A program made the translations under genes and the position numbers. The notes below the pieces were generated by a model. The model made no database searches and was not told the origin of the DNA. It saw nothing but the letters and a program-made list of their open reading frames with translations. A stretch of DNA of 49,228 bases from Prevotella sp. (GTDB lineage Bacteria; Bacteroidota; Bacteroidia; Bacteroidales; Bacteroidaceae), in the NCBI GenBank assembly GCA_017557405.1, contig JAFYYV010000005.1, forward strand, positions 1 through 49,228. The letters are read 5' to 3'. Within the stretch, counting starts at the first letter, position 1, and the number at the start of each line of letters is the position of its first letter. Below are positions 1 to 49,228 of this stretch, piece by piece.

Positions 1-19
1 ATTTTATAATTTTATAATT

Positions 20-1120
20 TTATAATTTTCCTAACTCCATCAATATCTGCACGATACGCTCGGCAGAACGGCCATCCCAACGATCGGGCAGGCTACTTGA
101 TTTCCATTCACCTCGAACCATCTTGCCCACCATCTCTCCTAACAGCTCAGCATCCTCGCCGACAAGCACGTTCGTGCCCACTTTCACCGTCTCGATATGC
201 TCCGTATAACTGTTCAGCGTGATGCAAGGAACGCCGTTGAAAGTCGCCTCCTCGGCCACATTGCCCGAATCGGTGATGATTCCGAGTGCATGAGCGGTCA
301 GCCAGCCAAACTCCAGATAACCCAGCGGCGCATGAAGTATGAAAGAAGAAGAAGGAATGCCTAACCTTTTCACAATCTCTCCCACCACTTCGGCAGAACG
401 TCCGCGCAAAGGAGCCACCACAAGCGTTCCGTTGGCATTGTCAACAATCGCCTTCACCATTCGCTCAAGGTTTTCCACATCGGCCATCAAAGCCTTGCGA
501 TTCAACGTGAACACCAAATAACTCTTCCCCTTCAAACTCTCAAGATCGGAAGGAGCCTTCAACCTACCAAGATTGAAACGCAAGGTGTCCATCAAGATGT
601 TGCCGACCGTGTAAATCTTCGACAATTCAGCTCCCTCGCGGGTGGCAATGCTGCTCGCGCCCATACCAGCCGTGAATAATAAATCACTTAAACCATCGAT
701 GACTAACCGATTGATTTCCTTAGGCATACTGATGTCGAAGCTACGCGTTCCAGCCACCAAATGAGCCAATGTCACACCTTGTTTTTTGGTGACAATAGCG
801 GCAGCCATCGTTGAAGCAAGATCATCAACCACGATGACCACATCCGTCTTGTTCGCCTGAAGATAATGCTCGAAAGCCGACATTACCTGACCTGTCAACT
901 CGTTCAGATTCTCGCAATCCACACCCAAGAACACACCTGGGCGCGCAATCTGCAAATCCTCGAACAACGAGTCCTCTAAGGTCGCATCGTCTTCACGACC
1001 CGCATAAACCAGCGCAAAACTAATGTCGCGCCCATGCTTTTGCGCATTTTCAATCGCACGCACAATAGGCGCCACCTTTACAAAATTCGGCCGTGCACCA
1101 GCTACAATACATACGTTCAT
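20..1120 (-). CDS. wecB: UDP-N-acetylglucosamine 2-epimerase, non-hydrolysing
   Basis: This cytoplasmic enzyme interconverts UDP-GlcNAc and UDP-ManNAc, supplying ManNAc-type sugars for surface polysaccharide. The N-terminus reads MNVCIVAGARPNFVKVAPI, the classic Rossmann start of the WecB/MnaA family. A glycine-rich GNVAEEATFNGVPCITL stretch near the C-terminus matches the UDP-binding half, and about 366 residues is the usual length. The open frame reaches a GTG at 1129 and an ATG at 1126; I chose the ATG at 1120 because the family begins with this peptide. The gene stands alone, with a good promoter upstream (1146-1176) and a 22-bp-period repeat array just behind the promoter. It is not in a visible capsule cluster here. 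Family call is firm; the pathway is inferred. Confidence 0.93.
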   Translation of the reverse strand: MNVCIVAGARPNFVKVAPIVRAIENAQKHGRDISFALVYAGREDDATLEDSLFEDLQIARPGVFLGVDCENLNELTGQVMSAFEHYLQANKTDVVIVVDDLASTMAAAIVTKKQGVTLAHLVAGTRSFDISMPKEINRLVIDGLSDLLFTAGMGASSIATREGAELSKIYTVGNILMDTLRFNLGRLKAPSDLESLKGKSYLVFTLNRKALMADVENLERMVKAIVDNANGTLVVAPLRGRSAEVVGEIVKRLGIPSSSFILHAPLGYLEFGWLTAHALGIITDSGNVAEEATFNGVPCITLNSYTEHIETVKVGTNVLVGEDAELLGEMVGKMVRGEWKSSSLPDRWDGRSAERIVQILMELGKL

Positions 1121-1145
1121 AAGCATCACATTTTTCGTTACACCG

Positions 1146-1176
1146 CAAAGGTAAGCATTTTTATTGAAATGACAAA
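1146..1176 (-). promoter_or_regulatory. Bacteroidetes-type promoter of wecB
   Basis: Read on the minus strand, TACCTTTG (1153-1146) is a perfect TAnnTTTG -7 element. TTTG at 1176-1173 lies 19 nt upstream as the -33 element. Transcription would start about 15-20 nt before the wecB ATG. The 22-bp repeat array begins 4 nt beyond the -33 box. Confidence 0.7.
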
Positions 1177-1179
1177 ATG

Positions 1180-1267
1180 AAAGCTATGCTTTTGATGAAC
1201 AAAAGCTATGCTTTAAGCGCCTCAAAGCTATGCTTTCATCGTGTCAAAGCATATCTTTGGGAAAACA
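1180..1267. repeat. 22-bp-period intergenic repeat array, locus 1 (4 units)
   Basis: Four units start at 1180, 1202, 1224 and 1246, exactly 22 nt apart. Each begins with AAAGCTATGCTTT or a close variant (the last is AAAGCATATCTTT), followed by a less conserved 9-nt part. The core is itself palindromic. Related arrays with the same period occur at 7083-7140 and 24613-24678. This one abuts the wecB promoter; the rest of the gap to 1475 shows nothing else I recognise. Confidence 0.75.
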
Positions 1268-1475
1268 AGGTCAATTGGTAAGAAATGTTTAAAAACCCGT
1301 TATTTAATTCAACTTTTTTCTGACACTTTGCTCGCATTCGCAGCTTTTCGGTAACACTCTGATTTTCCGCATTTTGCAAAAAACGGAGAGCTACAAGATT
1401 CTTCGTGCTTTTGTTGACGAAATAATCAGAAAAAAGAAGAATGGTTGTCGGATTATTCAAAGAAAAGTTGAAGGG

Positions 1476-1509
1476 TTGACGGTTTTTTCAAAGAAAATTT
1501 GTATATTTG
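1476..1509 (+). promoter_or_regulatory. Promoter of the VanZ-like/AAA+ gene pair
   Basis: TATATTTG at 1502-1509 fits the TAnnTTTG -7 element. TTGA at 1476-1479 is a weak -33 match 22 nt upstream. The sequence TTCAAAGAAAA occurs twice nearby (about 1457 and 1488), 31 nt apart, and could be an operator; that is a guess. Confidence 0.5.
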
Positions 1510-1568
1510 TGGCCACGAAACACCAAAGACCGTCCTTACAAGCGGGAAACACGAATGTCGAGGAAAGC

Positions 1569-1997
1569 ATGAAACCAAGACACGAACAATCGCTCAGCGC
1601 TGCATTGCTGTTGGTTGGTGGAGCCATCTATCTGCTTTTCCGCCCACAGACATTGCTGATGTTCCACATTGCCGACAACTTGGGGTTCACATCGGCCATC
1701 AACGCTGCTCGCACATTGACCGACTATTGCCACCCACCCCACCTGTTGACAGATAGTGTTCCTGGCGGATTATGGTCGGCTGCTTACGTGTTGCTCATCG
1801 ATAGCTTGCTGAAGCGGCAAACCATTAAACAGAAAATCATTGCCGCCAGCATCATCCCTCTCGTGGGCGCGGCTTCAGAGGTGCTTCAACTTTGGGGCGT
1901 TTTGCCCGGCACATTCGATTCATTCGACCTGCTGTGCTATTTGCTCCCAATCCTTATCTACATAGCCATTCAACTAAGGAAACGACAAAAAACATAA
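1569..1997 (+). CDS. VanZ-like small integral membrane protein
   Basis: This 142-residue protein has about four hydrophobic helices. The C-terminal stretch ASEVLQLWGVLPGTFDSFD followed by a hydrophobic helix resembles the VanZ-like pattern (E..Q, then D..DLL). VanZ relatives are membrane proteins of mostly unknown role; one confers low-level teicoplanin resistance. The frame stays open upstream to 1374, but a TAnnTTTG promoter at 1502 and the first hydrophobic helix favour the ATG at 1569 (MKPRHEQSL). The next gene starts 6 nt after the stop, so the two are probably co-transcribed, and both proteins are at the membrane. The VanZ assignment rests on a short motif and is moderate. Confidence 0.75.
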   Translation: MKPRHEQSLSAALLLVGGAIYLLFRPQTLLMFHIADNLGFTSAINAARTLTDYCHPPHLLTDSVPGGLWSAAYVLLIDSLLKRQTIKQKIIAASIIPLVGAASEVLQLWGVLPGTFDSFDLLCYLLPILIYIAIQLRKRQKT

Positions 1998-2003
1998 CAC
2001 AAA

Positions 2004-3068
2004 ATGATAGGAAACAACAATTTCTTCACCAGTAAGCAACTGACCATCATCATCATTTGCGCATCTGCCATCTTCATTTTGCTAGGCATCATGACGATGG
2101 TTATTCCAACCGAAGATGAACAAACCAACAAGGAACTCGTAGCCGACGATGATAGCGGTGACGAACAAGGACGAAAATACAAATTCCTCTCCAAGGAAGA
2201 CCGCAAGGAGGGCATTGACAACAAAGACAGCGTTGTCGTGAACAAACCCATCGAGGGCGATCCCTACCAAGAACTCGATGAACTCATAGGCCTCGAGAAT
2301 GTGAAAGAAGAAGTACGCTCGCTTGCCAACTATGTGAAAGTGCAGCAGATGCGCAAAGAGAAAGGATTGAAAACGCCCCAACTTTCGCTTCACCTCGTGT
2401 TCACGGGAAGTCCAGGAACGGGTAAGACAACTGTTGCTCGCATCGTAGCACGCATATATAAGGATCTCGGAGTGCTCAAGAAAGGTCATCTTGTTGAAAC
2501 CGACCGCTCAGGACTTATCGGGCAATATGTCGGGCAGACGGCTCCACGCGTGAACGCCCTCTGCGATTCGGCTCTCAACGGAGTGCTCTTCATTGATGAA
2601 GCATATGCTCTCACGCAAAGCCAAAGCTCGCAAGACTATGGTGCAGAAGCTGTTGCAACGCTCCTCAAACGTATGGAAGATGATCGCGATCGGCTGGTTG
2701 TCATCGTGGCAGGATACACCAACGAGATGAAGAAATTCATCGACACCAACCCAGGTCTCCAGTCACGCTTCAACAGATACATCAACTTCCCCGACTACAA
2801 TCCCGAAGAGCTCTACCAAATCTTCCGAATGTACCTCAGGAAAAACGAATACACCATCACGCAAGAAGCCGCCTCTCACCTGAAGAATCGATTGGAATAC
2901 GTGGTCGAACACAAAGATCGCAACTTTGGAAACGCCCGATATGTGCGCAACTTGTTTGAGAAAGCCATTCAATGCCAAGCCAACAGATTGGAAAAAACAA
3001 AGAACCCAACTGCTGAAGAACTGGCAGAACTCACACTCGCTGACATTCAAGAGGCTATGAAACAATAA
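2004..3068 (+). CDS. Membrane-anchored CbbX/SpoVK-type AAA+ ATPase
   Basis: The 354-residue protein has one N-terminal transmembrane helix (about residues 12-34), an acidic linker (36-85), then a single AAA+ module. Walker A is GSPGTGKT (135-142), Walker B is LFIDEA (195-200), and NPGLQSRF supplies a likely arginine finger (R255). This matches the CbbX/SpoVK family, hexameric remodelling ATPases related to Rubisco activase. No Rubisco is present, so the substrate is unknown. The anchor would place the ring at the cytoplasmic face of the inner membrane. It follows the VanZ-like gene by 6 nt and ends at a strong terminator. A second protein of the family, with another N-terminal region, is at 12015. 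Confidence 0.9.
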   Translation: MIGNNNFFTSKQLTIIIICASAIFILLGIMTMVIPTEDEQTNKELVADDDSGDEQGRKYKFLSKEDRKEGIDNKDSVVVNKPIEGDPYQELDELIGLENVKEEVRSLANYVKVQQMRKEKGLKTPQLSLHLVFTGSPGTGKTTVARIVARIYKDLGVLKKGHLVETDRSGLIGQYVGQTAPRVNALCDSALNGVLFIDEAYALTQSQSSQDYGAEAVATLLKRMEDDRDRLVVIVAGYTNEMKKFIDTNPGLQSRFNRYINFPDYNPEELYQIFRMYLRKNEYTITQEAASHLKNRLEYVVEHKDRNFGNARYVRNLFEKAIQCQANRLEKTKNPTAEELAELTLADIQEAMKQ

Positions 3069-3095
3069 CGAGAATCAGTTTTGCTACATAAACCA

Positions 3096-3132
3096 AGACA
3101 CCCGCTTCTGTTCAAAGCGGGTGTCTTTTTTA
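3096..3132 (+). terminator. Rho-independent terminator after the AAA+ gene
   Basis: A 12-bp stem (AGACACCCGCTT pairing with AAGCGGGTGTCT) has a short loop and is followed by a run of T residues. It closes the 1569-3068 operon and separates it from the convergent lipoprotein gene. Confidence 0.9.
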
Positions 3133-3152
3133 TCGAAGTACAATGAAGGTAA

Positions 3153-3626
3153 TCAACGATTCTTCAATTGTGATTTATCGATGACAACATAAATGGTATC
3201 AATAACGTGTCCTTCGCGCGCAGTACCGTTGCGCAGAGGATTGGCAAAATCACGATCTAATATAGTTACATCATCAACGAAATAATCGGAACGGCCACGG
3301 TTTCCAAACCAATTCTTGCCCTGCACTTTATGATACTTCACTTTGATTTTCCATCCCTCTATCTGAGCCTGATAGAGTAACTTCACCAAAGAGTCTTGGT
3401 CATTACGATCGTTATCAAGCGAGAAAGTGAATGGTTCGCCAGCGGTGTTCATACCTGTCTGCGTCAGATTAAGACGACCATCCCATGAATCCCAAATGAG
3501 ACCCGACTGAGCAAACTCTATCACGGTTCCCACTTTCTCTCCTCGCGAATAGTTTTCAGTACATGCTGTCAATCCGAGAACCAACAGCATGCCTGAAATG
3601 ATGTGAAAAAGATGTTTCATCTTCAT
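3153..3626 (-). CDS. Small lipoprotein of unknown function
   Basis: This 157-residue protein has a type II signal peptide: after MKMKHLF comes a hydrophobic core ending LGLTAC, so Cys22 is the likely lipidation site. The mature part is short and contains charged beta-type sequence with no domain I recognise. The start ATG overlaps the stop of the SPFH gene (TAATG), which indicates translational coupling. It is the last gene of the NfeD-SPFH-lipoprotein series. Its job may be tied to the SPFH membrane microdomain, but that is inference from position only. Confidence 0.8.
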   Translation of the reverse strand: MKMKHLFHIISGMLLVLGLTACTENYSRGEKVGTVIEFAQSGLIWDSWDGRLNLTQTGMNTAGEPFTFSLDNDRNDQDSLVKLLYQAQIEGWKIKVKYHKVQGKNWFGNRGRSDYFVDDVTILDRDFANPLRNGTAREGHVIDTIYVVIDKSQLKNR

Positions 3627-4579
3627 TATTCCCCTCTGAACAGTTCCTTGATACCAGCCAACGAACCCATCACGTTGGTGGCTTCGAAGGGCAGGTAGAC
3701 GGTCTTCGTCTGCTGGTTGTGGGCCAGTTCTTCCATCATCGAGATGTACTTCTGAGCCAGCAGGTAGTTGGCAGGATTGCTCGACTTGCCCACAGCCTCA
3801 GTCACCAGTTCGATGGCCTTGGCTTCAGCTTCAGCCTTGCGGATGCGAGCCTGAGCCTCACCCTCAGCATGCAGAATCTCCTGCTGCTTCACGGCTTCAG
3901 CGCGGTTGATGGTGGCAGCCTTCTCACCCTCCGACTGCAGAATCTGCGACTGCTTGTCACCCTCAGAAGTCAAGATGGCAGCACGCTTGTTACGCTCAGC
4001 CTGCATCTGCTTCTCCATCGCATTCAGCACAGACGATGGCGGGATGATGTCCTGCAGCTCCACACGGTTCACCTTCACACCCCACTTGTCAGTAGCATCG
4101 TCGAGCACGGCACGCAGCTTGGTGTTGATGGTGTCACGCGAAGTCAGCGTCTGGTCGAGTTCCAGCTCACCGATGATGTTACGCAATGTGGTCTGCGTGA
4201 GCTTCTCAATAGCGTTGGGAAGGTTCGAAATCTCATACACAGCCTTGAAGGGATCCACAATCTGGAAATACAGCAGGGCGTTAATCTCCATCTGGATGTT
4301 ATCCTTCGTAATCACGTTCTGGCGGTCGAAGTCGTACACTTGCTCACGAAGGTCAATCGTGTTCGAATAGGCATAGCGGCCACGCTGCAACACGACAATC
4401 TCCTTTGCCCGGTCGATGAACGGGATGATGATGTTGATACCCGGCTTCAGCGTTGCATAGTAGCGACCCAGACGCTCAATGATCTTGGTTTCGCTCTGCG
4501 GGATGATGACCAACGCCATCTTGGCGAAGATGATTACCAAAACGACGATGGCAATCAATACATAACTCATAATGTCCAT
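3626..4579 (-). CDS. SPFH/Band 7 stomatin-like membrane protein
   Basis: The 317-residue protein starts with one transmembrane helix (about residues 5-27) and enters an SPFH/Band 7 domain, seen in QSETKIIERLGRYYATLKPG and ALLYFQIVDPFKAVYEI. A long Ala/Glu/Lys-rich helix (about 190-260) promotes oligomerisation in this family. It resembles QmcA/stomatin-like proteins, which form large membrane rings and often act with NfeD partners and proteases such as FtsH. The upstream gene here is NfeD-like, the standard pairing, and the downstream lipoprotein overlaps the stop by a base. Family is certain; the exact role is not. Confidence 0.93.
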   Translation of the reverse strand: MDIMSYVLIAIVVLVIIFAKMALVIIPQSETKIIERLGRYYATLKPGINIIIPFIDRAKEIVVLQRGRYAYSNTIDLREQVYDFDRQNVITKDNIQMEINALLYFQIVDPFKAVYEISNLPNAIEKLTQTTLRNIIGELELDQTLTSRDTINTKLRAVLDDATDKWGVKVNRVELQDIIPPSSVLNAMEKQMQAERNKRAAILTSEGDKQSQILQSEGEKAATINRAEAVKQQEILHAEGEAQARIRKAEAEAKAIELVTEAVGKSSNPANYLLAQKYISMMEELAHNQQTKTVYLPFEATNVMGSLAGIKELFRGE

Positions 4580-4630
4580 AATGATAATGTTTTAAGTTTG
4601 TAATTATTGATGATTAATGTTTATTATTCC

Positions 4631-5080
4631 TTAGATTTCCTCCACCGTGATGATGATGCTTTCGCGATCGACCACTCGAACGTTCTTGCCCACAGCAACC
4701 GACACATCGTCTTTTGCCACAGCCTTCCAAACGTCGCCGTCAATCTGCACACGGCCAAAACCGCCTGCCTCGATAGCCTCTACCACACGGCCGCGCCTTC
4801 CAATCAGCGCATCGGCATTACTCACACGGTTCTTGTCTTTGCGATGCAGATAGCGCAATGCGAACGGACGAACCAAGAAAAGACTCAGCAACGTGAACAG
4901 GGCGAACACGCTGAGTTGGACGTAGAATCCAGCACCAAATGCTGCAAACACAGCTGCGAAAACAGCTCCAATGGAGAAGCAGATGATGAAGAAATCGCCT
5001 GCCGTGAGCTCCAGAATCAGGCAAAGGACCGATACCACAGCCCATAACTGCCAAAGATGTTGTGCAAAATAATCAATCAT
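4631..5080 (-). CDS. NfeD-like membrane protein
   Basis: This 149-residue protein has an N-terminal group of hydrophobic helices (about residues 8-75). A C-terminal OB-fold-type domain follows, containing LIGRRGRVVEAIEAGGFGRV and ending VVDRESIIITVEEI. That is the short NfeD architecture without a ClpP-like protease domain. NfeD proteins pair with SPFH/stomatin proteins, as here: the SPFH gene follows 51 nt downstream. The open frame continues upstream to 5173, but that extension is hydrophilic, unlike the family, and runs into the preceding gene, so I use the ATG at 5080. Confidence 0.9.
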   Translation of the reverse strand: MIDYFAQHLWQLWAVVSVLCLILELTAGDFFIICFSIGAVFAAVFAAFGAGFYVQLSVFALFTLLSLFLVRPFALRYLHRKDKNRVSNADALIGRRGRVVEAIEAGGFGRVQIDGDVWKAVAKDDVSVAVGKNVRVVDRESIIITVEEI

Positions 5081-5145
5081 ATTTTCCAAAATTTTAATTG
5101 TTTCTATTCTATTTAATGCAATCCAACTAGTTGATTTTCTCGATG

Positions 5146-5826
5146 TTACAGAGTCAAGACAAAATCGTCCCAATCCTTTGAAGACCCTTTTTCTCCAAAC
5201 ACCTTCTGGTAGAGTCGGCTCCGAGTGGAAGCCACGCTTTCCTTCGAGTGGGCCGTAAGTGTCGCGATGTCCTTCGGCTGGATGTGTATCTTGGTGAGCA
5301 AGCTCACCCGATAGTCCTGGTCGCTCATGCGATAGAGGTTGTAGAGACGTTCCGTGAAGCCTGTGTAAACCGAGTTCACCACTTGCTCCAGCTGATTCCA
5401 GTCACTATCACCGAGGCTTCTTCCTTCGTTCATCAGGCGTTTGATGCGCAGATAGATGTCGCTCCCGAAGATCACCGTTTCGGCTTGATTGCGTTTCTCG
5501 GTCTCAATCTCCGCCATTCGGTTGGCATAGTCGAGCCTTGTCTTCTTCTCCTCCAGTTCCAGTTTCAACACGGAATTCTCATCACCCAGCTTTCGAATCA
5601 AGCCTTCCAGTTCGGCAATCTTCCTTCTGTTCTGCTCAATTCCCTCCTTACTCGAAGCCTGCTGCTCCTCCTGCATCACGCGAACCTTATTTAAACGTTC
5701 TTGCAAGTCAAGTACTTTGCGGCGGCTGTTCTGCACGGTGAGCACAAACAGCAAAGCGTAAATCACAATTCCTATGATCACTAGGAACCATTCGCGGTCG
5801 GTCAATATGGTCATTGTCTCAATCAT
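5146..5826 (-). CDS. Membrane-anchored coiled-coil regulator with C-terminal LuxR-like helix-turn-helix
   Basis: With the start at 5826 the protein has 226 residues. A single transmembrane helix lies near residues 14-31, a long charged coiled coil follows (about 35-115), and the C-terminus carries an HTH-like segment (IQPKDIATLTAHSKESVAST followed by RSRLYQKVFG). This is the layout of Bacteroidetes membrane-bound transcription regulators, often fused to TPRs; here the sensor part is only a coiled coil. The frame opens upstream to 5928, but TATCTTTG on the minus strand at 5838-5831 is a -7 promoter box. The transcript would then begin almost at this ATG or just before the alternative ATG at 5814. 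Its target is unknown; the NfeD gene follows 65 nt downstream. Confidence 0.75.
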   Translation of the reverse strand: MIETMTILTDREWFLVIIGIVIYALLFVLTVQNSRRKVLDLQERLNKVRVMQEEQQASSKEGIEQNRRKIAELEGLIRKLGDENSVLKLELEEKKTRLDYANRMAEIETEKRNQAETVIFGSDIYLRIKRLMNEGRSLGDSDWNQLEQVVNSVYTGFTERLYNLYRMSDQDYRVSLLTKIHIQPKDIATLTAHSKESVASTRSRLYQKVFGEKGSSKDWDDFVLTL

Positions 5827-5968
5827 ACTGCAAAGATAAACAAAAAAAAGAGACCTTGCAAGAAAATCCGTTCTCAATAGTTTGCAATTATATTCACGGT
5901 TTGCAAAAGTTAAAAAGTTGGTTCGCAAAACCTGTATTCAGTTCGCAAAAGTTTGCAAAAACCGCATT

Positions 5969-6259
5969 CTAAGTGCAAAAATGGTCATTTCTGCGGTGAC
6001 CTTTTTTTGTATACAACCCACTCTCGTTGATGAAGATGGCTCGAGTTTCATAGGCAGTGTCGTGAATCACGACGGTGCTTGTCTTGAAGTTAGAAGCAGT
6101 GCACCGAATCGGTGCAGTGCCTGTCTTGAAGTTAGAACCTGCGCCCTGAATCAGGGAGGTGGTTTTTACTACAAGTCCGCTCTCGTTGATAAATGTAACT
6201 TTCTGAGTTCCAGCGGGGGCACTATCTTTAGCCATTGCAGTCGCAATGGCTAATCCCAC
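5969..6259 (-). pseudogene. Possible BRO/antirepressor-like gene remnant (very tentative)
   Basis: The minus-strand reading frame contains two copies of FINESGL (KVTFINESGLVV near the start, IFINESGLYTKKGH near the end). That phrase resembles the phage BRO-N/antirepressor core. They flank 14-residue repeats with SNFKT. No complete domain exists, and the opposite strand is open over much the same stretch. I treat it as possible decayed or repeat-derived sequence, not an expressed gene. Confidence 0.2.
6059..6156. repeat. 42-bp tandem repeats, each with a covarying palindrome
   Basis: Three palindromes are centred at 6066, 6108 and 6150, exactly 42 nt apart: GTCGTGAATCACGAC, TGCACCGAATCGGTGCA and CCCTGAATCAGGG. 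All share a GAATC centre while the stems differ but remain complementary. Between them TGTCTTGAAGTTAGAA recurs identically twice. This fills part of the gap 5827-6249. The rest of that gap has several GTTTGCAAAA/GTTCGCAAAA copies (5879-5960) and nothing coding I trust. Confidence 0.75.
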
Positions 6260-6603
6260 CCTTCATCATCATTATTCTCCATATATCGGCTCATCCCGTT
6301 ATCATCCATATCGTCCTCCGAAGCAGGGTCAAACCCTCGCATATTGTCATACTCCCTCGACTTCTCCGAGCGTGGAGAATACGAAGAACTTGAAGGGGTA
6401 TTCTTCCCCTTTTTGGGAGACACCTCTGGAGCCGCTTTTTCTTCCACAGGAGCTGCTATCGTATCGCGCGCGGGCACATATTCCACTTGCTCAACCGCAG
6501 GCTTCTCATCGAAGTTTTCTGGCTTCGCTTGCTGTGCTTTATTACAAGAAAACAATATAATCATTCCCACGAATAGGAAGAGCCATTTAGCTAGTTTCTT
6601 CAT
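6250..6603 (-). CDS. Small acidic lipoprotein, unknown function
   Basis: From the ATG at 6603 the product has 117 residues: MKKLAKWLFLFVGMIILFSC is a lipoprotein signal with Cys20 as the lipid site. The mature part is low complexity, rich in Pro, Glu, Ser and Lys, then very acidic (DPASEDDMDDNG), with no fold I recognise. A promoter with both boxes (TACTTTTG and TTTG, 6648-6678) lies upstream and argues against the longer frame to 6672. It is probably monocistronic and envelope-located. A disordered, acidic lipoprotein like this could be a spacer or stress-linked factor, but nothing shows that. Confidence 0.75.
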   Translation of the reverse strand: MKKLAKWLFLFVGMIILFSCNKAQQAKPENFDEKPAVEQVEYVPARDTIAAPVEEKAAPEVSPKKGKNTPSSSSYSPRSEKSREYDNMRGFDPASEDDMDDNGMSRYMENNDDEGWD

Positions 6604-6647
6604 GTTGTTATTGTTTAGGTTCTCTATATCATCGCCACTTTCAGTGA

Positions 6648-6678
6648 CAAAAGTACAAAATATTTTTGACATCTCAAA
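6648..6678 (-). promoter_or_regulatory. Promoter of the small acidic lipoprotein gene
   Basis: On the minus strand TACTTTTG (6655-6648) and TTTG (6678-6675) are separated by 19 nt. That is the spacing expected for the Bacteroidetes primary sigma factor. Confidence 0.6.
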
Positions 6679-6728
6679 ATGAGATGGTAAAATTTTTCAA
6701 CAAAATCAGAACTCAAAGGTGGAATTCG

Positions 6729-6921
6729 TGAAAACGTGAATATGTGACAATCAATATGTCGAGCATTTCCAATGGGGTTTTAGATTGAATGGATTAAGTA
6801 GTAAATAATAACAAAGTGTAATAGTAATAATTTTATTATAATATATAAATATATTATAATAACCTATCGGTTAGGGGGGCCCTTTTGCATGTTGGCACCC
6901 TACCTACTGTCACAAGTTCAC
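6729..6921. repeat. AT-cored inverted-repeat element, copy 1 (MITE-like)
   Basis: The left arm GTGAATATGTGACA (about 6737-6750) and right arm TGTCACAAGTTCAC (about 6908-6921) are 14-bp inverted repeats with two mismatches. They enclose an AT-rich core of TAATAATTTTATTATAATAT type. The better preserved copy at 24373-24592 has the same GTGAC-type arms and the same kind of core. No ORF is inside. Confidence 0.55.
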
Positions 6922-7082
6922 ATAGTCAGTGAGTATCACAAAACTGCGAGTAAGTGAGAACAGAACGATGCTTGCATCAGTTATGTCGAGCGTGAGCAGT
7001 TTCGACGAAGTCAGTGTGCTCTTACAGCGTCCTGTGGCCTAAATGAAAAATGAAAAATGAAAAATGGCTTGGTCAAGTGCAT

Positions 7083-7140
7083 CTTTGCCCGTGTCATTCC
7101 ATAGCTTTGACCTGCTCATTGTATAGCTTTGAGCGTGTCA
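7083..7140. repeat. 22-bp-period intergenic repeat array, locus 2
   Basis: On the minus strand, CAAAGCTATAC, CAAAGCTATGG and CAAAGATGCAC begin at 7131, 7109 and 7087, exactly 22 nt apart. The linking parts read ATGAGCAGG and ATGACACGG. It is the same family as the arrays at 1180 and 24613. Confidence 0.7.
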
Positions 7141-7181
7141 TTTGTGGTCTCTGAAAAGTGTAAAGATTTTTTACCATGAAA

Positions 7182-7213
7182 TTTGGAGGATTGATTTTTT
7201 TTCACTACCTTTG
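7182..7213 (+). promoter_or_regulatory. Strong promoter with no gene behind it
   Basis: TTTG at 7182-7185, a 20-nt spacer and TACCTTTG at 7206-7213 match the consensus fully. No credible plus-strand ORF follows before the convergent protease gene. It may serve a small RNA or be a relic. Confidence 0.5.
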
Positions 7214-7631
7214 TAGTGTAAAAAATGGATGAGGGATGAAAGATGAAGGATGAACCAACGGTCGCTGGCCGAAGGGAAAAGCAAAGAGTATTAGCCAAGC
7301 GCGCAGGTTGATGTCTGAAGTTCCTTCGAACAATTAAAAAATTAAACAATTAAAAAATTAAAAACTAAAAAACTAATCTATTAACCAAAAGAGGACACAG
7401 AGAAAGGAGGCGGATGAACGAGTAAAGCCAAAAATCCCGGGCAAATGGCTAATCTCTTACCACTTACCTCTCACCTCTCACCTCTAAACTAGAGAGTAAC
7501 TAAAACTATTATTAACCAAATGATGATGAAGGATGAAGGATGAAAGAACCATCGGTCGCTGTCGCGAAGCGGGGAAAGAAATGGGCGAGCTTTGCTCGGG
7601 ATGCAGGTTGGTGGTGAGGCTTTAACAATAA
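7214..7631. other. Non-coding, repeat-laden spacer with two related segments
   Basis: I see no real gene here. Two imperfectly similar segments occur about 300 nt apart (near 7227-7318 and 7531-7612). Each begins with GGATGAAGGATGAA-like runs and contains GGTCGCTG, then a GAAG..GGGAAA part and a GCAGGTTG end. Between them are TTAAAAAATTA runs and CACCTCTCACCTCT runs. The phrase CTATTAACC resembles leaders seen before SusC genes, so decayed leader DNA is possible. Confidence 0.4.
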
Positions 7632-7654
7632 CGGACCACCGAAGGGATGGTCCG
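7632..7654 (-). terminator. Probable terminator of the M48 protease gene
   Basis: CGGACCA (7632-7638) pairs with TGGTCCG (7648-7654) around a 9-nt loop. On the minus strand it is followed by TTATTGTT, a weak T-rich tail. It lies 37 nt beyond the protease stop. Confidence 0.5.
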
Positions 7655-7690
7655 TATTGTTTGCTTATGCAATTGTTTCGACAAGAAGAG

Positions 7691-8632
7691 TTATCTCTTT
7701 TTGGTTGTCGTCTTCTTGGCGGTTGTTTTCTTCGCCGTAGTGGTCTTCTTGGCCGTAGTGGTCTTCTTGGCGGTTGTCTTCTTCGCCGTTGAAGTGGTCG
7801 TTGTGGTGGTCACGGGCGGCGTGTAGTACTTCAAGGCCTCGGGCAGGAATTTGCTTTGGATGTTGCTGATGCGAGTTGCATCGCTCGGGTGGTCGCTGAG
7901 GAACTCTGCTGTGTTGCTTCCACCTGCCGACGCCATGCGCTGCCAGAACGGTATGGCCACATTGGGGTCGTATCCGGCCATTGCTGCAAAGATCAATCCC
8001 ATGCGGTCGGCCTCTGTTTCATGATCGCGCGAGTACTTCAGGTTGCGGAACTGAAGGCCATACTGTGCTACGACCTGTGCGATGCTCATCGTATTTGTGC
8101 CCATTCCAAGAGCTCCAGCTACGGCTGAGCCTATCTGAAGGCCATACTGCTGCTTGATCTGCTTCGACATCTGCTCTGCTGAATGGCTGGCTACGGCGTG
8201 GGCGATTTCATGTCCGAGCACCACAGCCAACGATGCTTCGTTCTGGGTGATGGGCAGCAAGCCCTCGTAAACCACAATCTTTCCACCAGGCATACAGAAA
8301 GCGTTCACGTTCTGATCCTGCACGAGATTGAATTCCCAAGCATAGTTCTGAATCTCGTTTGCATAACCGTTGTTGGTCAGGAAGGTCTGTACGGCATTGG
8401 CCAACTTCTGTCCGACACGTTGAACCATAGCGGTATTCGTGGCATTGGTGGACTTCTTGGCACTCTGCATGTACTTCGTGTACTCTTGCGAACTAAGGCT
8501 CAACACCTCCTGGTCGCTGATCATCAAATTCTGTTTGCGCCCCGTCAGAGGAACGGTACGCGTAGTGCCACACGCTGAGAACAGCACAGCGGCAACCATT
8601 GCTAAAACATAAAACTTAAACTGTTTCATCAT
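7691..8632 (-). CDS. M48-family zinc metalloprotease, lipoprotein, with Lys/Thr repeat tail
   Basis: This 313-residue envelope protein has a lipoprotein signal (VAAVLFSACG, Cys21) and an M48 peptidase domain. The zinc site is HEIAHAVASH (HExxH), with a downstream Glu in YSRDHETEADRMGL. M48 lipoproteins such as BepA/LoiP degrade or refold outer-membrane proteins, so a role in envelope quality control is likely. The last 40 residues leave the family: a Thr run, then repeated KKTTAKKTTT units ending TTKKR. The underlying DNA is a near-perfect short tandem repeat and could change in length by slippage. A good promoter is at 8661-8691; the gene is monocistronic. Confidence 0.92.
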   Translation of the reverse strand: MMKQFKFYVLAMVAAVLFSACGTTRTVPLTGRKQNLMISDQEVLSLSSQEYTKYMQSAKKSTNATNTAMVQRVGQKLANAVQTFLTNNGYANEIQNYAWEFNLVQDQNVNAFCMPGGKIVVYEGLLPITQNEASLAVVLGHEIAHAVASHSAEQMSKQIKQQYGLQIGSAVAGALGMGTNTMSIAQVVAQYGLQFRNLKYSRDHETEADRMGLIFAAMAGYDPNVAIPFWQRMASAGGSNTAEFLSDHPSDATRISNIQSKFLPEALKYYTPPVTTTTTTSTAKKTTAKKTTTAKKTTTAKKTTAKKTTTKKR

Positions 8633-8660
8633 ATTTTTCCTTTTTGGTATTTCGATAGGG

Positions 8661-8691
8661 CAAAGATAAAGTAAATTTCACAAATTACAAA
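8661..8691 (-). promoter_or_regulatory. Promoter of the M48 protease gene
   Basis: TATCTTTG on the minus strand (8668-8661) and TTTG (8691-8688) are 19 nt apart, ending about 28 nt before the ATG. Confidence 0.65.
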
Positions 8692-8767
8692 ATAAACCGA
8701 ACTTTTTTTATACATTTGTCAAAAATATTTGTATCTTTGCCATCATAAACCCTTAAACCGCAAAGAA

Positions 8768-8977
8768 ATGGCTAGAAGAAAGAAGAAAGATCTTTGGTGG
8801 TATATCAAGAACGAATACGGCATTTCGGCCATCAAGCGCAAGTTCTCGCGCAAGACTGGTATACCCACCACCAAAGCAGGAGTGGAGCGCACGCTGGGTG
8901 CTGCTGTCCTCAGTTGGATACTGGGTGGAAAAAAGAGCAAGAAGAAAAACGAGGAAATCGAGGAGGAGGAAGATTGA
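8768..8977 (+). CDS. Small basic protein of unknown function, 69 residues
   Basis: The product begins MARRKKKDLWWYIKNEYGIS and ends in a Lys-rich then Glu-rich tail, with one short hydrophobic stretch (AAVLSWILGG). No domain is recognised. TATCTTTG at 8732-8739 is a -7 element about 30 nt before the ATG at 8768, which supports this start and real expression. The frame extends to 8729, but that start would lie before the promoter's transcription start. The charge pattern (basic N-terminus, acidic end) suggests nucleic acid or membrane-surface binding, which is only a guess. Confidence 0.7.
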   Translation: MARRKKKDLWWYIKNEYGISAIKRKFSRKTGIPTTKAGVERTLGAAVLSWILGGKKSKKKNEEIEEEED

Positions 8978-9085
8978 AGCCTCACCCCCAACCCCTCCCC
9001 AAGTAGGAAGGGGAGAATTAAAAAACAAATAACAAAAGCGGCTTCCCAAACCTCCCCTACGGGGGGAGGATGGAGGGGGCTTTCA
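8978..9085. repeat. C-rich Bacteroidetes intergenic repeats
   Basis: GCCTCACCCCCAACCCCTCC with a GGAAGGGGAG complement, and farther on AACCTCCCCTACGGGGGGAGG, form GC-rich inverted segments in the spacer. The same element type appears at the rlmN 3' end (19891-19935) and inside the flippase gene (21390-21542). The first part might act as a weak hairpin terminator. Confidence 0.55.
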
Positions 9086-9092
9086 TAACAAG

Positions 9093-9977
9093 ATGAAGCA
9101 ACTGAAAGTTGGAATAGTACAACAAAGCAACACCGCCGACCGCAACGACAACCGCCGTCGGCTGGCTGACTCCATCAAGAGTTTGGTGGCCAAAGGTGCC
9201 GAGCTCGTGGTGTTGCAGGAATTGCACAATGGTCTTTATTTCTGCCAGACGGAAAATGTGGACCTCTTTGACCAAGCCGAACCGATTCCTGGGCCTTCCA
9301 CCGAGTTTTATGGTGCGTTGGCAAAGGAGTTGGGTGTTGTAATTGTCACCTCGCTCTTCGAACGTCGTGCTCCGGGTTTGTATCACAACACGGCTGTGGT
9401 GATGGAAAAAGACGGCTCTATTGCCGGCTGTTACCGCAAGATGCACATTCCTGATGACCCTGCCTACTACGAAAAATTCTATTTCACACCTGGCGACTTG
9501 GGTTTCCATCCCATCAACACCAGCGTTGGCCGATTGGGAGTTCTTGTCTGTTGGGATCAATGGTATCCCGAAGCAGCAAGGCTGATGGCCCTGCAAGGTG
9601 CCGAGATGCTCATCTATCCCACAGCCATCGGCTACGAATCGAGCGACACGCCTGATGAACAAGAACGGCAACGAGAGGCTTGGACAACCGTCCAGCGCGG
9701 TCATGCGGTGGCAAACGGATTGCCTGTCATCACGGTGAACCGCACGGGACACGAACCCGACCCTTCAGGACAAACCAACGGAATCGCATTCTGGGGTTCA
9801 TCGATGGTGGTCGGTCCTCAAGGCGAATTCCTCTACAGGGCTCCCATCGACGAAGAGGTCAACCAGGTGGTGACCATCGATTTGGAGCGTTGCGAACAGG
9901 TGCGACGTTGGTGGCCTTTCTTGCGAGATAGGCGAACCGATGAATATGACGGTCTCACATGCCGATTCATCGATTGA
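9093..9977 (+). CDS. aguB: N-carbamoylputrescine amidase
   Basis: This 294-residue nitrilase-superfamily enzyme hydrolyses N-carbamoylputrescine to putrescine, CO2 and ammonia. The triad is visible: Glu in VVLQELHNG, Lys in YRKMHIPDDP and Cys in GVLVCWDQWYPEAA. The DDPAYYEKFYFTPGD segment is typical of plant and bacterial AguB. Agmatine deiminase (aguA), its usual partner and often its neighbour, is not in the window, so the substrate supply must come from elsewhere. The 3' end overlaps the convergent GH125 gene by 11 nt, so antisense interference is possible. A wider amidase role cannot be excluded, but the match is close. Confidence 0.9.
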   Translation: MKQLKVGIVQQSNTADRNDNRRRLADSIKSLVAKGAELVVLQELHNGLYFCQTENVDLFDQAEPIPGPSTEFYGALAKELGVVIVTSLFERRAPGLYHNTAVVMEKDGSIAGCYRKMHIPDDPAYYEKFYFTPGDLGFHPINTSVGRLGVLVCWDQWYPEAARLMALQGAEMLIYPTAIGYESSDTPDEQERQREAWTTVQRGHAVANGLPVITVNRTGHEPDPSGQTNGIAFWGSSMVVGPQGEFLYRAPIDEEVNQVVTIDLERCEQVRRWWPFLRDRRTDEYDGLTCRFID

Positions 9978-11445
9978 CACCCAACACCGCCCATTTCTTT
10001 TCATCCACAAGCTTCAGGATGAGTTCGCCGAAGAGCGTATTCTGCCAGGCAAACCACGCACGCGTGTAGTGTGTGGCATCATCTTTGTGGAACGACTCGT
10101 GAATGAAACCCGTTCCACCATCAGTATCAACCAACATCTTGATCAACCGGGCCGTCTCGGCATCATCTTGCGAGGTGAACGCACGCATCATGATGCTCAT
10201 CGGCCAAGGCATATTGTAGCCGATGTGAGGGCCTCCAATGCCTTCGCCAGCACGTCCGCGGAAGAAAGTGGGATTGTCCTCGCTCCACACGAAACGACGG
10301 GTATTCTGATAGATGGGATCGTCCATCGGAACATCTCCCAAATAGCCCATCGCCAACAACGAGGGCACGTTGGCATCGTCCATCAACAAACGCCCGCCAA
10401 AGCCGTCAACCTCGTAAGCATAGATCTTCCCATATTTCGGATGCTCCACCACCGCATGTTTCTTCAAGGCTTCTGCAACCTCGTCGGCAAGTTCCTTGCA
10501 TCGGTTGGCGCGAACTTCATCTTTGTTCACTTTCTCCAGAATCTCAGCCGCTTTGCGCAATGAGGTGACAGCCATGAAGTTGGATGGAACCAGGAACGGC
10601 AAGACGGTAGCGTCATCACTCGGGCGAAACATCGAGGCTATCAACCCCACAGGTCGCACAGGAGCACCAAATCCATCCCACCCCACCGTATCGAATGCTC
10701 GCTCCGTGCGACGTTGGAATCGATAAGAACCTATGTCCGTCTTGCGTTGTTGTTCGCGGAAAACCTTCAAGATGTTGTCAATGGCCGAAATCCACACCTC
10801 GTCAAAGATGCTTGCATCGCCCGTCACACGCCAATATTCATAAGCCAGACGAATGGGATAGCAATCCGAGTCAATCTCGTATTTCCGCTCATGCAACTCA
10901 GGTTTCATTGCCGTCAGGTCGCTCTGCCAATCCCCTCCTGTCGGCCCATCGTTGAACGCGTTGGCATAAGGGTCGATGTTGATGCTCTTGAACTGTCGTC
11001 GGATGACCCCACGAAGCATCTTCCGCAAAGGTTCGTCATCGTTGGCAAAACGCACATAGGGCCATACTTGGGCTCCTGAATCGCGCAACCACATGGCGGC
11101 AATGTCGCCTGTATAGACGAACGTGTCATCATCACCATCAGCCGTCTGGCGATAATGAACGGTAGTCTCCAACGTGTTCGGGAAACAGTTCTCGAACATC
11201 CAAGCCAACTTGGGATTGTCTTTCAGCAACTTCTTCACCTCCTTGATCTTCCGTTCAACTGCTTCCGAACGAAACAAACGTTGCTCCACAGGTGGACGTT
11301 TCGACACAAGCGGACGAGTTGTATCTGCAGCCATCTTGATGTATTCGCGTCCGAAAGATTTTTCCTGCGCAACGCCACTCATAGGCAACAAAGCCAACAA
11401 ACCGCAAAGGAGGGTCGTCATTATGTTTTTCTTGTATGGTTTCAT
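9967..11445 (-). CDS. GH125 exo-alpha-mannosidase
   Basis: The 492-residue protein has a signal peptide ending PMSGVAQ, so it is exported. The mature chain fits glycoside hydrolase family 125, metal-independent exo-alpha-1,6-mannosidases: GDIAAMWLRDSGAQVWPYV, DPYANAFNDGPTGGDWQSD and HERKYEIDSDCYPIRLAYEY are core segments. It should trim alpha-mannosides from N-glycans or mannan. No SusC/SusD pair or other mannosidases are adjacent, so it is an orphan rather than part of a visible utilisation locus. A good promoter lies at 11470-11500. Family assignment is confident; the natural glycan is inferred. Confidence 0.93.
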   Translation of the reverse strand: MKPYKKNIMTTLLCGLLALLPMSGVAQEKSFGREYIKMAADTTRPLVSKRPPVEQRLFRSEAVERKIKEVKKLLKDNPKLAWMFENCFPNTLETTVHYRQTADGDDDTFVYTGDIAAMWLRDSGAQVWPYVRFANDDEPLRKMLRGVIRRQFKSINIDPYANAFNDGPTGGDWQSDLTAMKPELHERKYEIDSDCYPIRLAYEYWRVTGDASIFDEVWISAIDNILKVFREQQRKTDIGSYRFQRRTERAFDTVGWDGFGAPVRPVGLIASMFRPSDDATVLPFLVPSNFMAVTSLRKAAEILEKVNKDEVRANRCKELADEVAEALKKHAVVEHPKYGKIYAYEVDGFGGRLLMDDANVPSLLAMGYLGDVPMDDPIYQNTRRFVWSEDNPTFFRGRAGEGIGGPHIGYNMPWPMSIMMRAFTSQDDAETARLIKMLVDTDGGTGFIHESFHKDDATHYTRAWFAWQNTLFGELILKLVDEKKWAVLGVNR

Positions 11446-11469
11446 AACTTGTCTTTCATTTTTTCAAGG

Positions 11470-11500
11470 CAAAGATACAACAAAAAGACCAAACGACAAA
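11470..11500 (-). promoter_or_regulatory. Promoter of the GH125 gene
   Basis: On the minus strand TATCTTTG (11477-11470) and TTTG (11500-11497) are 19 nt apart, about 25 nt before the ATG. Confidence 0.65.
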
Positions 11501-11615
11501 ACGACGGGAAAGAATTTTATCCTATATATAATAATGTGTACCCCGTCCACCTCCAGCCGCGTTCGAACCCAAGAATGACGGCAAATGTTAAAACCGAAAA
11601 AATATGCGATAAATA

Positions 11616-11648
11616 TTTGGAGGGAATATGAACTTTTTCATATCTTTG
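11616..11648 (+). promoter_or_regulatory. Strong promoter of the structured leader/AAA+ transcript
   Basis: TTTG at 11616-11619, 21 nt, then TATCTTTG at 11641-11648 fits the consensus well. Transcription would begin near 11653, about 360 nt before the AAA+ start codon. Confidence 0.75.
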
Positions 11649-11652
11649 CAGA

Positions 11653-12000
11653 ACAGAATTAATCCGAAAAATTAATCAAGTAACTATCACATTCACAGAA
11701 CTATGAGAGCAACCACCCTACGTCATGTCAGTCGCCGAGCGACTCAGTTACTATTATAGCGCTCCTAGCTATTGGGAGGCCCATCGCGTATGGTCGCCTC
11801 ACGACTGAAACGACTACCGTTAGGGTGTTCTTTGACTTATTGACACACACAGGTTTTATGATGTGATAGAGTGACTTCTAAGGAACATTCTCTATGATAC
11901 CAACGGGCAACAGCTGCGGCATTGCCCAATAGACTCTTGCGCTCTTCTCCTCAAAGAGCATTCCCGTCATTTTCTTATGCTTTTACATTTTCAAAACACA
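11653..12000 (+). ncRNA. Long structured RNA: leader of the AAA+ gene or separate ncRNA
   Basis: This 350-nt stretch lacks a long ORF but is full of pairings. ATTAAT pairs with ATTAAT near the 5' end. CACCCTACG (11714-11722) pairs with CGTTAGGGTG (11818-11827), closing a domain with hairpins AGTCGC/GCGACT and GAGGC-CCAT/ATGG-GCCTC. Later come ATAGAG/CTCTAT (11866/11890), GGGCAA/TTGCCC (11905/11922) and GCTCTT/AAGAGC (11941/11954). A consensus promoter precedes it. The closed domain could be 6S RNA or the Bacteroidales-1 motif, or the whole could be a cis-regulator; I cannot decide without a covariance search. Confidence 0.6.
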
Positions 12001-12014
12001 CATGAAACAAGATT

Positions 12015-13673
12015 ATGATTAAGGATTTCCAACATCAAAAAGCAAACTCAATCATGGACTTTCTTACCCAGAAAGGCAATCGCCCCCGCATCTTCTCAAC
12101 TTGCATTAATGGGTTCTACCCATTGCTCCGGAACAACTTAGTTTACACTTACTCTAATTCTAAAGAAGTGGTTGTCGTACTGCTCGACGACTTCAAATCA
12201 AGCTTCATCGAACTGGCCGATGAAGACAACATTGGCAAGCATGGTCCTTACTATTTCTCTGAAAACGCACATCGCCCAAGTCCTGTCACAGCCTTGCACA
12301 AGGCCATGCAGGAGTTTCGGGAAACCATCAACGAGACAGGTCTTGAACAACCTCAGCTGTGGGGTGTGGTCCTTTTGCACACCTCCATTCTCAACAAGGA
12401 GGATATGCTGAAGAAATGGCAGGAGATGAACATCACCGTCATCGACGAGGTGAAGGATGATTTCGAACCCCTCCTCCCTGTGAACGAGAACTGGACAATG
12501 GCAAGTGCAAAATGGGTCAGAGCCTTCATTGACAAAAAGTGCAATGGCGCCATCACAGCCGACTTGGAGTTCCAGAAACAGCTCGACAAATTAGTCAAAT
12601 CGGATGACATCAACGAGGATGATGAAGATGACGGTTTCGAGTTGGACGATGAAGACCTCGAGTTGGATGAAGACGATGATGACTTCGAGTTGGATAATGA
12701 TCCAGACGGCGATGAGAGATTGGATGATGACGACGACTCGGATGATGATGATGATATCGAACTACCCGATGGTCAAGTGTGGATGAATCCCAACAACACC
12801 ATCCGCGTTGAGATTCTGCGTCCCATCAAGAATCCACGCGAAGAACTCGACAACCTTGTGGGATGCAAGGACATCAAAAACCGCATCGACGAGATGGTGC
12901 AACTGACGCAATACAACCAGATGAAACAACATCTGGCGCCCGAAGGGAAATTGCATGTCATCTCACTTCACGGCATCTTCACAGGGCGACCTGGGACAGG
13001 TAAGACCACCCTCTGCAAGATCTACGGTTCGTTGCTTCGCGAAGCAGGTGTATTGAGCAAAGGCCACGTGGTGGTCACGAGCCGCAACACCTTCATCGGT
13101 TCCAACTGGGGTGATGAGGAACGCGTGGTTAGAGAAGTGGTGAGAATGGCACAGGGTGGTGTGCTGATGATTGACGAGGCCTATCTTCTGAATGGCGACA
13201 ACAAGAACGACCCTGGCAAGTTGGTCATTCCCCAGCTGATGGACATCCTCGCCAACGAGAAAGAACGCGACATCGCCATCATCCTCTGCGGATACAAGAA
13301 GGAAATGGGACAACTCATCGACCTCAACCCAGGGTTGCAATCGCGATTCCCCAATAAGTTCGACTTTCCCGATTTCACCATCGATGAACTGCTCGAGATC
13401 ACCCGCCGACGCATCAAGGAGTTCAACTACCATTTTACACGATCCGCATGGAACAAGTACAAGTCGTTGTTGGAACTCGCATTCACCAATCGCGACCCGA
13501 TGACTTGGGGAAATGCTCGTTTCGTGGCCAACCAGCTGGAACGCATCTATGTGAACCACGCACGCCGTTGTGTCCGAGCTCGCAAGATGGATCAACAACA
13601 CATCTTGACCATCACATTGGCTGATATCGAAGCCATCGAAGTTCCGACTCCCAAACCTCGCATCGGCTTCTGA
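12015..13673 (+). CDS. AAA+ ATPase (CbbX/SpoVK family) with unusual N-domain and acidic linker
   Basis: The 552-residue protein has three parts. Residues 1-195 form an alpha/beta domain I do not recognise. Residues about 197-250 are extremely acidic, mostly Asp and Glu. A CbbX/SpoVK-type AAA+ module follows, with Walker A GRPGTGKT (324-331), Walker B LMIDEA and the arginine-finger segment NPGLQSRF. No membrane helix is present, unlike the relative at 2004. It is probably a ring ATPase acting on an unknown client. The ATG at 12015 follows a long structured leader; a six-codon ORF (12002-12022, MKQDYD) overlaps the start and could couple or limit translation. An alternative ATG is at 12054. A terminator follows the stop. 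Confidence 0.87.
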   Translation: MIKDFQHQKANSIMDFLTQKGNRPRIFSTCINGFYPLLRNNLVYTYSNSKEVVVVLLDDFKSSFIELADEDNIGKHGPYYFSENAHRPSPVTALHKAMQEFRETINETGLEQPQLWGVVLLHTSILNKEDMLKKWQEMNITVIDEVKDDFEPLLPVNENWTMASAKWVRAFIDKKCNGAITADLEFQKQLDKLVKSDDINEDDEDDGFELDDEDLELDEDDDDFELDNDPDGDERLDDDDDSDDDDDIELPDGQVWMNPNNTIRVEILRPIKNPREELDNLVGCKDIKNRIDEMVQLTQYNQMKQHLAPEGKLHVISLHGIFTGRPGTGKTTLCKIYGSLLREAGVLSKGHVVVTSRNTFIGSNWGDEERVVREVVRMAQGGVLMIDEAYLLNGDNKNDPGKLVIPQLMDILANEKERDIAIILCGYKKEMGQLIDLNPGLQSRFPNKFDFPDFTIDELLEITRRRIKEFNYHFTRSAWNKYKSLLELAFTNRDPMTWGNARFVANQLERIYVNHARRCVRARKMDQQHILTITLADIEAIEVPTPKPRIGF

Positions 13674-13682
13674 ACATCAAGA

Positions 13683-13720
13683 ACGGGCGAAGCACATCTG
13701 ATGCTCCGCCCGTTTTTTTA
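13683..13720 (+). terminator. Terminator of the acidic AAA+ gene
   Basis: ACGGGCG (13683-13689) pairs with CGCCCGT (13707-13713) and is followed by seven T. It separates the gene from the convergent transporter. Confidence 0.9.
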
Positions 13721-13741
13721 TTTCCTGTTATGTCTTCGTTA

Positions 13742-15049
13742 TCACTCTGCTGGTTCCTCTTCCACTTTTTTCTTGCCGAACTCAGGATCTATCTTCAAGA
13801 ACGAAGTTACGATGAAGGTTACGGCACAGCAAGCCATCACGATGATGAAGAACGAACGATAACCTACGGCTTCCTGCAATGCGCCTGCAAAAAGACCTGG
13901 AATCATCATCGAGAGGGCCATGAAGGCCGTGCAGAGAGCATAGTGCGAGGTCTTGAAATCACCTTGGCTGTATAGAATAAGGTAGAGCATATAAGCCGTG
14001 AAACCGAAGCCATAACCGAATTGCTCGATGAAGACACAAACGTTCACCACAAACAAACTATCAGGCAACGCATAACTCATATACACATACACAAGGTCGG
14101 GCAATGTGATAGCACAAACCATCGGCCACAACCAACGTTTCAATCCATCGCGCCCCGCACAAATGCCTCCCAAGATACCACCCAGCGTCAAACCCACGAC
14201 ACCTACGGTTCCTTGTACCAACCCGTATTCCTGGGGTGAGAGACCCAAGCCACCATTATGGGAGGCATCAATCAGGAACAATGCAGATACTTTGGCCAGC
14301 AATCCTTCTGGCATGCGATAGAGCAACATGAAGAGGATGCCGACCACCACTTGCGGTTTTTGGAAGAATGTGACTATCGTATGCACAAACTCACTCCAGA
14401 TGGTCGAAGCATTCACATCGTCGCGAGGAGCATCTTCCTTCGGGCGTGGGAGGATATAACTATGCCAAAGCCACATGGCGATGAACAATCCCGTGACGCC
14501 ATAGAACATCAAACTCCATGAATAGGCGATGCTATTGCGGTAGAGCACTTGCAGATTGCCGGCAATCATCACCAAGATGCCCTGACCGAAGATGGTGGCC
14601 AAACGGTAGAAAGTGGAACGAATGCCCACGAACCACGCTTGGTTATGTTCATCGAGGCCCAACATGTAAAAACCATCGGCGGCAATGTCGTGGGTAGCAC
14701 TCGAGAACGCCATCACCCAGAAGAAGAACAACGTGCCTTGCAACCAGAAGTTGGTTGGGATGGTGAAGGCCACACCTCCGAAAGCCGCTCCGATGAGTAG
14801 TTGCATCATACGAATCCACCAACGTTTGGTTTTGATGAGGTCGATGAACGGACTCCACAGGGGTTTGATGACCCAAGGCAGATAGAGCCACGACGTGTAG
14901 AAAGTGATTTCCGCGTTCGACAATCCCAATTGCTTGTACAAAACCAACGAGATGGTCATCACAGCAACATAAGGTAATCCTTCCGCGAAATAGAGGGTTG
15001 GCACCCATCCCCACGGAGAACCTTTAGTAGAGTTTTTTGATGTCTGCAT
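13742..15049 (-). CDS. MFS transporter, AmpG-like
   Basis: The 435-residue, twelve-helix membrane protein belongs to the AmpG/PAT branch of the major facilitator superfamily. The N-terminus ([20 protein letters not shown]) and the [14 protein letters not shown] loop match AmpG, the inner-membrane permease that imports anhydro-muropeptides for peptidoglycan recycling. Its start lies 26 nt inside the end of the upstream SpoIID-containing gene, a strong sign of coupling. SpoIID domains cut peptidoglycan glycans, so uptake of the released fragments is a sensible shared role. Substrate is inferred; other PAT-family members carry acetyl-CoA or siderophores. Confidence 0.85.
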
Positions 15050-18000
15050 TTTTATAATAGTGTTTCAATATTTCCTCATATTCTTTTCCCTCATCGCCCA
15101 TCACAGCGGCACCAATCTGGCACAAGCCGACTCCGTGCCCCCAACCTTTTCCGTGAAGCACGAAGCGAGTGGGCAATCCCTCGGCGTCAAGGTCTTTCGC
15201 CTCCACATCGAAGGCGCTACTCTTCAGATGACTATCGCTGAGCACGCGGCGAATCTCCAATTCCTTTCCGATGGTGAACTGGTTGACGTCGCCCCCCACT
15301 CCATGCAAACGGAGTTTCCAGATACGTCCGCTCTTGCCACGCTCCAAGGGTTCCAGAGCCACGATGCGACCGAGATTGATCTTCATCTTCTCATTGACCA
15401 GACGCGACAATTCGTCGGCTGTGTATTCCACCGTCCATTCATAGAAGTCGTGCGTCTCTTGGTCATAGTCGTTCAATATCTGGCGAATCACACGCTTGTT
15501 GTTGGTGTCGCAATAAGGGCACGCCACCGAAATCAGATAAGGTTTCGGCGTGTCGTCCCAACAATACTGATACTCCTCCGTTCGACCACCACAACACTTT
15601 GCGAAACGAGCATCACAAATCTGTCCTTCCGACATGAGCACCTGTCCACTCGTGGCTTTCACAGCTTCGGCTACATGAGGATTGGCGGCACGTGTGATAC
15701 CCTGATAGCGCTGGCAATGGTCGTCGGCACAGACGTCGAAGATGGTGTGGTCCTCGCGGTCGTACCAACGAATCAACTCGTCGTCCTTTTTGATGAACGA
15801 GAAGAAATTGTTCTCGCCGCCGTTCTCCAGTTTCTTGTTCCTCCGCTCCATTTGAGCCAACAACCACGAACGCGAGACAACGGCATGAGCCTTCAGCAGT
15901 TCGAGCGACGAAGTAGCACTCATCTCACTCGATATGACACTCTCCAGATATTGCTCGATGGGCAGTTCGTTGATGGCACATATCTTGTCGGCCTCGACAA
16001 CGAGTTTCAACGTACCGCGGAACGTCTGAGTCTCCTTGCGCTCCCAATGGAAGTTCACGCCAATCACGACATCCTCGAGCGAGAACGAAGCCGCTGGCGA
16101 GGTGGGAATGAAACTCAACTCGCGATATTGGTTGCCGTTCCATAGAATGCCACCTTCGTAGAACTCCACCTCTTGCTCGCCCACCATCTCGACTCCTTTC
16201 GCAAGATAAGGTTTGTTGAGGGAGAAACGGATGTGCTCGCCACTCACGATTCCCACCGTCACCGTGGGTTGCTCCGAGATGGTCGACGAGGGTTGAGGAA
16301 TGGTGTACGGACATTTCAGCACCTCGGCCATCCGTCTCATATCCTCCACCTCCATACTGCATTCGGCCATGATTTCTTCGGTTTTCTCTGCCGTCAGATT
16401 CTCGAAATCCTGCTGACGCGGCGTGATGACAAGTCCCGACATATCCAACGCGCCCGGACTTATTAACAACTGCTCCTCGCCCTCGGCGAAATAACAATCG
16501 GGACGATGCTTTCTACGTGGGAACAAAACAGAAATATATTGGTCTCCCTGCCGCCAAGCAACGATGTTCATCATGGGTTCCTCACCCTCCGCAATGATGG
16601 ATTGGGAGCGTTGCACCTGCTCCATCGCCTGACAGAGCGAATTGAACAACCGGGCGTCACCCTCTCCACTCTTGCTACGAATGACAAAGGCAGGACTGAT
16701 GAAGTCGGTCATCAACGAGATGTTCTCCTCTTCCTCCAACCCACAGACGACCTCCAGGTTCCTACTCAACCGCGCCCATGCTTGTTGCAACGGAAGCACA
16801 CCCCGCGTGCCTGCCTGCAGATGACCGTGGTCGGGAGCCGATGCACCACAACGCGGGCCGTTGTAGAACACCATCATCTCGGGATAGACCTCCAGCAACC
16901 GATGAATCTCCTCGTAGTTGCCTTTTATCTGTTGCGGCCGATGTCGGAGCAACGGAATCGTGAAGTGCACAGGGAGGATGGGATACGGGTTCATCAAGAG
17001 TTCCATGCGGTCGTCGAATCGTTTTGCTATCTGCTCTTTCGGTCGGTTGCGCGAACAGAGGAAACACGGGCGCTCGGCAATGGATTGCTTGTCGATTTTC
17101 GCACCCGTCGACACCATTCGGGCCGGGTTCCATTGAACGCGCACCACATTGTCGCCACACGCCAATTCGCGTGTCTTCGCCTGACGTAGGTCGCGATAGT
17201 TCTTTCGAGCCAACGGCCACTTCTCCATCTGGCGGTCGAAGAAACGCACCAATCCGTCGCCGTGTCTCACCTGACGTTGACGAGCTTGTATCTCCATAGT
17301 GCGCAACTGATCCTTGTATTCGTTGTTGGCATTCACCTTCTCTATCGACAGGTCGGCATCGGAGTTGCCACCCCATCGGCGACACAGATACAGCTCGCTG
17401 AAGATGCGTCCGATGCGCCAATGACGTGAGAAAGTCAACCCCAGGGCATAGTCTTCTCCATAACTCGTATTCGGGAAAGGAGTCTCACGCAGCAATGGAG
17501 TGAAGAATGCACGAGGCGCGCCCAATCCATTGATACGCAATGCGTTATTAGGTCCGTTCTCGTCGGTCCACTCAGCGTGGTCAATCAATCCCGGGGGCAA
17601 CGTGTTGAGTTCAAAGTCGCACATGCGGTAGCTGCCAATCACCATCGCTGCCTTCTGACTATAGAACGCCTCGACGATGGTTTGCAAGGTGCGCGGCGAT
17701 GAATAGAGGTCGTCGCTATCCAACTGGACGGCAAAACGTCCGCAATGCTCGCTTCCAACGGCTTCGTTCCAACAACCACCAATGCCCAAATCGGTTCGCT
17801 CGGGGATGATGTGCACCAGTTGTCCGCCCGTTTCCTGCTTCTCGCCCCTCTCCTCTTGCAACTCTTGGAGAATCGTGGTCGTGCCGTCGGTGGAATGGTT
17901 GTCCACCACAATCACATTGAAGGGAAAGGTCGTCTTCTGACCCAAAGCACTCTTCACCGCGTCGGCAATGGTCTTTGCTCGGTTGAAGACGGGAATCACT

Positions 18001-18701
18001 ACCGAAGCTTCCACCGCAAACTCCTGTTCGTGGAAATCAATGGCCTCGCGTTCACTCGTGTCCACCAATGCTCCGATGGCCGCCAGATGTCGGGTGGCAA
18101 CGCGTTCCATCTCAATCTGCACCTCCCGATTGCGAGGGTTCACATAGTCGAACTGCCGCTCTCCACTCCGTCGCAAATCGCGTTCCTGTTCGGTATAGAG
18201 GAACTCGTGCAGATGCACCAACTCGCCTCGCCTACTCAGGTAGAGCCGCAAGTCATAGAGGGCTGCGAAACGATAGTCGTCAGTTGCCTCCGACGCCCAA
18301 TCCTTCAGCATGCTACCCCTAACGAGCCACAACGAACCGAAATCGAAATCGTCGCGAATGGAACCCAGTTGATAGTCGATGACGGGATGACGGCGAGTCT
18401 CCTCACCCCTCACCTCCCATCGGTCGGCATACACCATCGCGGCATTCGTTTCCTCAGCCACACGCACCATGCGTTCCAGCGCCCGAGCGCCAATCTTCAA
18501 CGGCACGTCCTTCAGGCACAACAAAGCATATTCGCTATCCAGAAGCTTGGCAACATTGCGCAAAGCATCGGTTGGCATCAGCGCTCCCAATGCCACTTGG
18601 TTTATATTCTGCACCAACTTGTCTTCCTGCAGTTGTTCGGCCACCTGGTCGGCAACAACCTTGTCAACATCCGACAAGAAGCAATCTATAATCTGTCTCA
18701 T
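15024..18701 (-). CDS. Giant fusion: glycosyltransferase GT2, HIT-like DUF4922, SpoIID
   Basis: The 1225-residue protein has four parts. Residues about 35-200 look like a degenerate GT-A fold. Residues 232-445 are a GT2 transferase: [24 protein letters not shown] and the metal-binding QLDSDD (DSD 328-330). Residues about 500-800 fit DUF4922 and contain a HIT/GalT-like HGHLQ motif (625-629) and CFLC (546-549). Residues about 815-1225 are SpoIID/LytB, seen in [20 protein letters not shown] and [16 protein letters not shown]. No signal peptide is visible, odd because SpoIID normally cuts cell-wall glycans outside the cytoplasm. The AmpG-like gene starts within its end. Domain calls are good; the combined activity is unknown. 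Confidence 0.88.
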
Positions 18702-18751
18702 ATCTTTCAGTCATCGTGAAACGTATGCACGAAGCATCGTATAATTAGTTG

Positions 18752-18782
18752 CAAATATACAAAAGTTTTTCCGATTGACAAA
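18752..18782 (-). promoter_or_regulatory. Promoter of the GT2-SpoIID/AmpG operon
   Basis: On the minus strand TATATTTG (18759-18752) and TTTG (18782-18779) are 19 nt apart, about 50 nt before the start codon. It is divergent from rlmN, whose own -7 box TAACTTTG is at 18832-18839. Confidence 0.65.
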
Positions 18783-18855
18783 TATCTTTACACCATTTTT
18801 CGGTTTCTCATTTTTTTTCTTTAACTTTGCATGTTGAAATCGTAATTCTCCACGA

Positions 18856-19938
18856 ATGGACAACGCGAAGAAGCAACTTTTAGGACTTTCGCTCGACGAG
18901 CTGCGCGAAGTGGCCCGCCAATTGGGTATGCCCGCCTTCACTGGTGGACAGATGGCGAAATGGATTTATGGGCAGCATGTCCGTTCGATTGACGAAATGA
19001 CGAACATCTCCAAACAGAACCGTCAACGACTCGCCGAGGAGTACGAGATTGGGTGTGCAGATCCCGTCGATGCACAATATTCAGCCGATGGAACCATCAA
19101 GTATCTATTTCCCGCCAACACCCAACAACCAACACCCAACACCCATTTCGTCGAAACCGTTTTCATCCCTGATGACGACCGCGCCACGCTATGCGTATCG
19201 TGCCAAGTGGGATGCAAGATGAATTGTCTGTTCTGCCAGACGGGAAAACAAGGCTTCCAGGGAAACCTCACGGTAGCCGACATCCTCAACCAAATACACT
19301 CTCTTCCCGAGCGCGACCGATTGACCAACATCGTTTTCATGGGACAGGGTGAGCCAATGGACAACCTCGATGCTGTACTACGCGCCACAGAAGCCCTCAC
19401 AGCCGATTGGGGATTCGCTTGGAGTCCCCGGCGCATCACGGTCAGTTCGGTGGGTGTGAAAGGGAAACTGAAGCGGTTCATCGAGGAGAGCGAGTGCCAT
19501 GTGGCCATCAGTCTCCACTCGCCTATCACCGAGCAACGTTCGATGCTCATGCCTGCCAACCGGGCGATGCCCATCGAGGATGTGGTGGAACTCCTGCGGC
19601 AATACGACTTCGCCCACCAGCGTCGACTCTCGTTCGAATACATCGTGTTTGGCGGCGTCAACGACTCCACCACGCATGCTCGCGAACTCATCCGACTGCT
19701 CAAAGGACTCGACTGCCGCATCAACCTCATCCGCTTCCACCAGATTCCCAATGTGGACCTTCATGGAGCCGACGAGGATACTATGCAGCGTTTCCGCGAC
19801 TATCTGACACAACACGGCATCTTCACCACCATCCGCGCCAGTCGTGGACAGGATATCTATGCCGCCTGCGGATTGCTGAACACGAAGAGAGGCCTCACCC
19901 CCGACCCCTCTCCAAAGGGCGAGGGGGGGAAGAAATAG
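18856..19938 (+). CDS. rlmN: Dual-specificity rRNA/tRNA adenine-C2 methyltransferase
   Basis: This 360-residue radical-SAM enzyme methylates C2 of adenosine in 23S rRNA and some tRNAs. The cluster motif is C120-KMN-C124-LF-C127. The accessory Cys pair is C113 in TLCVSCQVGC and the Cys of DIYAACGLL near the C-terminus. TAACTTTG at 18832 is the -7 box, so the leader is short. Two insertions look repeat-derived. Residues about 88-97 (NTQQPTPNTH) come from an ACCCAACACC-type run just before the conserved FVETVFIPDDDRA segment. The last residues (LTPDPSPKGEGG) are encoded by a C-rich intergenic repeat that supplies the stop. Both leave the catalytic core intact. pdxA follows after 113 nt. Confidence 0.95.
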   Translation: MDNAKKQLLGLSLDELREVARQLGMPAFTGGQMAKWIYGQHVRSIDEMTNISKQNRQRLAEEYEIGCADPVDAQYSADGTIKYLFPANTQQPTPNTHFVETVFIPDDDRATLCVSCQVGCKMNCLFCQTGKQGFQGNLTVADILNQIHSLPERDRLTNIVFMGQGEPMDNLDAVLRATEALTADWGFAWSPRRITVSSVGVKGKLKRFIEESECHVAISLHSPITEQRSMLMPANRAMPIEDVVELLRQYDFAHQRRLSFEYIVFGGVNDSTTHARELIRLLKGLDCRINLIRFHQIPNVDLHGADEDTMQRFRDYLTQHGIFTTIRASRGQDIYAACGLLNTKRGLTPDPSPKGEGGKK

Positions 19939-20051
19939 CTAAATCGGCAAATCAATTGTAAATTGTAAATCGTCCAATTGTAAATTGCTTTAACTCCTGA
20001 ACTCCAAAGTTTTTTAACTTTATAATTTTTGATTTTTTTAATTTTACATAT

Positions 20052-21146
20052 ATGGAAGACAAAAAAATCCGCGTGGCCATCACGCAAGGCGATACAAATG
20101 GTATCGGATACGAACTGATTTTTAAAACCTTTGCCATCCCCGAGATGCTCGAACTTTGCACGCCCATCATCTACGGCTCTCCGAAGATTGCCGCTTACCA
20201 CCGCAAAGCTCTCGACATCGAGGCCAACTTCAGCATCATCAGTCATGCTGAGGATGTGCGCGACGGACGCATCAACCTGCTCACCTGCTTCGACGAGGAG
20301 GTGAAAGTGGAACTGGGAACACCCACCAAGGAGTCGGCAGAGGCTGGCGTCAAAGCCCTGCAACGTGCCCTGAACGATGCCCAGCAAGAAGCCTTCGACA
20401 CGTTGGTGGTGGCTCCGCTCGACAAGAACGAACAGGCTCGTTTCTCCGGACAGAAGAGCTTCATCGCCAACGCCCTGAAAGCACAAGACAATTGCCTCTG
20501 CTTGATCATGAGTGAGAAGATGCGCATTGCATTGGCTACCGACGACCTTTCCATCAAAGACGTTGCCAACGCCATCACACACGACAACCTCGTGAAGAAA
20601 ATCGCCACCCTCCACCAGACGTTGAAACGCGATTTCCGCATCTCCAACCCACGCATTGCCGTGCTGGCCTTGAATCCCAACGCCGATGGAGCAGAGGAGA
20701 AGGAAATCATTGCTCCCGCCATCAAACAGATGGCCGAGAATGGTGTGCAGGCCTTCGGTCCTTTCCCTGCCGACGACTTCTTCGGCACCGAGAAATACAA
20801 TGCCTTCGATGCCGTGCTGGCTATGTATCACGATCAGGGTGTTACTCCACTGAAAACCCTCTCCACAGGCGGCGACTACGGTTTTTATGCCGGTCTTCCC
20901 ATCGTCTGCACCGAGTCGGGCGACACTGCACAATTCAACATCGCTGGCAAGAACGTGGTTGACGAAAACGCTTTCCGACAGGCCATCTACACCGCCATCG
21001 ACGCCTGCCGCAACCGCATCAACTACGATGAGCCGTTCGCCCATCCGCTTCCCAAGCTCTACCACGAGAAACGCGATGAGAGCGAGAAGGTGAGATTTGC
21101 CATTCCCAAGAAACGTTCGGAGAATCCCGAAGAAAACAACGAATAA
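20052..21146 (+). CDS. pdxA: 4-hydroxythreonine-4-phosphate dehydrogenase
   Basis: The 364-residue enzyme oxidises 4-phosphohydroxy-L-threonine in the DXP-dependent pyridoxal phosphate pathway, together with PdxJ. Family segments are RVAITQGDTNGIGYELIFK at the start, VVAPLDKNEQARFSG, the metal/substrate region IAVLALNPNADGAEEKEI, and VLAMYHDQGVTPLKTLSTGG near the C-terminus. It is slightly longer than many homologues because of a charged tail. The 113-nt gap from rlmN holds repeated AAATTGTAAATCG-like runs but no clear terminator. The flippase gene follows after 15 nt, so those two are probably one transcript. Confidence 0.96.
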   Translation: MEDKKIRVAITQGDTNGIGYELIFKTFAIPEMLELCTPIIYGSPKIAAYHRKALDIEANFSIISHAEDVRDGRINLLTCFDEEVKVELGTPTKESAEAGVKALQRALNDAQQEAFDTLVVAPLDKNEQARFSGQKSFIANALKAQDNCLCLIMSEKMRIALATDDLSIKDVANAITHDNLVKKIATLHQTLKRDFRISNPRIAVLALNPNADGAEEKEIIAPAIKQMAENGVQAFGPFPADDFFGTEKYNAFDAVLAMYHDQGVTPLKTLSTGGDYGFYAGLPIVCTESGDTAQFNIAGKNVVDENAFRQAIYTAIDACRNRINYDEPFAHPLPKLYHEKRDESEKVRFAIPKKRSENPEENNE

Positions 21147-21161
21147 CCGCCAGCTGCCCAC

Positions 21162-22319
21162 ATGGGAAACAATAAGGAAAACACGGCGAGCCGTAGCAAG
21201 AGAGACCGCTATCAAAACGTCTTCCTCGGTATTGGTGTTGTCGTGTTAATCGTTATGGTCACCCAGCTCGACTTCGCAGAAGTGTGGAGGGGCCTACGTC
21301 ATGCCGGCTATTGGTTCTTTGCCGTCGTGGCCCTCTGGGCGTTCCTCTATCTATTCAATACGGCGGCGTGGTATCTGATAATAAAGAGCAGCCTCATCCC
21401 CGACCCCTCCGAAGAAAGAGCCCCCTCCAACCTCCCCCAAATAGGGGAGGCTAATGACTCGGAGAAAGACTATTCTCTTACCTCTTGCGACTTACCTCTT
21501 ACCTCTAAAACCTCCCCCCAGTTGGAGGGACAGAAGGGGGCCGTTCCTTTTTGGTGGCTCTACAAAATCACGATTAGCGGGTTTGCCCTCAACTATGCAA
21601 CGCCGGGAGGACTCATGGGAGGAGAGCCCTACCGCATCATGGAACTGGCTCCGAAGATTGGCACCGAGCGGGCATCATCGTCCGTCATTCTTCACACGAT
21701 GACCCACATGTTCAGCCACTTCTGGTTCTGGTTGCTCTCCATCCTCCTCTACATCCTCACCCAACCCATCAACTTCTTCATGGGCATCGTCCTCATGTCA
21801 GCAGGAGCCTTCTGCCTGCTTGGCCTTTGGTTCTTCATCGTTGGCTACCGCAAAGGACTTGCCTTCCGAGCCATGAACCTGTTGCGTCATGTGCCGTTTG
21901 TCAAACGGTGGGCAAAGCCCTTCATAGAGAACCATCGCGAGCAACTCGATACCATCGATGCCCAGATAGCAGCACTCCACAGTCAGAACCCACGCACCTT
22001 CGTGGGAGCCGTCTCCCTTGAACTCGCCTGCCGCATCCTCTCAGCGCTCGAAATCTTCTTCATCCTGCTCGTCATCATGCCCAGCGCCAACTACATACAG
22101 TGCATCCTCATCCTCGCCTTCACGTCGCTCTTGGCCAACCTTCTGTTCTTCATCCCCCTCCAACTCGGAGGTCGTGAAGGAGGTTTTCTGCTTTCCGTTG
22201 ATGGCTTGGGTATGACCGCCAGTGCTGGCATCTTTGTCGCCCTCCTCGTCCGCATCCGCGAACTCATTTGGACGGGCATCGGACTCCTTCTCATCAAAGT
22301 CGGCAAAGGGAAGGGATGA
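21162..22319 (+). CDS. Flippase-like membrane protein (lysylphosphatidylglycerol synthase TM family)
   Basis: The 385-residue protein has about eight transmembrane helices and the landmark [20 protein letters not shown], typical of the MprF transmembrane/UPF0104 flippase family. Family members move or make lipids in the inner membrane; the substrate here is unknown. Residues 77-127 are odd: they are hydrophilic, Pro- and Ser-rich, and encoded by DNA identical in style to intergenic C-rich and ACCTCTTACCTCT repeats. Their length (153 nt) keeps the frame. Removing them would join [12 protein letters not shown] directly to [11 protein letters not shown], as expected for a normal member. It is probably translated together with pdxA. 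Confidence 0.87.
21390..21542. repeat. In-frame intergenic-type repeat inside the flippase gene
   Basis: This block holds GCCTCATCCCCGACCCCTCC (starting at 21391), an inverted C-rich pair around ATAGGGGAGG, runs of TACCTCTTGCGACTTACC, and CCTCCCCCCAGTTGGAGGG. All are types otherwise found between genes. It is 51 codons long without a stop. Confidence 0.65.
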
Positions 22320-22341
22320 ACGCAAAAGACCATATCAGCAT

Positions 22342-24354
22342 ATGAAAAAACTCAGTTCTTATCTTCTTTCGCTGTTGCTCATCCTCTTGTGTGGATGCAA
22401 CGGAGACGACCTCATGGACACCTATTGGCGCGACAACAAGACGGGCGAATGGCTGATAGGATTGACGAATGAAAAAGTGATTTACGACAGCAAGGTATGG
22501 GACATTGCAACCAGCAACGACAACGATGGCATCTGCACCATCCAAGCCGAATGTGGAACTGAGAAGCTCGACATTAGTTTCGGCAACCAGCAAGATGGCA
22601 AGCGCACCATCTCTGTAAACGGCAACGAAACCGAATGCAGCATCATCGACGGACGTTTCCTACCCGATTATCCCGAGAAAGATGCGTGCGACACGATTGC
22701 CAACAACCACTATGCTGAGGGCGACAGCGTGACCATTATGGGATGGATAAAACCTCGTTCGAGCATCGTCAAATGGCTACACAAGCTGACTGACAACCAG
22801 GAAGTGTCCGCGCAAACCACCGACATCTACACCGACCAGTATCAGACGTTCAAAACCCAAACCGACTCCATCGGCTGTTTCACCCTTCGCATTCCGATAG
22901 CTAACACCACGTCCTTCTATCTCAAGACCGGCAGCGAGATGATTACCATCGTGGCCGAACCCAACGAGACCTATTTCCTGATGATTGACCCTTCGGAAGA
23001 CAAGACGCTCTTCATGGGCAGGAACGCTCGACTCCAGAACGAGGTGAACGCCCACTCCATCGACGTGGAGCACCACAACACTTCCCAAATCAATGGAGAG
23101 AGCGACATGATGGTCTATTTCGACTATGTTTACAAGAAGACCATCGACCAACTGAAGCAGCTTGACGAGACATGCCAACAGCACCCCACGCTTTCCAAGC
23201 GCTACAAGACATTCCAAGCGAACAAAATATGGGTCGTCAACGCCAACTACCTGATGCAAAGCCGCTTCAAGATGCCGGATTTTCGAGTGCCCGAAGCGTT
23301 CCTGAATGCCGTTGGCAAACACTATGCAAGCCACATCCAAGAGCCCTACACACTCATCGGTAGCGAATTCACGACCTTCTTCCGCGATTACTGTCAAGAA
23401 CTGGAATTTGAAGTGAACAACAAGTTCATCTTCAAGCTGAAAACCATGATGCAATCGGCCGTGAGTGCCGGCGTCCTTACCCCCACAGCCAAGGAATGGG
23501 CAGCCGCCGACCAGTATGATGCCGCCTACGCCCTGCTGCGCAAGAAGTTTATGAACACCCCCGATAGCCTGAGAAAACCACTTATCGAAGCGTTCAACAA
23601 CAGTGATTTCACGAAGGTCATCTCCGAGATGATTCGCCGCAACCCCGACTACGAAAACTATGCTAACAGCAAGTTCGACATCAACAACATCGAGCAGAAC
23701 TTGCAGGAGCTGAACGTCTGTGGATGGTCTCAGAACGCCCAAGATCTCTATCTCTGCCGCCGCATTTGCATCACCATCGCCAATGTCTACAAACCCATCT
23801 ACAAACCCATCTTCGATTTTGCTGTCGAGCGTGTCCACATGCCTGCCGCTGCCAATGCCATGCGGGCTACCAACCTCAAATACGAGCAGATCGCCCAACA
23901 GGTACTGTCTTACGACAACCTCAAATCGAACGATGTGGTGAAAGGCATGACCGACGGCGAACAGATACTGAAGAAACTCATAGAACCCTATAAAGGGCGT
24001 ATCGTCATCCTCGACATCTGGGGCACCTGGTGCGGTCCTTGCAAAGAGCGCCTCTCCCATTCGCAGGAGGAATACGAGCGGCTGAAACACCTTGACATCG
24101 TCTATCTATACCTCGCCAACAACTCCAAGGACGAGAGTTGGAAGAGCGTCATCAAGGCGTTTAACCTCACAGGCCCCAATGTCGCCCACTACAACCTCCC
24201 CGTCGAACAGCAGAAAGCTGTCGAGAACTTCCTCCGTGTAAAGGGCTTCCCCACCTACAAACTCATCGACAAGCAAGGCAACATCCACGACCTCGATTGG
24301 CTCCACGCAAATGATCTCGATGCCTTCGCCAAGCGGCTAGAGCGAATGAAATAG
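22342..24354 (+). CDS. Lipoprotein with C-terminal thioredoxin-like (TlpA-type) domain
   Basis: From the ATG at 22342 the product has 670 residues. It opens with a lipoprotein signal (LLLILLCGCNGDD; Cys17 or Cys19). A middle region resembles the DUF4369-type and helical parts of Bacteroidetes thiol-disulfide proteins, and about 140 C-terminal residues form a thioredoxin fold with LDIWGTWCGPCKERLSHSQ (active site CGPC) and the cis-Pro in VKGFPTYKLID. Such proteins reduce or rearrange disulfides in the periplasm. An open frame upstream to 22222 overlaps the flippase gene and is discarded. The gene starts 22 nt after the flippase stop. Confidence 0.9.
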   Translation: MKKLSSYLLSLLLILLCGCNGDDLMDTYWRDNKTGEWLIGLTNEKVIYDSKVWDIATSNDNDGICTIQAECGTEKLDISFGNQQDGKRTISVNGNETECSIIDGRFLPDYPEKDACDTIANNHYAEGDSVTIMGWIKPRSSIVKWLHKLTDNQEVSAQTTDIYTDQYQTFKTQTDSIGCFTLRIPIANTTSFYLKTGSEMITIVAEPNETYFLMIDPSEDKTLFMGRNARLQNEVNAHSIDVEHHNTSQINGESDMMVYFDYVYKKTIDQLKQLDETCQQHPTLSKRYKTFQANKIWVVNANYLMQSRFKMPDFRVPEAFLNAVGKHYASHIQEPYTLIGSEFTTFFRDYCQELEFEVNNKFIFKLKTMMQSAVSAGVLTPTAKEWAAADQYDAAYALLRKKFMNTPDSLRKPLIEAFNNSDFTKVISEMIRRNPDYENYANSKFDINNIEQNLQELNVCGWSQNAQDLYLCRRICITIANVYKPIYKPIFDFAVERVHMPAAANAMRATNLKYEQIAQQVLSYDNLKSNDVVKGMTDGEQILKKLIEPYKGRIVILDIWGTWCGPCKERLSHSQEEYERLKHLDIVYLYLANNSKDESWKSVIKAFNLTGPNVAHYNLPVEQQKAVENFLRVKGFPTYKLIDKQGNIHDLDWLHANDLDAFAKRLERMK

Positions 24355-24372
24355 ACATTCCAAAGAAAATCT

Positions 24373-24592
24373 GTGACTTTGTGACATGTGACATTGTGAC
24401 ATTAAGCACCTCCCATATTGCACACTGTTAGGAAGGAATAGAGAAATAATAATATTACTATTATATTAATTATATAATATTATAATAATATATATAATAT
24501 ATGTTAATTCAATTCCGACTAAAACTGGTTTTTCGTATTAAAACATATCTGCTACCTCCTTAATGTCACAAAGTCACATGTCACAAAGTCAC
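24373..24592. repeat. AT-cored inverted-repeat element, copy 2 (MITE-like)
   Basis: The arms at 24373-24406 and 24559-24592 are 34 nt long and complementary except for one position. Each is built from GTGAC(TTT/AT)GTGACAT units. The 150-nt interior contains a long run of A and T (about 24440-24510) with local palindromes and no ORF. It resembles copy 1 at 6729-6921 in arms and core. Confidence 0.75.
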
Positions 24593-24612
24593 GAAACCGA
24601 TTAAAAGGCGGT

Positions 24613-24678
24613 CAAAGACCACATATGAGCGGCTCAAAGCTATGGAATGAGGTGACCAAAGACCATCTTTGACAATAC
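24613..24678. repeat. 22-bp-period intergenic repeat array, locus 3
   Basis: CAAAGACCACATATGAGCGG, CAAAGCTATGGAATGAGGTG and CAAAGACCATCTTTGACAAT begin at 24613, 24635 and 24657, exactly 22 nt apart. The array starts 20 nt after the inverted-repeat element. The remaining gap to 24860 shows nothing else recognisable. Confidence 0.75.
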
Positions 24679-24861
24679 AAAAGACAAAGAATGAGAAAGA
24701 AAAGGTGTTGGAAATTGATAAAAACAAGGGGACGGGAAGCAAAAACACTCGAATTAATGCATTTTTTCACTCAAAAACTCGAAAAACATGATGGAAATGC
24801 AAGGTCCAGGAAAAATTGATTTGCAAACGAATGTTAATCCTAAAAGTTAGCAAGTGTAAAT

Positions 24862-24902
24862 AAAAAACTGTCCCCAAATGCGCAAATGCGATGGGAACAG
24901 TT
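24862..24902 (-). terminator. Terminator of the 24938-25504 gene
   Basis: AACTGTCCCC (24866-24875) pairs with GGGAACAGTT (24893-24902) with one mismatch. On the minus strand it is followed by TTTTTATTTAC. It lies 36 nt beyond the stop. Confidence 0.75.
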
Positions 24903-24937
24903 ATTTGATAGTTGAATTTTGATTCCGTAGCTGTTAT

Positions 24938-25504
24938 TCAGTCAGCGAGAAGTTGGTCTTTGAGGGTGGCGTTGCCTGTCGAGACGGCTTTTGAGAGTTG
25001 CTCGGCGAGCTTCACGATGGAGGCGTCCATAGTGCGGGCTTTCGCACCCTGCTTGCCGATGAAGAACTCCCACTTGATGCCATCGAGCATGTTGTCGGAG
25101 CTTTCCACAGCGTTGCCTACGGCATCGGTCCATATCGCTTTCAGTTTCTTCACCTGCTTGGAGGTGACAGGAAGGGTGTAGGTCTTCACGGCAGGAGCCT
25201 TGTAGTCGTCGACCACCTTCGTGGCTTTCCAGATGCTACTCTCCGCTTGTTTGTAAACGAGCTGTTTGGCTTGGGCGTCGAGACTCAATGCCGACTGCAG
25301 GCCGTTGGAGGGGGTGATGATCACGCCGCACTCGGCACCGCGTGCCACCAGCAGGCGGAACATCTCGTTGTAGAACAAAAAGAGACGGGGGCTGCTATTG
25401 CGCACCTCAAGGGTTTCTTTGTCGATACGGATGAGTTTCTCTTGTGCCGCCATCGTGAGCGATACGAAGACCAGCAGGACGATAAGGATGGACTTTCTTG
25501 TCAT
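24938..25504 (-). CDS. Secreted hypothetical protein
   Basis: The 188-residue product from the ATG at 25504 starts with a signal peptide (MTRKSILIVLLVFVSLTMAA, cleavage after MAAQ). The mature domain alternates predicted strands and helices and has no catalytic motif that I can name. It ends with a helical, Lys- and Leu-containing segment. A TATCTTTG box on the minus strand at 25566-25559 supports this start over the longer frame to 25579. It has its own terminator, so it is monocistronic. Function unknown. Confidence 0.75.
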   Translation of the reverse strand: MTRKSILIVLLVFVSLTMAAQEKLIRIDKETLEVRNSSPRLFLFYNEMFRLLVARGAECGVIITPSNGLQSALSLDAQAKQLVYKQAESSIWKATKVVDDYKAPAVKTYTLPVTSKQVKKLKAIWTDAVGNAVESSDNMLDGIKWEFFIGKQGAKARTMDASIVKLAEQLSKAVSTGNATLKDQLLAD

Positions 25505-25613
25505 TTTTCGGTTGTGGTTTAAGTTCTTCAGATGCAAGGCTTGTCGGCCTTCCGGCTGCAAAGATACAAAAGATTTCACAATGTTGTTCGTTTTCTGTCA
25601 AAAAACTTTGAAC

Positions 25614-25641
25614 ATTGAAGATTGAAGATTGAAGATTGAAC
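25614..25641. repeat. 7-bp microsatellite in an intergenic spacer
   Basis: ATTGAAG is repeated three times, followed by ATTGAAC. Just after it come AGTCGCTCCGCTTGG and the hairpin GAGCAAGCTC, similar in style to the segment at 7531-7612. The run is upstream of the 24938-25504 gene promoter. Confidence 0.6.
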
Positions 25642-25710
25642 ATTCTTTTAGTCGCTCCGCTTGGTAAAAGCGAGCAAGCTCGAGCGGAAGATGGGACATT
25701 CTTAGTCGGC

Positions 25711-26622
25711 TCAAAGTAGGAAGATGGCGAGCAGCGGGATGGTCAGCATGGAAAGGAGGGTGCTGATGAAAGTGGTCTCGGTGATGAAGGTGGTGTCGCG
25801 GTTGTATTTCAGGCACAGGATGGTGCCATAGGTGGCGACAGGCATAGCGATGACCAGTGTGTTGATGTTGACCACAAATGGCGAGAATCCAAGGGCGCGG
25901 CACAGGAAGTGGACAGCCAATGGGAGCACCGTCAAGCGGAGGGCTGTGGCGGCATAGACAGTGCGGTTGCCAAGCATTGCCCGCAGCGGTAGCTGGGACA
26001 TGGACGAGCCGATGATGAGCAAGGCGGCTGGCACGGTAATCTGTCCGATCAGCGTCAATGGCTGACTGACGAACTCGGGGATGCCCTCGACCTGAAGGGC
26101 GACGATGAGCATGGAGAGGTAGGCCGAGAGCATGGGCGTGCTGTAGAGCACCTTCTTCTGGAATCGGGAGCCTTCGATCTCGTCGCGACCGGTGATGAGA
26201 ATGGTGCCGATGGTGAAGACGGCAAACGTGTTGACCACATTGAGCACGGCGGCATAGAAAACGGCTTCGTGACCGAACAGGGAAGCCACAACGGGATAGC
26301 CCATGAACCCCACGTTGCCGAACATCAGGGCGAAGCCCACAACACCATCGTCTTCGCGTTTGCGTGAGAGATAGCGGGGCAGCAGGAAGGCGACCGCGGT
26401 GAGGAGGACGTAGGTGACCGCGCTGATGGCCAACAAGGGTAGAATGAGCTGGCGGTCGGGAAGTTCGCCCGTCATCGCCGAAGAAAGGATGAGGGCGGGA
26501 CACGTGATGTTGATGACCAAACGCGAGAGCTGGCGGTCGAAATCGCCTCCGAGATAGCCCAGCTTGCCTGCCACGTAGCCTACGACAACGATGGCGAAAA
26601 GGGTGATCATCACAGTGTACAT
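25711..26622 (-). CDS. AEC-family (auxin efflux carrier-like) transporter
   Basis: The 303-residue membrane protein has about ten helices arranged as two inverted halves. The conserved N-half reads GYVAGKLGYLGGDFDRQLSR then LVINITCPALILSSAM. The second half contains VPAALLIIGSSMSQLPLRAM. AEC proteins export organic anions such as malate or auxin-like compounds; the substrate here cannot be read. The GH53 gene lies 59 nt upstream on the same strand, so the two may share a transcript, although no functional link is evident. Confidence 0.9.
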   Translation of the reverse strand: MYTVMITLFAIVVVGYVAGKLGYLGGDFDRQLSRLVINITCPALILSSAMTGELPDRQLILPLLAISAVTYVLLTAVAFLLPRYLSRKREDDGVVGFALMFGNVGFMGYPVVASLFGHEAVFYAAVLNVVNTFAVFTIGTILITGRDEIEGSRFQKKVLYSTPMLSAYLSMLIVALQVEGIPEFVSQPLTLIGQITVPAALLIIGSSMSQLPLRAMLGNRTVYAATALRLTVLPLAVHFLCRALGFSPFVVNINTLVIAMPVATYGTILCLKYNRDTTFITETTFISTLLSMLTIPLLAIFLL

Positions 26623-26681
26623 AGTGTCAAGAGTTTTATATGATTACATTTTCGTATGAAACAAGAAAAACGCTTCCCCCC

Positions 26682-27713
26682 CTACTCCACGAACGCCTCC
26701 ATGATGGCGGTAGGCGCAGCGTTGCTGTTGAAGGCTCCGAGTTTGTAGCCACCGGGGAGGCACTGGGGTTCCCAATAGAACACGCCTCGACAACGGCCGT
26801 TGGTATCGGATTGCGCCTCGCGGATGACTCGGGTGAGCTGGCGGCGACCTTCTTCCATCACCTCAGGATGCTGCTCATCGACCTCGAAACCGGTCTCTAC
26901 AATCATCACATCGCAACCGAACTTCTCGCTGACATAACGGATGTTGGCAATGCAATCGGAGATGATGGAATCGGGTCGCAACTCGGGATGGTCCTGACGA
27001 GCCCAATAGGGATAGAGCGACATGCCAATCATATCGAACTTGCCCCCGTATTGGAGCACGATGCCGAGGTTCCAATCGTAGAGCGAACGCAGATGGCCGC
27101 GGTCGAGATGCAGGATGACAATGGCATCGGGAAACACCTCTTTCACGGCGTCGTAGCCGGCGCGGATGAAGCCGGCATACTGCTCGGGATGCTTCTCAAT
27201 GTGGCCCTCGTCCCACAACAAACCGTTTGCCGTCTCGTTGCCCACCTGCACCCATCGGGGTGACACGCCATTCTGCTTCAGCAGTGAGAGCACATCCACC
27301 GTGTGGTCGCGCAGGTCGCGTTTCATCTGCTCGTAGCTATGTCCACGCCAAGCGAGGGGAATAGGTTGTTTGGCAGGGTCGGCCCACGAGTCGCTGTAGT
27401 GGAAGTCAATCATCACGTCCATACCGAGTGCTTTTGCACGGAGAGCCATCTTGAGCACCTCTTCCTTTCCGTTCATGCCACCTCGCGGATTGACCCACAC
27501 ACGCAAGCGGATGGCACTCATCTGATAGTCGTTCTTCAGGAGTTCAAGACATTCGCGCTCACGCCCTTGACGGTCGTGGAACTTCACTCCTCGGGCCTCC
27601 TGACCAGCCAGGAATCCCACATCGGCACCCTTGACGAAGTCGGTCTTGTTCTGCGCCATCAAGGGGATGGCACACAGGAGGAGAAGCAGGGATAGAACGG
27701 TTTTTCTCATCAT
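26682..27713 (-). CDS. GH53 endo-beta-1,4-galactanase
   Basis: This exported 343-residue enzyme cleaves beta-1,4-galactan side chains of pectin (type I arabinogalactan). The signal peptide ends IPLMAQ. The TIM-barrel acid/base Glu is in WVQVGNETANGLLW and the nucleophile Glu in VMIVETGFEVDE. GMDVMIDFHYSDSWADPAKQ is another GH53 hallmark. It lacks a carbohydrate-binding module. No SusC/SusD genes adjoin it. TATCTTTG on the minus strand at 27763-27756 is a probable -7 box. Family is certain. Confidence 0.95.
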   Translation of the reverse strand: MMRKTVLSLLLLLCAIPLMAQNKTDFVKGADVGFLAGQEARGVKFHDRQGRERECLELLKNDYQMSAIRLRVWVNPRGGMNGKEEVLKMALRAKALGMDVMIDFHYSDSWADPAKQPIPLAWRGHSYEQMKRDLRDHTVDVLSLLKQNGVSPRWVQVGNETANGLLWDEGHIEKHPEQYAGFIRAGYDAVKEVFPDAIVILHLDRGHLRSLYDWNLGIVLQYGGKFDMIGMSLYPYWARQDHPELRPDSIISDCIANIRYVSEKFGCDVMIVETGFEVDEQHPEVMEEGRRQLTRVIREAQSDTNGRCRGVFYWEPQCLPGGYKLGAFNSNAAPTAIMEAFVE

Positions 27714-27847
27714 CGGGAAGTCTATTTAGTTGGACATTTGAATGATTTTCGAGCACAAAGATACAAAAATATACGATTTCCTCCTACCGTTTTCAAAAAT
27801 TATGCGTATATTTGCACGCTAAAGTAACAAATTAACTATTAGGAACA

Positions 27848-28681
27848 ATGAAAAAATTTTTGATGTGCATGGCCATGATGGCCGCCAGTGTGAGTGTTTC
27901 AACAGCGCAAGTGAATAATCCTTTCCCTTGGGATTTTCCACAGGATTTCAAGATTACAGCCGACCCCGGCCAGTGGGTGCTGAGCTGCTACACGTTCTAC
28001 CCCCTCGCCCTGAAGGAGAACAAGAAGGTGGATGAAGAGACCCTCATCTTCTACAGCACGACGATGACACAGGTAGGTCCGCAGAAGTCGATTGTAGGTG
28101 GAGACGCCGAGATACCAAACGCCCTCATCATCCCGCTCGACAAGAATGCCAAAGCGAAGAAGGGTGATATCCTGCTGACCTGGTGGCAGGGAGGAAGTGG
28201 TTTGCAACGCGCCATCGTGAAAGACGACAGCAATCCTGCTGAGCCGAAGGTGGACTTCCTGGATTTGAGCTACGACGACAAACGTCCGGAATTCAGTTTT
28301 GCCATCAAATATGGCGACAAGCAACTGGAGCCCGGTTCCTTCACCGTGCTGGAGGACGGCAAATGGATGAGTGGCGCTCAGGTAGCCGTTCGCGACGGTG
28401 GCAACTGGCTCTGCACCACGCTCATCAACATGACCGATGACAAGGTGATCGTGCTGAAATGGGGTGACCATGTTGGTGCCTATAAGAAAGCCGACTGCCG
28501 ACTGGTTCCCTTCAAGGAGAAACTGAAGAAGGGTGATGCCGTGTGGGCCGAATGGGTAGGAAAATACCGCAGTGGCTACAAGGTGGAGAAGGTTGACATG
28601 AAAATCGGTCGCGTATGGGTTGAGAAAGACGGCGACGTAGAAGTGAAGAGCATTGCTGAAGTAACGAAAGTGCTGGAGTAA
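27848..28681 (+). CDS. Secreted hypothetical protein, 277 residues
   Basis: A signal peptide (CMAMMAASVSVSTAQ) precedes a beta-rich mature chain with repeated motifs such as GDILLTWWQGGSGLQRAIVK, KVIVLKWGDHVG and GDAVWAEWVGKYRSGYKVEK. The pattern G-D-x-(V/I)-x-x-x-W recurs, suggesting repeated small beta domains. I do not recognise a family. TATATTTG at 27807-27814 is the -7 box, back to back with the GH53 promoter. The next gene follows after a repeat-bearing spacer of 78 nt. Confidence 0.78.
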   Translation: MKKFLMCMAMMAASVSVSTAQVNNPFPWDFPQDFKITADPGQWVLSCYTFYPLALKENKKVDEETLIFYSTTMTQVGPQKSIVGGDAEIPNALIIPLDKNAKAKKGDILLTWWQGGSGLQRAIVKDDSNPAEPKVDFLDLSYDDKRPEFSFAIKYGDKQLEPGSFTVLEDGKWMSGAQVAVRDGGNWLCTTLINMTDDKVIVLKWGDHVGAYKKADCRLVPFKEKLKKGDAVWAEWVGKYRSGYKVEKVDMKIGRVWVEKDGDVEVKSIAEVTKVLE

Positions 28682-28701
28682 TTAACAATTAACAATTGAT
28701 T

Positions 28702-28759
28702 TGACGATTTTACGTTATAACGTTATTACGATATCACGATTTTACGATAGAACGATTTT
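28702..28759. repeat. ACGATTTTA short repeats
   Basis: ACGATTTTAC, ACGATATC, ACGATTTTACGATAGA and ACGATTTTA follow one another up to the start codon of the next gene, with AACGTTATTACG between them. The last copy supplies the bases just before the ATG, so copy number would alter the leader. Confidence 0.55.
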
Positions 28760-29257
28760 ATGAAGAGATTAATTATAATCTTCGCCGCTCTTGCAATGTG
28801 TGGCACAATATGGTCGCAGGAGGTTTTCACGGTAGTTCACGCCACCTCTGACGACGGGTTTGTGAACCTCCGTTCGCGCCCATCGAGCAAGGCTCCTGTG
28901 CTGTCGAAGGTTTACCAGTTGTTCCACGGTCTTGGCAACGGCGTTCTGCTCGGTCAGCAAGGCGCGTGGAGCAAGGTGAGCGTGAACAATGTGACTGGAT
29001 GGGCCTACACGAAATATCTGGGCAAGCAAGATTGGTTCACCGGTGAGGGCGACAGCATCCTGATTGCCAACAAGGAGAACACTCCCATCTACATGGACAA
29101 CCTCTCTGACGATGACGAGGATGTGGTGTTCACCACCGTGAAGAAAGGCACCATTCTGGCCGACCAATTCGAGAAGAACGAAACGCATTACATCCTCATC
29201 ACGGGACACGATTATCTGTTCATCAGGCACGAAGACGCCAAGGTGATGAGAAAATAA
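28760..29257 (+). CDS. Secreted SH3-like domain protein
   Basis: The 165-residue protein has a signal peptide ending CGTIWSQ. It contains a bacterial SH3-type domain: DDGFVNLRSRPSSKAPVLSK, a GNGVLLGQQGAWSKV turn, and TGWAYTKYLGKQDW. Such domains bind peptidoglycan or peptide ligands in the periplasm. The C-terminal 70 residues are another small domain I cannot name (TVKKGTILADQFEKNETHYI). It probably shares a transcript with the preceding secreted protein. Confidence 0.82.
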   Translation: MKRLIIIFAALAMCGTIWSQEVFTVVHATSDDGFVNLRSRPSSKAPVLSKVYQLFHGLGNGVLLGQQGAWSKVSVNNVTGWAYTKYLGKQDWFTGEGDSILIANKENTPIYMDNLSDDDEDVVFTTVKKGTILADQFEKNETHYILITGHDYLFIRHEDAKVMRK

Positions 29258-29337
29258 GGTAAAAAACAGGGCGAAGTATTAAAAAAACTGACAAAATTGC
29301 AGTTATCTCGAATAAAATATGTAATTTTGTCACCCCA

Positions 29338-30591
29338 ATGAACACAGAGGAGATCAAAAGGGTCAAACAACGATACAACATCGTGGGCAATAGCGACGGG
29401 TTGAATCGTGCGTTGGATGTCGCCTTGCAGGTGGCACCTACCGATTTGTCGGTGCTCATCTTCGGTGAGAGCGGAGTGGGAAAAGAGATTATCCCACGCG
29501 TGATTCACGACAACTCTCCACGCAAGCGAGAGCGCTATTTCGCCATCAACTGCGGCTCTATCCCCGAGGGAACCATCGACAGCGAACTCTTCGGACATGA
29601 GAAGGGCTCGTTCACGGGAGCCATCGGCGAGAGCGAGGGCTACTTCGGGGTGGCGAACAAGGGTACCATCTTCCTCGACGAGGTGGGCGAACTGCCATTG
29701 GCCACCCAGGCACGACTTTTGCGTGTGCTGGAAACGGGTGAGTATATCCGCGTGGGTGGACAGAAGATCATGAAGACCGATGTGCGCATCGTGGCGGCCA
29801 CCAACGTGAACATGCAGAAGGCCATCAGCGAGGGGCGCTTCCGTGAGGACCTCTACTACAGGCTCAACACGATTCCCATCCAGATGCCTTCGTTGCGCGA
29901 GAGAGGTCAGGACATCATCCTGCTGTTCCGACTTTTCGCCCTACAGATGGCTGAGAAATACAGGATTCCGAAAATCACCCTCACCGACGAGGCAAAGGCC
30001 ATCATGCTGAATTACAAATGGCCGGGCAACGTGCGCCAACTGAAGAACATCACCGAACAAATGTCGGTGCTCAGTCAGAATCGTGAGATTGACGCGAAGA
30101 CGTTACTGCAGTTCATTCCGAAAGATGAGGAGAGCACCCAACTGGCAACCATCAGTAGTGGTGGGTCGCACTCGTATGAGAGCGAACGCGAGATGGTGTT
30201 CAAGATTCTCTACGATATGAAAGGCAGCATCGGCGACCTGAAACGCGAGATGAACAGCATGCGCAAACAACTCGATGAAGCCAGAAACCTCTCGGGAGCT
30301 GCTTCGTATGGAAATCAAATCACCTCGTATGAGCCGGGCACTACCGCTCTGACTCCCGTGGGAGCACAATCGCCCTCCCCCATCACCAACATCGAGGAGG
30401 CGGAGGCTGAGGAGATTCGTGAGCCGGAGACTTTGAACCTGAGCCACCTGGGACGTCAGATGGTGGAGAAGGCGCTCGAGAGGAATGGTGGCAATCGCAA
30501 GAAAGCCGCTCAGGAACTGGGTATCTCCGACCGCACGCTATACAGAAGAATCAAACAATATGGATTGGACAAGGACAAGCAAGATGAATAA
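29338..30591 (+). CDS. Sigma-54-dependent transcription activator without receiver domain
   Basis: The 417-residue protein starts almost directly with the AAA+ sigma-54 interaction module: Walker A GESGVGKE, the contact loop GSFTGA in EKGSFTGAIGESEGYF, Walker B GTIFLDEVGELPLATQARLL and the FRNV-type WPGNVRQLKNI. A variable linker (about 270-365) follows, then a Fis-type HTH (KKAAQELGISDRTLYRRIKQ). With no receiver or other sensor, its activity may depend on a partner or simply on dose. TAATTTTG at 29321 is the likely -7 box, 9 nt before the ATG. Its stop overlaps lptE (ATGAATAA), linking it to envelope genes. Confidence 0.93.
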   Translation: MNTEEIKRVKQRYNIVGNSDGLNRALDVALQVAPTDLSVLIFGESGVGKEIIPRVIHDNSPRKRERYFAINCGSIPEGTIDSELFGHEKGSFTGAIGESEGYFGVANKGTIFLDEVGELPLATQARLLRVLETGEYIRVGGQKIMKTDVRIVAATNVNMQKAISEGRFREDLYYRLNTIPIQMPSLRERGQDIILLFRLFALQMAEKYRIPKITLTDEAKAIMLNYKWPGNVRQLKNITEQMSVLSQNREIDAKTLLQFIPKDEESTQLATISSGGSHSYESEREMVFKILYDMKGSIGDLKREMNSMRKQLDEARNLSGAASYGNQITSYEPGTTALTPVGAQSPSPITNIEEAEAEEIREPETLNLSHLGRQMVEKALERNGGNRKKAAQELGISDRTLYRRIKQYGLDKDKQDE

Positions 30592-31111
30592 ACGGAAGAT
30601 GACACGTGCATGGTTCGTGGGGCTCTTGCTGTCGTGTGCAGCCATACTCACCGCTTGCTCTGTGCACTACTCGTTCAATGGCTCGAACATCGACTATTCG
30701 GTCATCAAGACCATCCAGATAGCCGATTTCCCCATCCGTTCGAGTTATGTGTGGGGTCCTATGGGACCACTCTTCAACAACCAGTTGAGAGACCACTATG
30801 CCAACCACACGAAGCTCATTCAGGTGAAACGCAACGGTGACCTGAAGGTGGAGGGTGAGATCACCCAATACCAGCAACGAAACAAAGGTGTGTCGAGCGA
30901 AGGATATTCTGCACAGACGGAACTCTCGATGACCGTCAACGTGCGCTTCACCAACAACAAGAAGCACGAGGAGGACTTCGAAAAGCAGTTCACGGCTACG
31001 GCCACCTATGAGACCACGCAAAGCCTGAGCTCCGTTCAGGAGGAACTGGTTACGCAGATGGTGAAAGAGCTGTGCGACCAGATCTTCAATGCGACCGTCG
31101 CCCAATGGTAA
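30584..31111 (+). CDS. lptE: LPS-assembly lipoprotein LptE
   Basis: The 175-residue lipoprotein would plug the LptD barrel and help deliver lipopolysaccharide to the cell surface. The signal ends LLSCAAILTAC, with Cys25 as lipid site, and the mature chain begins SVHYSFNGSNIDYSVIKTIQ, typical of Bacteroidetes LptE. It ends with a helical tail (VTQMVKELCDQIFNATVAQW). The start ATG overlaps the stop of the sigma-54 activator gene by 8 nt; the longer frame from 30485 lies inside that gene and is rejected. The TPR-like gene and secG follow. Confidence 0.87.
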   Translation: MNKRKMTRAWFVGLLLSCAAILTACSVHYSFNGSNIDYSVIKTIQIADFPIRSSYVWGPMGPLFNNQLRDHYANHTKLIQVKRNGDLKVEGEITQYQQRNKGVSSEGYSAQTELSMTVNVRFTNNKKHEEDFEKQFTATATYETTQSLSSVQEELVTQMVKELCDQIFNATVAQW

Positions 31112-31131
31112 CCCCACAAGTGTAGTACAAC

Positions 31132-31887
31132 ATGGAACTGACACGACTGATACAACACCCTGAACTCATGGACAAGGAGACTCTTTACGACCTCCGAAGT
31201 CTCATTGCGCTCCACCCCTACTATCAGACGGCCAGAATCCTGATGCTCCAGAATCTCTATCTGCTCCACGACCCCACGTTCGACGAGGAACTGAGGAAAG
31301 CGGCCATCTACATCAACGACCGCAAGGTGATTTTCAACCTCGTGGAGGCCGCCCACTACAAGTTCAGAAACGAGAACAAGGCCAAAGAGCAGAAGAGCAG
31401 CGGACAAGAGAAGGAGAGCCGTACGATCAGTCTTATCGATTCGTTCCTCCACTCCATTCCCGCACAAGACGAGGAAGGTCAGACTCCTCGCCGCAAACCC
31501 ACTCCCGCCGATGCAGCAGTGGACTATGTGGCCTACCTGCTCGACATTGAGAACGAGGAGCAGAGCGAACAAGAAAACACCCCGCAGATGAAGGGTCAGA
31601 GTCTGATTGACAAGTTCATCAACGACGAGGGTGGAAAAATAGTCTTGAAGGAAGAACCCGAATTCGTTCCAGAAATAGAAATCGCTGACGATGATGACGA
31701 AAATGAGACCGATGAGGGGTATTTTACCGAAACTTTAGCAAAAATTTACATTAAACAAGGCAGATATACGAAGGCTTTAGAAATTATTCAGCGTTTAAAT
31801 TTGAATTATCCAAAAAAAAATGCTTACTTTGCAGACCAAATTCGATTCTTAGAAAAATTGATATTAAATAATAAAACAAATAAATAA
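31132..31887 (+). CDS. Tetratricopeptide-like hypothetical protein between lptE and secG
   Basis: The 251-residue cytoplasmic protein begins with helices (LIQHPELMDKETLYDLRSLI). An acidic, variable middle follows (about 85-200), and one TPR-like pair ends it: GYFTETLAKIYIKQGRYTKA followed by LEIIQRLNLNYPKKNAYF. The 3' part is conspicuously AT-rich compared with the rest of the gene. Position between lptE and secG suggests a role linked to envelope assembly or translocation, but no activity can be read. It is 20 nt after lptE and 5 nt before secG. Confidence 0.82.
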   Translation: MELTRLIQHPELMDKETLYDLRSLIALHPYYQTARILMLQNLYLLHDPTFDEELRKAAIYINDRKVIFNLVEAAHYKFRNENKAKEQKSSGQEKESRTISLIDSFLHSIPAQDEEGQTPRRKPTPADAAVDYVAYLLDIENEEQSEQENTPQMKGQSLIDKFINDEGGKIVLKEEPEFVPEIEIADDDDENETDEGYFTETLAKIYIKQGRYTKALEIIQRLNLNYPKKNAYFADQIRFLEKLILNNKTNK

Positions 31888-31892
31888 AAAAA

Positions 31893-32288
31893 ATGATTTA
31901 CACATTATTAGTAGTACTCATCGTAATTGCATCATTATTGATGATTGGTATCGTACTCATCCAAGAGTCTAAAGGTGGAGGTCTCAACTCCAATTTCTCA
32001 TCTTCGAACGCCATCATGGGCGTGCGCAAGACCACTGACTTCATCGAGAAGGCTACGTGGGCGTTGGCCGCTTTTATGGTTGTTATCAGTGTTTTCTGTG
32101 CTTATACCGCTCCTACTGCTTCTACCGAGCAGAGCGTGCTTGAAAAGAAAGCCACTGAGACTCAAACCACCAACCCGGTGAACACACAGGGATTCGGTGC
32201 TGGTCAGCAAGCTGCTCCTGCCACCGATGCCCAGGCTCCAGCTGCTGCTGAAACTCCTGCAGCTCCCGCAGCCCCCGCAAAGAAATAA
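31893..32288 (+). CDS. secG: Preprotein translocase subunit SecG
   Basis: The 131-residue protein has the two-helix SecG layout: a helix in MIYTLLVVLIVIASLLMIGI, the conserved cytosolic loop LIQESKGGGLNSNFSSSNAI then MGVRKTTDFIEKATW, and a second helix (ALAAFMVVISVFCAY). The C-terminal 45 residues are an Ala/Pro/Thr-rich tail common in Bacteroidetes. SecG helps SecYEG move preproteins across the inner membrane. It ends the operon; a hairpin follows 11 nt after the stop. Confidence 0.93.
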   Translation: MIYTLLVVLIVIASLLMIGIVLIQESKGGGLNSNFSSSNAIMGVRKTTDFIEKATWALAAFMVVISVFCAYTAPTASTEQSVLEKKATETQTTNPVNTQGFGAGQQAAPATDAQAPAAAETPAAPAAPAKK

Positions 32289-32332
32289 CAAAAAAATATC
32301 GGGATTTGTTTGGTCATTCCAAATAAATCCCG
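32287..32332 (-). terminator. Hairpin with minus-strand T-tract, overlapping the tRNA promoter
   Basis: CGGGATTTGTTTGG (32300-32313) pairs with CCAAATAAATCCCG (32319-32332) with one mismatch. On the minus strand it is followed by ATATTTTTTTGTT, so it should stop leftward transcription coming from the island. The right arm abuts the -7 box of the tRNA-His promoter, and the left arm holds its -33 box. Confidence 0.7.
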
Positions 32333-32340
32333 TATCTTTG
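32305..32340 (+). promoter_or_regulatory. Promoter of tRNA-His
   Basis: TTTG at 32309-32312 (or 32305-32308) and TATCTTTG at 32333-32340 are about 20 nt apart. The spacer and -33 box lie within a long inverted repeat. Confidence 0.75.
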
Positions 32341-32380
32341 CACTCGCTTTTGAAAAGAAGCAACATTAACAACCAACATG

Positions 32381-32454
32381 GTGCCCGTAGTTCAGTTGGT
32401 TAGAGCGTCAGATTGTGGTTCTGAATGTCGTGGGTTCGAGTCCCACCGGGCACC
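32381..32454 (+). tRNA. tRNA-His (GTG anticodon)
   Basis: A full cloverleaf is visible. The acceptor stem GTGCCCG pairs with CGGGCAC, with C73 and a G at 32380 that would form the histidine-specific G-1:C73 pair. The D arm is GTTC/GAGC. The anticodon stem TCAGA/TCTGA has loop TTGTGGT, giving anticodon GTG. The T arm is GTGGGTTCGAGTCCCAC. No CCA is encoded. The accessory island begins just after its 3' end, a standard integration position. Confidence 0.97.
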
Positions 32455-32463
32455 CTTCAAGAC

Positions 32464-32498
32464 AAACCCCTGTAAGTCAACAACTTGCGGGGGTTTTC
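32464..32498 (+). terminator. Terminator of tRNA-His
   Basis: AACCCC-TGTAAGT pairs with ACTTGC-GGGGGTT, followed by TTTCATTTC. The stem starts 10 nt after the tRNA discriminator base. Confidence 0.75.
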
Positions 32499-32520
32499 AT
32501 TTCCCAAAATAATCTATTTT

Positions 32521-32570
32521 GATGGAACATTGATGGAACATTTCATGTTTGTTCCATCAATGCTGGAACT
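32521..32570. other. Inverted and direct repeats at the island edge (possible attachment region)
   Basis: GATGGAACATT is repeated twice in tandem (32521-32542). TGATGGAACA then faces TGTTCCATCA as a perfect 10-bp inverted repeat around TTTCATGTTT, and GCTGGAAC follows. Arm-type repeats like these, directly behind a tRNA 3' end, resemble integrase binding regions. No integrase ORF is adjacent. The rest of 32499-32656 holds nothing else I can name. Confidence 0.5.
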
Positions 32571-32656
32571 AAGATGCCACTAAGATTTGTAAACAATCAA
32601 AACCAAATGTGGAAACTACCACAAATATTCGCATACTTGCACAGAGAATCATTTTT

Positions 32657-33643
32657 TTATTGAAACTTCTTCTCACCTCTCATCGCATCTTCGTACATGC
32701 CAATTGCAAATCGTCTTGGTTCTTCAAGTTTATCATACATGACCTTAATCTCAGGAACAAGGTTCATATAATCTACGATGAAAATGCTCATAAATGCCAG
32801 AACACATTGTGTTGCATGTTTTGCCATCTCCTTGTCTGCACGATATTCGTCTTTATATGCATCTCGAAATTGGATTAGTGATAAATAAGACGGATGCCCA
32901 TGAAGGCTGAAGAAAGAATAAAGATTATCAAAAAGATTCTCCTTTACATTTAGCAATGTGTAAGCCTTTTCATATTGAATATATTCCATAGTATTATCCT
33001 CCTTAAAAATATAACGGAATTTCTTCCCATTTCCAAGGGCATTATCAATTGTCGCTTTTGTTTGCTTGTCTAGGGTCTTATACAACTCTGTGTCTTCTAT
33101 CGCCTTTCTACAATCATCGATATCATTCTGTTCTTCCTGTACCCTTGTAGGATTATGACTACGCATCTTTTCATCTAAGTCTTTTAACCTTTCTGACAAG
33201 CCTTGAGCCATAAATAGATTATAAATAATAGTTTGTTGATCATCTGTCTTTGGAAGGACAAACAATAGTTCAAATGCGATAAGAGATTCATATACACTCC
33301 TTGCGATAGTAAAAAGAATAGAAAAGTCTATTATGGGTTTAAGACGGATAGTACCTTTAGAATATCCGACACCATCGAGCAAAGATATAAATTGGCATCC
33401 TTTGCTAAACATGGTTTGCATCCAAATATTCCGGTCGTCTTCTATATAAGAGTTCGCTTTACGTCCCTCTGGTGACTTTATAACATCGAAGTAGAAATCA
33501 AGTATCACCCGCAAATACTGTTTGCAATCGCCAATTGTATCCAACTGTACAAACTTACGAACCTCTTCGATTGTTAGCTCTTTTTCAACTTTTCCCTCAA
33601 ATAGAACTGACAGTTTCTTAAGCTGTTCCTCACTTAACTCCAT
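32657..33643 (-). CDS. Hypothetical helical protein, 328 residues
   Basis: The protein is almost wholly helical, with no membrane segments or catalytic motif I can identify. Recognisable stretches include VRKFVQLDTIGDCKQYLRVI and FSLHGHPSYLSLIQFRDAYK. The latter (helix-HGHPS-helix) resembles the conserved core of DUF5677/HEPN-like proteins, which occur in mobile and defence loci. Its ATG is 3 nt after the stop of the upstream AlbA_2 protein, so the two are certainly co-transcribed and may act together. It is the last island gene before the tRNA-side hairpin. Confidence 0.8.
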   Translation of the reverse strand: MELSEEQLKKLSVLFEGKVEKELTIEEVRKFVQLDTIGDCKQYLRVILDFYFDVIKSPEGRKANSYIEDDRNIWMQTMFSKGCQFISLLDGVGYSKGTIRLKPIIDFSILFTIARSVYESLIAFELLFVLPKTDDQQTIIYNLFMAQGLSERLKDLDEKMRSHNPTRVQEEQNDIDDCRKAIEDTELYKTLDKQTKATIDNALGNGKKFRYIFKEDNTMEYIQYEKAYTLLNVKENLFDNLYSFFSLHGHPSYLSLIQFRDAYKDEYRADKEMAKHATQCVLAFMSIFIVDYMNLVPEIKVMYDKLEEPRRFAIGMYEDAMRGEKKFQ

Positions 33644-33646
33644 TTC

Positions 33647-35239
33647 CTATTTTTCGATCTTGATAACCCATTTACCCTCCTTACGTCCATCTTGACGCTC
33701 GATATTAATGCCAAGTTTCCTAATAGCTGTAAACTCTCGTTGGATAGTCTTATCGGACACCTTAAGCTTTCTGGACATTTCTATCAGAGTCGCTTCTGGT
33801 GATGTGTATATCAGTTCTAGTATAACTACCTGTCTTTCAGACAGTTCTTTTAGGACATCTTTCTGGACATCTTTTAGGACATCCTTCAGGACATCAGGGA
33901 TGTTCTTGGTCATTTCCTGTGATCTATCCTTTATCTTCTCTCTTGTCGCTATGTCAGCAATGACATTGCCTGCTGCTTCATGACAGGGAATAGTGATGCG
34001 GAAGAAGGTACGCTCTTCGTCCGTAACGACGACGGCGCGAGGTGAACCGTTAGCCTTCAGCACATTTTGGATGGTGGGAATACCCGTACTTCGTCCTTCG
34101 GTCAACTCCAGTTCCTTCAAGTATTCACCCAAACGACGGTTGCGATAACGCTTGGAGATAAGCAACTCTCCACGACTGATGTCTGCAGACGGGATGCTAC
34201 GGTCTGGCCCACCTACGTTCTGAATGGTAATACCCTTTGGTTCGACCGTTATCACAACAGGTTCCCACTCGCGATAATCGCGATGATAAAGTGAGTTTGT
34301 CACACTCTCTTCCAATGCCTGGTAGGGATAGGTGTAGAACTTGATACTGTGGTTATCATTCTTGGGCTTAATGATGGACTGCATCACCACCATGCGATTC
34401 AGATACTCCAGAGTTCGCTCGATAATCTGTGTGACAGAGCCAGTGATAATAGGTGCCTCGTACATATTATTAGGATTCACCAACCGTCCTTCTGGAAAGA
34501 ATACGACTTCAACCTGTGTCCGTTTGAAGAACTTGCTGGGATTCTCACAGAACATCATAGCAGCTACATTCCTCAGCATACGGTTCTCTGATGGACCCAC
34601 ATACAAGTCCATCTGCTCCAGAATCTCGCCCAGTGGCCTTTCATATAACTCGTTAGCCAACTTACTGCCCACTTTAACCAGATACTCACGGAGCAATAAC
34701 GTAGATATGTCTTCTACTTTGATGTCCGGATTACCCCTTTCGTCAAACGGCACACGGCTGGCTAGTTCGCGAAGTTCGTCCAGCACCTCACCCTTAGCGA
34801 TGATACTGCTTGTACCACTGCGAATGTAGAAATAATCTTTGCTACCACTCTTTGCCGTCACATTTTCAGGCACAGAGTAAGGACGATTGATGCCGGCTGG
34901 ACACCAAATCACCAGTACCTGCTTTCCATCCACTTCCTCAACGCTAGTCCTAGGCATGTAATATGGTGACATCTTGTTGTTATAGCCTACCATCTCCTGA
35001 AGGATGCCGTCGATCTTTTCAACGGGTACACCCTCCACGGGACGGATGGCCATACCCGTATCGTCATCAGTGTCAACACCTACCACAATATATCCACCGC
35101 CAAGATCGTCGAAATCATTGGCGAAAGCACATACACTATGGTATATGCTTACTGGATTCCAACCTTTCTTGAACTCAATCCTATTGGACTCAATCTTATG
35201 CTTATTCAGCAAGTCTTCTATATTTATTGCCAGTGCCAT
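33647..35239 (-). CDS. Schlafen AlbA_2 domain protein with winged-helix end
   Basis: The 530-residue protein begins with an AlbA_2 nucleic-acid-binding domain: RIEFKKGW, then CAFANDFDDLGGGYIVVGVD (about residues 20-55). A GHKL-like ATP-binding region follows near 310-410 (ALEESVTNSLYHRDY, TIQNVGGPDRSIP, EGRSTGIPTI). The last 60 residues are a winged helix (TLIEMSRKLKVSDKTIQREF). Between them DVLKDVLKDVQKDVLKEL is a short repeat encoded by near-identical GGACATC units. Such proteins are common in islands as regulators or in defence. TAATTTTG on the minus strand at 35263-35256 is a likely -7 box. Confidence 0.9.
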   Translation of the reverse strand: MALAINIEDLLNKHKIESNRIEFKKGWNPVSIYHSVCAFANDFDDLGGGYIVVGVDTDDDTGMAIRPVEGVPVEKIDGILQEMVGYNNKMSPYYMPRTSVEEVDGKQVLVIWCPAGINRPYSVPENVTAKSGSKDYFYIRSGTSSIIAKGEVLDELRELASRVPFDERGNPDIKVEDISTLLLREYLVKVGSKLANELYERPLGEILEQMDLYVGPSENRMLRNVAAMMFCENPSKFFKRTQVEVVFFPEGRLVNPNNMYEAPIITGSVTQIIERTLEYLNRMVVMQSIIKPKNDNHSIKFYTYPYQALEESVTNSLYHRDYREWEPVVITVEPKGITIQNVGGPDRSIPSADISRGELLISKRYRNRRLGEYLKELELTEGRSTGIPTIQNVLKANGSPRAVVVTDEERTFFRITIPCHEAAGNVIADIATREKIKDRSQEMTKNIPDVLKDVLKDVQKDVLKELSERQVVILELIYTSPEATLIEMSRKLKVSDKTIQREFTAIRKLGINIERQDGRKEGKWVIKIEK

Positions 35240-35315
35240 AATCCTATTTCGATTGCAAAATTAGTCATTTATTCTTAATTATAGGTAAATATACTAACTT
35301 CTTAACCCAATTACT

Positions 35316-36329
35316 TTATCTCCTTTTCTTAATTTTCTTTTCAACGGGTCGCTTTTTATACTTATGAACACATTCTTGTATATATGAATCGCGTCCCCTT
35401 TGTTCCATAAGTTTTTGTATGACATCAAAAACTGAATTTGAATATTTATGGATAGGATTCGATTTTGTTCCTTGTTTAATTTCGGTATGTCGCTTGGGTT
35501 TATTTTTCAAATCCAAACAGAAAATAATCGCTTGCATTTCATATGAATTCAATCCCAACTTAACTTGAAGCTCTTTTGTCGTTAAAGGATACATCGCGTT
35601 CGGGTCAATCGCAGCATTGTCAACATCAATTAGTCCTTCTATTGTCCCCACCAATTTTAATGTAGGACATCCTTCTCCTTCTTTTTCTGTAAAATGTCCT
35701 TCTCGTATGAATGTCAACTGGTCTAATAATGACTTATCCAAAAGGACTTTTTTATCTCCGTAGGAGATCTCGCCATTATATCTATCTAATATATGGACAT
35801 TTCTTGGCCCAACCATTGATATTCTTTCTATATGCTTCATCCACAGAATTCGTTCTTTTTCCCTTTCATCTTCCAAGATTCGATTCAACTCAGGATATTC
35901 TATCTCTTTTGTTTCCCCTCTATATCTGTAATAAATAGCACCCTCTCGTAAAACCTCCAACTTATTCTTTTTACATACAATAGGCTTTATGGAAGCTTCT
36001 TCAACTGACAACATACCGAATGGCTTGCCTTGAAAATCCTGAAAAGCCACATTCCATTTAATTCCTGGTGCAAAATATTCACGGATTCTAGAATCTATCT
36101 CTTTCGGATCTATTTCATGAAGTTTCATGTTGGTCATACCTGTCGGTATATGAGGACTATTTTGGACACCAAAGATAATCTGGCCCCCTTTATTATTCGC
36201 CATGCCGACCAATGTCTTAATATATTTCAGAAGATTATCACCTAACTGAAAGTTTTGCTTGTACTCCAAATTAAAACTTTCCCTTTTTTTTAGGTACCCT
36301 CTGCTATCCAATTCAAATGTAAATGCCAT
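35316..36329 (-). CDS. Second Schlafen AlbA_2 domain protein
   Basis: The 337-residue protein carries an AlbA_2 domain at residues about 15-140: RESFNLEYKQNF, then IKTLVGMANNKGGQIIFGVQ and EVLREGAIYYRYRGETKEI. The C-terminal half (about 155-337) is not a GHKL module and ends in a very basic tail (KKRPVEKKIKKRR), suggesting nucleic acid contact. A winged-helix-like piece may lie in YPLTTKELQVKLGLNSYEMQ. It follows the TIGR02391-type gene by 5 nt, so they are one unit, and it is separated from the 530-residue paralogue by 76 nt. Confidence 0.85.
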   Translation of the reverse strand: MAFTFELDSRGYLKKRESFNLEYKQNFQLGDNLLKYIKTLVGMANNKGGQIIFGVQNSPHIPTGMTNMKLHEIDPKEIDSRIREYFAPGIKWNVAFQDFQGKPFGMLSVEEASIKPIVCKKNKLEVLREGAIYYRYRGETKEIEYPELNRILEDEREKERILWMKHIERISMVGPRNVHILDRYNGEISYGDKKVLLDKSLLDQLTFIREGHFTEKEGEGCPTLKLVGTIEGLIDVDNAAIDPNAMYPLTTKELQVKLGLNSYEMQAIIFCLDLKNKPKRHTEIKQGTKSNPIHKYSNSVFDVIQKLMEQRGRDSYIQECVHKYKKRPVEKKIKKRR

Positions 36330-36334
36330 ATATG

Positions 36335-37141
36335 TTATCTAATTTTATGTGCATTATCTAATCTCCTGTGACAATAAGATATAATTCCCAATATCTCAAG
36401 AGCATCTTGTTCTGCAATAATCCAATCGACTTTTGGTTCATGGGCTGTCGGATTTCTGAACATAGCACAGAGTCCTTTCAAGAGGTTGCAGAATCCATTG
36501 TGTTCATTTTTCTCTGAAGACGATTGGTAATTGTTGATGATTAGGATTGGATTAGAACTAAAGACTTGCTCTATCAAGGCGTTCCCGTCAGTATTTATGT
36601 CTGACAAATCACGTATTCGTTGAAATAAGCCTTTGTTTGCTTCCAATACAGAATGAAAATAATTGTTTTGTAACAATTCCGCTTTGCAGTATTTAAAAAC
36701 CTCTTTATGAGCTTTCCGATTTTCCAGTTCTTGTTTAAGATTCTCTACTTTTATTTGTACATCAGAAATAGTATTGGCAACCTGTATCTCTCGATACTTA
36801 CCATCTGCTTTTAATTCATACCCGACAAAGGCTAATTGTTGATTGATGGCATTGCGTAGTCTCTCAAACTCTTTTTGAGCGTTCACAAACCTAGAAGGGG
36901 CAAGAACAAGACTCACGAAAATCAGAATCTGATTTGAACATTTATTCTTATTTTGTTCGTTTGCTAAAGCATTATAAAGGCGATATCGCTTAGTCATTGT
37001 CGGGTCTGTATCCTCAATGTTTGCTTGTAACAAGAAATGATGGATTTCAGAACCAGTCAATCCTTGATTTGTATCACCTAAAGTATTACAAATCATCTCC
37101 AATACATTTGGAGGTAAACATTTTCGAAATATTGTTGCCAT
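36335..37141 (-). CDS. TIGR02391 (Ymh)-type protein
   Basis: From the ATG at 37141 the product has 268 residues; an in-frame TTG start lies five codons upstream. The C-terminal half includes NGFCNLLKGLCAMFRNPTAH, then EPKVDW, and ISYCHRRLDNA. The FRNPxAHE phrase is the hallmark of the TIGR02391/Ymh family, reminiscent of HEPN-type helices (R-N-x-x-x-H). The N-terminal half is helical with a coiled-coil part (VQIKVENLKQELENRKAHKE). TIGR02391 proteins are frequent in defence islands and restriction neighbourhoods; an RNase activity is plausible but unproven. Confidence 0.82.
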   Translation of the reverse strand: MATIFRKCLPPNVLEMICNTLGDTNQGLTGSEIHHFLLQANIEDTDPTMTKRYRLYNALANEQNKNKCSNQILIFVSLVLAPSRFVNAQKEFERLRNAINQQLAFVGYELKADGKYREIQVANTISDVQIKVENLKQELENRKAHKEVFKYCKAELLQNNYFHSVLEANKGLFQRIRDLSDINTDGNALIEQVFSSNPILIINNYQSSSEKNEHNGFCNLLKGLCAMFRNPTAHEPKVDWIIAEQDALEILGIISYCHRRLDNAHKIR

Positions 37142-37163
37142 ATAGCTTTCTTTCAATACTAAA

Positions 37164-37436
37164 CTACAAATTCATATAGTCTTCACGCAGTCTGCTTTTC
37201 TTAAAAAACAATCTGCTCTGTGGAGTATTCCCTTTTCTGTGAGTTAGATGATTCTTTATTTGATAAACTCTGCCTCGAGAAATATTTAGAATCTTGGCTG
37301 CTTCTTCTGCAGACACCCAATCGTCGTCATCACTTAGGATAGGTGCATCTTTTTGCTCCAATAGTAATTCTACAACTCGTTTGGCAATTGCCTCAATATC
37401 ATCTTTGTATAGTCTCACCGCTATATTGTTATCCAA
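37164..37436 (-). CDS. Small helix-turn-helix protein (excisionase/MerR-like HTH_17)
   Basis: The 90-residue protein has an acidic, helical first part, then WVSAEEAAKILNISRGRVYQ followed by IKNHLTHRKG, an HTH_17-type DNA-binding domain as in excisionases and small plasmid regulators. It could be the excisionase of the island or a local regulator. It lies between the chaperone-like block and the TIGR02391-AlbA_2 block, 27 nt after the pseudokinase-AAA gene. Confidence 0.82.
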   Translation of the reverse strand: MDNNIAVRLYKDDIEAIAKRVVELLLEQKDAPILSDDDDWVSAEEAAKILNISRGRVYQIKNHLTHRKGNTPQSRLFFKKSRLREDYMNL

Positions 37437-37463
37437 TTAATGTAACGATTAACAACCTATAAA

Positions 37464-39233
37464 TTATTGCGTAAACCCTATTGGTTTCCTGTCAATATGG
37501 TTCTCAAACTCCTCACGTAACCTCTCATGCTGTTTCAGCACATCTTTAGAAACGGATGGGAACTGGTTCTTATATTTTTCTATCGTATCGAGGAGAGTTT
37601 GCATGCTAATAAACTCCAAATCTGCTTTGGCTGTTTCACGAGCTGCATTGTTAATGAGTGAACACACGTCCTTTGATACGTAGCCTTCTGTTTTTTGCGC
37701 CAATAGATCATAGTCCACATCATCAGCAACAATATCTTTTAAATACAATTTAAACAAAGCTGCTCTCTCTGACTCATCAGGTGCAGGGACATAAACCTTT
37801 ATGTCAAGTCGACCTGAACGTAGAGCAGCACTGTCAATGCCTTTTGGATTATTAGTTGCTCCAATTACAAAAACGTGGTTATCTGCACAGTTATTCAACT
37901 GGGTCAGGAATTCGTTAACTTCTCCGTACTCAGATACATTATTATGTCTTGAACGATCTGCAAGCATGGCATCTAACTCATCCAAGAAAAGGACAGTAGG
38001 AGCATTTTCTTTTGCTTTTTCAAATAAAGCGGCAATTTTTTCTTGCCCACCATGGATATAGGGTGATGCCACATCGGAACAGTGTACATACATATAATTG
38101 CACCCAACCTCTTCTGCAAACTTTTCAGCAATATAAGTCTTACCGCAACCAGGAGGGCCATAAAGAAGGATTCCATTGGGTATTTTAACTCTTAGTCGTT
38201 TATACTTTTCTGGATTCTTGATAATATCAATTACTTCTTCACTTAATCTTTTCTTTAGTTCATCCATACCAGCGACATCAGCGAAACCATTGCCTTTTTT
38301 CTCCTGCTTTGTTACGGCGGGAGTTTTTGTTTTGGCTGGAGCAACATCGAATTTTTCGAAATTAGAACAAACAATGGATTTTTCGCCCTCCAATGCTTGC
38401 AAAAATTCATCCGCGTTTTGAAATCTTTTATCAACATCTTGCATTAATGCCTTTGCTATGACATTAATAAGTTGTTCATCCATTTCAAACACTTTAATAT
38501 CAGGAATAGGTAGAGGTCTCTGGCGTGCAGACAGAATAATTTGTTCCCTATCTTTAAGAGGAACATCTCTAAGGTCAACTTCCCAAGGTTGCATTCCATA
38601 AACCAGATGATACATCAATGCACCAACAGCGTATAAATCAGTACGTGTTGAGTAAAGTCCCTTAAACATTTCCGGTGCAAGATAGAAGGGCGACAAACCA
38701 TTCATATAACATTTCAAATTCTCCTTATTCAACTTCCTTGCATGATCAAAGTCCATAAGCAATGGTATTGGGGAACCAGAACTAAGATTAAGCATAATAC
38801 TATTCGGAGATATCCCATTAAATATTATCGGATCCTTTTGAGAATGAAGGTATTTTAAGGCATTTAGGACTCCGGTAACGATGTGTTTCATGTCATAAAT
38901 AGAGCATCCGCCTTTCCTTGAGATGTTTTCTGACAACAATTCTCCTGGTATAAAGTCGGAAACAGAATATGCATACCGCTGTCCGTCAATAATCGTTTCT
39001 CCAGAATCAATTTGTCGCATAATATTTGAGTGAGATACTTCTCGTTTCATTTCAATCTCACAAATTTGGCCAGTTGCTATATTAAATTGTAATTCATCCA
39101 ACTTAGCCAAATTGATGAGTTTCAAGAAATACTTCCCACCTTTGGCATCAACAACTCTATAGACATCGTAATATGAGCCTTTCCTTAAAAGAAAGACTAC
39201 CTTATATTGCTCTATTGCTGATAAATTCGACAT
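37464..39233 (-). CDS. Pseudokinase fused to AAA+ ATPase
   Basis: The 589-residue protein joins a protein-kinase fold (about 8-285) to a classic AAA+ ATPase (about 315-560). In the kinase half, the ATP Lys is kept (FLKLI, K38) and APE is present (186-188). The catalytic HRD is FNG (138-140), the metal-binding Asn five residues later is Ser145, DFG reads DFD (161-163), and the Gly loop is eroded. Phosphotransfer is therefore unlikely. In the AAA half, Walker A GPPGCGKT (359-366), Walker B VLFLDELDA (414-422) and GATNNP look intact, closest to FtsH/Cdc48-like rings. It follows the Hsp70 gene by 26 nt and probably acts with it. Confidence 0.9.
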   Translation of the reverse strand: MSNLSAIEQYKVVFLLRKGSYYDVYRVVDAKGGKYFLKLINLAKLDELQFNIATGQICEIEMKREVSHSNIMRQIDSGETIIDGQRYAYSVSDFIPGELLSENISRKGGCSIYDMKHIVTGVLNALKYLHSQKDPIIFNGISPNSIMLNLSSGSPIPLLMDFDHARKLNKENLKCYMNGLSPFYLAPEMFKGLYSTRTDLYAVGALMYHLVYGMQPWEVDLRDVPLKDREQIILSARQRPLPIPDIKVFEMDEQLINVIAKALMQDVDKRFQNADEFLQALEGEKSIVCSNFEKFDVAPAKTKTPAVTKQEKKGNGFADVAGMDELKKRLSEEVIDIIKNPEKYKRLRVKIPNGILLYGPPGCGKTYIAEKFAEEVGCNYMYVHCSDVASPYIHGGQEKIAALFEKAKENAPTVLFLDELDAMLADRSRHNNVSEYGEVNEFLTQLNNCADNHVFVIGATNNPKGIDSAALRSGRLDIKVYVPAPDESERAALFKLYLKDIVADDVDYDLLAQKTEGYVSKDVCSLINNAARETAKADLEFISMQTLLDTIEKYKNQFPSVSKDVLKQHERLREEFENHIDRKPIGFTQ

Positions 39234-39259
39234 AAACGCACATTTTAGAATTCAAAAAA

Positions 39260-41809
39260 CTATTTTTGCTGGCGCAACAACCCCGCGTTCTGCGGCTTTT
39301 CACTACGAGGAAGCATATCTGCAAGTTCGTAAGCGATTGGCTTCAATTCTTCAGCGGTTGCCTTACCTGATTTGATAATTTCAAGACCTTGATTGATAAG
39401 ACTCCTTGCACGAGAAGGATTTGACCATTTCTTTTGATTAAAGTTTCTGTTCCACTGATTTATCCATGACACGTAAAACTCCACTTCTGCCAATTTATAA
39501 TCCATTTGCCACAATTGATCATATAATTGCTCTGCTGCCGCCATATCTTTGGCTGCAATAACACGATCAACGTCTTGCTTCAGATTCTGAATAATAGTAG
39601 TGGTTTTGTCGTTCCCGTATTTCCTGTTGTCTTCGGATAGATAACGATACATTCCCAGCAACTTGTTTTCCATTCGTTGCCAATCACCAAGAGAATACTC
39701 TGTATCAATTTTTGCCAGGATCTCTTTGAGAGATTCCAGTGCTTGCTCTTTTTGATCCCTGTCTTTGTTCTCTGCTGCCTCAAAACCTTCTGAAGCTTCA
39801 TCAAGTTCTTGATACAGGGAAGCATTGTCTAATGTTTTTAGTTTCTTTCTTGCTTCTTCAATTTCTGCAATGTATATGGATGCATCAGCAATTTTAGAAG
39901 TTACATTGGTTATTCTTTCTGTGATGTCAATATCCATATTTAAGTATGGTATATCAACCATAAAATTGTCAATTGTACCAGATTTGTCAGCATGAATGGT
40001 AACATTTATTGTACTGCCTACAGGCAATACAGAAGGAATGTCATCGCCTGTAAAATAGCAATCATAGAGATGGGTACAATATATCCTCTTAAGTTTCTTA
40101 TGCTCTTTATTTAAACTGTCTATATCTTGGTCTGTTTGTAGGATAGGGAATATGACTTTATCTGAAGTCATACCTGGCCTTATTTCACAGTCAGTAACCA
40201 TCTTTATCTTCCCGTTTTTACCATATGCAGGCAGTGGTAGGTTTTTCTTAAGACCTTCTAACGGTGTGAATACTACATCGTCATCATCATCAACGGTAGC
40301 TATACCAAGATACTGAGGAAGAATAGCATCTCCAATGCCGTCAATTCCCTGTATGATAGTGATTTCATGCGGTTCACACTCCAGCTTATTTCCCTTTGAA
40401 TCATAGCAACGAATCTCAAATACATTTGTCGAATCTGCTTTTAGTCTTAATTCTAATGCATCGCCTTTCGAGTCGATTAAAACACGACCTGTGTTAAACT
40501 CGCCATCGGTTCGAACCAAGTCAACATAAACGGCATTTTCTTCGTAACCCTCGCTTTTTTCTTTGAGGAACTTTACTGCAGCAAATTCAAATTCTTCAAC
40601 AGATGTGCTTTTAACAGCAACTTGCAGCTGGATCTTTGAAAAATCACGTCGCTGTTCCATTAATTTTTCGGGTACATCTATTGTGCTTCCATACAGTGCA
40701 GCACCACATGCCACAGCTGTCATTGGATCAATACTCGTATCGACATTGGGGGTTACTTGTTCACGGAGCATTCTTCTCAGAATGGGGGAATGAGTTGGAC
40801 CGCCAACCAAAATTAAAGCACCAAGGTCTTTTCCAGAAAGATTATTACGTTCCAATAACTTATTTGTTATGTCAATTGCTTTTTGGAAAATCGGCGCAGC
40901 AATAGGTTCAAGGTCTTCTTGGGTGATGGTAAGGTCAAGTTCAAAATCTACTCCATTATCATCACAACCATATTCATCGCCTAAATCTGTTAGCAATGCA
41001 TATGTATCCTGGAAAGACAAAGCGATCTTCGCTTCTTCTGCCTTTGGTTTCCACATTGTGATAAAAGCATCTTTCTTTGCACACTCTAATATGTCATATT
41101 CGCGAGACAAGTGAGGTATTATTATTTGCTCAACTATAGCAATATCAATATCTTTACCCCCAAGATGATTGTTTCCAGCAGTATCTATAGCTTTCATTAT
41201 GCCATCCTCAATATGCATGAGAGCTGCATCGAAGGTTCCACCTCCAAAATCGAAAACCAACCAATATGCATTCTTCATCTTAGAAGCCAATCCATACGCC
41301 ACAGATGCAGCTACAGGTTCTTGGATTAGTTCATAGTGATCAAATCCAGCCATCTCGGCGGCACGTTTTGTGGCATCCTTCTGGTTGTTGTTGAAAAGTG
41401 CAGGGACAGTAATTACAGCTTCTTTTACTTCATCATCCAAAACATAACTTCGTAGGGTCTTTAGTACCTCAGAAGAAAGCTGTTCTGGTGAGAGGTATGG
41501 GGATTGGCCACTTTTCTCCAGATTATAACTATACAGGGTCTCGTCAGTTCCCATTATTCGTTTAAATTCGACGAATGTATTGCGATGATACCCCTCTTTG
41601 ACAAAACTTAAAGCCCAGTCTTTTCCTAACTGAGAATATGCTTTTGCTCCAACAAGCATACGTCCCTTCGGATTTACTGTCACACAGGAAGGCGTGGTAT
41701 CTCCCTGAACAGGACTTTTTTTAATGACAGCCTGACCATTTTCAAATCTTGCTATGGCAGAGTTCGTTGTTCCCAAATCAATGCCATAAATAATTTTGTT
41801 GTTTGTCAT
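39260..41809 (-). CDS. Hsp70-family ATPase with long divergent C-terminus
   Basis: This 849-residue protein has a complete Hsp70/DnaK nucleotide-binding domain (1-380): IIYGIDLGTTNSAIARF, VPALFNNNQKDATKRAAEMA, IQEPVAASVAYGL, VFDFGGGTFDAALMHIEDG and LVGGPTHSPILRRML. The ATPase motifs look active. After about 390, a beta-type region replaces a normal substrate domain (canonical DnaK has about 640 residues in all). A long helical region from about 640 to the end contains repeated Trp (LYDQLWQMDYKLAEVEFYVS). It is not housekeeping DnaK. The GrpE-like gene lies 11 nt upstream and the pseudokinase-AAA gene 26 nt downstream, which points to a dedicated chaperone complex. Confidence 0.92.
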   Translation of the reverse strand: MTNNKIIYGIDLGTTNSAIARFENGQAVIKKSPVQGDTTPSCVTVNPKGRMLVGAKAYSQLGKDWALSFVKEGYHRNTFVEFKRIMGTDETLYSYNLEKSGQSPYLSPEQLSSEVLKTLRSYVLDDEVKEAVITVPALFNNNQKDATKRAAEMAGFDHYELIQEPVAASVAYGLASKMKNAYWLVFDFGGGTFDAALMHIEDGIMKAIDTAGNNHLGGKDIDIAIVEQIIIPHLSREYDILECAKKDAFITMWKPKAEEAKIALSFQDTYALLTDLGDEYGCDDNGVDFELDLTITQEDLEPIAAPIFQKAIDITNKLLERNNLSGKDLGALILVGGPTHSPILRRMLREQVTPNVDTSIDPMTAVACGAALYGSTIDVPEKLMEQRRDFSKIQLQVAVKSTSVEEFEFAAVKFLKEKSEGYEENAVYVDLVRTDGEFNTGRVLIDSKGDALELRLKADSTNVFEIRCYDSKGNKLECEPHEITIIQGIDGIGDAILPQYLGIATVDDDDDVVFTPLEGLKKNLPLPAYGKNGKIKMVTDCEIRPGMTSDKVIFPILQTDQDIDSLNKEHKKLKRIYCTHLYDCYFTGDDIPSVLPVGSTINVTIHADKSGTIDNFMVDIPYLNMDIDITERITNVTSKIADASIYIAEIEEARKKLKTLDNASLYQELDEASEGFEAAENKDRDQKEQALESLKEILAKIDTEYSLGDWQRMENKLLGMYRYLSEDNRKYGNDKTTTIIQNLKQDVDRVIAAKDMAAAEQLYDQLWQMDYKLAEVEFYVSWINQWNRNFNQKKWSNPSRARSLINQGLEIIKSGKATAEELKPIAYELADMLPRSEKPQNAGLLRQQK

Positions 41810-41820
41810 ATCCTTATATT

Positions 41821-42165
41821 TTATTCGTTATATTCGATAATTACTTCTGCAGCTTGAATCAGTTTTCCTTGGTAGGAAACTTGTGGCTTAATAACTCTTT
41901 TAATGCGATTAGTATTTGGCGGTAGTTCTGGATTCAGTTCCAGTGTTCCAATCATATTGTCTCCTTCGTGATACGAATGCCCAACCAAATCGGGAATGTC
42001 GTACTGGTTACTATTTAATGTGGCATATATAGACTTTATGCGGTTTTTTAACTGGGACACTCCCTTCACGGAATCATCCATATATTCAAGATTTTGTTGC
42101 ATTCTTGTTATATCATTAATGATAGCAAGAACTACATCATGGTTTATTAAAGTCATATCTTCCAT
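41821..42165 (-). CDS. GrpE-like small protein (putative Hsp70 exchange factor)
   Basis: The 114-residue protein has a helical first half (about 5-55) and a beta half. The end of the beta half, RIKRVIKPQVSYQGKLIQAA then EVIIEY, has the rhythm of the GrpE beta-domain end (V..V..PG....G..I..A.V.V). With an adjacent Hsp70 gene (11 nt), I infer a reduced nucleotide exchange factor; typical GrpE has 170-200 residues, so the long helix pair is mostly missing. It is 8 nt after the upstream membrane protein. The GrpE relation rests on pattern and context only. Confidence 0.6.
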   Translation of the reverse strand: MEDMTLINHDVVLAIINDITRMQQNLEYMDDSVKGVSQLKNRIKSIYATLNSNQYDIPDLVGHSYHEGDNMIGTLELNPELPPNTNRIKRVIKPQVSYQGKLIQAAEVIIEYNE

Positions 42166-42173
42166 TCTATTTA

Positions 42174-44762
42174 TTATTTAATAAGTGCTGCCAATTTTGC
42201 TAACCATCGAATAGGGAAACCAATAAAACCGATAGTCAATGCGAGTATTTGGAAAGGTATAGCAAATGGCCATGAATATGTTTTACCATCACGAGCTCCG
42301 GCCATTGTTATTTCGTTTGCAATTTTCATCAAGCCATCATAAGCCTTTTCAATCCATACAAATTCAGTATCGTATGGGTCTTCTTGGAACTTCAATCCCC
42401 ACATAATAATAATAAAAAGCGCAACTAAGACCATGAATATTATACAAATATAACCCCACCATGGCATAGTATCCATAAAATACCCCCAATTATTATTATA
42501 TCTCAAATACATCCACATTACAAACAAAAAAACAAGAGCTCCAAACGTACAAAAACCCTTAACGAATTGCCGTGATGAATCTTCTTCTTTTGTTCTCTGA
42601 TAGTATTTATATGATTTTTTTGTATCTTGAGAATAACCATAATTTCCCATACTAATTGCTGCTCCAATATTATGTGTAATTATTTCAAGGTTCTTTTCAA
42701 GCCTTTTTTTGGTGTTGGGATGCATATACATCCTTTTAACTTTTTGCATTAATTCGCTTGCTCTATAGGCTGACGCTGCGTCATTTTCTTTATTGCAAAT
42801 TGATATAATTATATTTAATAATTCATTTACTACTCGGTCTGATATATTCTTGTATAGTTCTGAATCTTTCCCTGTCATTATATTAATCCCAACAACGTGC
42901 GAAGAAACGTCGGTATACAGTTTCTCTACTTCGGAAAAATTAATACTAGTATTCTTGAAGTTACTAAATTTGGATTCAATATCGTTACAAAGTTTTTCTA
43001 TTCTAGCAGCCTGATCGTTCCTTTTGAAAATTCCCACATTCTCTTCACATCTCTCGCGAAGGTTCTCGTCTGTGACTACAGTTAATGCATAAGTAGCATA
43101 TTTCAGTGCAGTTGCCGGCGCGCTATAATCTTCTTTTTTATCATTATTGAAATGAATCGCATAATTTAACAACTTTTCTGCAACCTCATTACATAGTAAT
43201 TTGTATCTGTAATTATCATCGCCTACTAGTCTCTTGATTCTGGTAAGAACAATCGGTGCTTCTTTAACAATTTTATCATATACCTTTCTACTTTCCTCGA
43301 AATCGTTTTCATCCTGATTTGTAGCATACCTTAGCATATCTTTAATTGGCGCCTCATAAATGTCAAACCCCTTTTTTCTGTTGTATTCTTTATCTTTTTC
43401 TGGGAGGATTCTTTCGTTAAGGCTTGCTTGCCCACTGCCATATTTTAAAACATCTTGTGTTGAAAGTTCTGTTTCTGGGAATTCATACAAGGTGTCCCAA
43501 AACATCTGGGACAATTCTTCTTCCGATAATTCAACAGCTCCATTAGAGATGACAGATACGAATTCTTTGCGGAAAGCCTCTTTATGAATAAGATTCAAAA
43601 TGCTAATAATAGCACTAAAATAATTCCGTTCAGCCAATTGCATAACAGCATCATTAATACAGGCAGAAAAATTAATCTTGTTAAACCATATATTTTTTGC
43701 TTCATACCATTTGTGCTCTGATAATAGTTTCAAAGCCTTCTCATCGTTTGGTGTATAGTTGCAAAACCAAAACAATGCATATTTAATCCGTTCCTTTTCC
43801 GAGGCTAATTTGGTTTTTGAATTAATGACATTCTCTTCATCTCTATTTGGATATATGTTCCATGAAGGAATATTCTGTTCAACAGATCTCCAATCCTTTA
43901 GTGTTTCCTTACATCTTTTGATATTCTCCTCAACAAATTCCCTTTGAGTGAAAACACTTTTTATTCTATCTTCTAAATAGTTAATCCTGTTTTCGTATTC
44001 TATTATGAAATCGGCAACGTCACAAGATATGAGATGATCAGACTCAAATGATGTTGTTTTTCCAACTTTAGACATTGCTTCTATTTTACTCAAATTTGCT
44101 CTTATTTCTCTTTCGGAAGAGTTGCCCCAAATCCCCAATATTCTATAGGGGTTGTTACCTAATATTTCGATGCTTTGCAAACTTGTGTCGAGAATTGGAT
44201 TGTATGTCTCCTTAATTGTTTCCAACTTCTGCTTGGCCTTCTCATTTTTACAACTACTATACAGTTTGCATGCCATAAAAAGAGATTTCGGAGTTCCTAT
44301 ACCCAATTCATAACATCTTGCTAAATTAAATTTAGCAATGTCATCGTTGTTTTGCCCTTTTTTATACCAATAAAACGCCTCTTCTGGATTTGCTTCAATA
44401 CTTGTTATATCGTCAATGTTAAAAGACTGAACAGAAATAATAGGATTGTATCCTTTCTCATATATTTCCCCAAGCATGTTAGCTGCTTTGCCAAATCCTT
44501 GATTTGCTGACTTCTTATACCACTCGATAGCAAGGCTGATATTCTTACCAACCCCAAATCCGTACTGGTAGTATCTGCCAGTATTATACTGGCCATATTT
44601 GTTCCCCTGTTTTGCGGAACGCTCAAACCAAGCAAAGGCTTCTTTCAGATTTTTGACAACACCATCACCTGAAGAATATGCACACCCTAGGTCGTTTTGG
44701 GCGCCGGCGTCACCAGCAAGTGCATCAGCTCGTAATATTTCTATATCTTCTTTTGTCTTCAT
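42174..44762 (-). CDS. Sel1-repeat membrane protein with J-like module
   Basis: The 862-residue protein opens with three to four Sel1 repeats (about 5-165; AFAWFERSAKQGNKYGQYNT and AIEWYKKSANQGFGKAANML are clear). Near residue 204 comes NPYRILGIWGNSSEREIRAN, then KIEAMSKVGKTTSFESD, a module also present at the N-terminus of the next protein upstream. It looks like J-domain helices I-II but has no HPD. A long helical region follows. Two transmembrane helices lie near 742 and 774, and a hydrophobic end near 835-858. The start is 6 nt after the upstream stop. A membrane-tethered client or cochaperone protein is the inference. Confidence 0.82.
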   Translation of the reverse strand: MKTKEDIEILRADALAGDAGAQNDLGCAYSSGDGVVKNLKEAFAWFERSAKQGNKYGQYNTGRYYQYGFGVGKNISLAIEWYKKSANQGFGKAANMLGEIYEKGYNPIISVQSFNIDDITSIEANPEEAFYWYKKGQNNDDIAKFNLARCYELGIGTPKSLFMACKLYSSCKNEKAKQKLETIKETYNPILDTSLQSIEILGNNPYRILGIWGNSSEREIRANLSKIEAMSKVGKTTSFESDHLISCDVADFIIEYENRINYLEDRIKSVFTQREFVEENIKRCKETLKDWRSVEQNIPSWNIYPNRDEENVINSKTKLASEKERIKYALFWFCNYTPNDEKALKLLSEHKWYEAKNIWFNKINFSACINDAVMQLAERNYFSAIISILNLIHKEAFRKEFVSVISNGAVELSEEELSQMFWDTLYEFPETELSTQDVLKYGSGQASLNERILPEKDKEYNRKKGFDIYEAPIKDMLRYATNQDENDFEESRKVYDKIVKEAPIVLTRIKRLVGDDNYRYKLLCNEVAEKLLNYAIHFNNDKKEDYSAPATALKYATYALTVVTDENLRERCEENVGIFKRNDQAARIEKLCNDIESKFSNFKNTSINFSEVEKLYTDVSSHVVGINIMTGKDSELYKNISDRVVNELLNIIISICNKENDAASAYRASELMQKVKRMYMHPNTKKRLEKNLEIITHNIGAAISMGNYGYSQDTKKSYKYYQRTKEEDSSRQFVKGFCTFGALVFLFVMWMYLRYNNNWGYFMDTMPWWGYICIIFMVLVALFIIIMWGLKFQEDPYDTEFVWIEKAYDGLMKIANEITMAGARDGKTYSWPFAIPFQILALTIGFIGFPIRWLAKLAALIK

Positions 44763-44768
44763 ATCTTC

Positions 44769-47681
44769 TTATTGTAATACGTTGTCAATATTAGCACTTT
44801 GCAATTTTAAATTACCATTGACAACAGGGTATAACGTATATTCCATATAAGCAGTTCGTTCCTGGATTTGTCCGTCATCCATTTCTATAGTTTCAGAAAT
44901 GAGCTGTATAGGACCGTCTTTTTGTGTAATGTCTCCTTCTACAAAACCACCTCTAAATTGCCCTACTTCCATATTCGGATTCCATCCATTTCCAGAGTAA
45001 AAATACACATCATAGGTGCCACTAGGAACATATAGGCGAGCTTTATCTCCTCCTTTGATATAGACGTGGTTTATGTAACTATTATTACTATGTCTTTTCA
45101 CGATTGCTATATAATCGCTTGAACCTGATGTTTTAAAATCAATGAAGTTTTTACCTGTCTTTGCTTTACCGAAATAGGATGCGTATGGTTTTGAACCAGT
45201 TTCTAATGAGTTATTACGGTAAGCATCATATGAATTATTAGTAGTTTCATTAGATTCCTGTTCATTGCTGTAGCCAGACTCTTTTTCAGACTCCACACTA
45301 TTGTCCAAGTTACCATCTGATATCTCACTATCATTCGATCCGTTTATATATGAATTAACATTATCTTCACTTTGATTGCTTTGACCTGAAGAATCAACAG
45401 TCTTTACCGTCGACATTGAAGGCTCGTATTCTCTCGTCCTTTGGATGGAAATTGCAATAAATCCAAAGAGAAACAAAATGCCAACAATCGAAGATCCTAC
45501 TATTATCTTTTTTTGTCGTCTGTCCCTTAAATATTTATTTGCTTCCTGAACATGAGTTCCTCGTGGATAAAGCCGAACATATTTTTTATAGTCGTCTTTT
45601 GTTTTACAGGATTCAAACCTCTTATCATCTATCAATTGATTGAGAGCTTTTACATATCTTCCATTGGGATATTGATGGAAGTATGTGTCATATTGCCCAG
45701 ATTGAAGAACCTGGGAATAATACAAATCCTCTATTTTATTAGTAGCCTTAATATGTAGCTTTCCTGATGGATATAGACTAACAAATCTATAATAATCATT
45801 TATGGTTTTACAGCGATTAAAGGCCTCTAATTCCTCCTTATCTTTTATCTCCTGAATATTCTTTTTGGCTTCTTCTCGATATAAACCATTGGGGAATTCT
45901 TTCAAATATTCTGTCCAGCCCTCAATGTTATGACACATTTTAAAAGAAGCTAAATCCAAACGCCCTAGCACAACTGATTTCTTTGGATGATCAGGCCACA
46001 ATCGCAACATAGTGCGATAGTCATAAACAGTTCCTAATGTACCTCGTCCTAAAAGCATCCTATCTAAAGAGTCAAGCATTTTCTGGTCGTTATGACTATT
46101 GGGGAACTTCTCTTTATATGCAAGTAAGGCCTTTGCCGTTAGCGAATAATCCTTGGGGTATTCGTCATCTTCTATTTTCCAAATACGCTGAATGGCTTCC
46201 TTAAAATGGGGGCTGTCAGGATAGGAAAGTGTAAAATCCACTAAAGAGTTATAATCATTGCATGATTTATAAATATCGTCATGGCTTTCAAGTGAAATAG
46301 ATGGCTTTGTGTCACCTACTTTAACCTTATTACGTTCGACGCAGTTGTCTATTTTATCTTTAAATTTGACAACCTTAGTAGTTCTGAATTCATCTTCTAT
46401 ATCTAAAACACAAATATCAACACACAATTGAGTGGCTTGCCCAAGGGCGTTTTTCAAGTTTGCTAATGCTATAACCTTGTCGTTTCCTGGATAATTAAGT
46501 TTCCTTTCTGCAGAATCAATTTCGGACTCCGACGCATAGAGTGCATTATCTGCAATCTGCGTAGAAATGCGTTTGTAATATGAGTTATCAACACCTAAGA
46601 TTGCTTTTATTTCAATCAAAGGGCTGACACAATTGCGTAATAACTGTAAAGACCACCGGGTCTCATTTGGTTTACTGCAGAAGACTTCGATTTCTTTTCG
46701 TATTATTGTTGAAAATGTGCTTACCTGAGGTGGTGCAAGAAATTGCACTTCCTTTTTAACCTCTTTTCCAAAAGTAGTACATTCTTCTTTTACCTTACTC
46801 GAATATGACAAACGATAGACTTCTCTTAATAAATCAAGAAGTTTCTCAACAGGCTTTGCCTCCCAGAACCGCGTCTCTTTATAATAATTCTTGCATGCAG
46901 CTAAGACGGCTTTAGCATATTTTGATAACACAATCTGGGCTTCGGCAGTTGGCTGCTTTGTTTGTAAGTTACTTGTTTCCTTAATTACTTCTATAACAGG
47001 TTTGGCTATATTATGTGCAGATGCAATTGACATATGGCCTTTGCTGTCCTTGCCCAAAGATTCCGTCTCAGATAGTTGACGAAGATAATTAATGGATTCT
47101 TTATTATATACTGAGGAAATAAACTCTAATGTCTTACTGTGCCCTTCTTCACGATTACAAACATCCCTTAGACGGGACCACCATACAAATGGAGGCCATT
47201 CGTACTCATCTTTGTAGCCGTTTTCCAATTCAACAAGGAACCTTTCTTTGGTTGATTCTGCAGGTGCATCATCACACTCGAATAAGCGAATTATATACTC
47301 TGAAGCAAGTTCTATGTTATCAGCGTAGAAAGCGCCAACTATTACATTTACTATACTTGCTTTACTGTTACCTCCAAATCCTGAATGTATAATATCGACC
47401 GGAGCTTTTGCCACTATATCTAATGACTGTAATCTATGAATCCATAGACTTGAATAGAAATCAAGGTCAGAATCGGAGGATAGTAATGATATTGCGTGTT
47501 CTATCGACTGTTCAGAACGATCAATAGGACCAAATATATCAGTAAAATCACTCTCGAAAAAACATTCTTTTCCCACCTTATTAAACGCACGTATCCTTGC
47601 AATGTTTGCAGTTTGAATCCTTACAGGATCGTTTGCAAACATTCCTATTATTCTAAACGGATTATGCGCTATAACATTCAT
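44769..47681 (-). CDS. Large membrane protein with N-terminal J-like module and C-terminal beta domain
   Basis: The 970-residue protein starts MNVIAHNPFRIIGMFANDP and continues with IARIRAFNKVGKECFFESD, the same module as in the 862-residue protein. Helical sequence follows. From about 480 to 715 come degenerate 30-45-residue repeats of the form YP(S/N/R)G....A...I (SLYPSGKLHIKATNKI, HQYPNGRYVKALNQL, RLYPRGTHVQEANKYL). One transmembrane helix is near 722-745, then a Ser/Asn-rich linker and a beta domain from about 835 (DYIAIVKRH, VYIKGGDKARLYVPSGTYDV). The topology would put the module inside and the beta domain in the periplasm. It heads the five-gene block. Confidence 0.82.
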   Translation of the reverse strand: MNVIAHNPFRIIGMFANDPVRIQTANIARIRAFNKVGKECFFESDFTDIFGPIDRSEQSIEHAISLLSSDSDLDFYSSLWIHRLQSLDIVAKAPVDIIHSGFGGNSKASIVNVIVGAFYADNIELASEYIIRLFECDDAPAESTKERFLVELENGYKDEYEWPPFVWWSRLRDVCNREEGHSKTLEFISSVYNKESINYLRQLSETESLGKDSKGHMSIASAHNIAKPVIEVIKETSNLQTKQPTAEAQIVLSKYAKAVLAACKNYYKETRFWEAKPVEKLLDLLREVYRLSYSSKVKEECTTFGKEVKKEVQFLAPPQVSTFSTIIRKEIEVFCSKPNETRWSLQLLRNCVSPLIEIKAILGVDNSYYKRISTQIADNALYASESEIDSAERKLNYPGNDKVIALANLKNALGQATQLCVDICVLDIEDEFRTTKVVKFKDKIDNCVERNKVKVGDTKPSISLESHDDIYKSCNDYNSLVDFTLSYPDSPHFKEAIQRIWKIEDDEYPKDYSLTAKALLAYKEKFPNSHNDQKMLDSLDRMLLGRGTLGTVYDYRTMLRLWPDHPKKSVVLGRLDLASFKMCHNIEGWTEYLKEFPNGLYREEAKKNIQEIKDKEELEAFNRCKTINDYYRFVSLYPSGKLHIKATNKIEDLYYSQVLQSGQYDTYFHQYPNGRYVKALNQLIDDKRFESCKTKDDYKKYVRLYPRGTHVQEANKYLRDRRQKKIIVGSSIVGILFLFGFIAISIQRTREYEPSMSTVKTVDSSGQSNQSEDNVNSYINGSNDSEISDGNLDNSVESEKESGYSNEQESNETTNNSYDAYRNNSLETGSKPYASYFGKAKTGKNFIDFKTSGSSDYIAIVKRHSNNSYINHVYIKGGDKARLYVPSGTYDVYFYSGNGWNPNMEVGQFRGGFVEGDITQKDGPIQLISETIEMDDGQIQERTAYMEYTLYPVVNGNLKLQSANIDNVLQ

Positions 47682-47690
47682 AATAAGAAA

Positions 47691-47912
47691 CTAATGTAAA
47701 AATTGTTTGTTTACGTCAGACTCTACCAGTAAATCTTTAATGTCTACTTCTAAGAGTCTTGCTATTTCCAAAAACGTCTCAATGCTTGGCTGAGTAGTAT
47801 TAGTACACCACTTTGATACTGTTGCAGGATCTTTTCCCAATGTCTCTGCCAGCCACTTACTAGTCTTTTCCTTTTCAACCAAAACGATTTTAAGTCTATT
47901 TATCTTTGCCAT
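47691..47912 (-). CDS. XRE-family HTH regulator
   Basis: From the ATG at 47912 the protein has 73 residues: a compact XRE/Cro HTH (KWLAETLGKDPATVSKWCTN followed by TTQPSIETFLEIARLLEVDI). The upstream frame to 47960 is discarded because TATATTTG on the minus strand at 47945-47938 is a likely -7 box, putting the transcript start after those codons. It precedes the chaperone-like genes by 9 nt on the same strand, so an autoregulated repressor of the whole operon is the simplest reading. Confidence 0.87.
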   Translation of the reverse strand: MAKINRLKIVLVEKEKTSKWLAETLGKDPATVSKWCTNTTQPSIETFLEIARLLEVDIKDLLVESDVNKQFLH

Positions 47913-48057
47913 ACGGTAGTAATAATTGAATTTTTCGCAAATATAATGAACAATTAGCAAACTACCTAATTTTCACCGAAATATTTTGTATAATTCACAA
48001 ATTATCGAAAAAATAGGAAATTTAAGGACGAGAAATAACATCTCGTCGTTCAAGAAA

Positions 48058-49209
48058 TTAGACACCAAGTCCACGTTTCTTTGTCCCATTCCAATTAGTT
48101 AGTTCATCAGCATTGCCGTTGCTGCCGCCAACAGACTGACCTCCCATAGAGACACTCATCTCAGATGCCAGCTGACCAATACGAAGCACTGCTGTGTCCC
48201 ACATGAATTGAGAGATATAGCCTACATTCTTCTCTGCCATCTCAGCGATACTACTGGCGGCAGCCTTACGGTCGGTATCGCTGACAGGATTGAGTCCTTC
48301 AAGCTGACACTTTGCTATGATACCCTGTCCAATGACTCTTTCGTCATTGCGACTGAAAATAGATGCGGTGTTGTGAGCCCAGGCGTTGAATGCATTGATA
48401 GCCTTGTCAACCATCTTGGTAAGAAGTGACCAGTGAGTAAATGCTTCTGATGCTCCAACCTGACGAACGAAGCGTTCCATCATCGACAGTCGACTCTCGG
48501 CATTGTTAGCCCGTTGTTCTTCACGGTCAGCACGGGCCATCTGCTCCTGAGCTTTACGTTCTGCCGTAGCAGTCCTTTCCTTCTCGCGAGCGATTGCATT
48601 TTCATCTAATTGAGAGATACGCTGCTTCAGCCGTACATTTTCTTCCTCGGTCTTGGCAGCAAGAGCTACCTTCTGCTTGGCATCGAGATACATCTGCTTG
48701 CCTACGTTGTTAATCCGTTTCTTATGCAGCTTGGAAACGCTGAGCAGCTGCTGTTGAAGATTAGTAACTATCTCCTTGGCCTTAGCATTACGTTCCTTCT
48801 GCCATTCATCTCGTTTCAAGAGAGGAATTGGTGTGCTGATATCCTCGTTGATAAGACGGATGGCATCGTCAATAAGATCTTGAACCGTCCTAACCTTATC
48901 AGATCCCTTCATCGTGAATGTCATTTCTGCGAATGGAACAGCATTGAGAGACTCTTCGGGGACACTGGTTGCAGAGAGCAAATCATCAAGAGCCTTCTGG
49001 AGCTTGGTCAGCTTGTTGCTGTTCTCCTTGATAGTCTCAATAATCTGCTTCGACTCAGCCTTCTTACGCTCTGTATATTCTGCTATCTCCTTGGCCCGAT
49101 TGGCCTCCTGTTCTGCCTTATATGAATGAGCATCGCGCCATTTCTTGTCACTTTTCTTGCCACGCTCCATCTTGAGAGTATTTGCCAACATGTCCTGTAG
49201 TTCCGACAT
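48058..49209 (-). CDS. Coiled-coil protein, possible mobilisation-protein tail; may be incomplete
   Basis: The visible 383 residues are mostly charged coiled coil (AKEIAEYTERKKAESKQIIE; AIAREKERTATAERKAQEQM). A helical C-terminal domain follows (LLTKMVDKAINAFNAWAHNT, SIAEMAEKNVGYISQFMWD) and a Gly-rich end. No in-frame stop is seen between this ATG and the window edge at 49228, so the frame may start outside. The style resembles the C-terminal halves of MobV/Pre-type relaxases, and island context fits, but the catalytic part is not in view. The 145-nt gap to the XRE gene contains AT-rich promoter-like DNA only. Confidence 0.6.
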   Translation of the reverse strand: MSELQDMLANTLKMERGKKSDKKWRDAHSYKAEQEANRAKEIAEYTERKKAESKQIIETIKENSNKLTKLQKALDDLLSATSVPEESLNAVPFAEMTFTMKGSDKVRTVQDLIDDAIRLINEDISTPIPLLKRDEWQKERNAKAKEIVTNLQQQLLSVSKLHKKRINNVGKQMYLDAKQKVALAAKTEEENVRLKQRISQLDENAIAREKERTATAERKAQEQMARADREEQRANNAESRLSMMERFVRQVGASEAFTHWSLLTKMVDKAINAFNAWAHNTASIFSRNDERVIGQGIIAKCQLEGLNPVSDTDRKAAASSIAEMAEKNVGYISQFMWDTAVLRIGQLASEMSVSMGGQSVGGSNGNADELTNWNGTKKRGLGV

Positions 49210-49228
49210 ATCATGACGGTTTAGATTG

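Follow-up and report, generated by a model that had tools for sequence, protein, structure and literature searches.

Judged from sequence, the conserved unit represented in this Prevotella sp. contig is a block of J-like, GrpE-like, Hsp70 and kinase-AAA genes, usually accompanied by a TerB-like gene. We give an even chance to the reading that this cassette is a horizontally moving, insulated Hsp70 machine at the inner membrane, with anti-phage defence as its probable role. The window analysed is the entire stretch of 49,228 nucleotides, in which a sequence-only reading had singled out five genes as a candidate undescribed system.

All five open reading frames lie on the minus strand where that reading had placed them, at 37464-47681, with intergenic gaps of 6, 8, 11 and 26 nt by ORF coordinates. 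G1 (44769-47681; 970 aa) has an N-terminal J-like module lacking the HPD motif, an alpha-solenoid, one membrane helix and an extracytoplasmic beta-domain. It is followed by G2 (42174-44762; 862 aa), which carries Sel1 repeats, a second J-like module and hydrophobic C-terminal segments recognised by eye, and by G3 (41821-42165; 114 aa), a nucleotide exchange factor with the GrpE fold. G4 (39260-41809; 849 aa) is an Hsp70 whose ATPase residues are intact but whose J-docking residues are altered and whose C-terminal part has diverged, and G5 (37464-39233; 589 aa) joins a pseudokinase to a classic AAA ATPase. A small XRE/Cro-type regulator (47691-47960, minus strand), also anticipated, ends 9 nt ahead of G1, scores 36 bits to Pfam HTH_3 and is probably the operon's first gene. 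XRE homologues stand immediately upstream of the J-like gene in loci L050, L053 and L089, and some close relatives retain them. Separate DnaK-like, GrpE and DnaJ genes are present elsewhere in the window's genome.

The operon sits in AT-rich DNA, as had been claimed, with a GC content of 0.32-0.40 at 35-48 kb vs 0.51-0.57 at 15-31 kb (one bin, at 24 kb, is 0.42). Downstream come a small helix-turn-helix protein (37164-37436, minus strand; HTH_17 22.8 bits, below the cut-off of 27) in the place where most relatives have TerB, then a TIGR02391 protein (36335-37156, minus strand; 110 bits vs a cut-off of 39) that is also PADLOC PD-Lambda-3_B (248 bits), two Schlafen proteins of the AlbA_2 type (SLFN_AlbA_2 in Pfam; 33647-35239 and 35316-36329, minus strand) and DUF5677. 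The predicted Schlafen- and TIGR02391-type neighbours were thus found, and the run from DUF5677 to PD-Lambda-3_B (32657-37156) adjoining the operon is defence-like. Beyond it lie tRNA-His and genes such as secG. We considered the tRNA-His (32381-32455) as a plausible integration site and rejected it, finding no tRNA repeat of at least 14 bases within the window. On the other side, an ORF cut by the contig end (48058-49227, minus strand) matches no Pfam family and may encode the C-terminal end of a MobV-type relaxase. It matches, with 63 bits, the C-terminal portion of a protein of 677 aa near the cassette in L042 (884-2917); the N-terminal part of that protein resembles a MobV relaxase by eye.

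Relatives were collected by a genome scan with an alignment of the Hsp70 C-terminal part, and 251 were confirmed by tblastn. The best 80 of the 251 are loci L050-L129, a set that overlaps another set of relatives (L050, L089 and L090 coincide with L038, L039 and L040). Gene content was counted at the 51 loci that had 4.5 kb or more of flanking DNA upstream and 5 kb or more downstream. J-like and GrpE-like genes were present at 51/51, the kinase-AAA gene at 48/51, a TerB-like gene at 43/51 and all four at 42/51. The kinase-AAA gene of L126 was scored as missing through overlap of its ORF start with the Hsp70 but is present, so the true count is likely 49/51. No kinase-AAA gene lies in the span tested at L085 and L129, and no TerB-like gene at L065, L084 and others. 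The order J-like, GrpE-like, Hsp70, kinase-AAA was found in 9 of 12 fetched regions, another of which, L047, has the GrpE-like end of the cassette where its contig stops.

Co-occurrence in conserved order therefore extends beyond close relatives, the Hsp70 C-terminal part being mostly 30-40% identical among them, and members have not been lost singly in most genomes, since 42/51 loci have all four. Searches with two different genes point the same way. Among 247 genomes of the phylum, the GrpE-like protein and the full kinase-AAA protein matched the same five genomes, including the window's own; in one of these (G515) the two genes are on different contigs. In the kinase-AAA search, full-length matches reached E 3e-111 or better and were cleanly separated from plain AAA proteins, none of which did better than E 2e-50. 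Across 52 loci, protein distances of the Hsp70 correlated with those of the AAA (r 0.71), GrpE-like (0.80) and TerB-like (0.60) proteins, with 0/999 permutations as high. Species relatedness contributes to this correlation, so it demonstrates joint inheritance and not interaction. The five genes proposed as a set stand in the window, but the usual unit adds the TerB-like gene, which the window lacks.

We next consider the Hsp70. Pfam HSP70 matches G4 with 230 bits over residues 8-375 only. The residue numbers used here for Hsp70 sites we take to follow DnaK numbering. Catalytic residues D8, T11, K70, R71, E171, D194 and T199 are kept in 74/74 sequences, in keeping with the proposal of an active-looking Hsp70. 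The C-terminus had been read as unlike that of DnaK; compared with one DnaK sequence, it gave a collinear but weak HHalign match (1.3%, E 0.039), at which a substrate-binding domain is not recognised. The J-docking surface has changed throughout the family: the position of DnaK R167 is R in 1/74 sequences and otherwise E (66), Q (6) or H (1), N170 is replaced by Q in 74/74, and T173 is replaced by I, V or N in 74/74. R167 of DnaK and the HPD motif of the J domain have roles in J-Hsp70 contact, according to the available portions of two papers (PMC7289447, PMC4022485), and the first of these, in the same portion, describes the DnaK R167H / DnaJ D35N suppressor pair as point mutants used to study J-driven Hsp70. 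Contact residues being changed in both the J-like module and the Hsp70, we suggest that this Hsp70 cycle is insulated from DnaK and DnaJ, that is, private. In L104, a second diverged Hsp70 (770 aa) and a protein resembling KilA-N by eye are found between the Hsp70 and the kinase-AAA gene (11743-14882).

Establishing J homology needed profile comparison because Pfam DnaJ gave no match in G1 or G2; nor was it among the families listed for 30 J-like proteins (best 25 of 60). A profile of 78 J-like modules aligned to 17 true J domains in HHalign at 91% (E 1.1e-6), while six column-shuffled controls all gave 0.7% or less. This bears out the J-like module that had been read as common to G1 and G2. 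None of the 78 modules (0/78) has the HPD motif. The module occupies residues 1-80 of G1 (47442-47681, minus strand), where the HHalign result is joined by helices at residues 8-12, 20-36, 57-68 and 70-77 of the structural model, and about residues 198-290 of G2 (43893-44171, minus strand), where it is identified by its match to G1. Against solved structures, the J-like alignment matched mostly TPR and other helical proteins. Foldseek matched the whole G1 model to helical-repeat proteins, with no J domain among the 50 matches listed, a list in which the small module cannot compete. The two J-like proteins read in the window are present there but are unusual: 44/51 relatives have one J gene, six have two and one has four. 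L129 carries four tandem J-like genes (3537-8385) ahead of the GrpE-like and Hsp70 genes, and no kinase-AAA or TerB-like gene was found nearby. A lysine gained by J-like proteins opposite E167 proved true of one J subtype only and was dropped.

Outside the J-like module, the description of G1 and G2 as large membrane proteins rests for G1 on a segment seen by eye that fits a model helix at residues 734-746, and for G2 on segments seen by eye. G2 matches Pfam Sel1 with 98.7 bits; G1 has no Pfam family at E 1. Behind the membrane helix of G1 is the beta-domain, at about residues 845-950 (44832-45149, minus strand), modelled with pLDDT mostly 50-81 and bearing a weak Foldseek resemblance to the pilin FctB (E 0.012). 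Of the 80 loci, 14 have it, eight as a fusion with the J protein and six as a separate gene, and it also occurs without the cassette in L044 and in one plasmid and one phage record. These two records were the yield of a G1 search of plasmids and phages, each matching in the C-terminal domain only, and no G1 relatives were found in viral contigs. Searching 301 genomes of the family with G1 gave 35 matches, many limited to the repeat region; of eight regions taken from them, six have the cassette, L044 lacks it and L045 has a J-like match only.

The assignment of G3 was decided by fold comparison because sequence profiles were negative or weak. Pfam GrpE did not match G3 and matched 5 of 29 aligned members, at best 7.4e-7, a value to which coiled coil may contribute. 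HHalign did not link the GrpE-like domains to six true GrpE sequences (0.2%), and the matches listed for the GrpE-like alignment against solved structures (60 of 166) were mostly coiled coils. In contrast, the 12 best PDB matches of the AlphaFold model in Foldseek were all GrpE chains, six with E no higher than 0.001, and the earlier suggestion of a small GrpE-like protein is thereby upheld for a protein in which Pfam sees no GrpE. Most relatives of G3 are larger: 26 of 28 aligned are longer, at 292-385 aa or 171 aa, and most have a signal peptide, a coiled coil and a membrane helix when read by eye.

G5 combines Pkinase (96 bits) and AAA (121 bits) matches in Pfam, and its kinase HRD motif is FNG in the window, so the pseudokinase-AAA fusion was correctly recognised. 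Its AAA part keeps the Walker A and B motifs, sensor 1, the arginine fingers and the pore aromatic. For the TerB-like gene, Pfam TerB matched 26 of 27 members (best 5.5e-6), and two members scanned singly fell below the cut-off. The TerB-like profile matched 2h5n, a hypothetical protein, in the PDB (E 3.6e-4) and the COG3793 tellurite-resistance protein (E 0.33). Like the window, its nearest relatives L050 and L053 have no TerB-like gene, and this profile, in a search run without a positive control, found no TerB-like match in the window's genome. Other genes come and go. DUF6804-like proteins occur in 17 of the 80 loci L050-L129; one of this kind, at 14226-14525 in L048, scores 121 bits in Pfam, and we found no mention of DUF6804 in the open-licence PMC literature. 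A zinc-ribbon gene lies between the Hsp70 and AAA genes at three loci, the one in L066 being Pfam CpXC. We regard these variable genes (beta-domain, DUF6804 and zinc-ribbon) as candidate sensors or effectors.

Of the 80 best relatives, 71 are labelled Bacteroidota or its subgroups, or carry labels too general to exclude it, and nine fall outside. The nine are the isolates Shewanella sp. 1CM18E and Aliidiomarina sp. B3213 and metagenome-assembled genomes of Melioribacteraceae (Ignavibacteriota), Ignavibacteria, Bdellovibrio, two Clostridia, Akkermansiaceae and Candidatus Ectomicrobium (Elusimicrobiota). Contamination is possible in metagenome-assembled genomes, so the spread is firm only to Pseudomonadota. 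Phage records contained neither the Hsp70 C-terminal part nor a whole kinase-AAA protein.

A more distant family was found on five proteobacterial plasmids (Pseudomonas, Aminobacter, Sinorhizobium, Shewanella and Polaromonas), whose Hsp70s score 332-430 bits to the family profile and, by motif, have R at the 167 position in 0/5. Each adjoins a protein of 117-123 aa. Taken as a set, these proteins match the GrpE-like domain in HHalign (95.8%, E 7.8e-9) and do not match true GrpE, J or TerB profiles; a single GrpE-like profile against one of them gave no match at E 10. By eye a J-like protein is present at all five loci, and the J profile gave no match to the proteins there at E 1. The GrpE link of this family accordingly comes from HHalign and the J link from inspection. 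Two of the loci have an AAA protein with an N-terminal part that does not match the kinase. These are L213 and L214, the Shewanella and Polaromonas plasmids, with a GrpE-like protein, Hsp70 and the AAA protein with a different N-terminal part; the Shewanella set adjoins Tn7-like transposition genes and the Polaromonas set is near zorA.

A further check suggested was whether the cassette clusters in defence islands or near integrases. Eight defence neighbourhoods, represented by ten proteins picked by eye from maps, bear on the first. In L060, a BREX operon has the whole cassette and two extra genes (2141-18629) inserted between its brxC and pglX genes, the cassette beginning 30 nt after brxC and the insert, with its two extra genes, ending 1210 nt before pglX. 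Near the cassette elsewhere are type I restriction genes (L056, L114 and L122), GajA of Gabija (L079), a ThsB-like TIR protein (L075), PbeA/PbeC (L105) and RhuM (L104); in these seven neighbourhoods the distance to the closest core gene is 32 to 2023 nt. A gap of 13 nt separates the cassette's end from a convergent brxL-pglZ block on the Haliscomenobacter plasmid pHALHY02, where a SIR2 gene lies upstream of the cassette. The defence partner differs between loci, and no single one recurs in more than a few of those examined. PADLOC families at 1e-20 numbered 66 in 130 flank proteins (from 226, at 45 of 46 loci) vs 12 in 130 control proteins (from 277, in 18 regions of nine genomes), a contrast that is suggestive only and overstated, since PADLOC families are redundant and the controls were not matched by genome. 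Integrases are few: among the best 25 of 136 Pfam families, many flank proteins are housekeeping, with Phage_integrase in 3/130 and Relaxase in 2.

A search of the open-licence PMC literature, with subscription papers and bioRxiv outside its reach, found no described system with this gene set, and within that literature the claim of an undescribed system holds. At E 0.1, PADLOC 2023 matched neither G1 nor G3 nor the Hsp70. G2 had one weak match (Csx19, E 0.0014), and G5 matched kinase and AAA models such as IetA (127 bits), mad6 and PD-T4-6, each over a single domain (best 25 of 39). The main text of DefensePredictor (PMC13092281), in the portion available, mentions no Hsp70, DnaK, DnaJ, TerB or chaperone. 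On this evidence the cassette looks new as a system, while its parts belong to known families.

Several known systems share some of these parts. Like the DnaK/DnaJ/GrpE triad, the cassette joins in one operon an Hsp70 ATPase that has every catalytic residue checked, a GrpE fold and a J homologue, but it lacks HPD and R167/N170/T173, its C-terminal part is not recognised, it has membrane tethers and pseudokinase-AAA and TerB partners, and it is mobile and patchy. DjlA of E. coli, in the accessible text of PMC11709261, is a membrane-anchored J protein with a TerB-like domain that depends on DnaK and GrpE in Rcs envelope signalling. The cassette differs in that its relatives have J and TerB as separate genes, and in its HPD-less J, dedicated Hsp70 and GrpE, and pseudokinase-AAA. 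Kaur 2020 (PMC7159879) comes nearest in print with a predicted, GTPase-centred conflict system, in which GAP1-N2 GTPases accompany HSP70, GrpE and a DnaJ or TPR-FNIII protein. Those systems are described there as mainly from Actinobacteria and Firmicutes, whereas the partner ATPase here is an AAA. The only NTPase families listed in the window operon are Hsp70 and AAA (for G5, best 25 of 32), with no GTPase, and FNIII was found neither in G1 and G2 nor among the families listed for 30 J-like relatives (best 25 of 60).

Resemblance is looser in two other cases. Shango, as presented in an extract of PMC10250203, is an anti-phage system in defence hotspots that shares a TerB-like protein and an ATPase with the cassette, but it has three genes without Hsp70, GrpE or J and includes a DEAD/DEAH helicase; no such helicase is found among the five window proteins or in the relatives' conserved cassette. 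CoCoNuT type III, as described in PMC11090510, places an Hsp70-like NBD/SBD in a predicted defence system together with a McrB-like GTPase, coiled coils, and HEPN or other nucleases, and its Hsp70 is predicted there to hydrolyse ATP very poorly, whereas the catalytic residues are intact here. Neither a McrB-type GTPase nor coiled-coil nuclease genes are among the five operon proteins.

Conserved order and content in the relatives support the view, put forward for the window, that a chaperone cycle complete in itself is held at the membrane and coupled to a remodelling ATPase. In the mechanism we favour, the J-like solenoid and the extracytoplasmic and membrane parts would sense an infection- or envelope-derived signal, and the J-like protein would load a client onto the private Hsp70, which the GrpE-like protein would reset. 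The AAA ring, addressed via its ATP-binding pseudokinase, could then take the Hsp70-bound assembly apart, either dismantling a viral complex or freeing an effector. Candidates for the latter may be the DUF6804 membrane protein, the lipoprotein-like beta-domain gene, and the zinc-ribbon or KilA-N-like proteins. With such insulation, ordinary heat shock would not set off the trigger. Precedents for defence or signalling roles of the parts support a defence reading: DjlA, the TerB-like protein of Shango, and DnaJ, through which bNACHT25 senses phage in the account available from PMC12169576. Several observations weigh against it. At the level of sequence, no known effector domain is recognised in the core, nor is a substrate-binding domain in the Hsp70 C-terminal part; a few loci have no kinase-AAA or TerB-like gene in the span tested, and the beta-domain is also met apart from the cassette; TerB and J also serve envelope signalling without phage; and the flanks hold many housekeeping and few mobility genes, with no phage record having the Hsp70 C-terminal part or a whole kinase-AAA.

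Transmissible loci for protein quality control and stress tolerance, such as the set of ClpK, small Hsp and FtsH-type protease, offer a model for the main rival, to which we assign a clearly smaller though real probability. It holds that the cassette is mobile stress proteostasis, with an extra Hsp70, GrpE and J and an AAA unfoldase rescuing or clearing damaged membrane proteins, and that location in defence islands merely reflects the gathering of accessory genes. A full chaperone triad with an AAA ring that has its pore aromatic and arginine fingers is consistent with this, as are the many ordinary flank genes and, from the text available on DjlA (PMC11709261), the joining of TerB and J in envelope signalling. 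However, loss of HPD and R167 on both sides would be odd for a general chaperone, and the pseudokinase fusion, the patchy distribution (5/247 genomes) and insertion in BREX or near restriction, Gabija and TIR genes also count against this rival.

We think it improbable that the cassette acts in envelope assembly or surface-protein export, with J-like/TPR and GrpE-like proteins holding clients at the inner membrane, Hsp70 and AAA delivering them, and beta-domain proteins as product or receptor. The apparent signal peptide, coiled coil and membrane helix seen by eye on most GrpE-like proteins fit such a role, as do the beta-domain fused to J or in a separate lipoprotein-like gene at 14/80 loci and its faint likeness to FctB. 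Yet 0/13 recurrent neighbour clusters were recognised by eye as outer-membrane, pilus or secretion genes, and the beta-domain was not found in 66/80 loci. Least probable of all is that the cassette has no activity of its own and regulates an adjoining defence system, for example by gating BREX or restriction through chaperone-controlled assembly, as its place inside the BREX operon of L060 and beside brxL-pglZ on a plasmid might suggest, since its partners vary by locus and none recurs in more than a few.

Returning to the insulated, defensive Hsp70 machine, we put slightly below even the broader proposal that it represents a new Hsp70-based class of immunity or conflict system. The J-Hsp70 interface, altered on both sides, would act as a private switch with exchangeable outputs (pseudokinase-AAA, another AAA, TerB, membrane or lipoprotein modules), in at least Bacteroidota and Pseudomonadota, on plasmids and once beside Tn7-like genes. 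If this is true, mobile bacterial Hsp70 machines would be dedicated switches and not general chaperones, and a chaperone-plus-AAA architecture would join the defence systems. The paired loss of HPD and R167/N170/T173 offers a natural experiment on the way J domains drive Hsp70, and the idea that immunity guards proteostasis would become testable in one operon.
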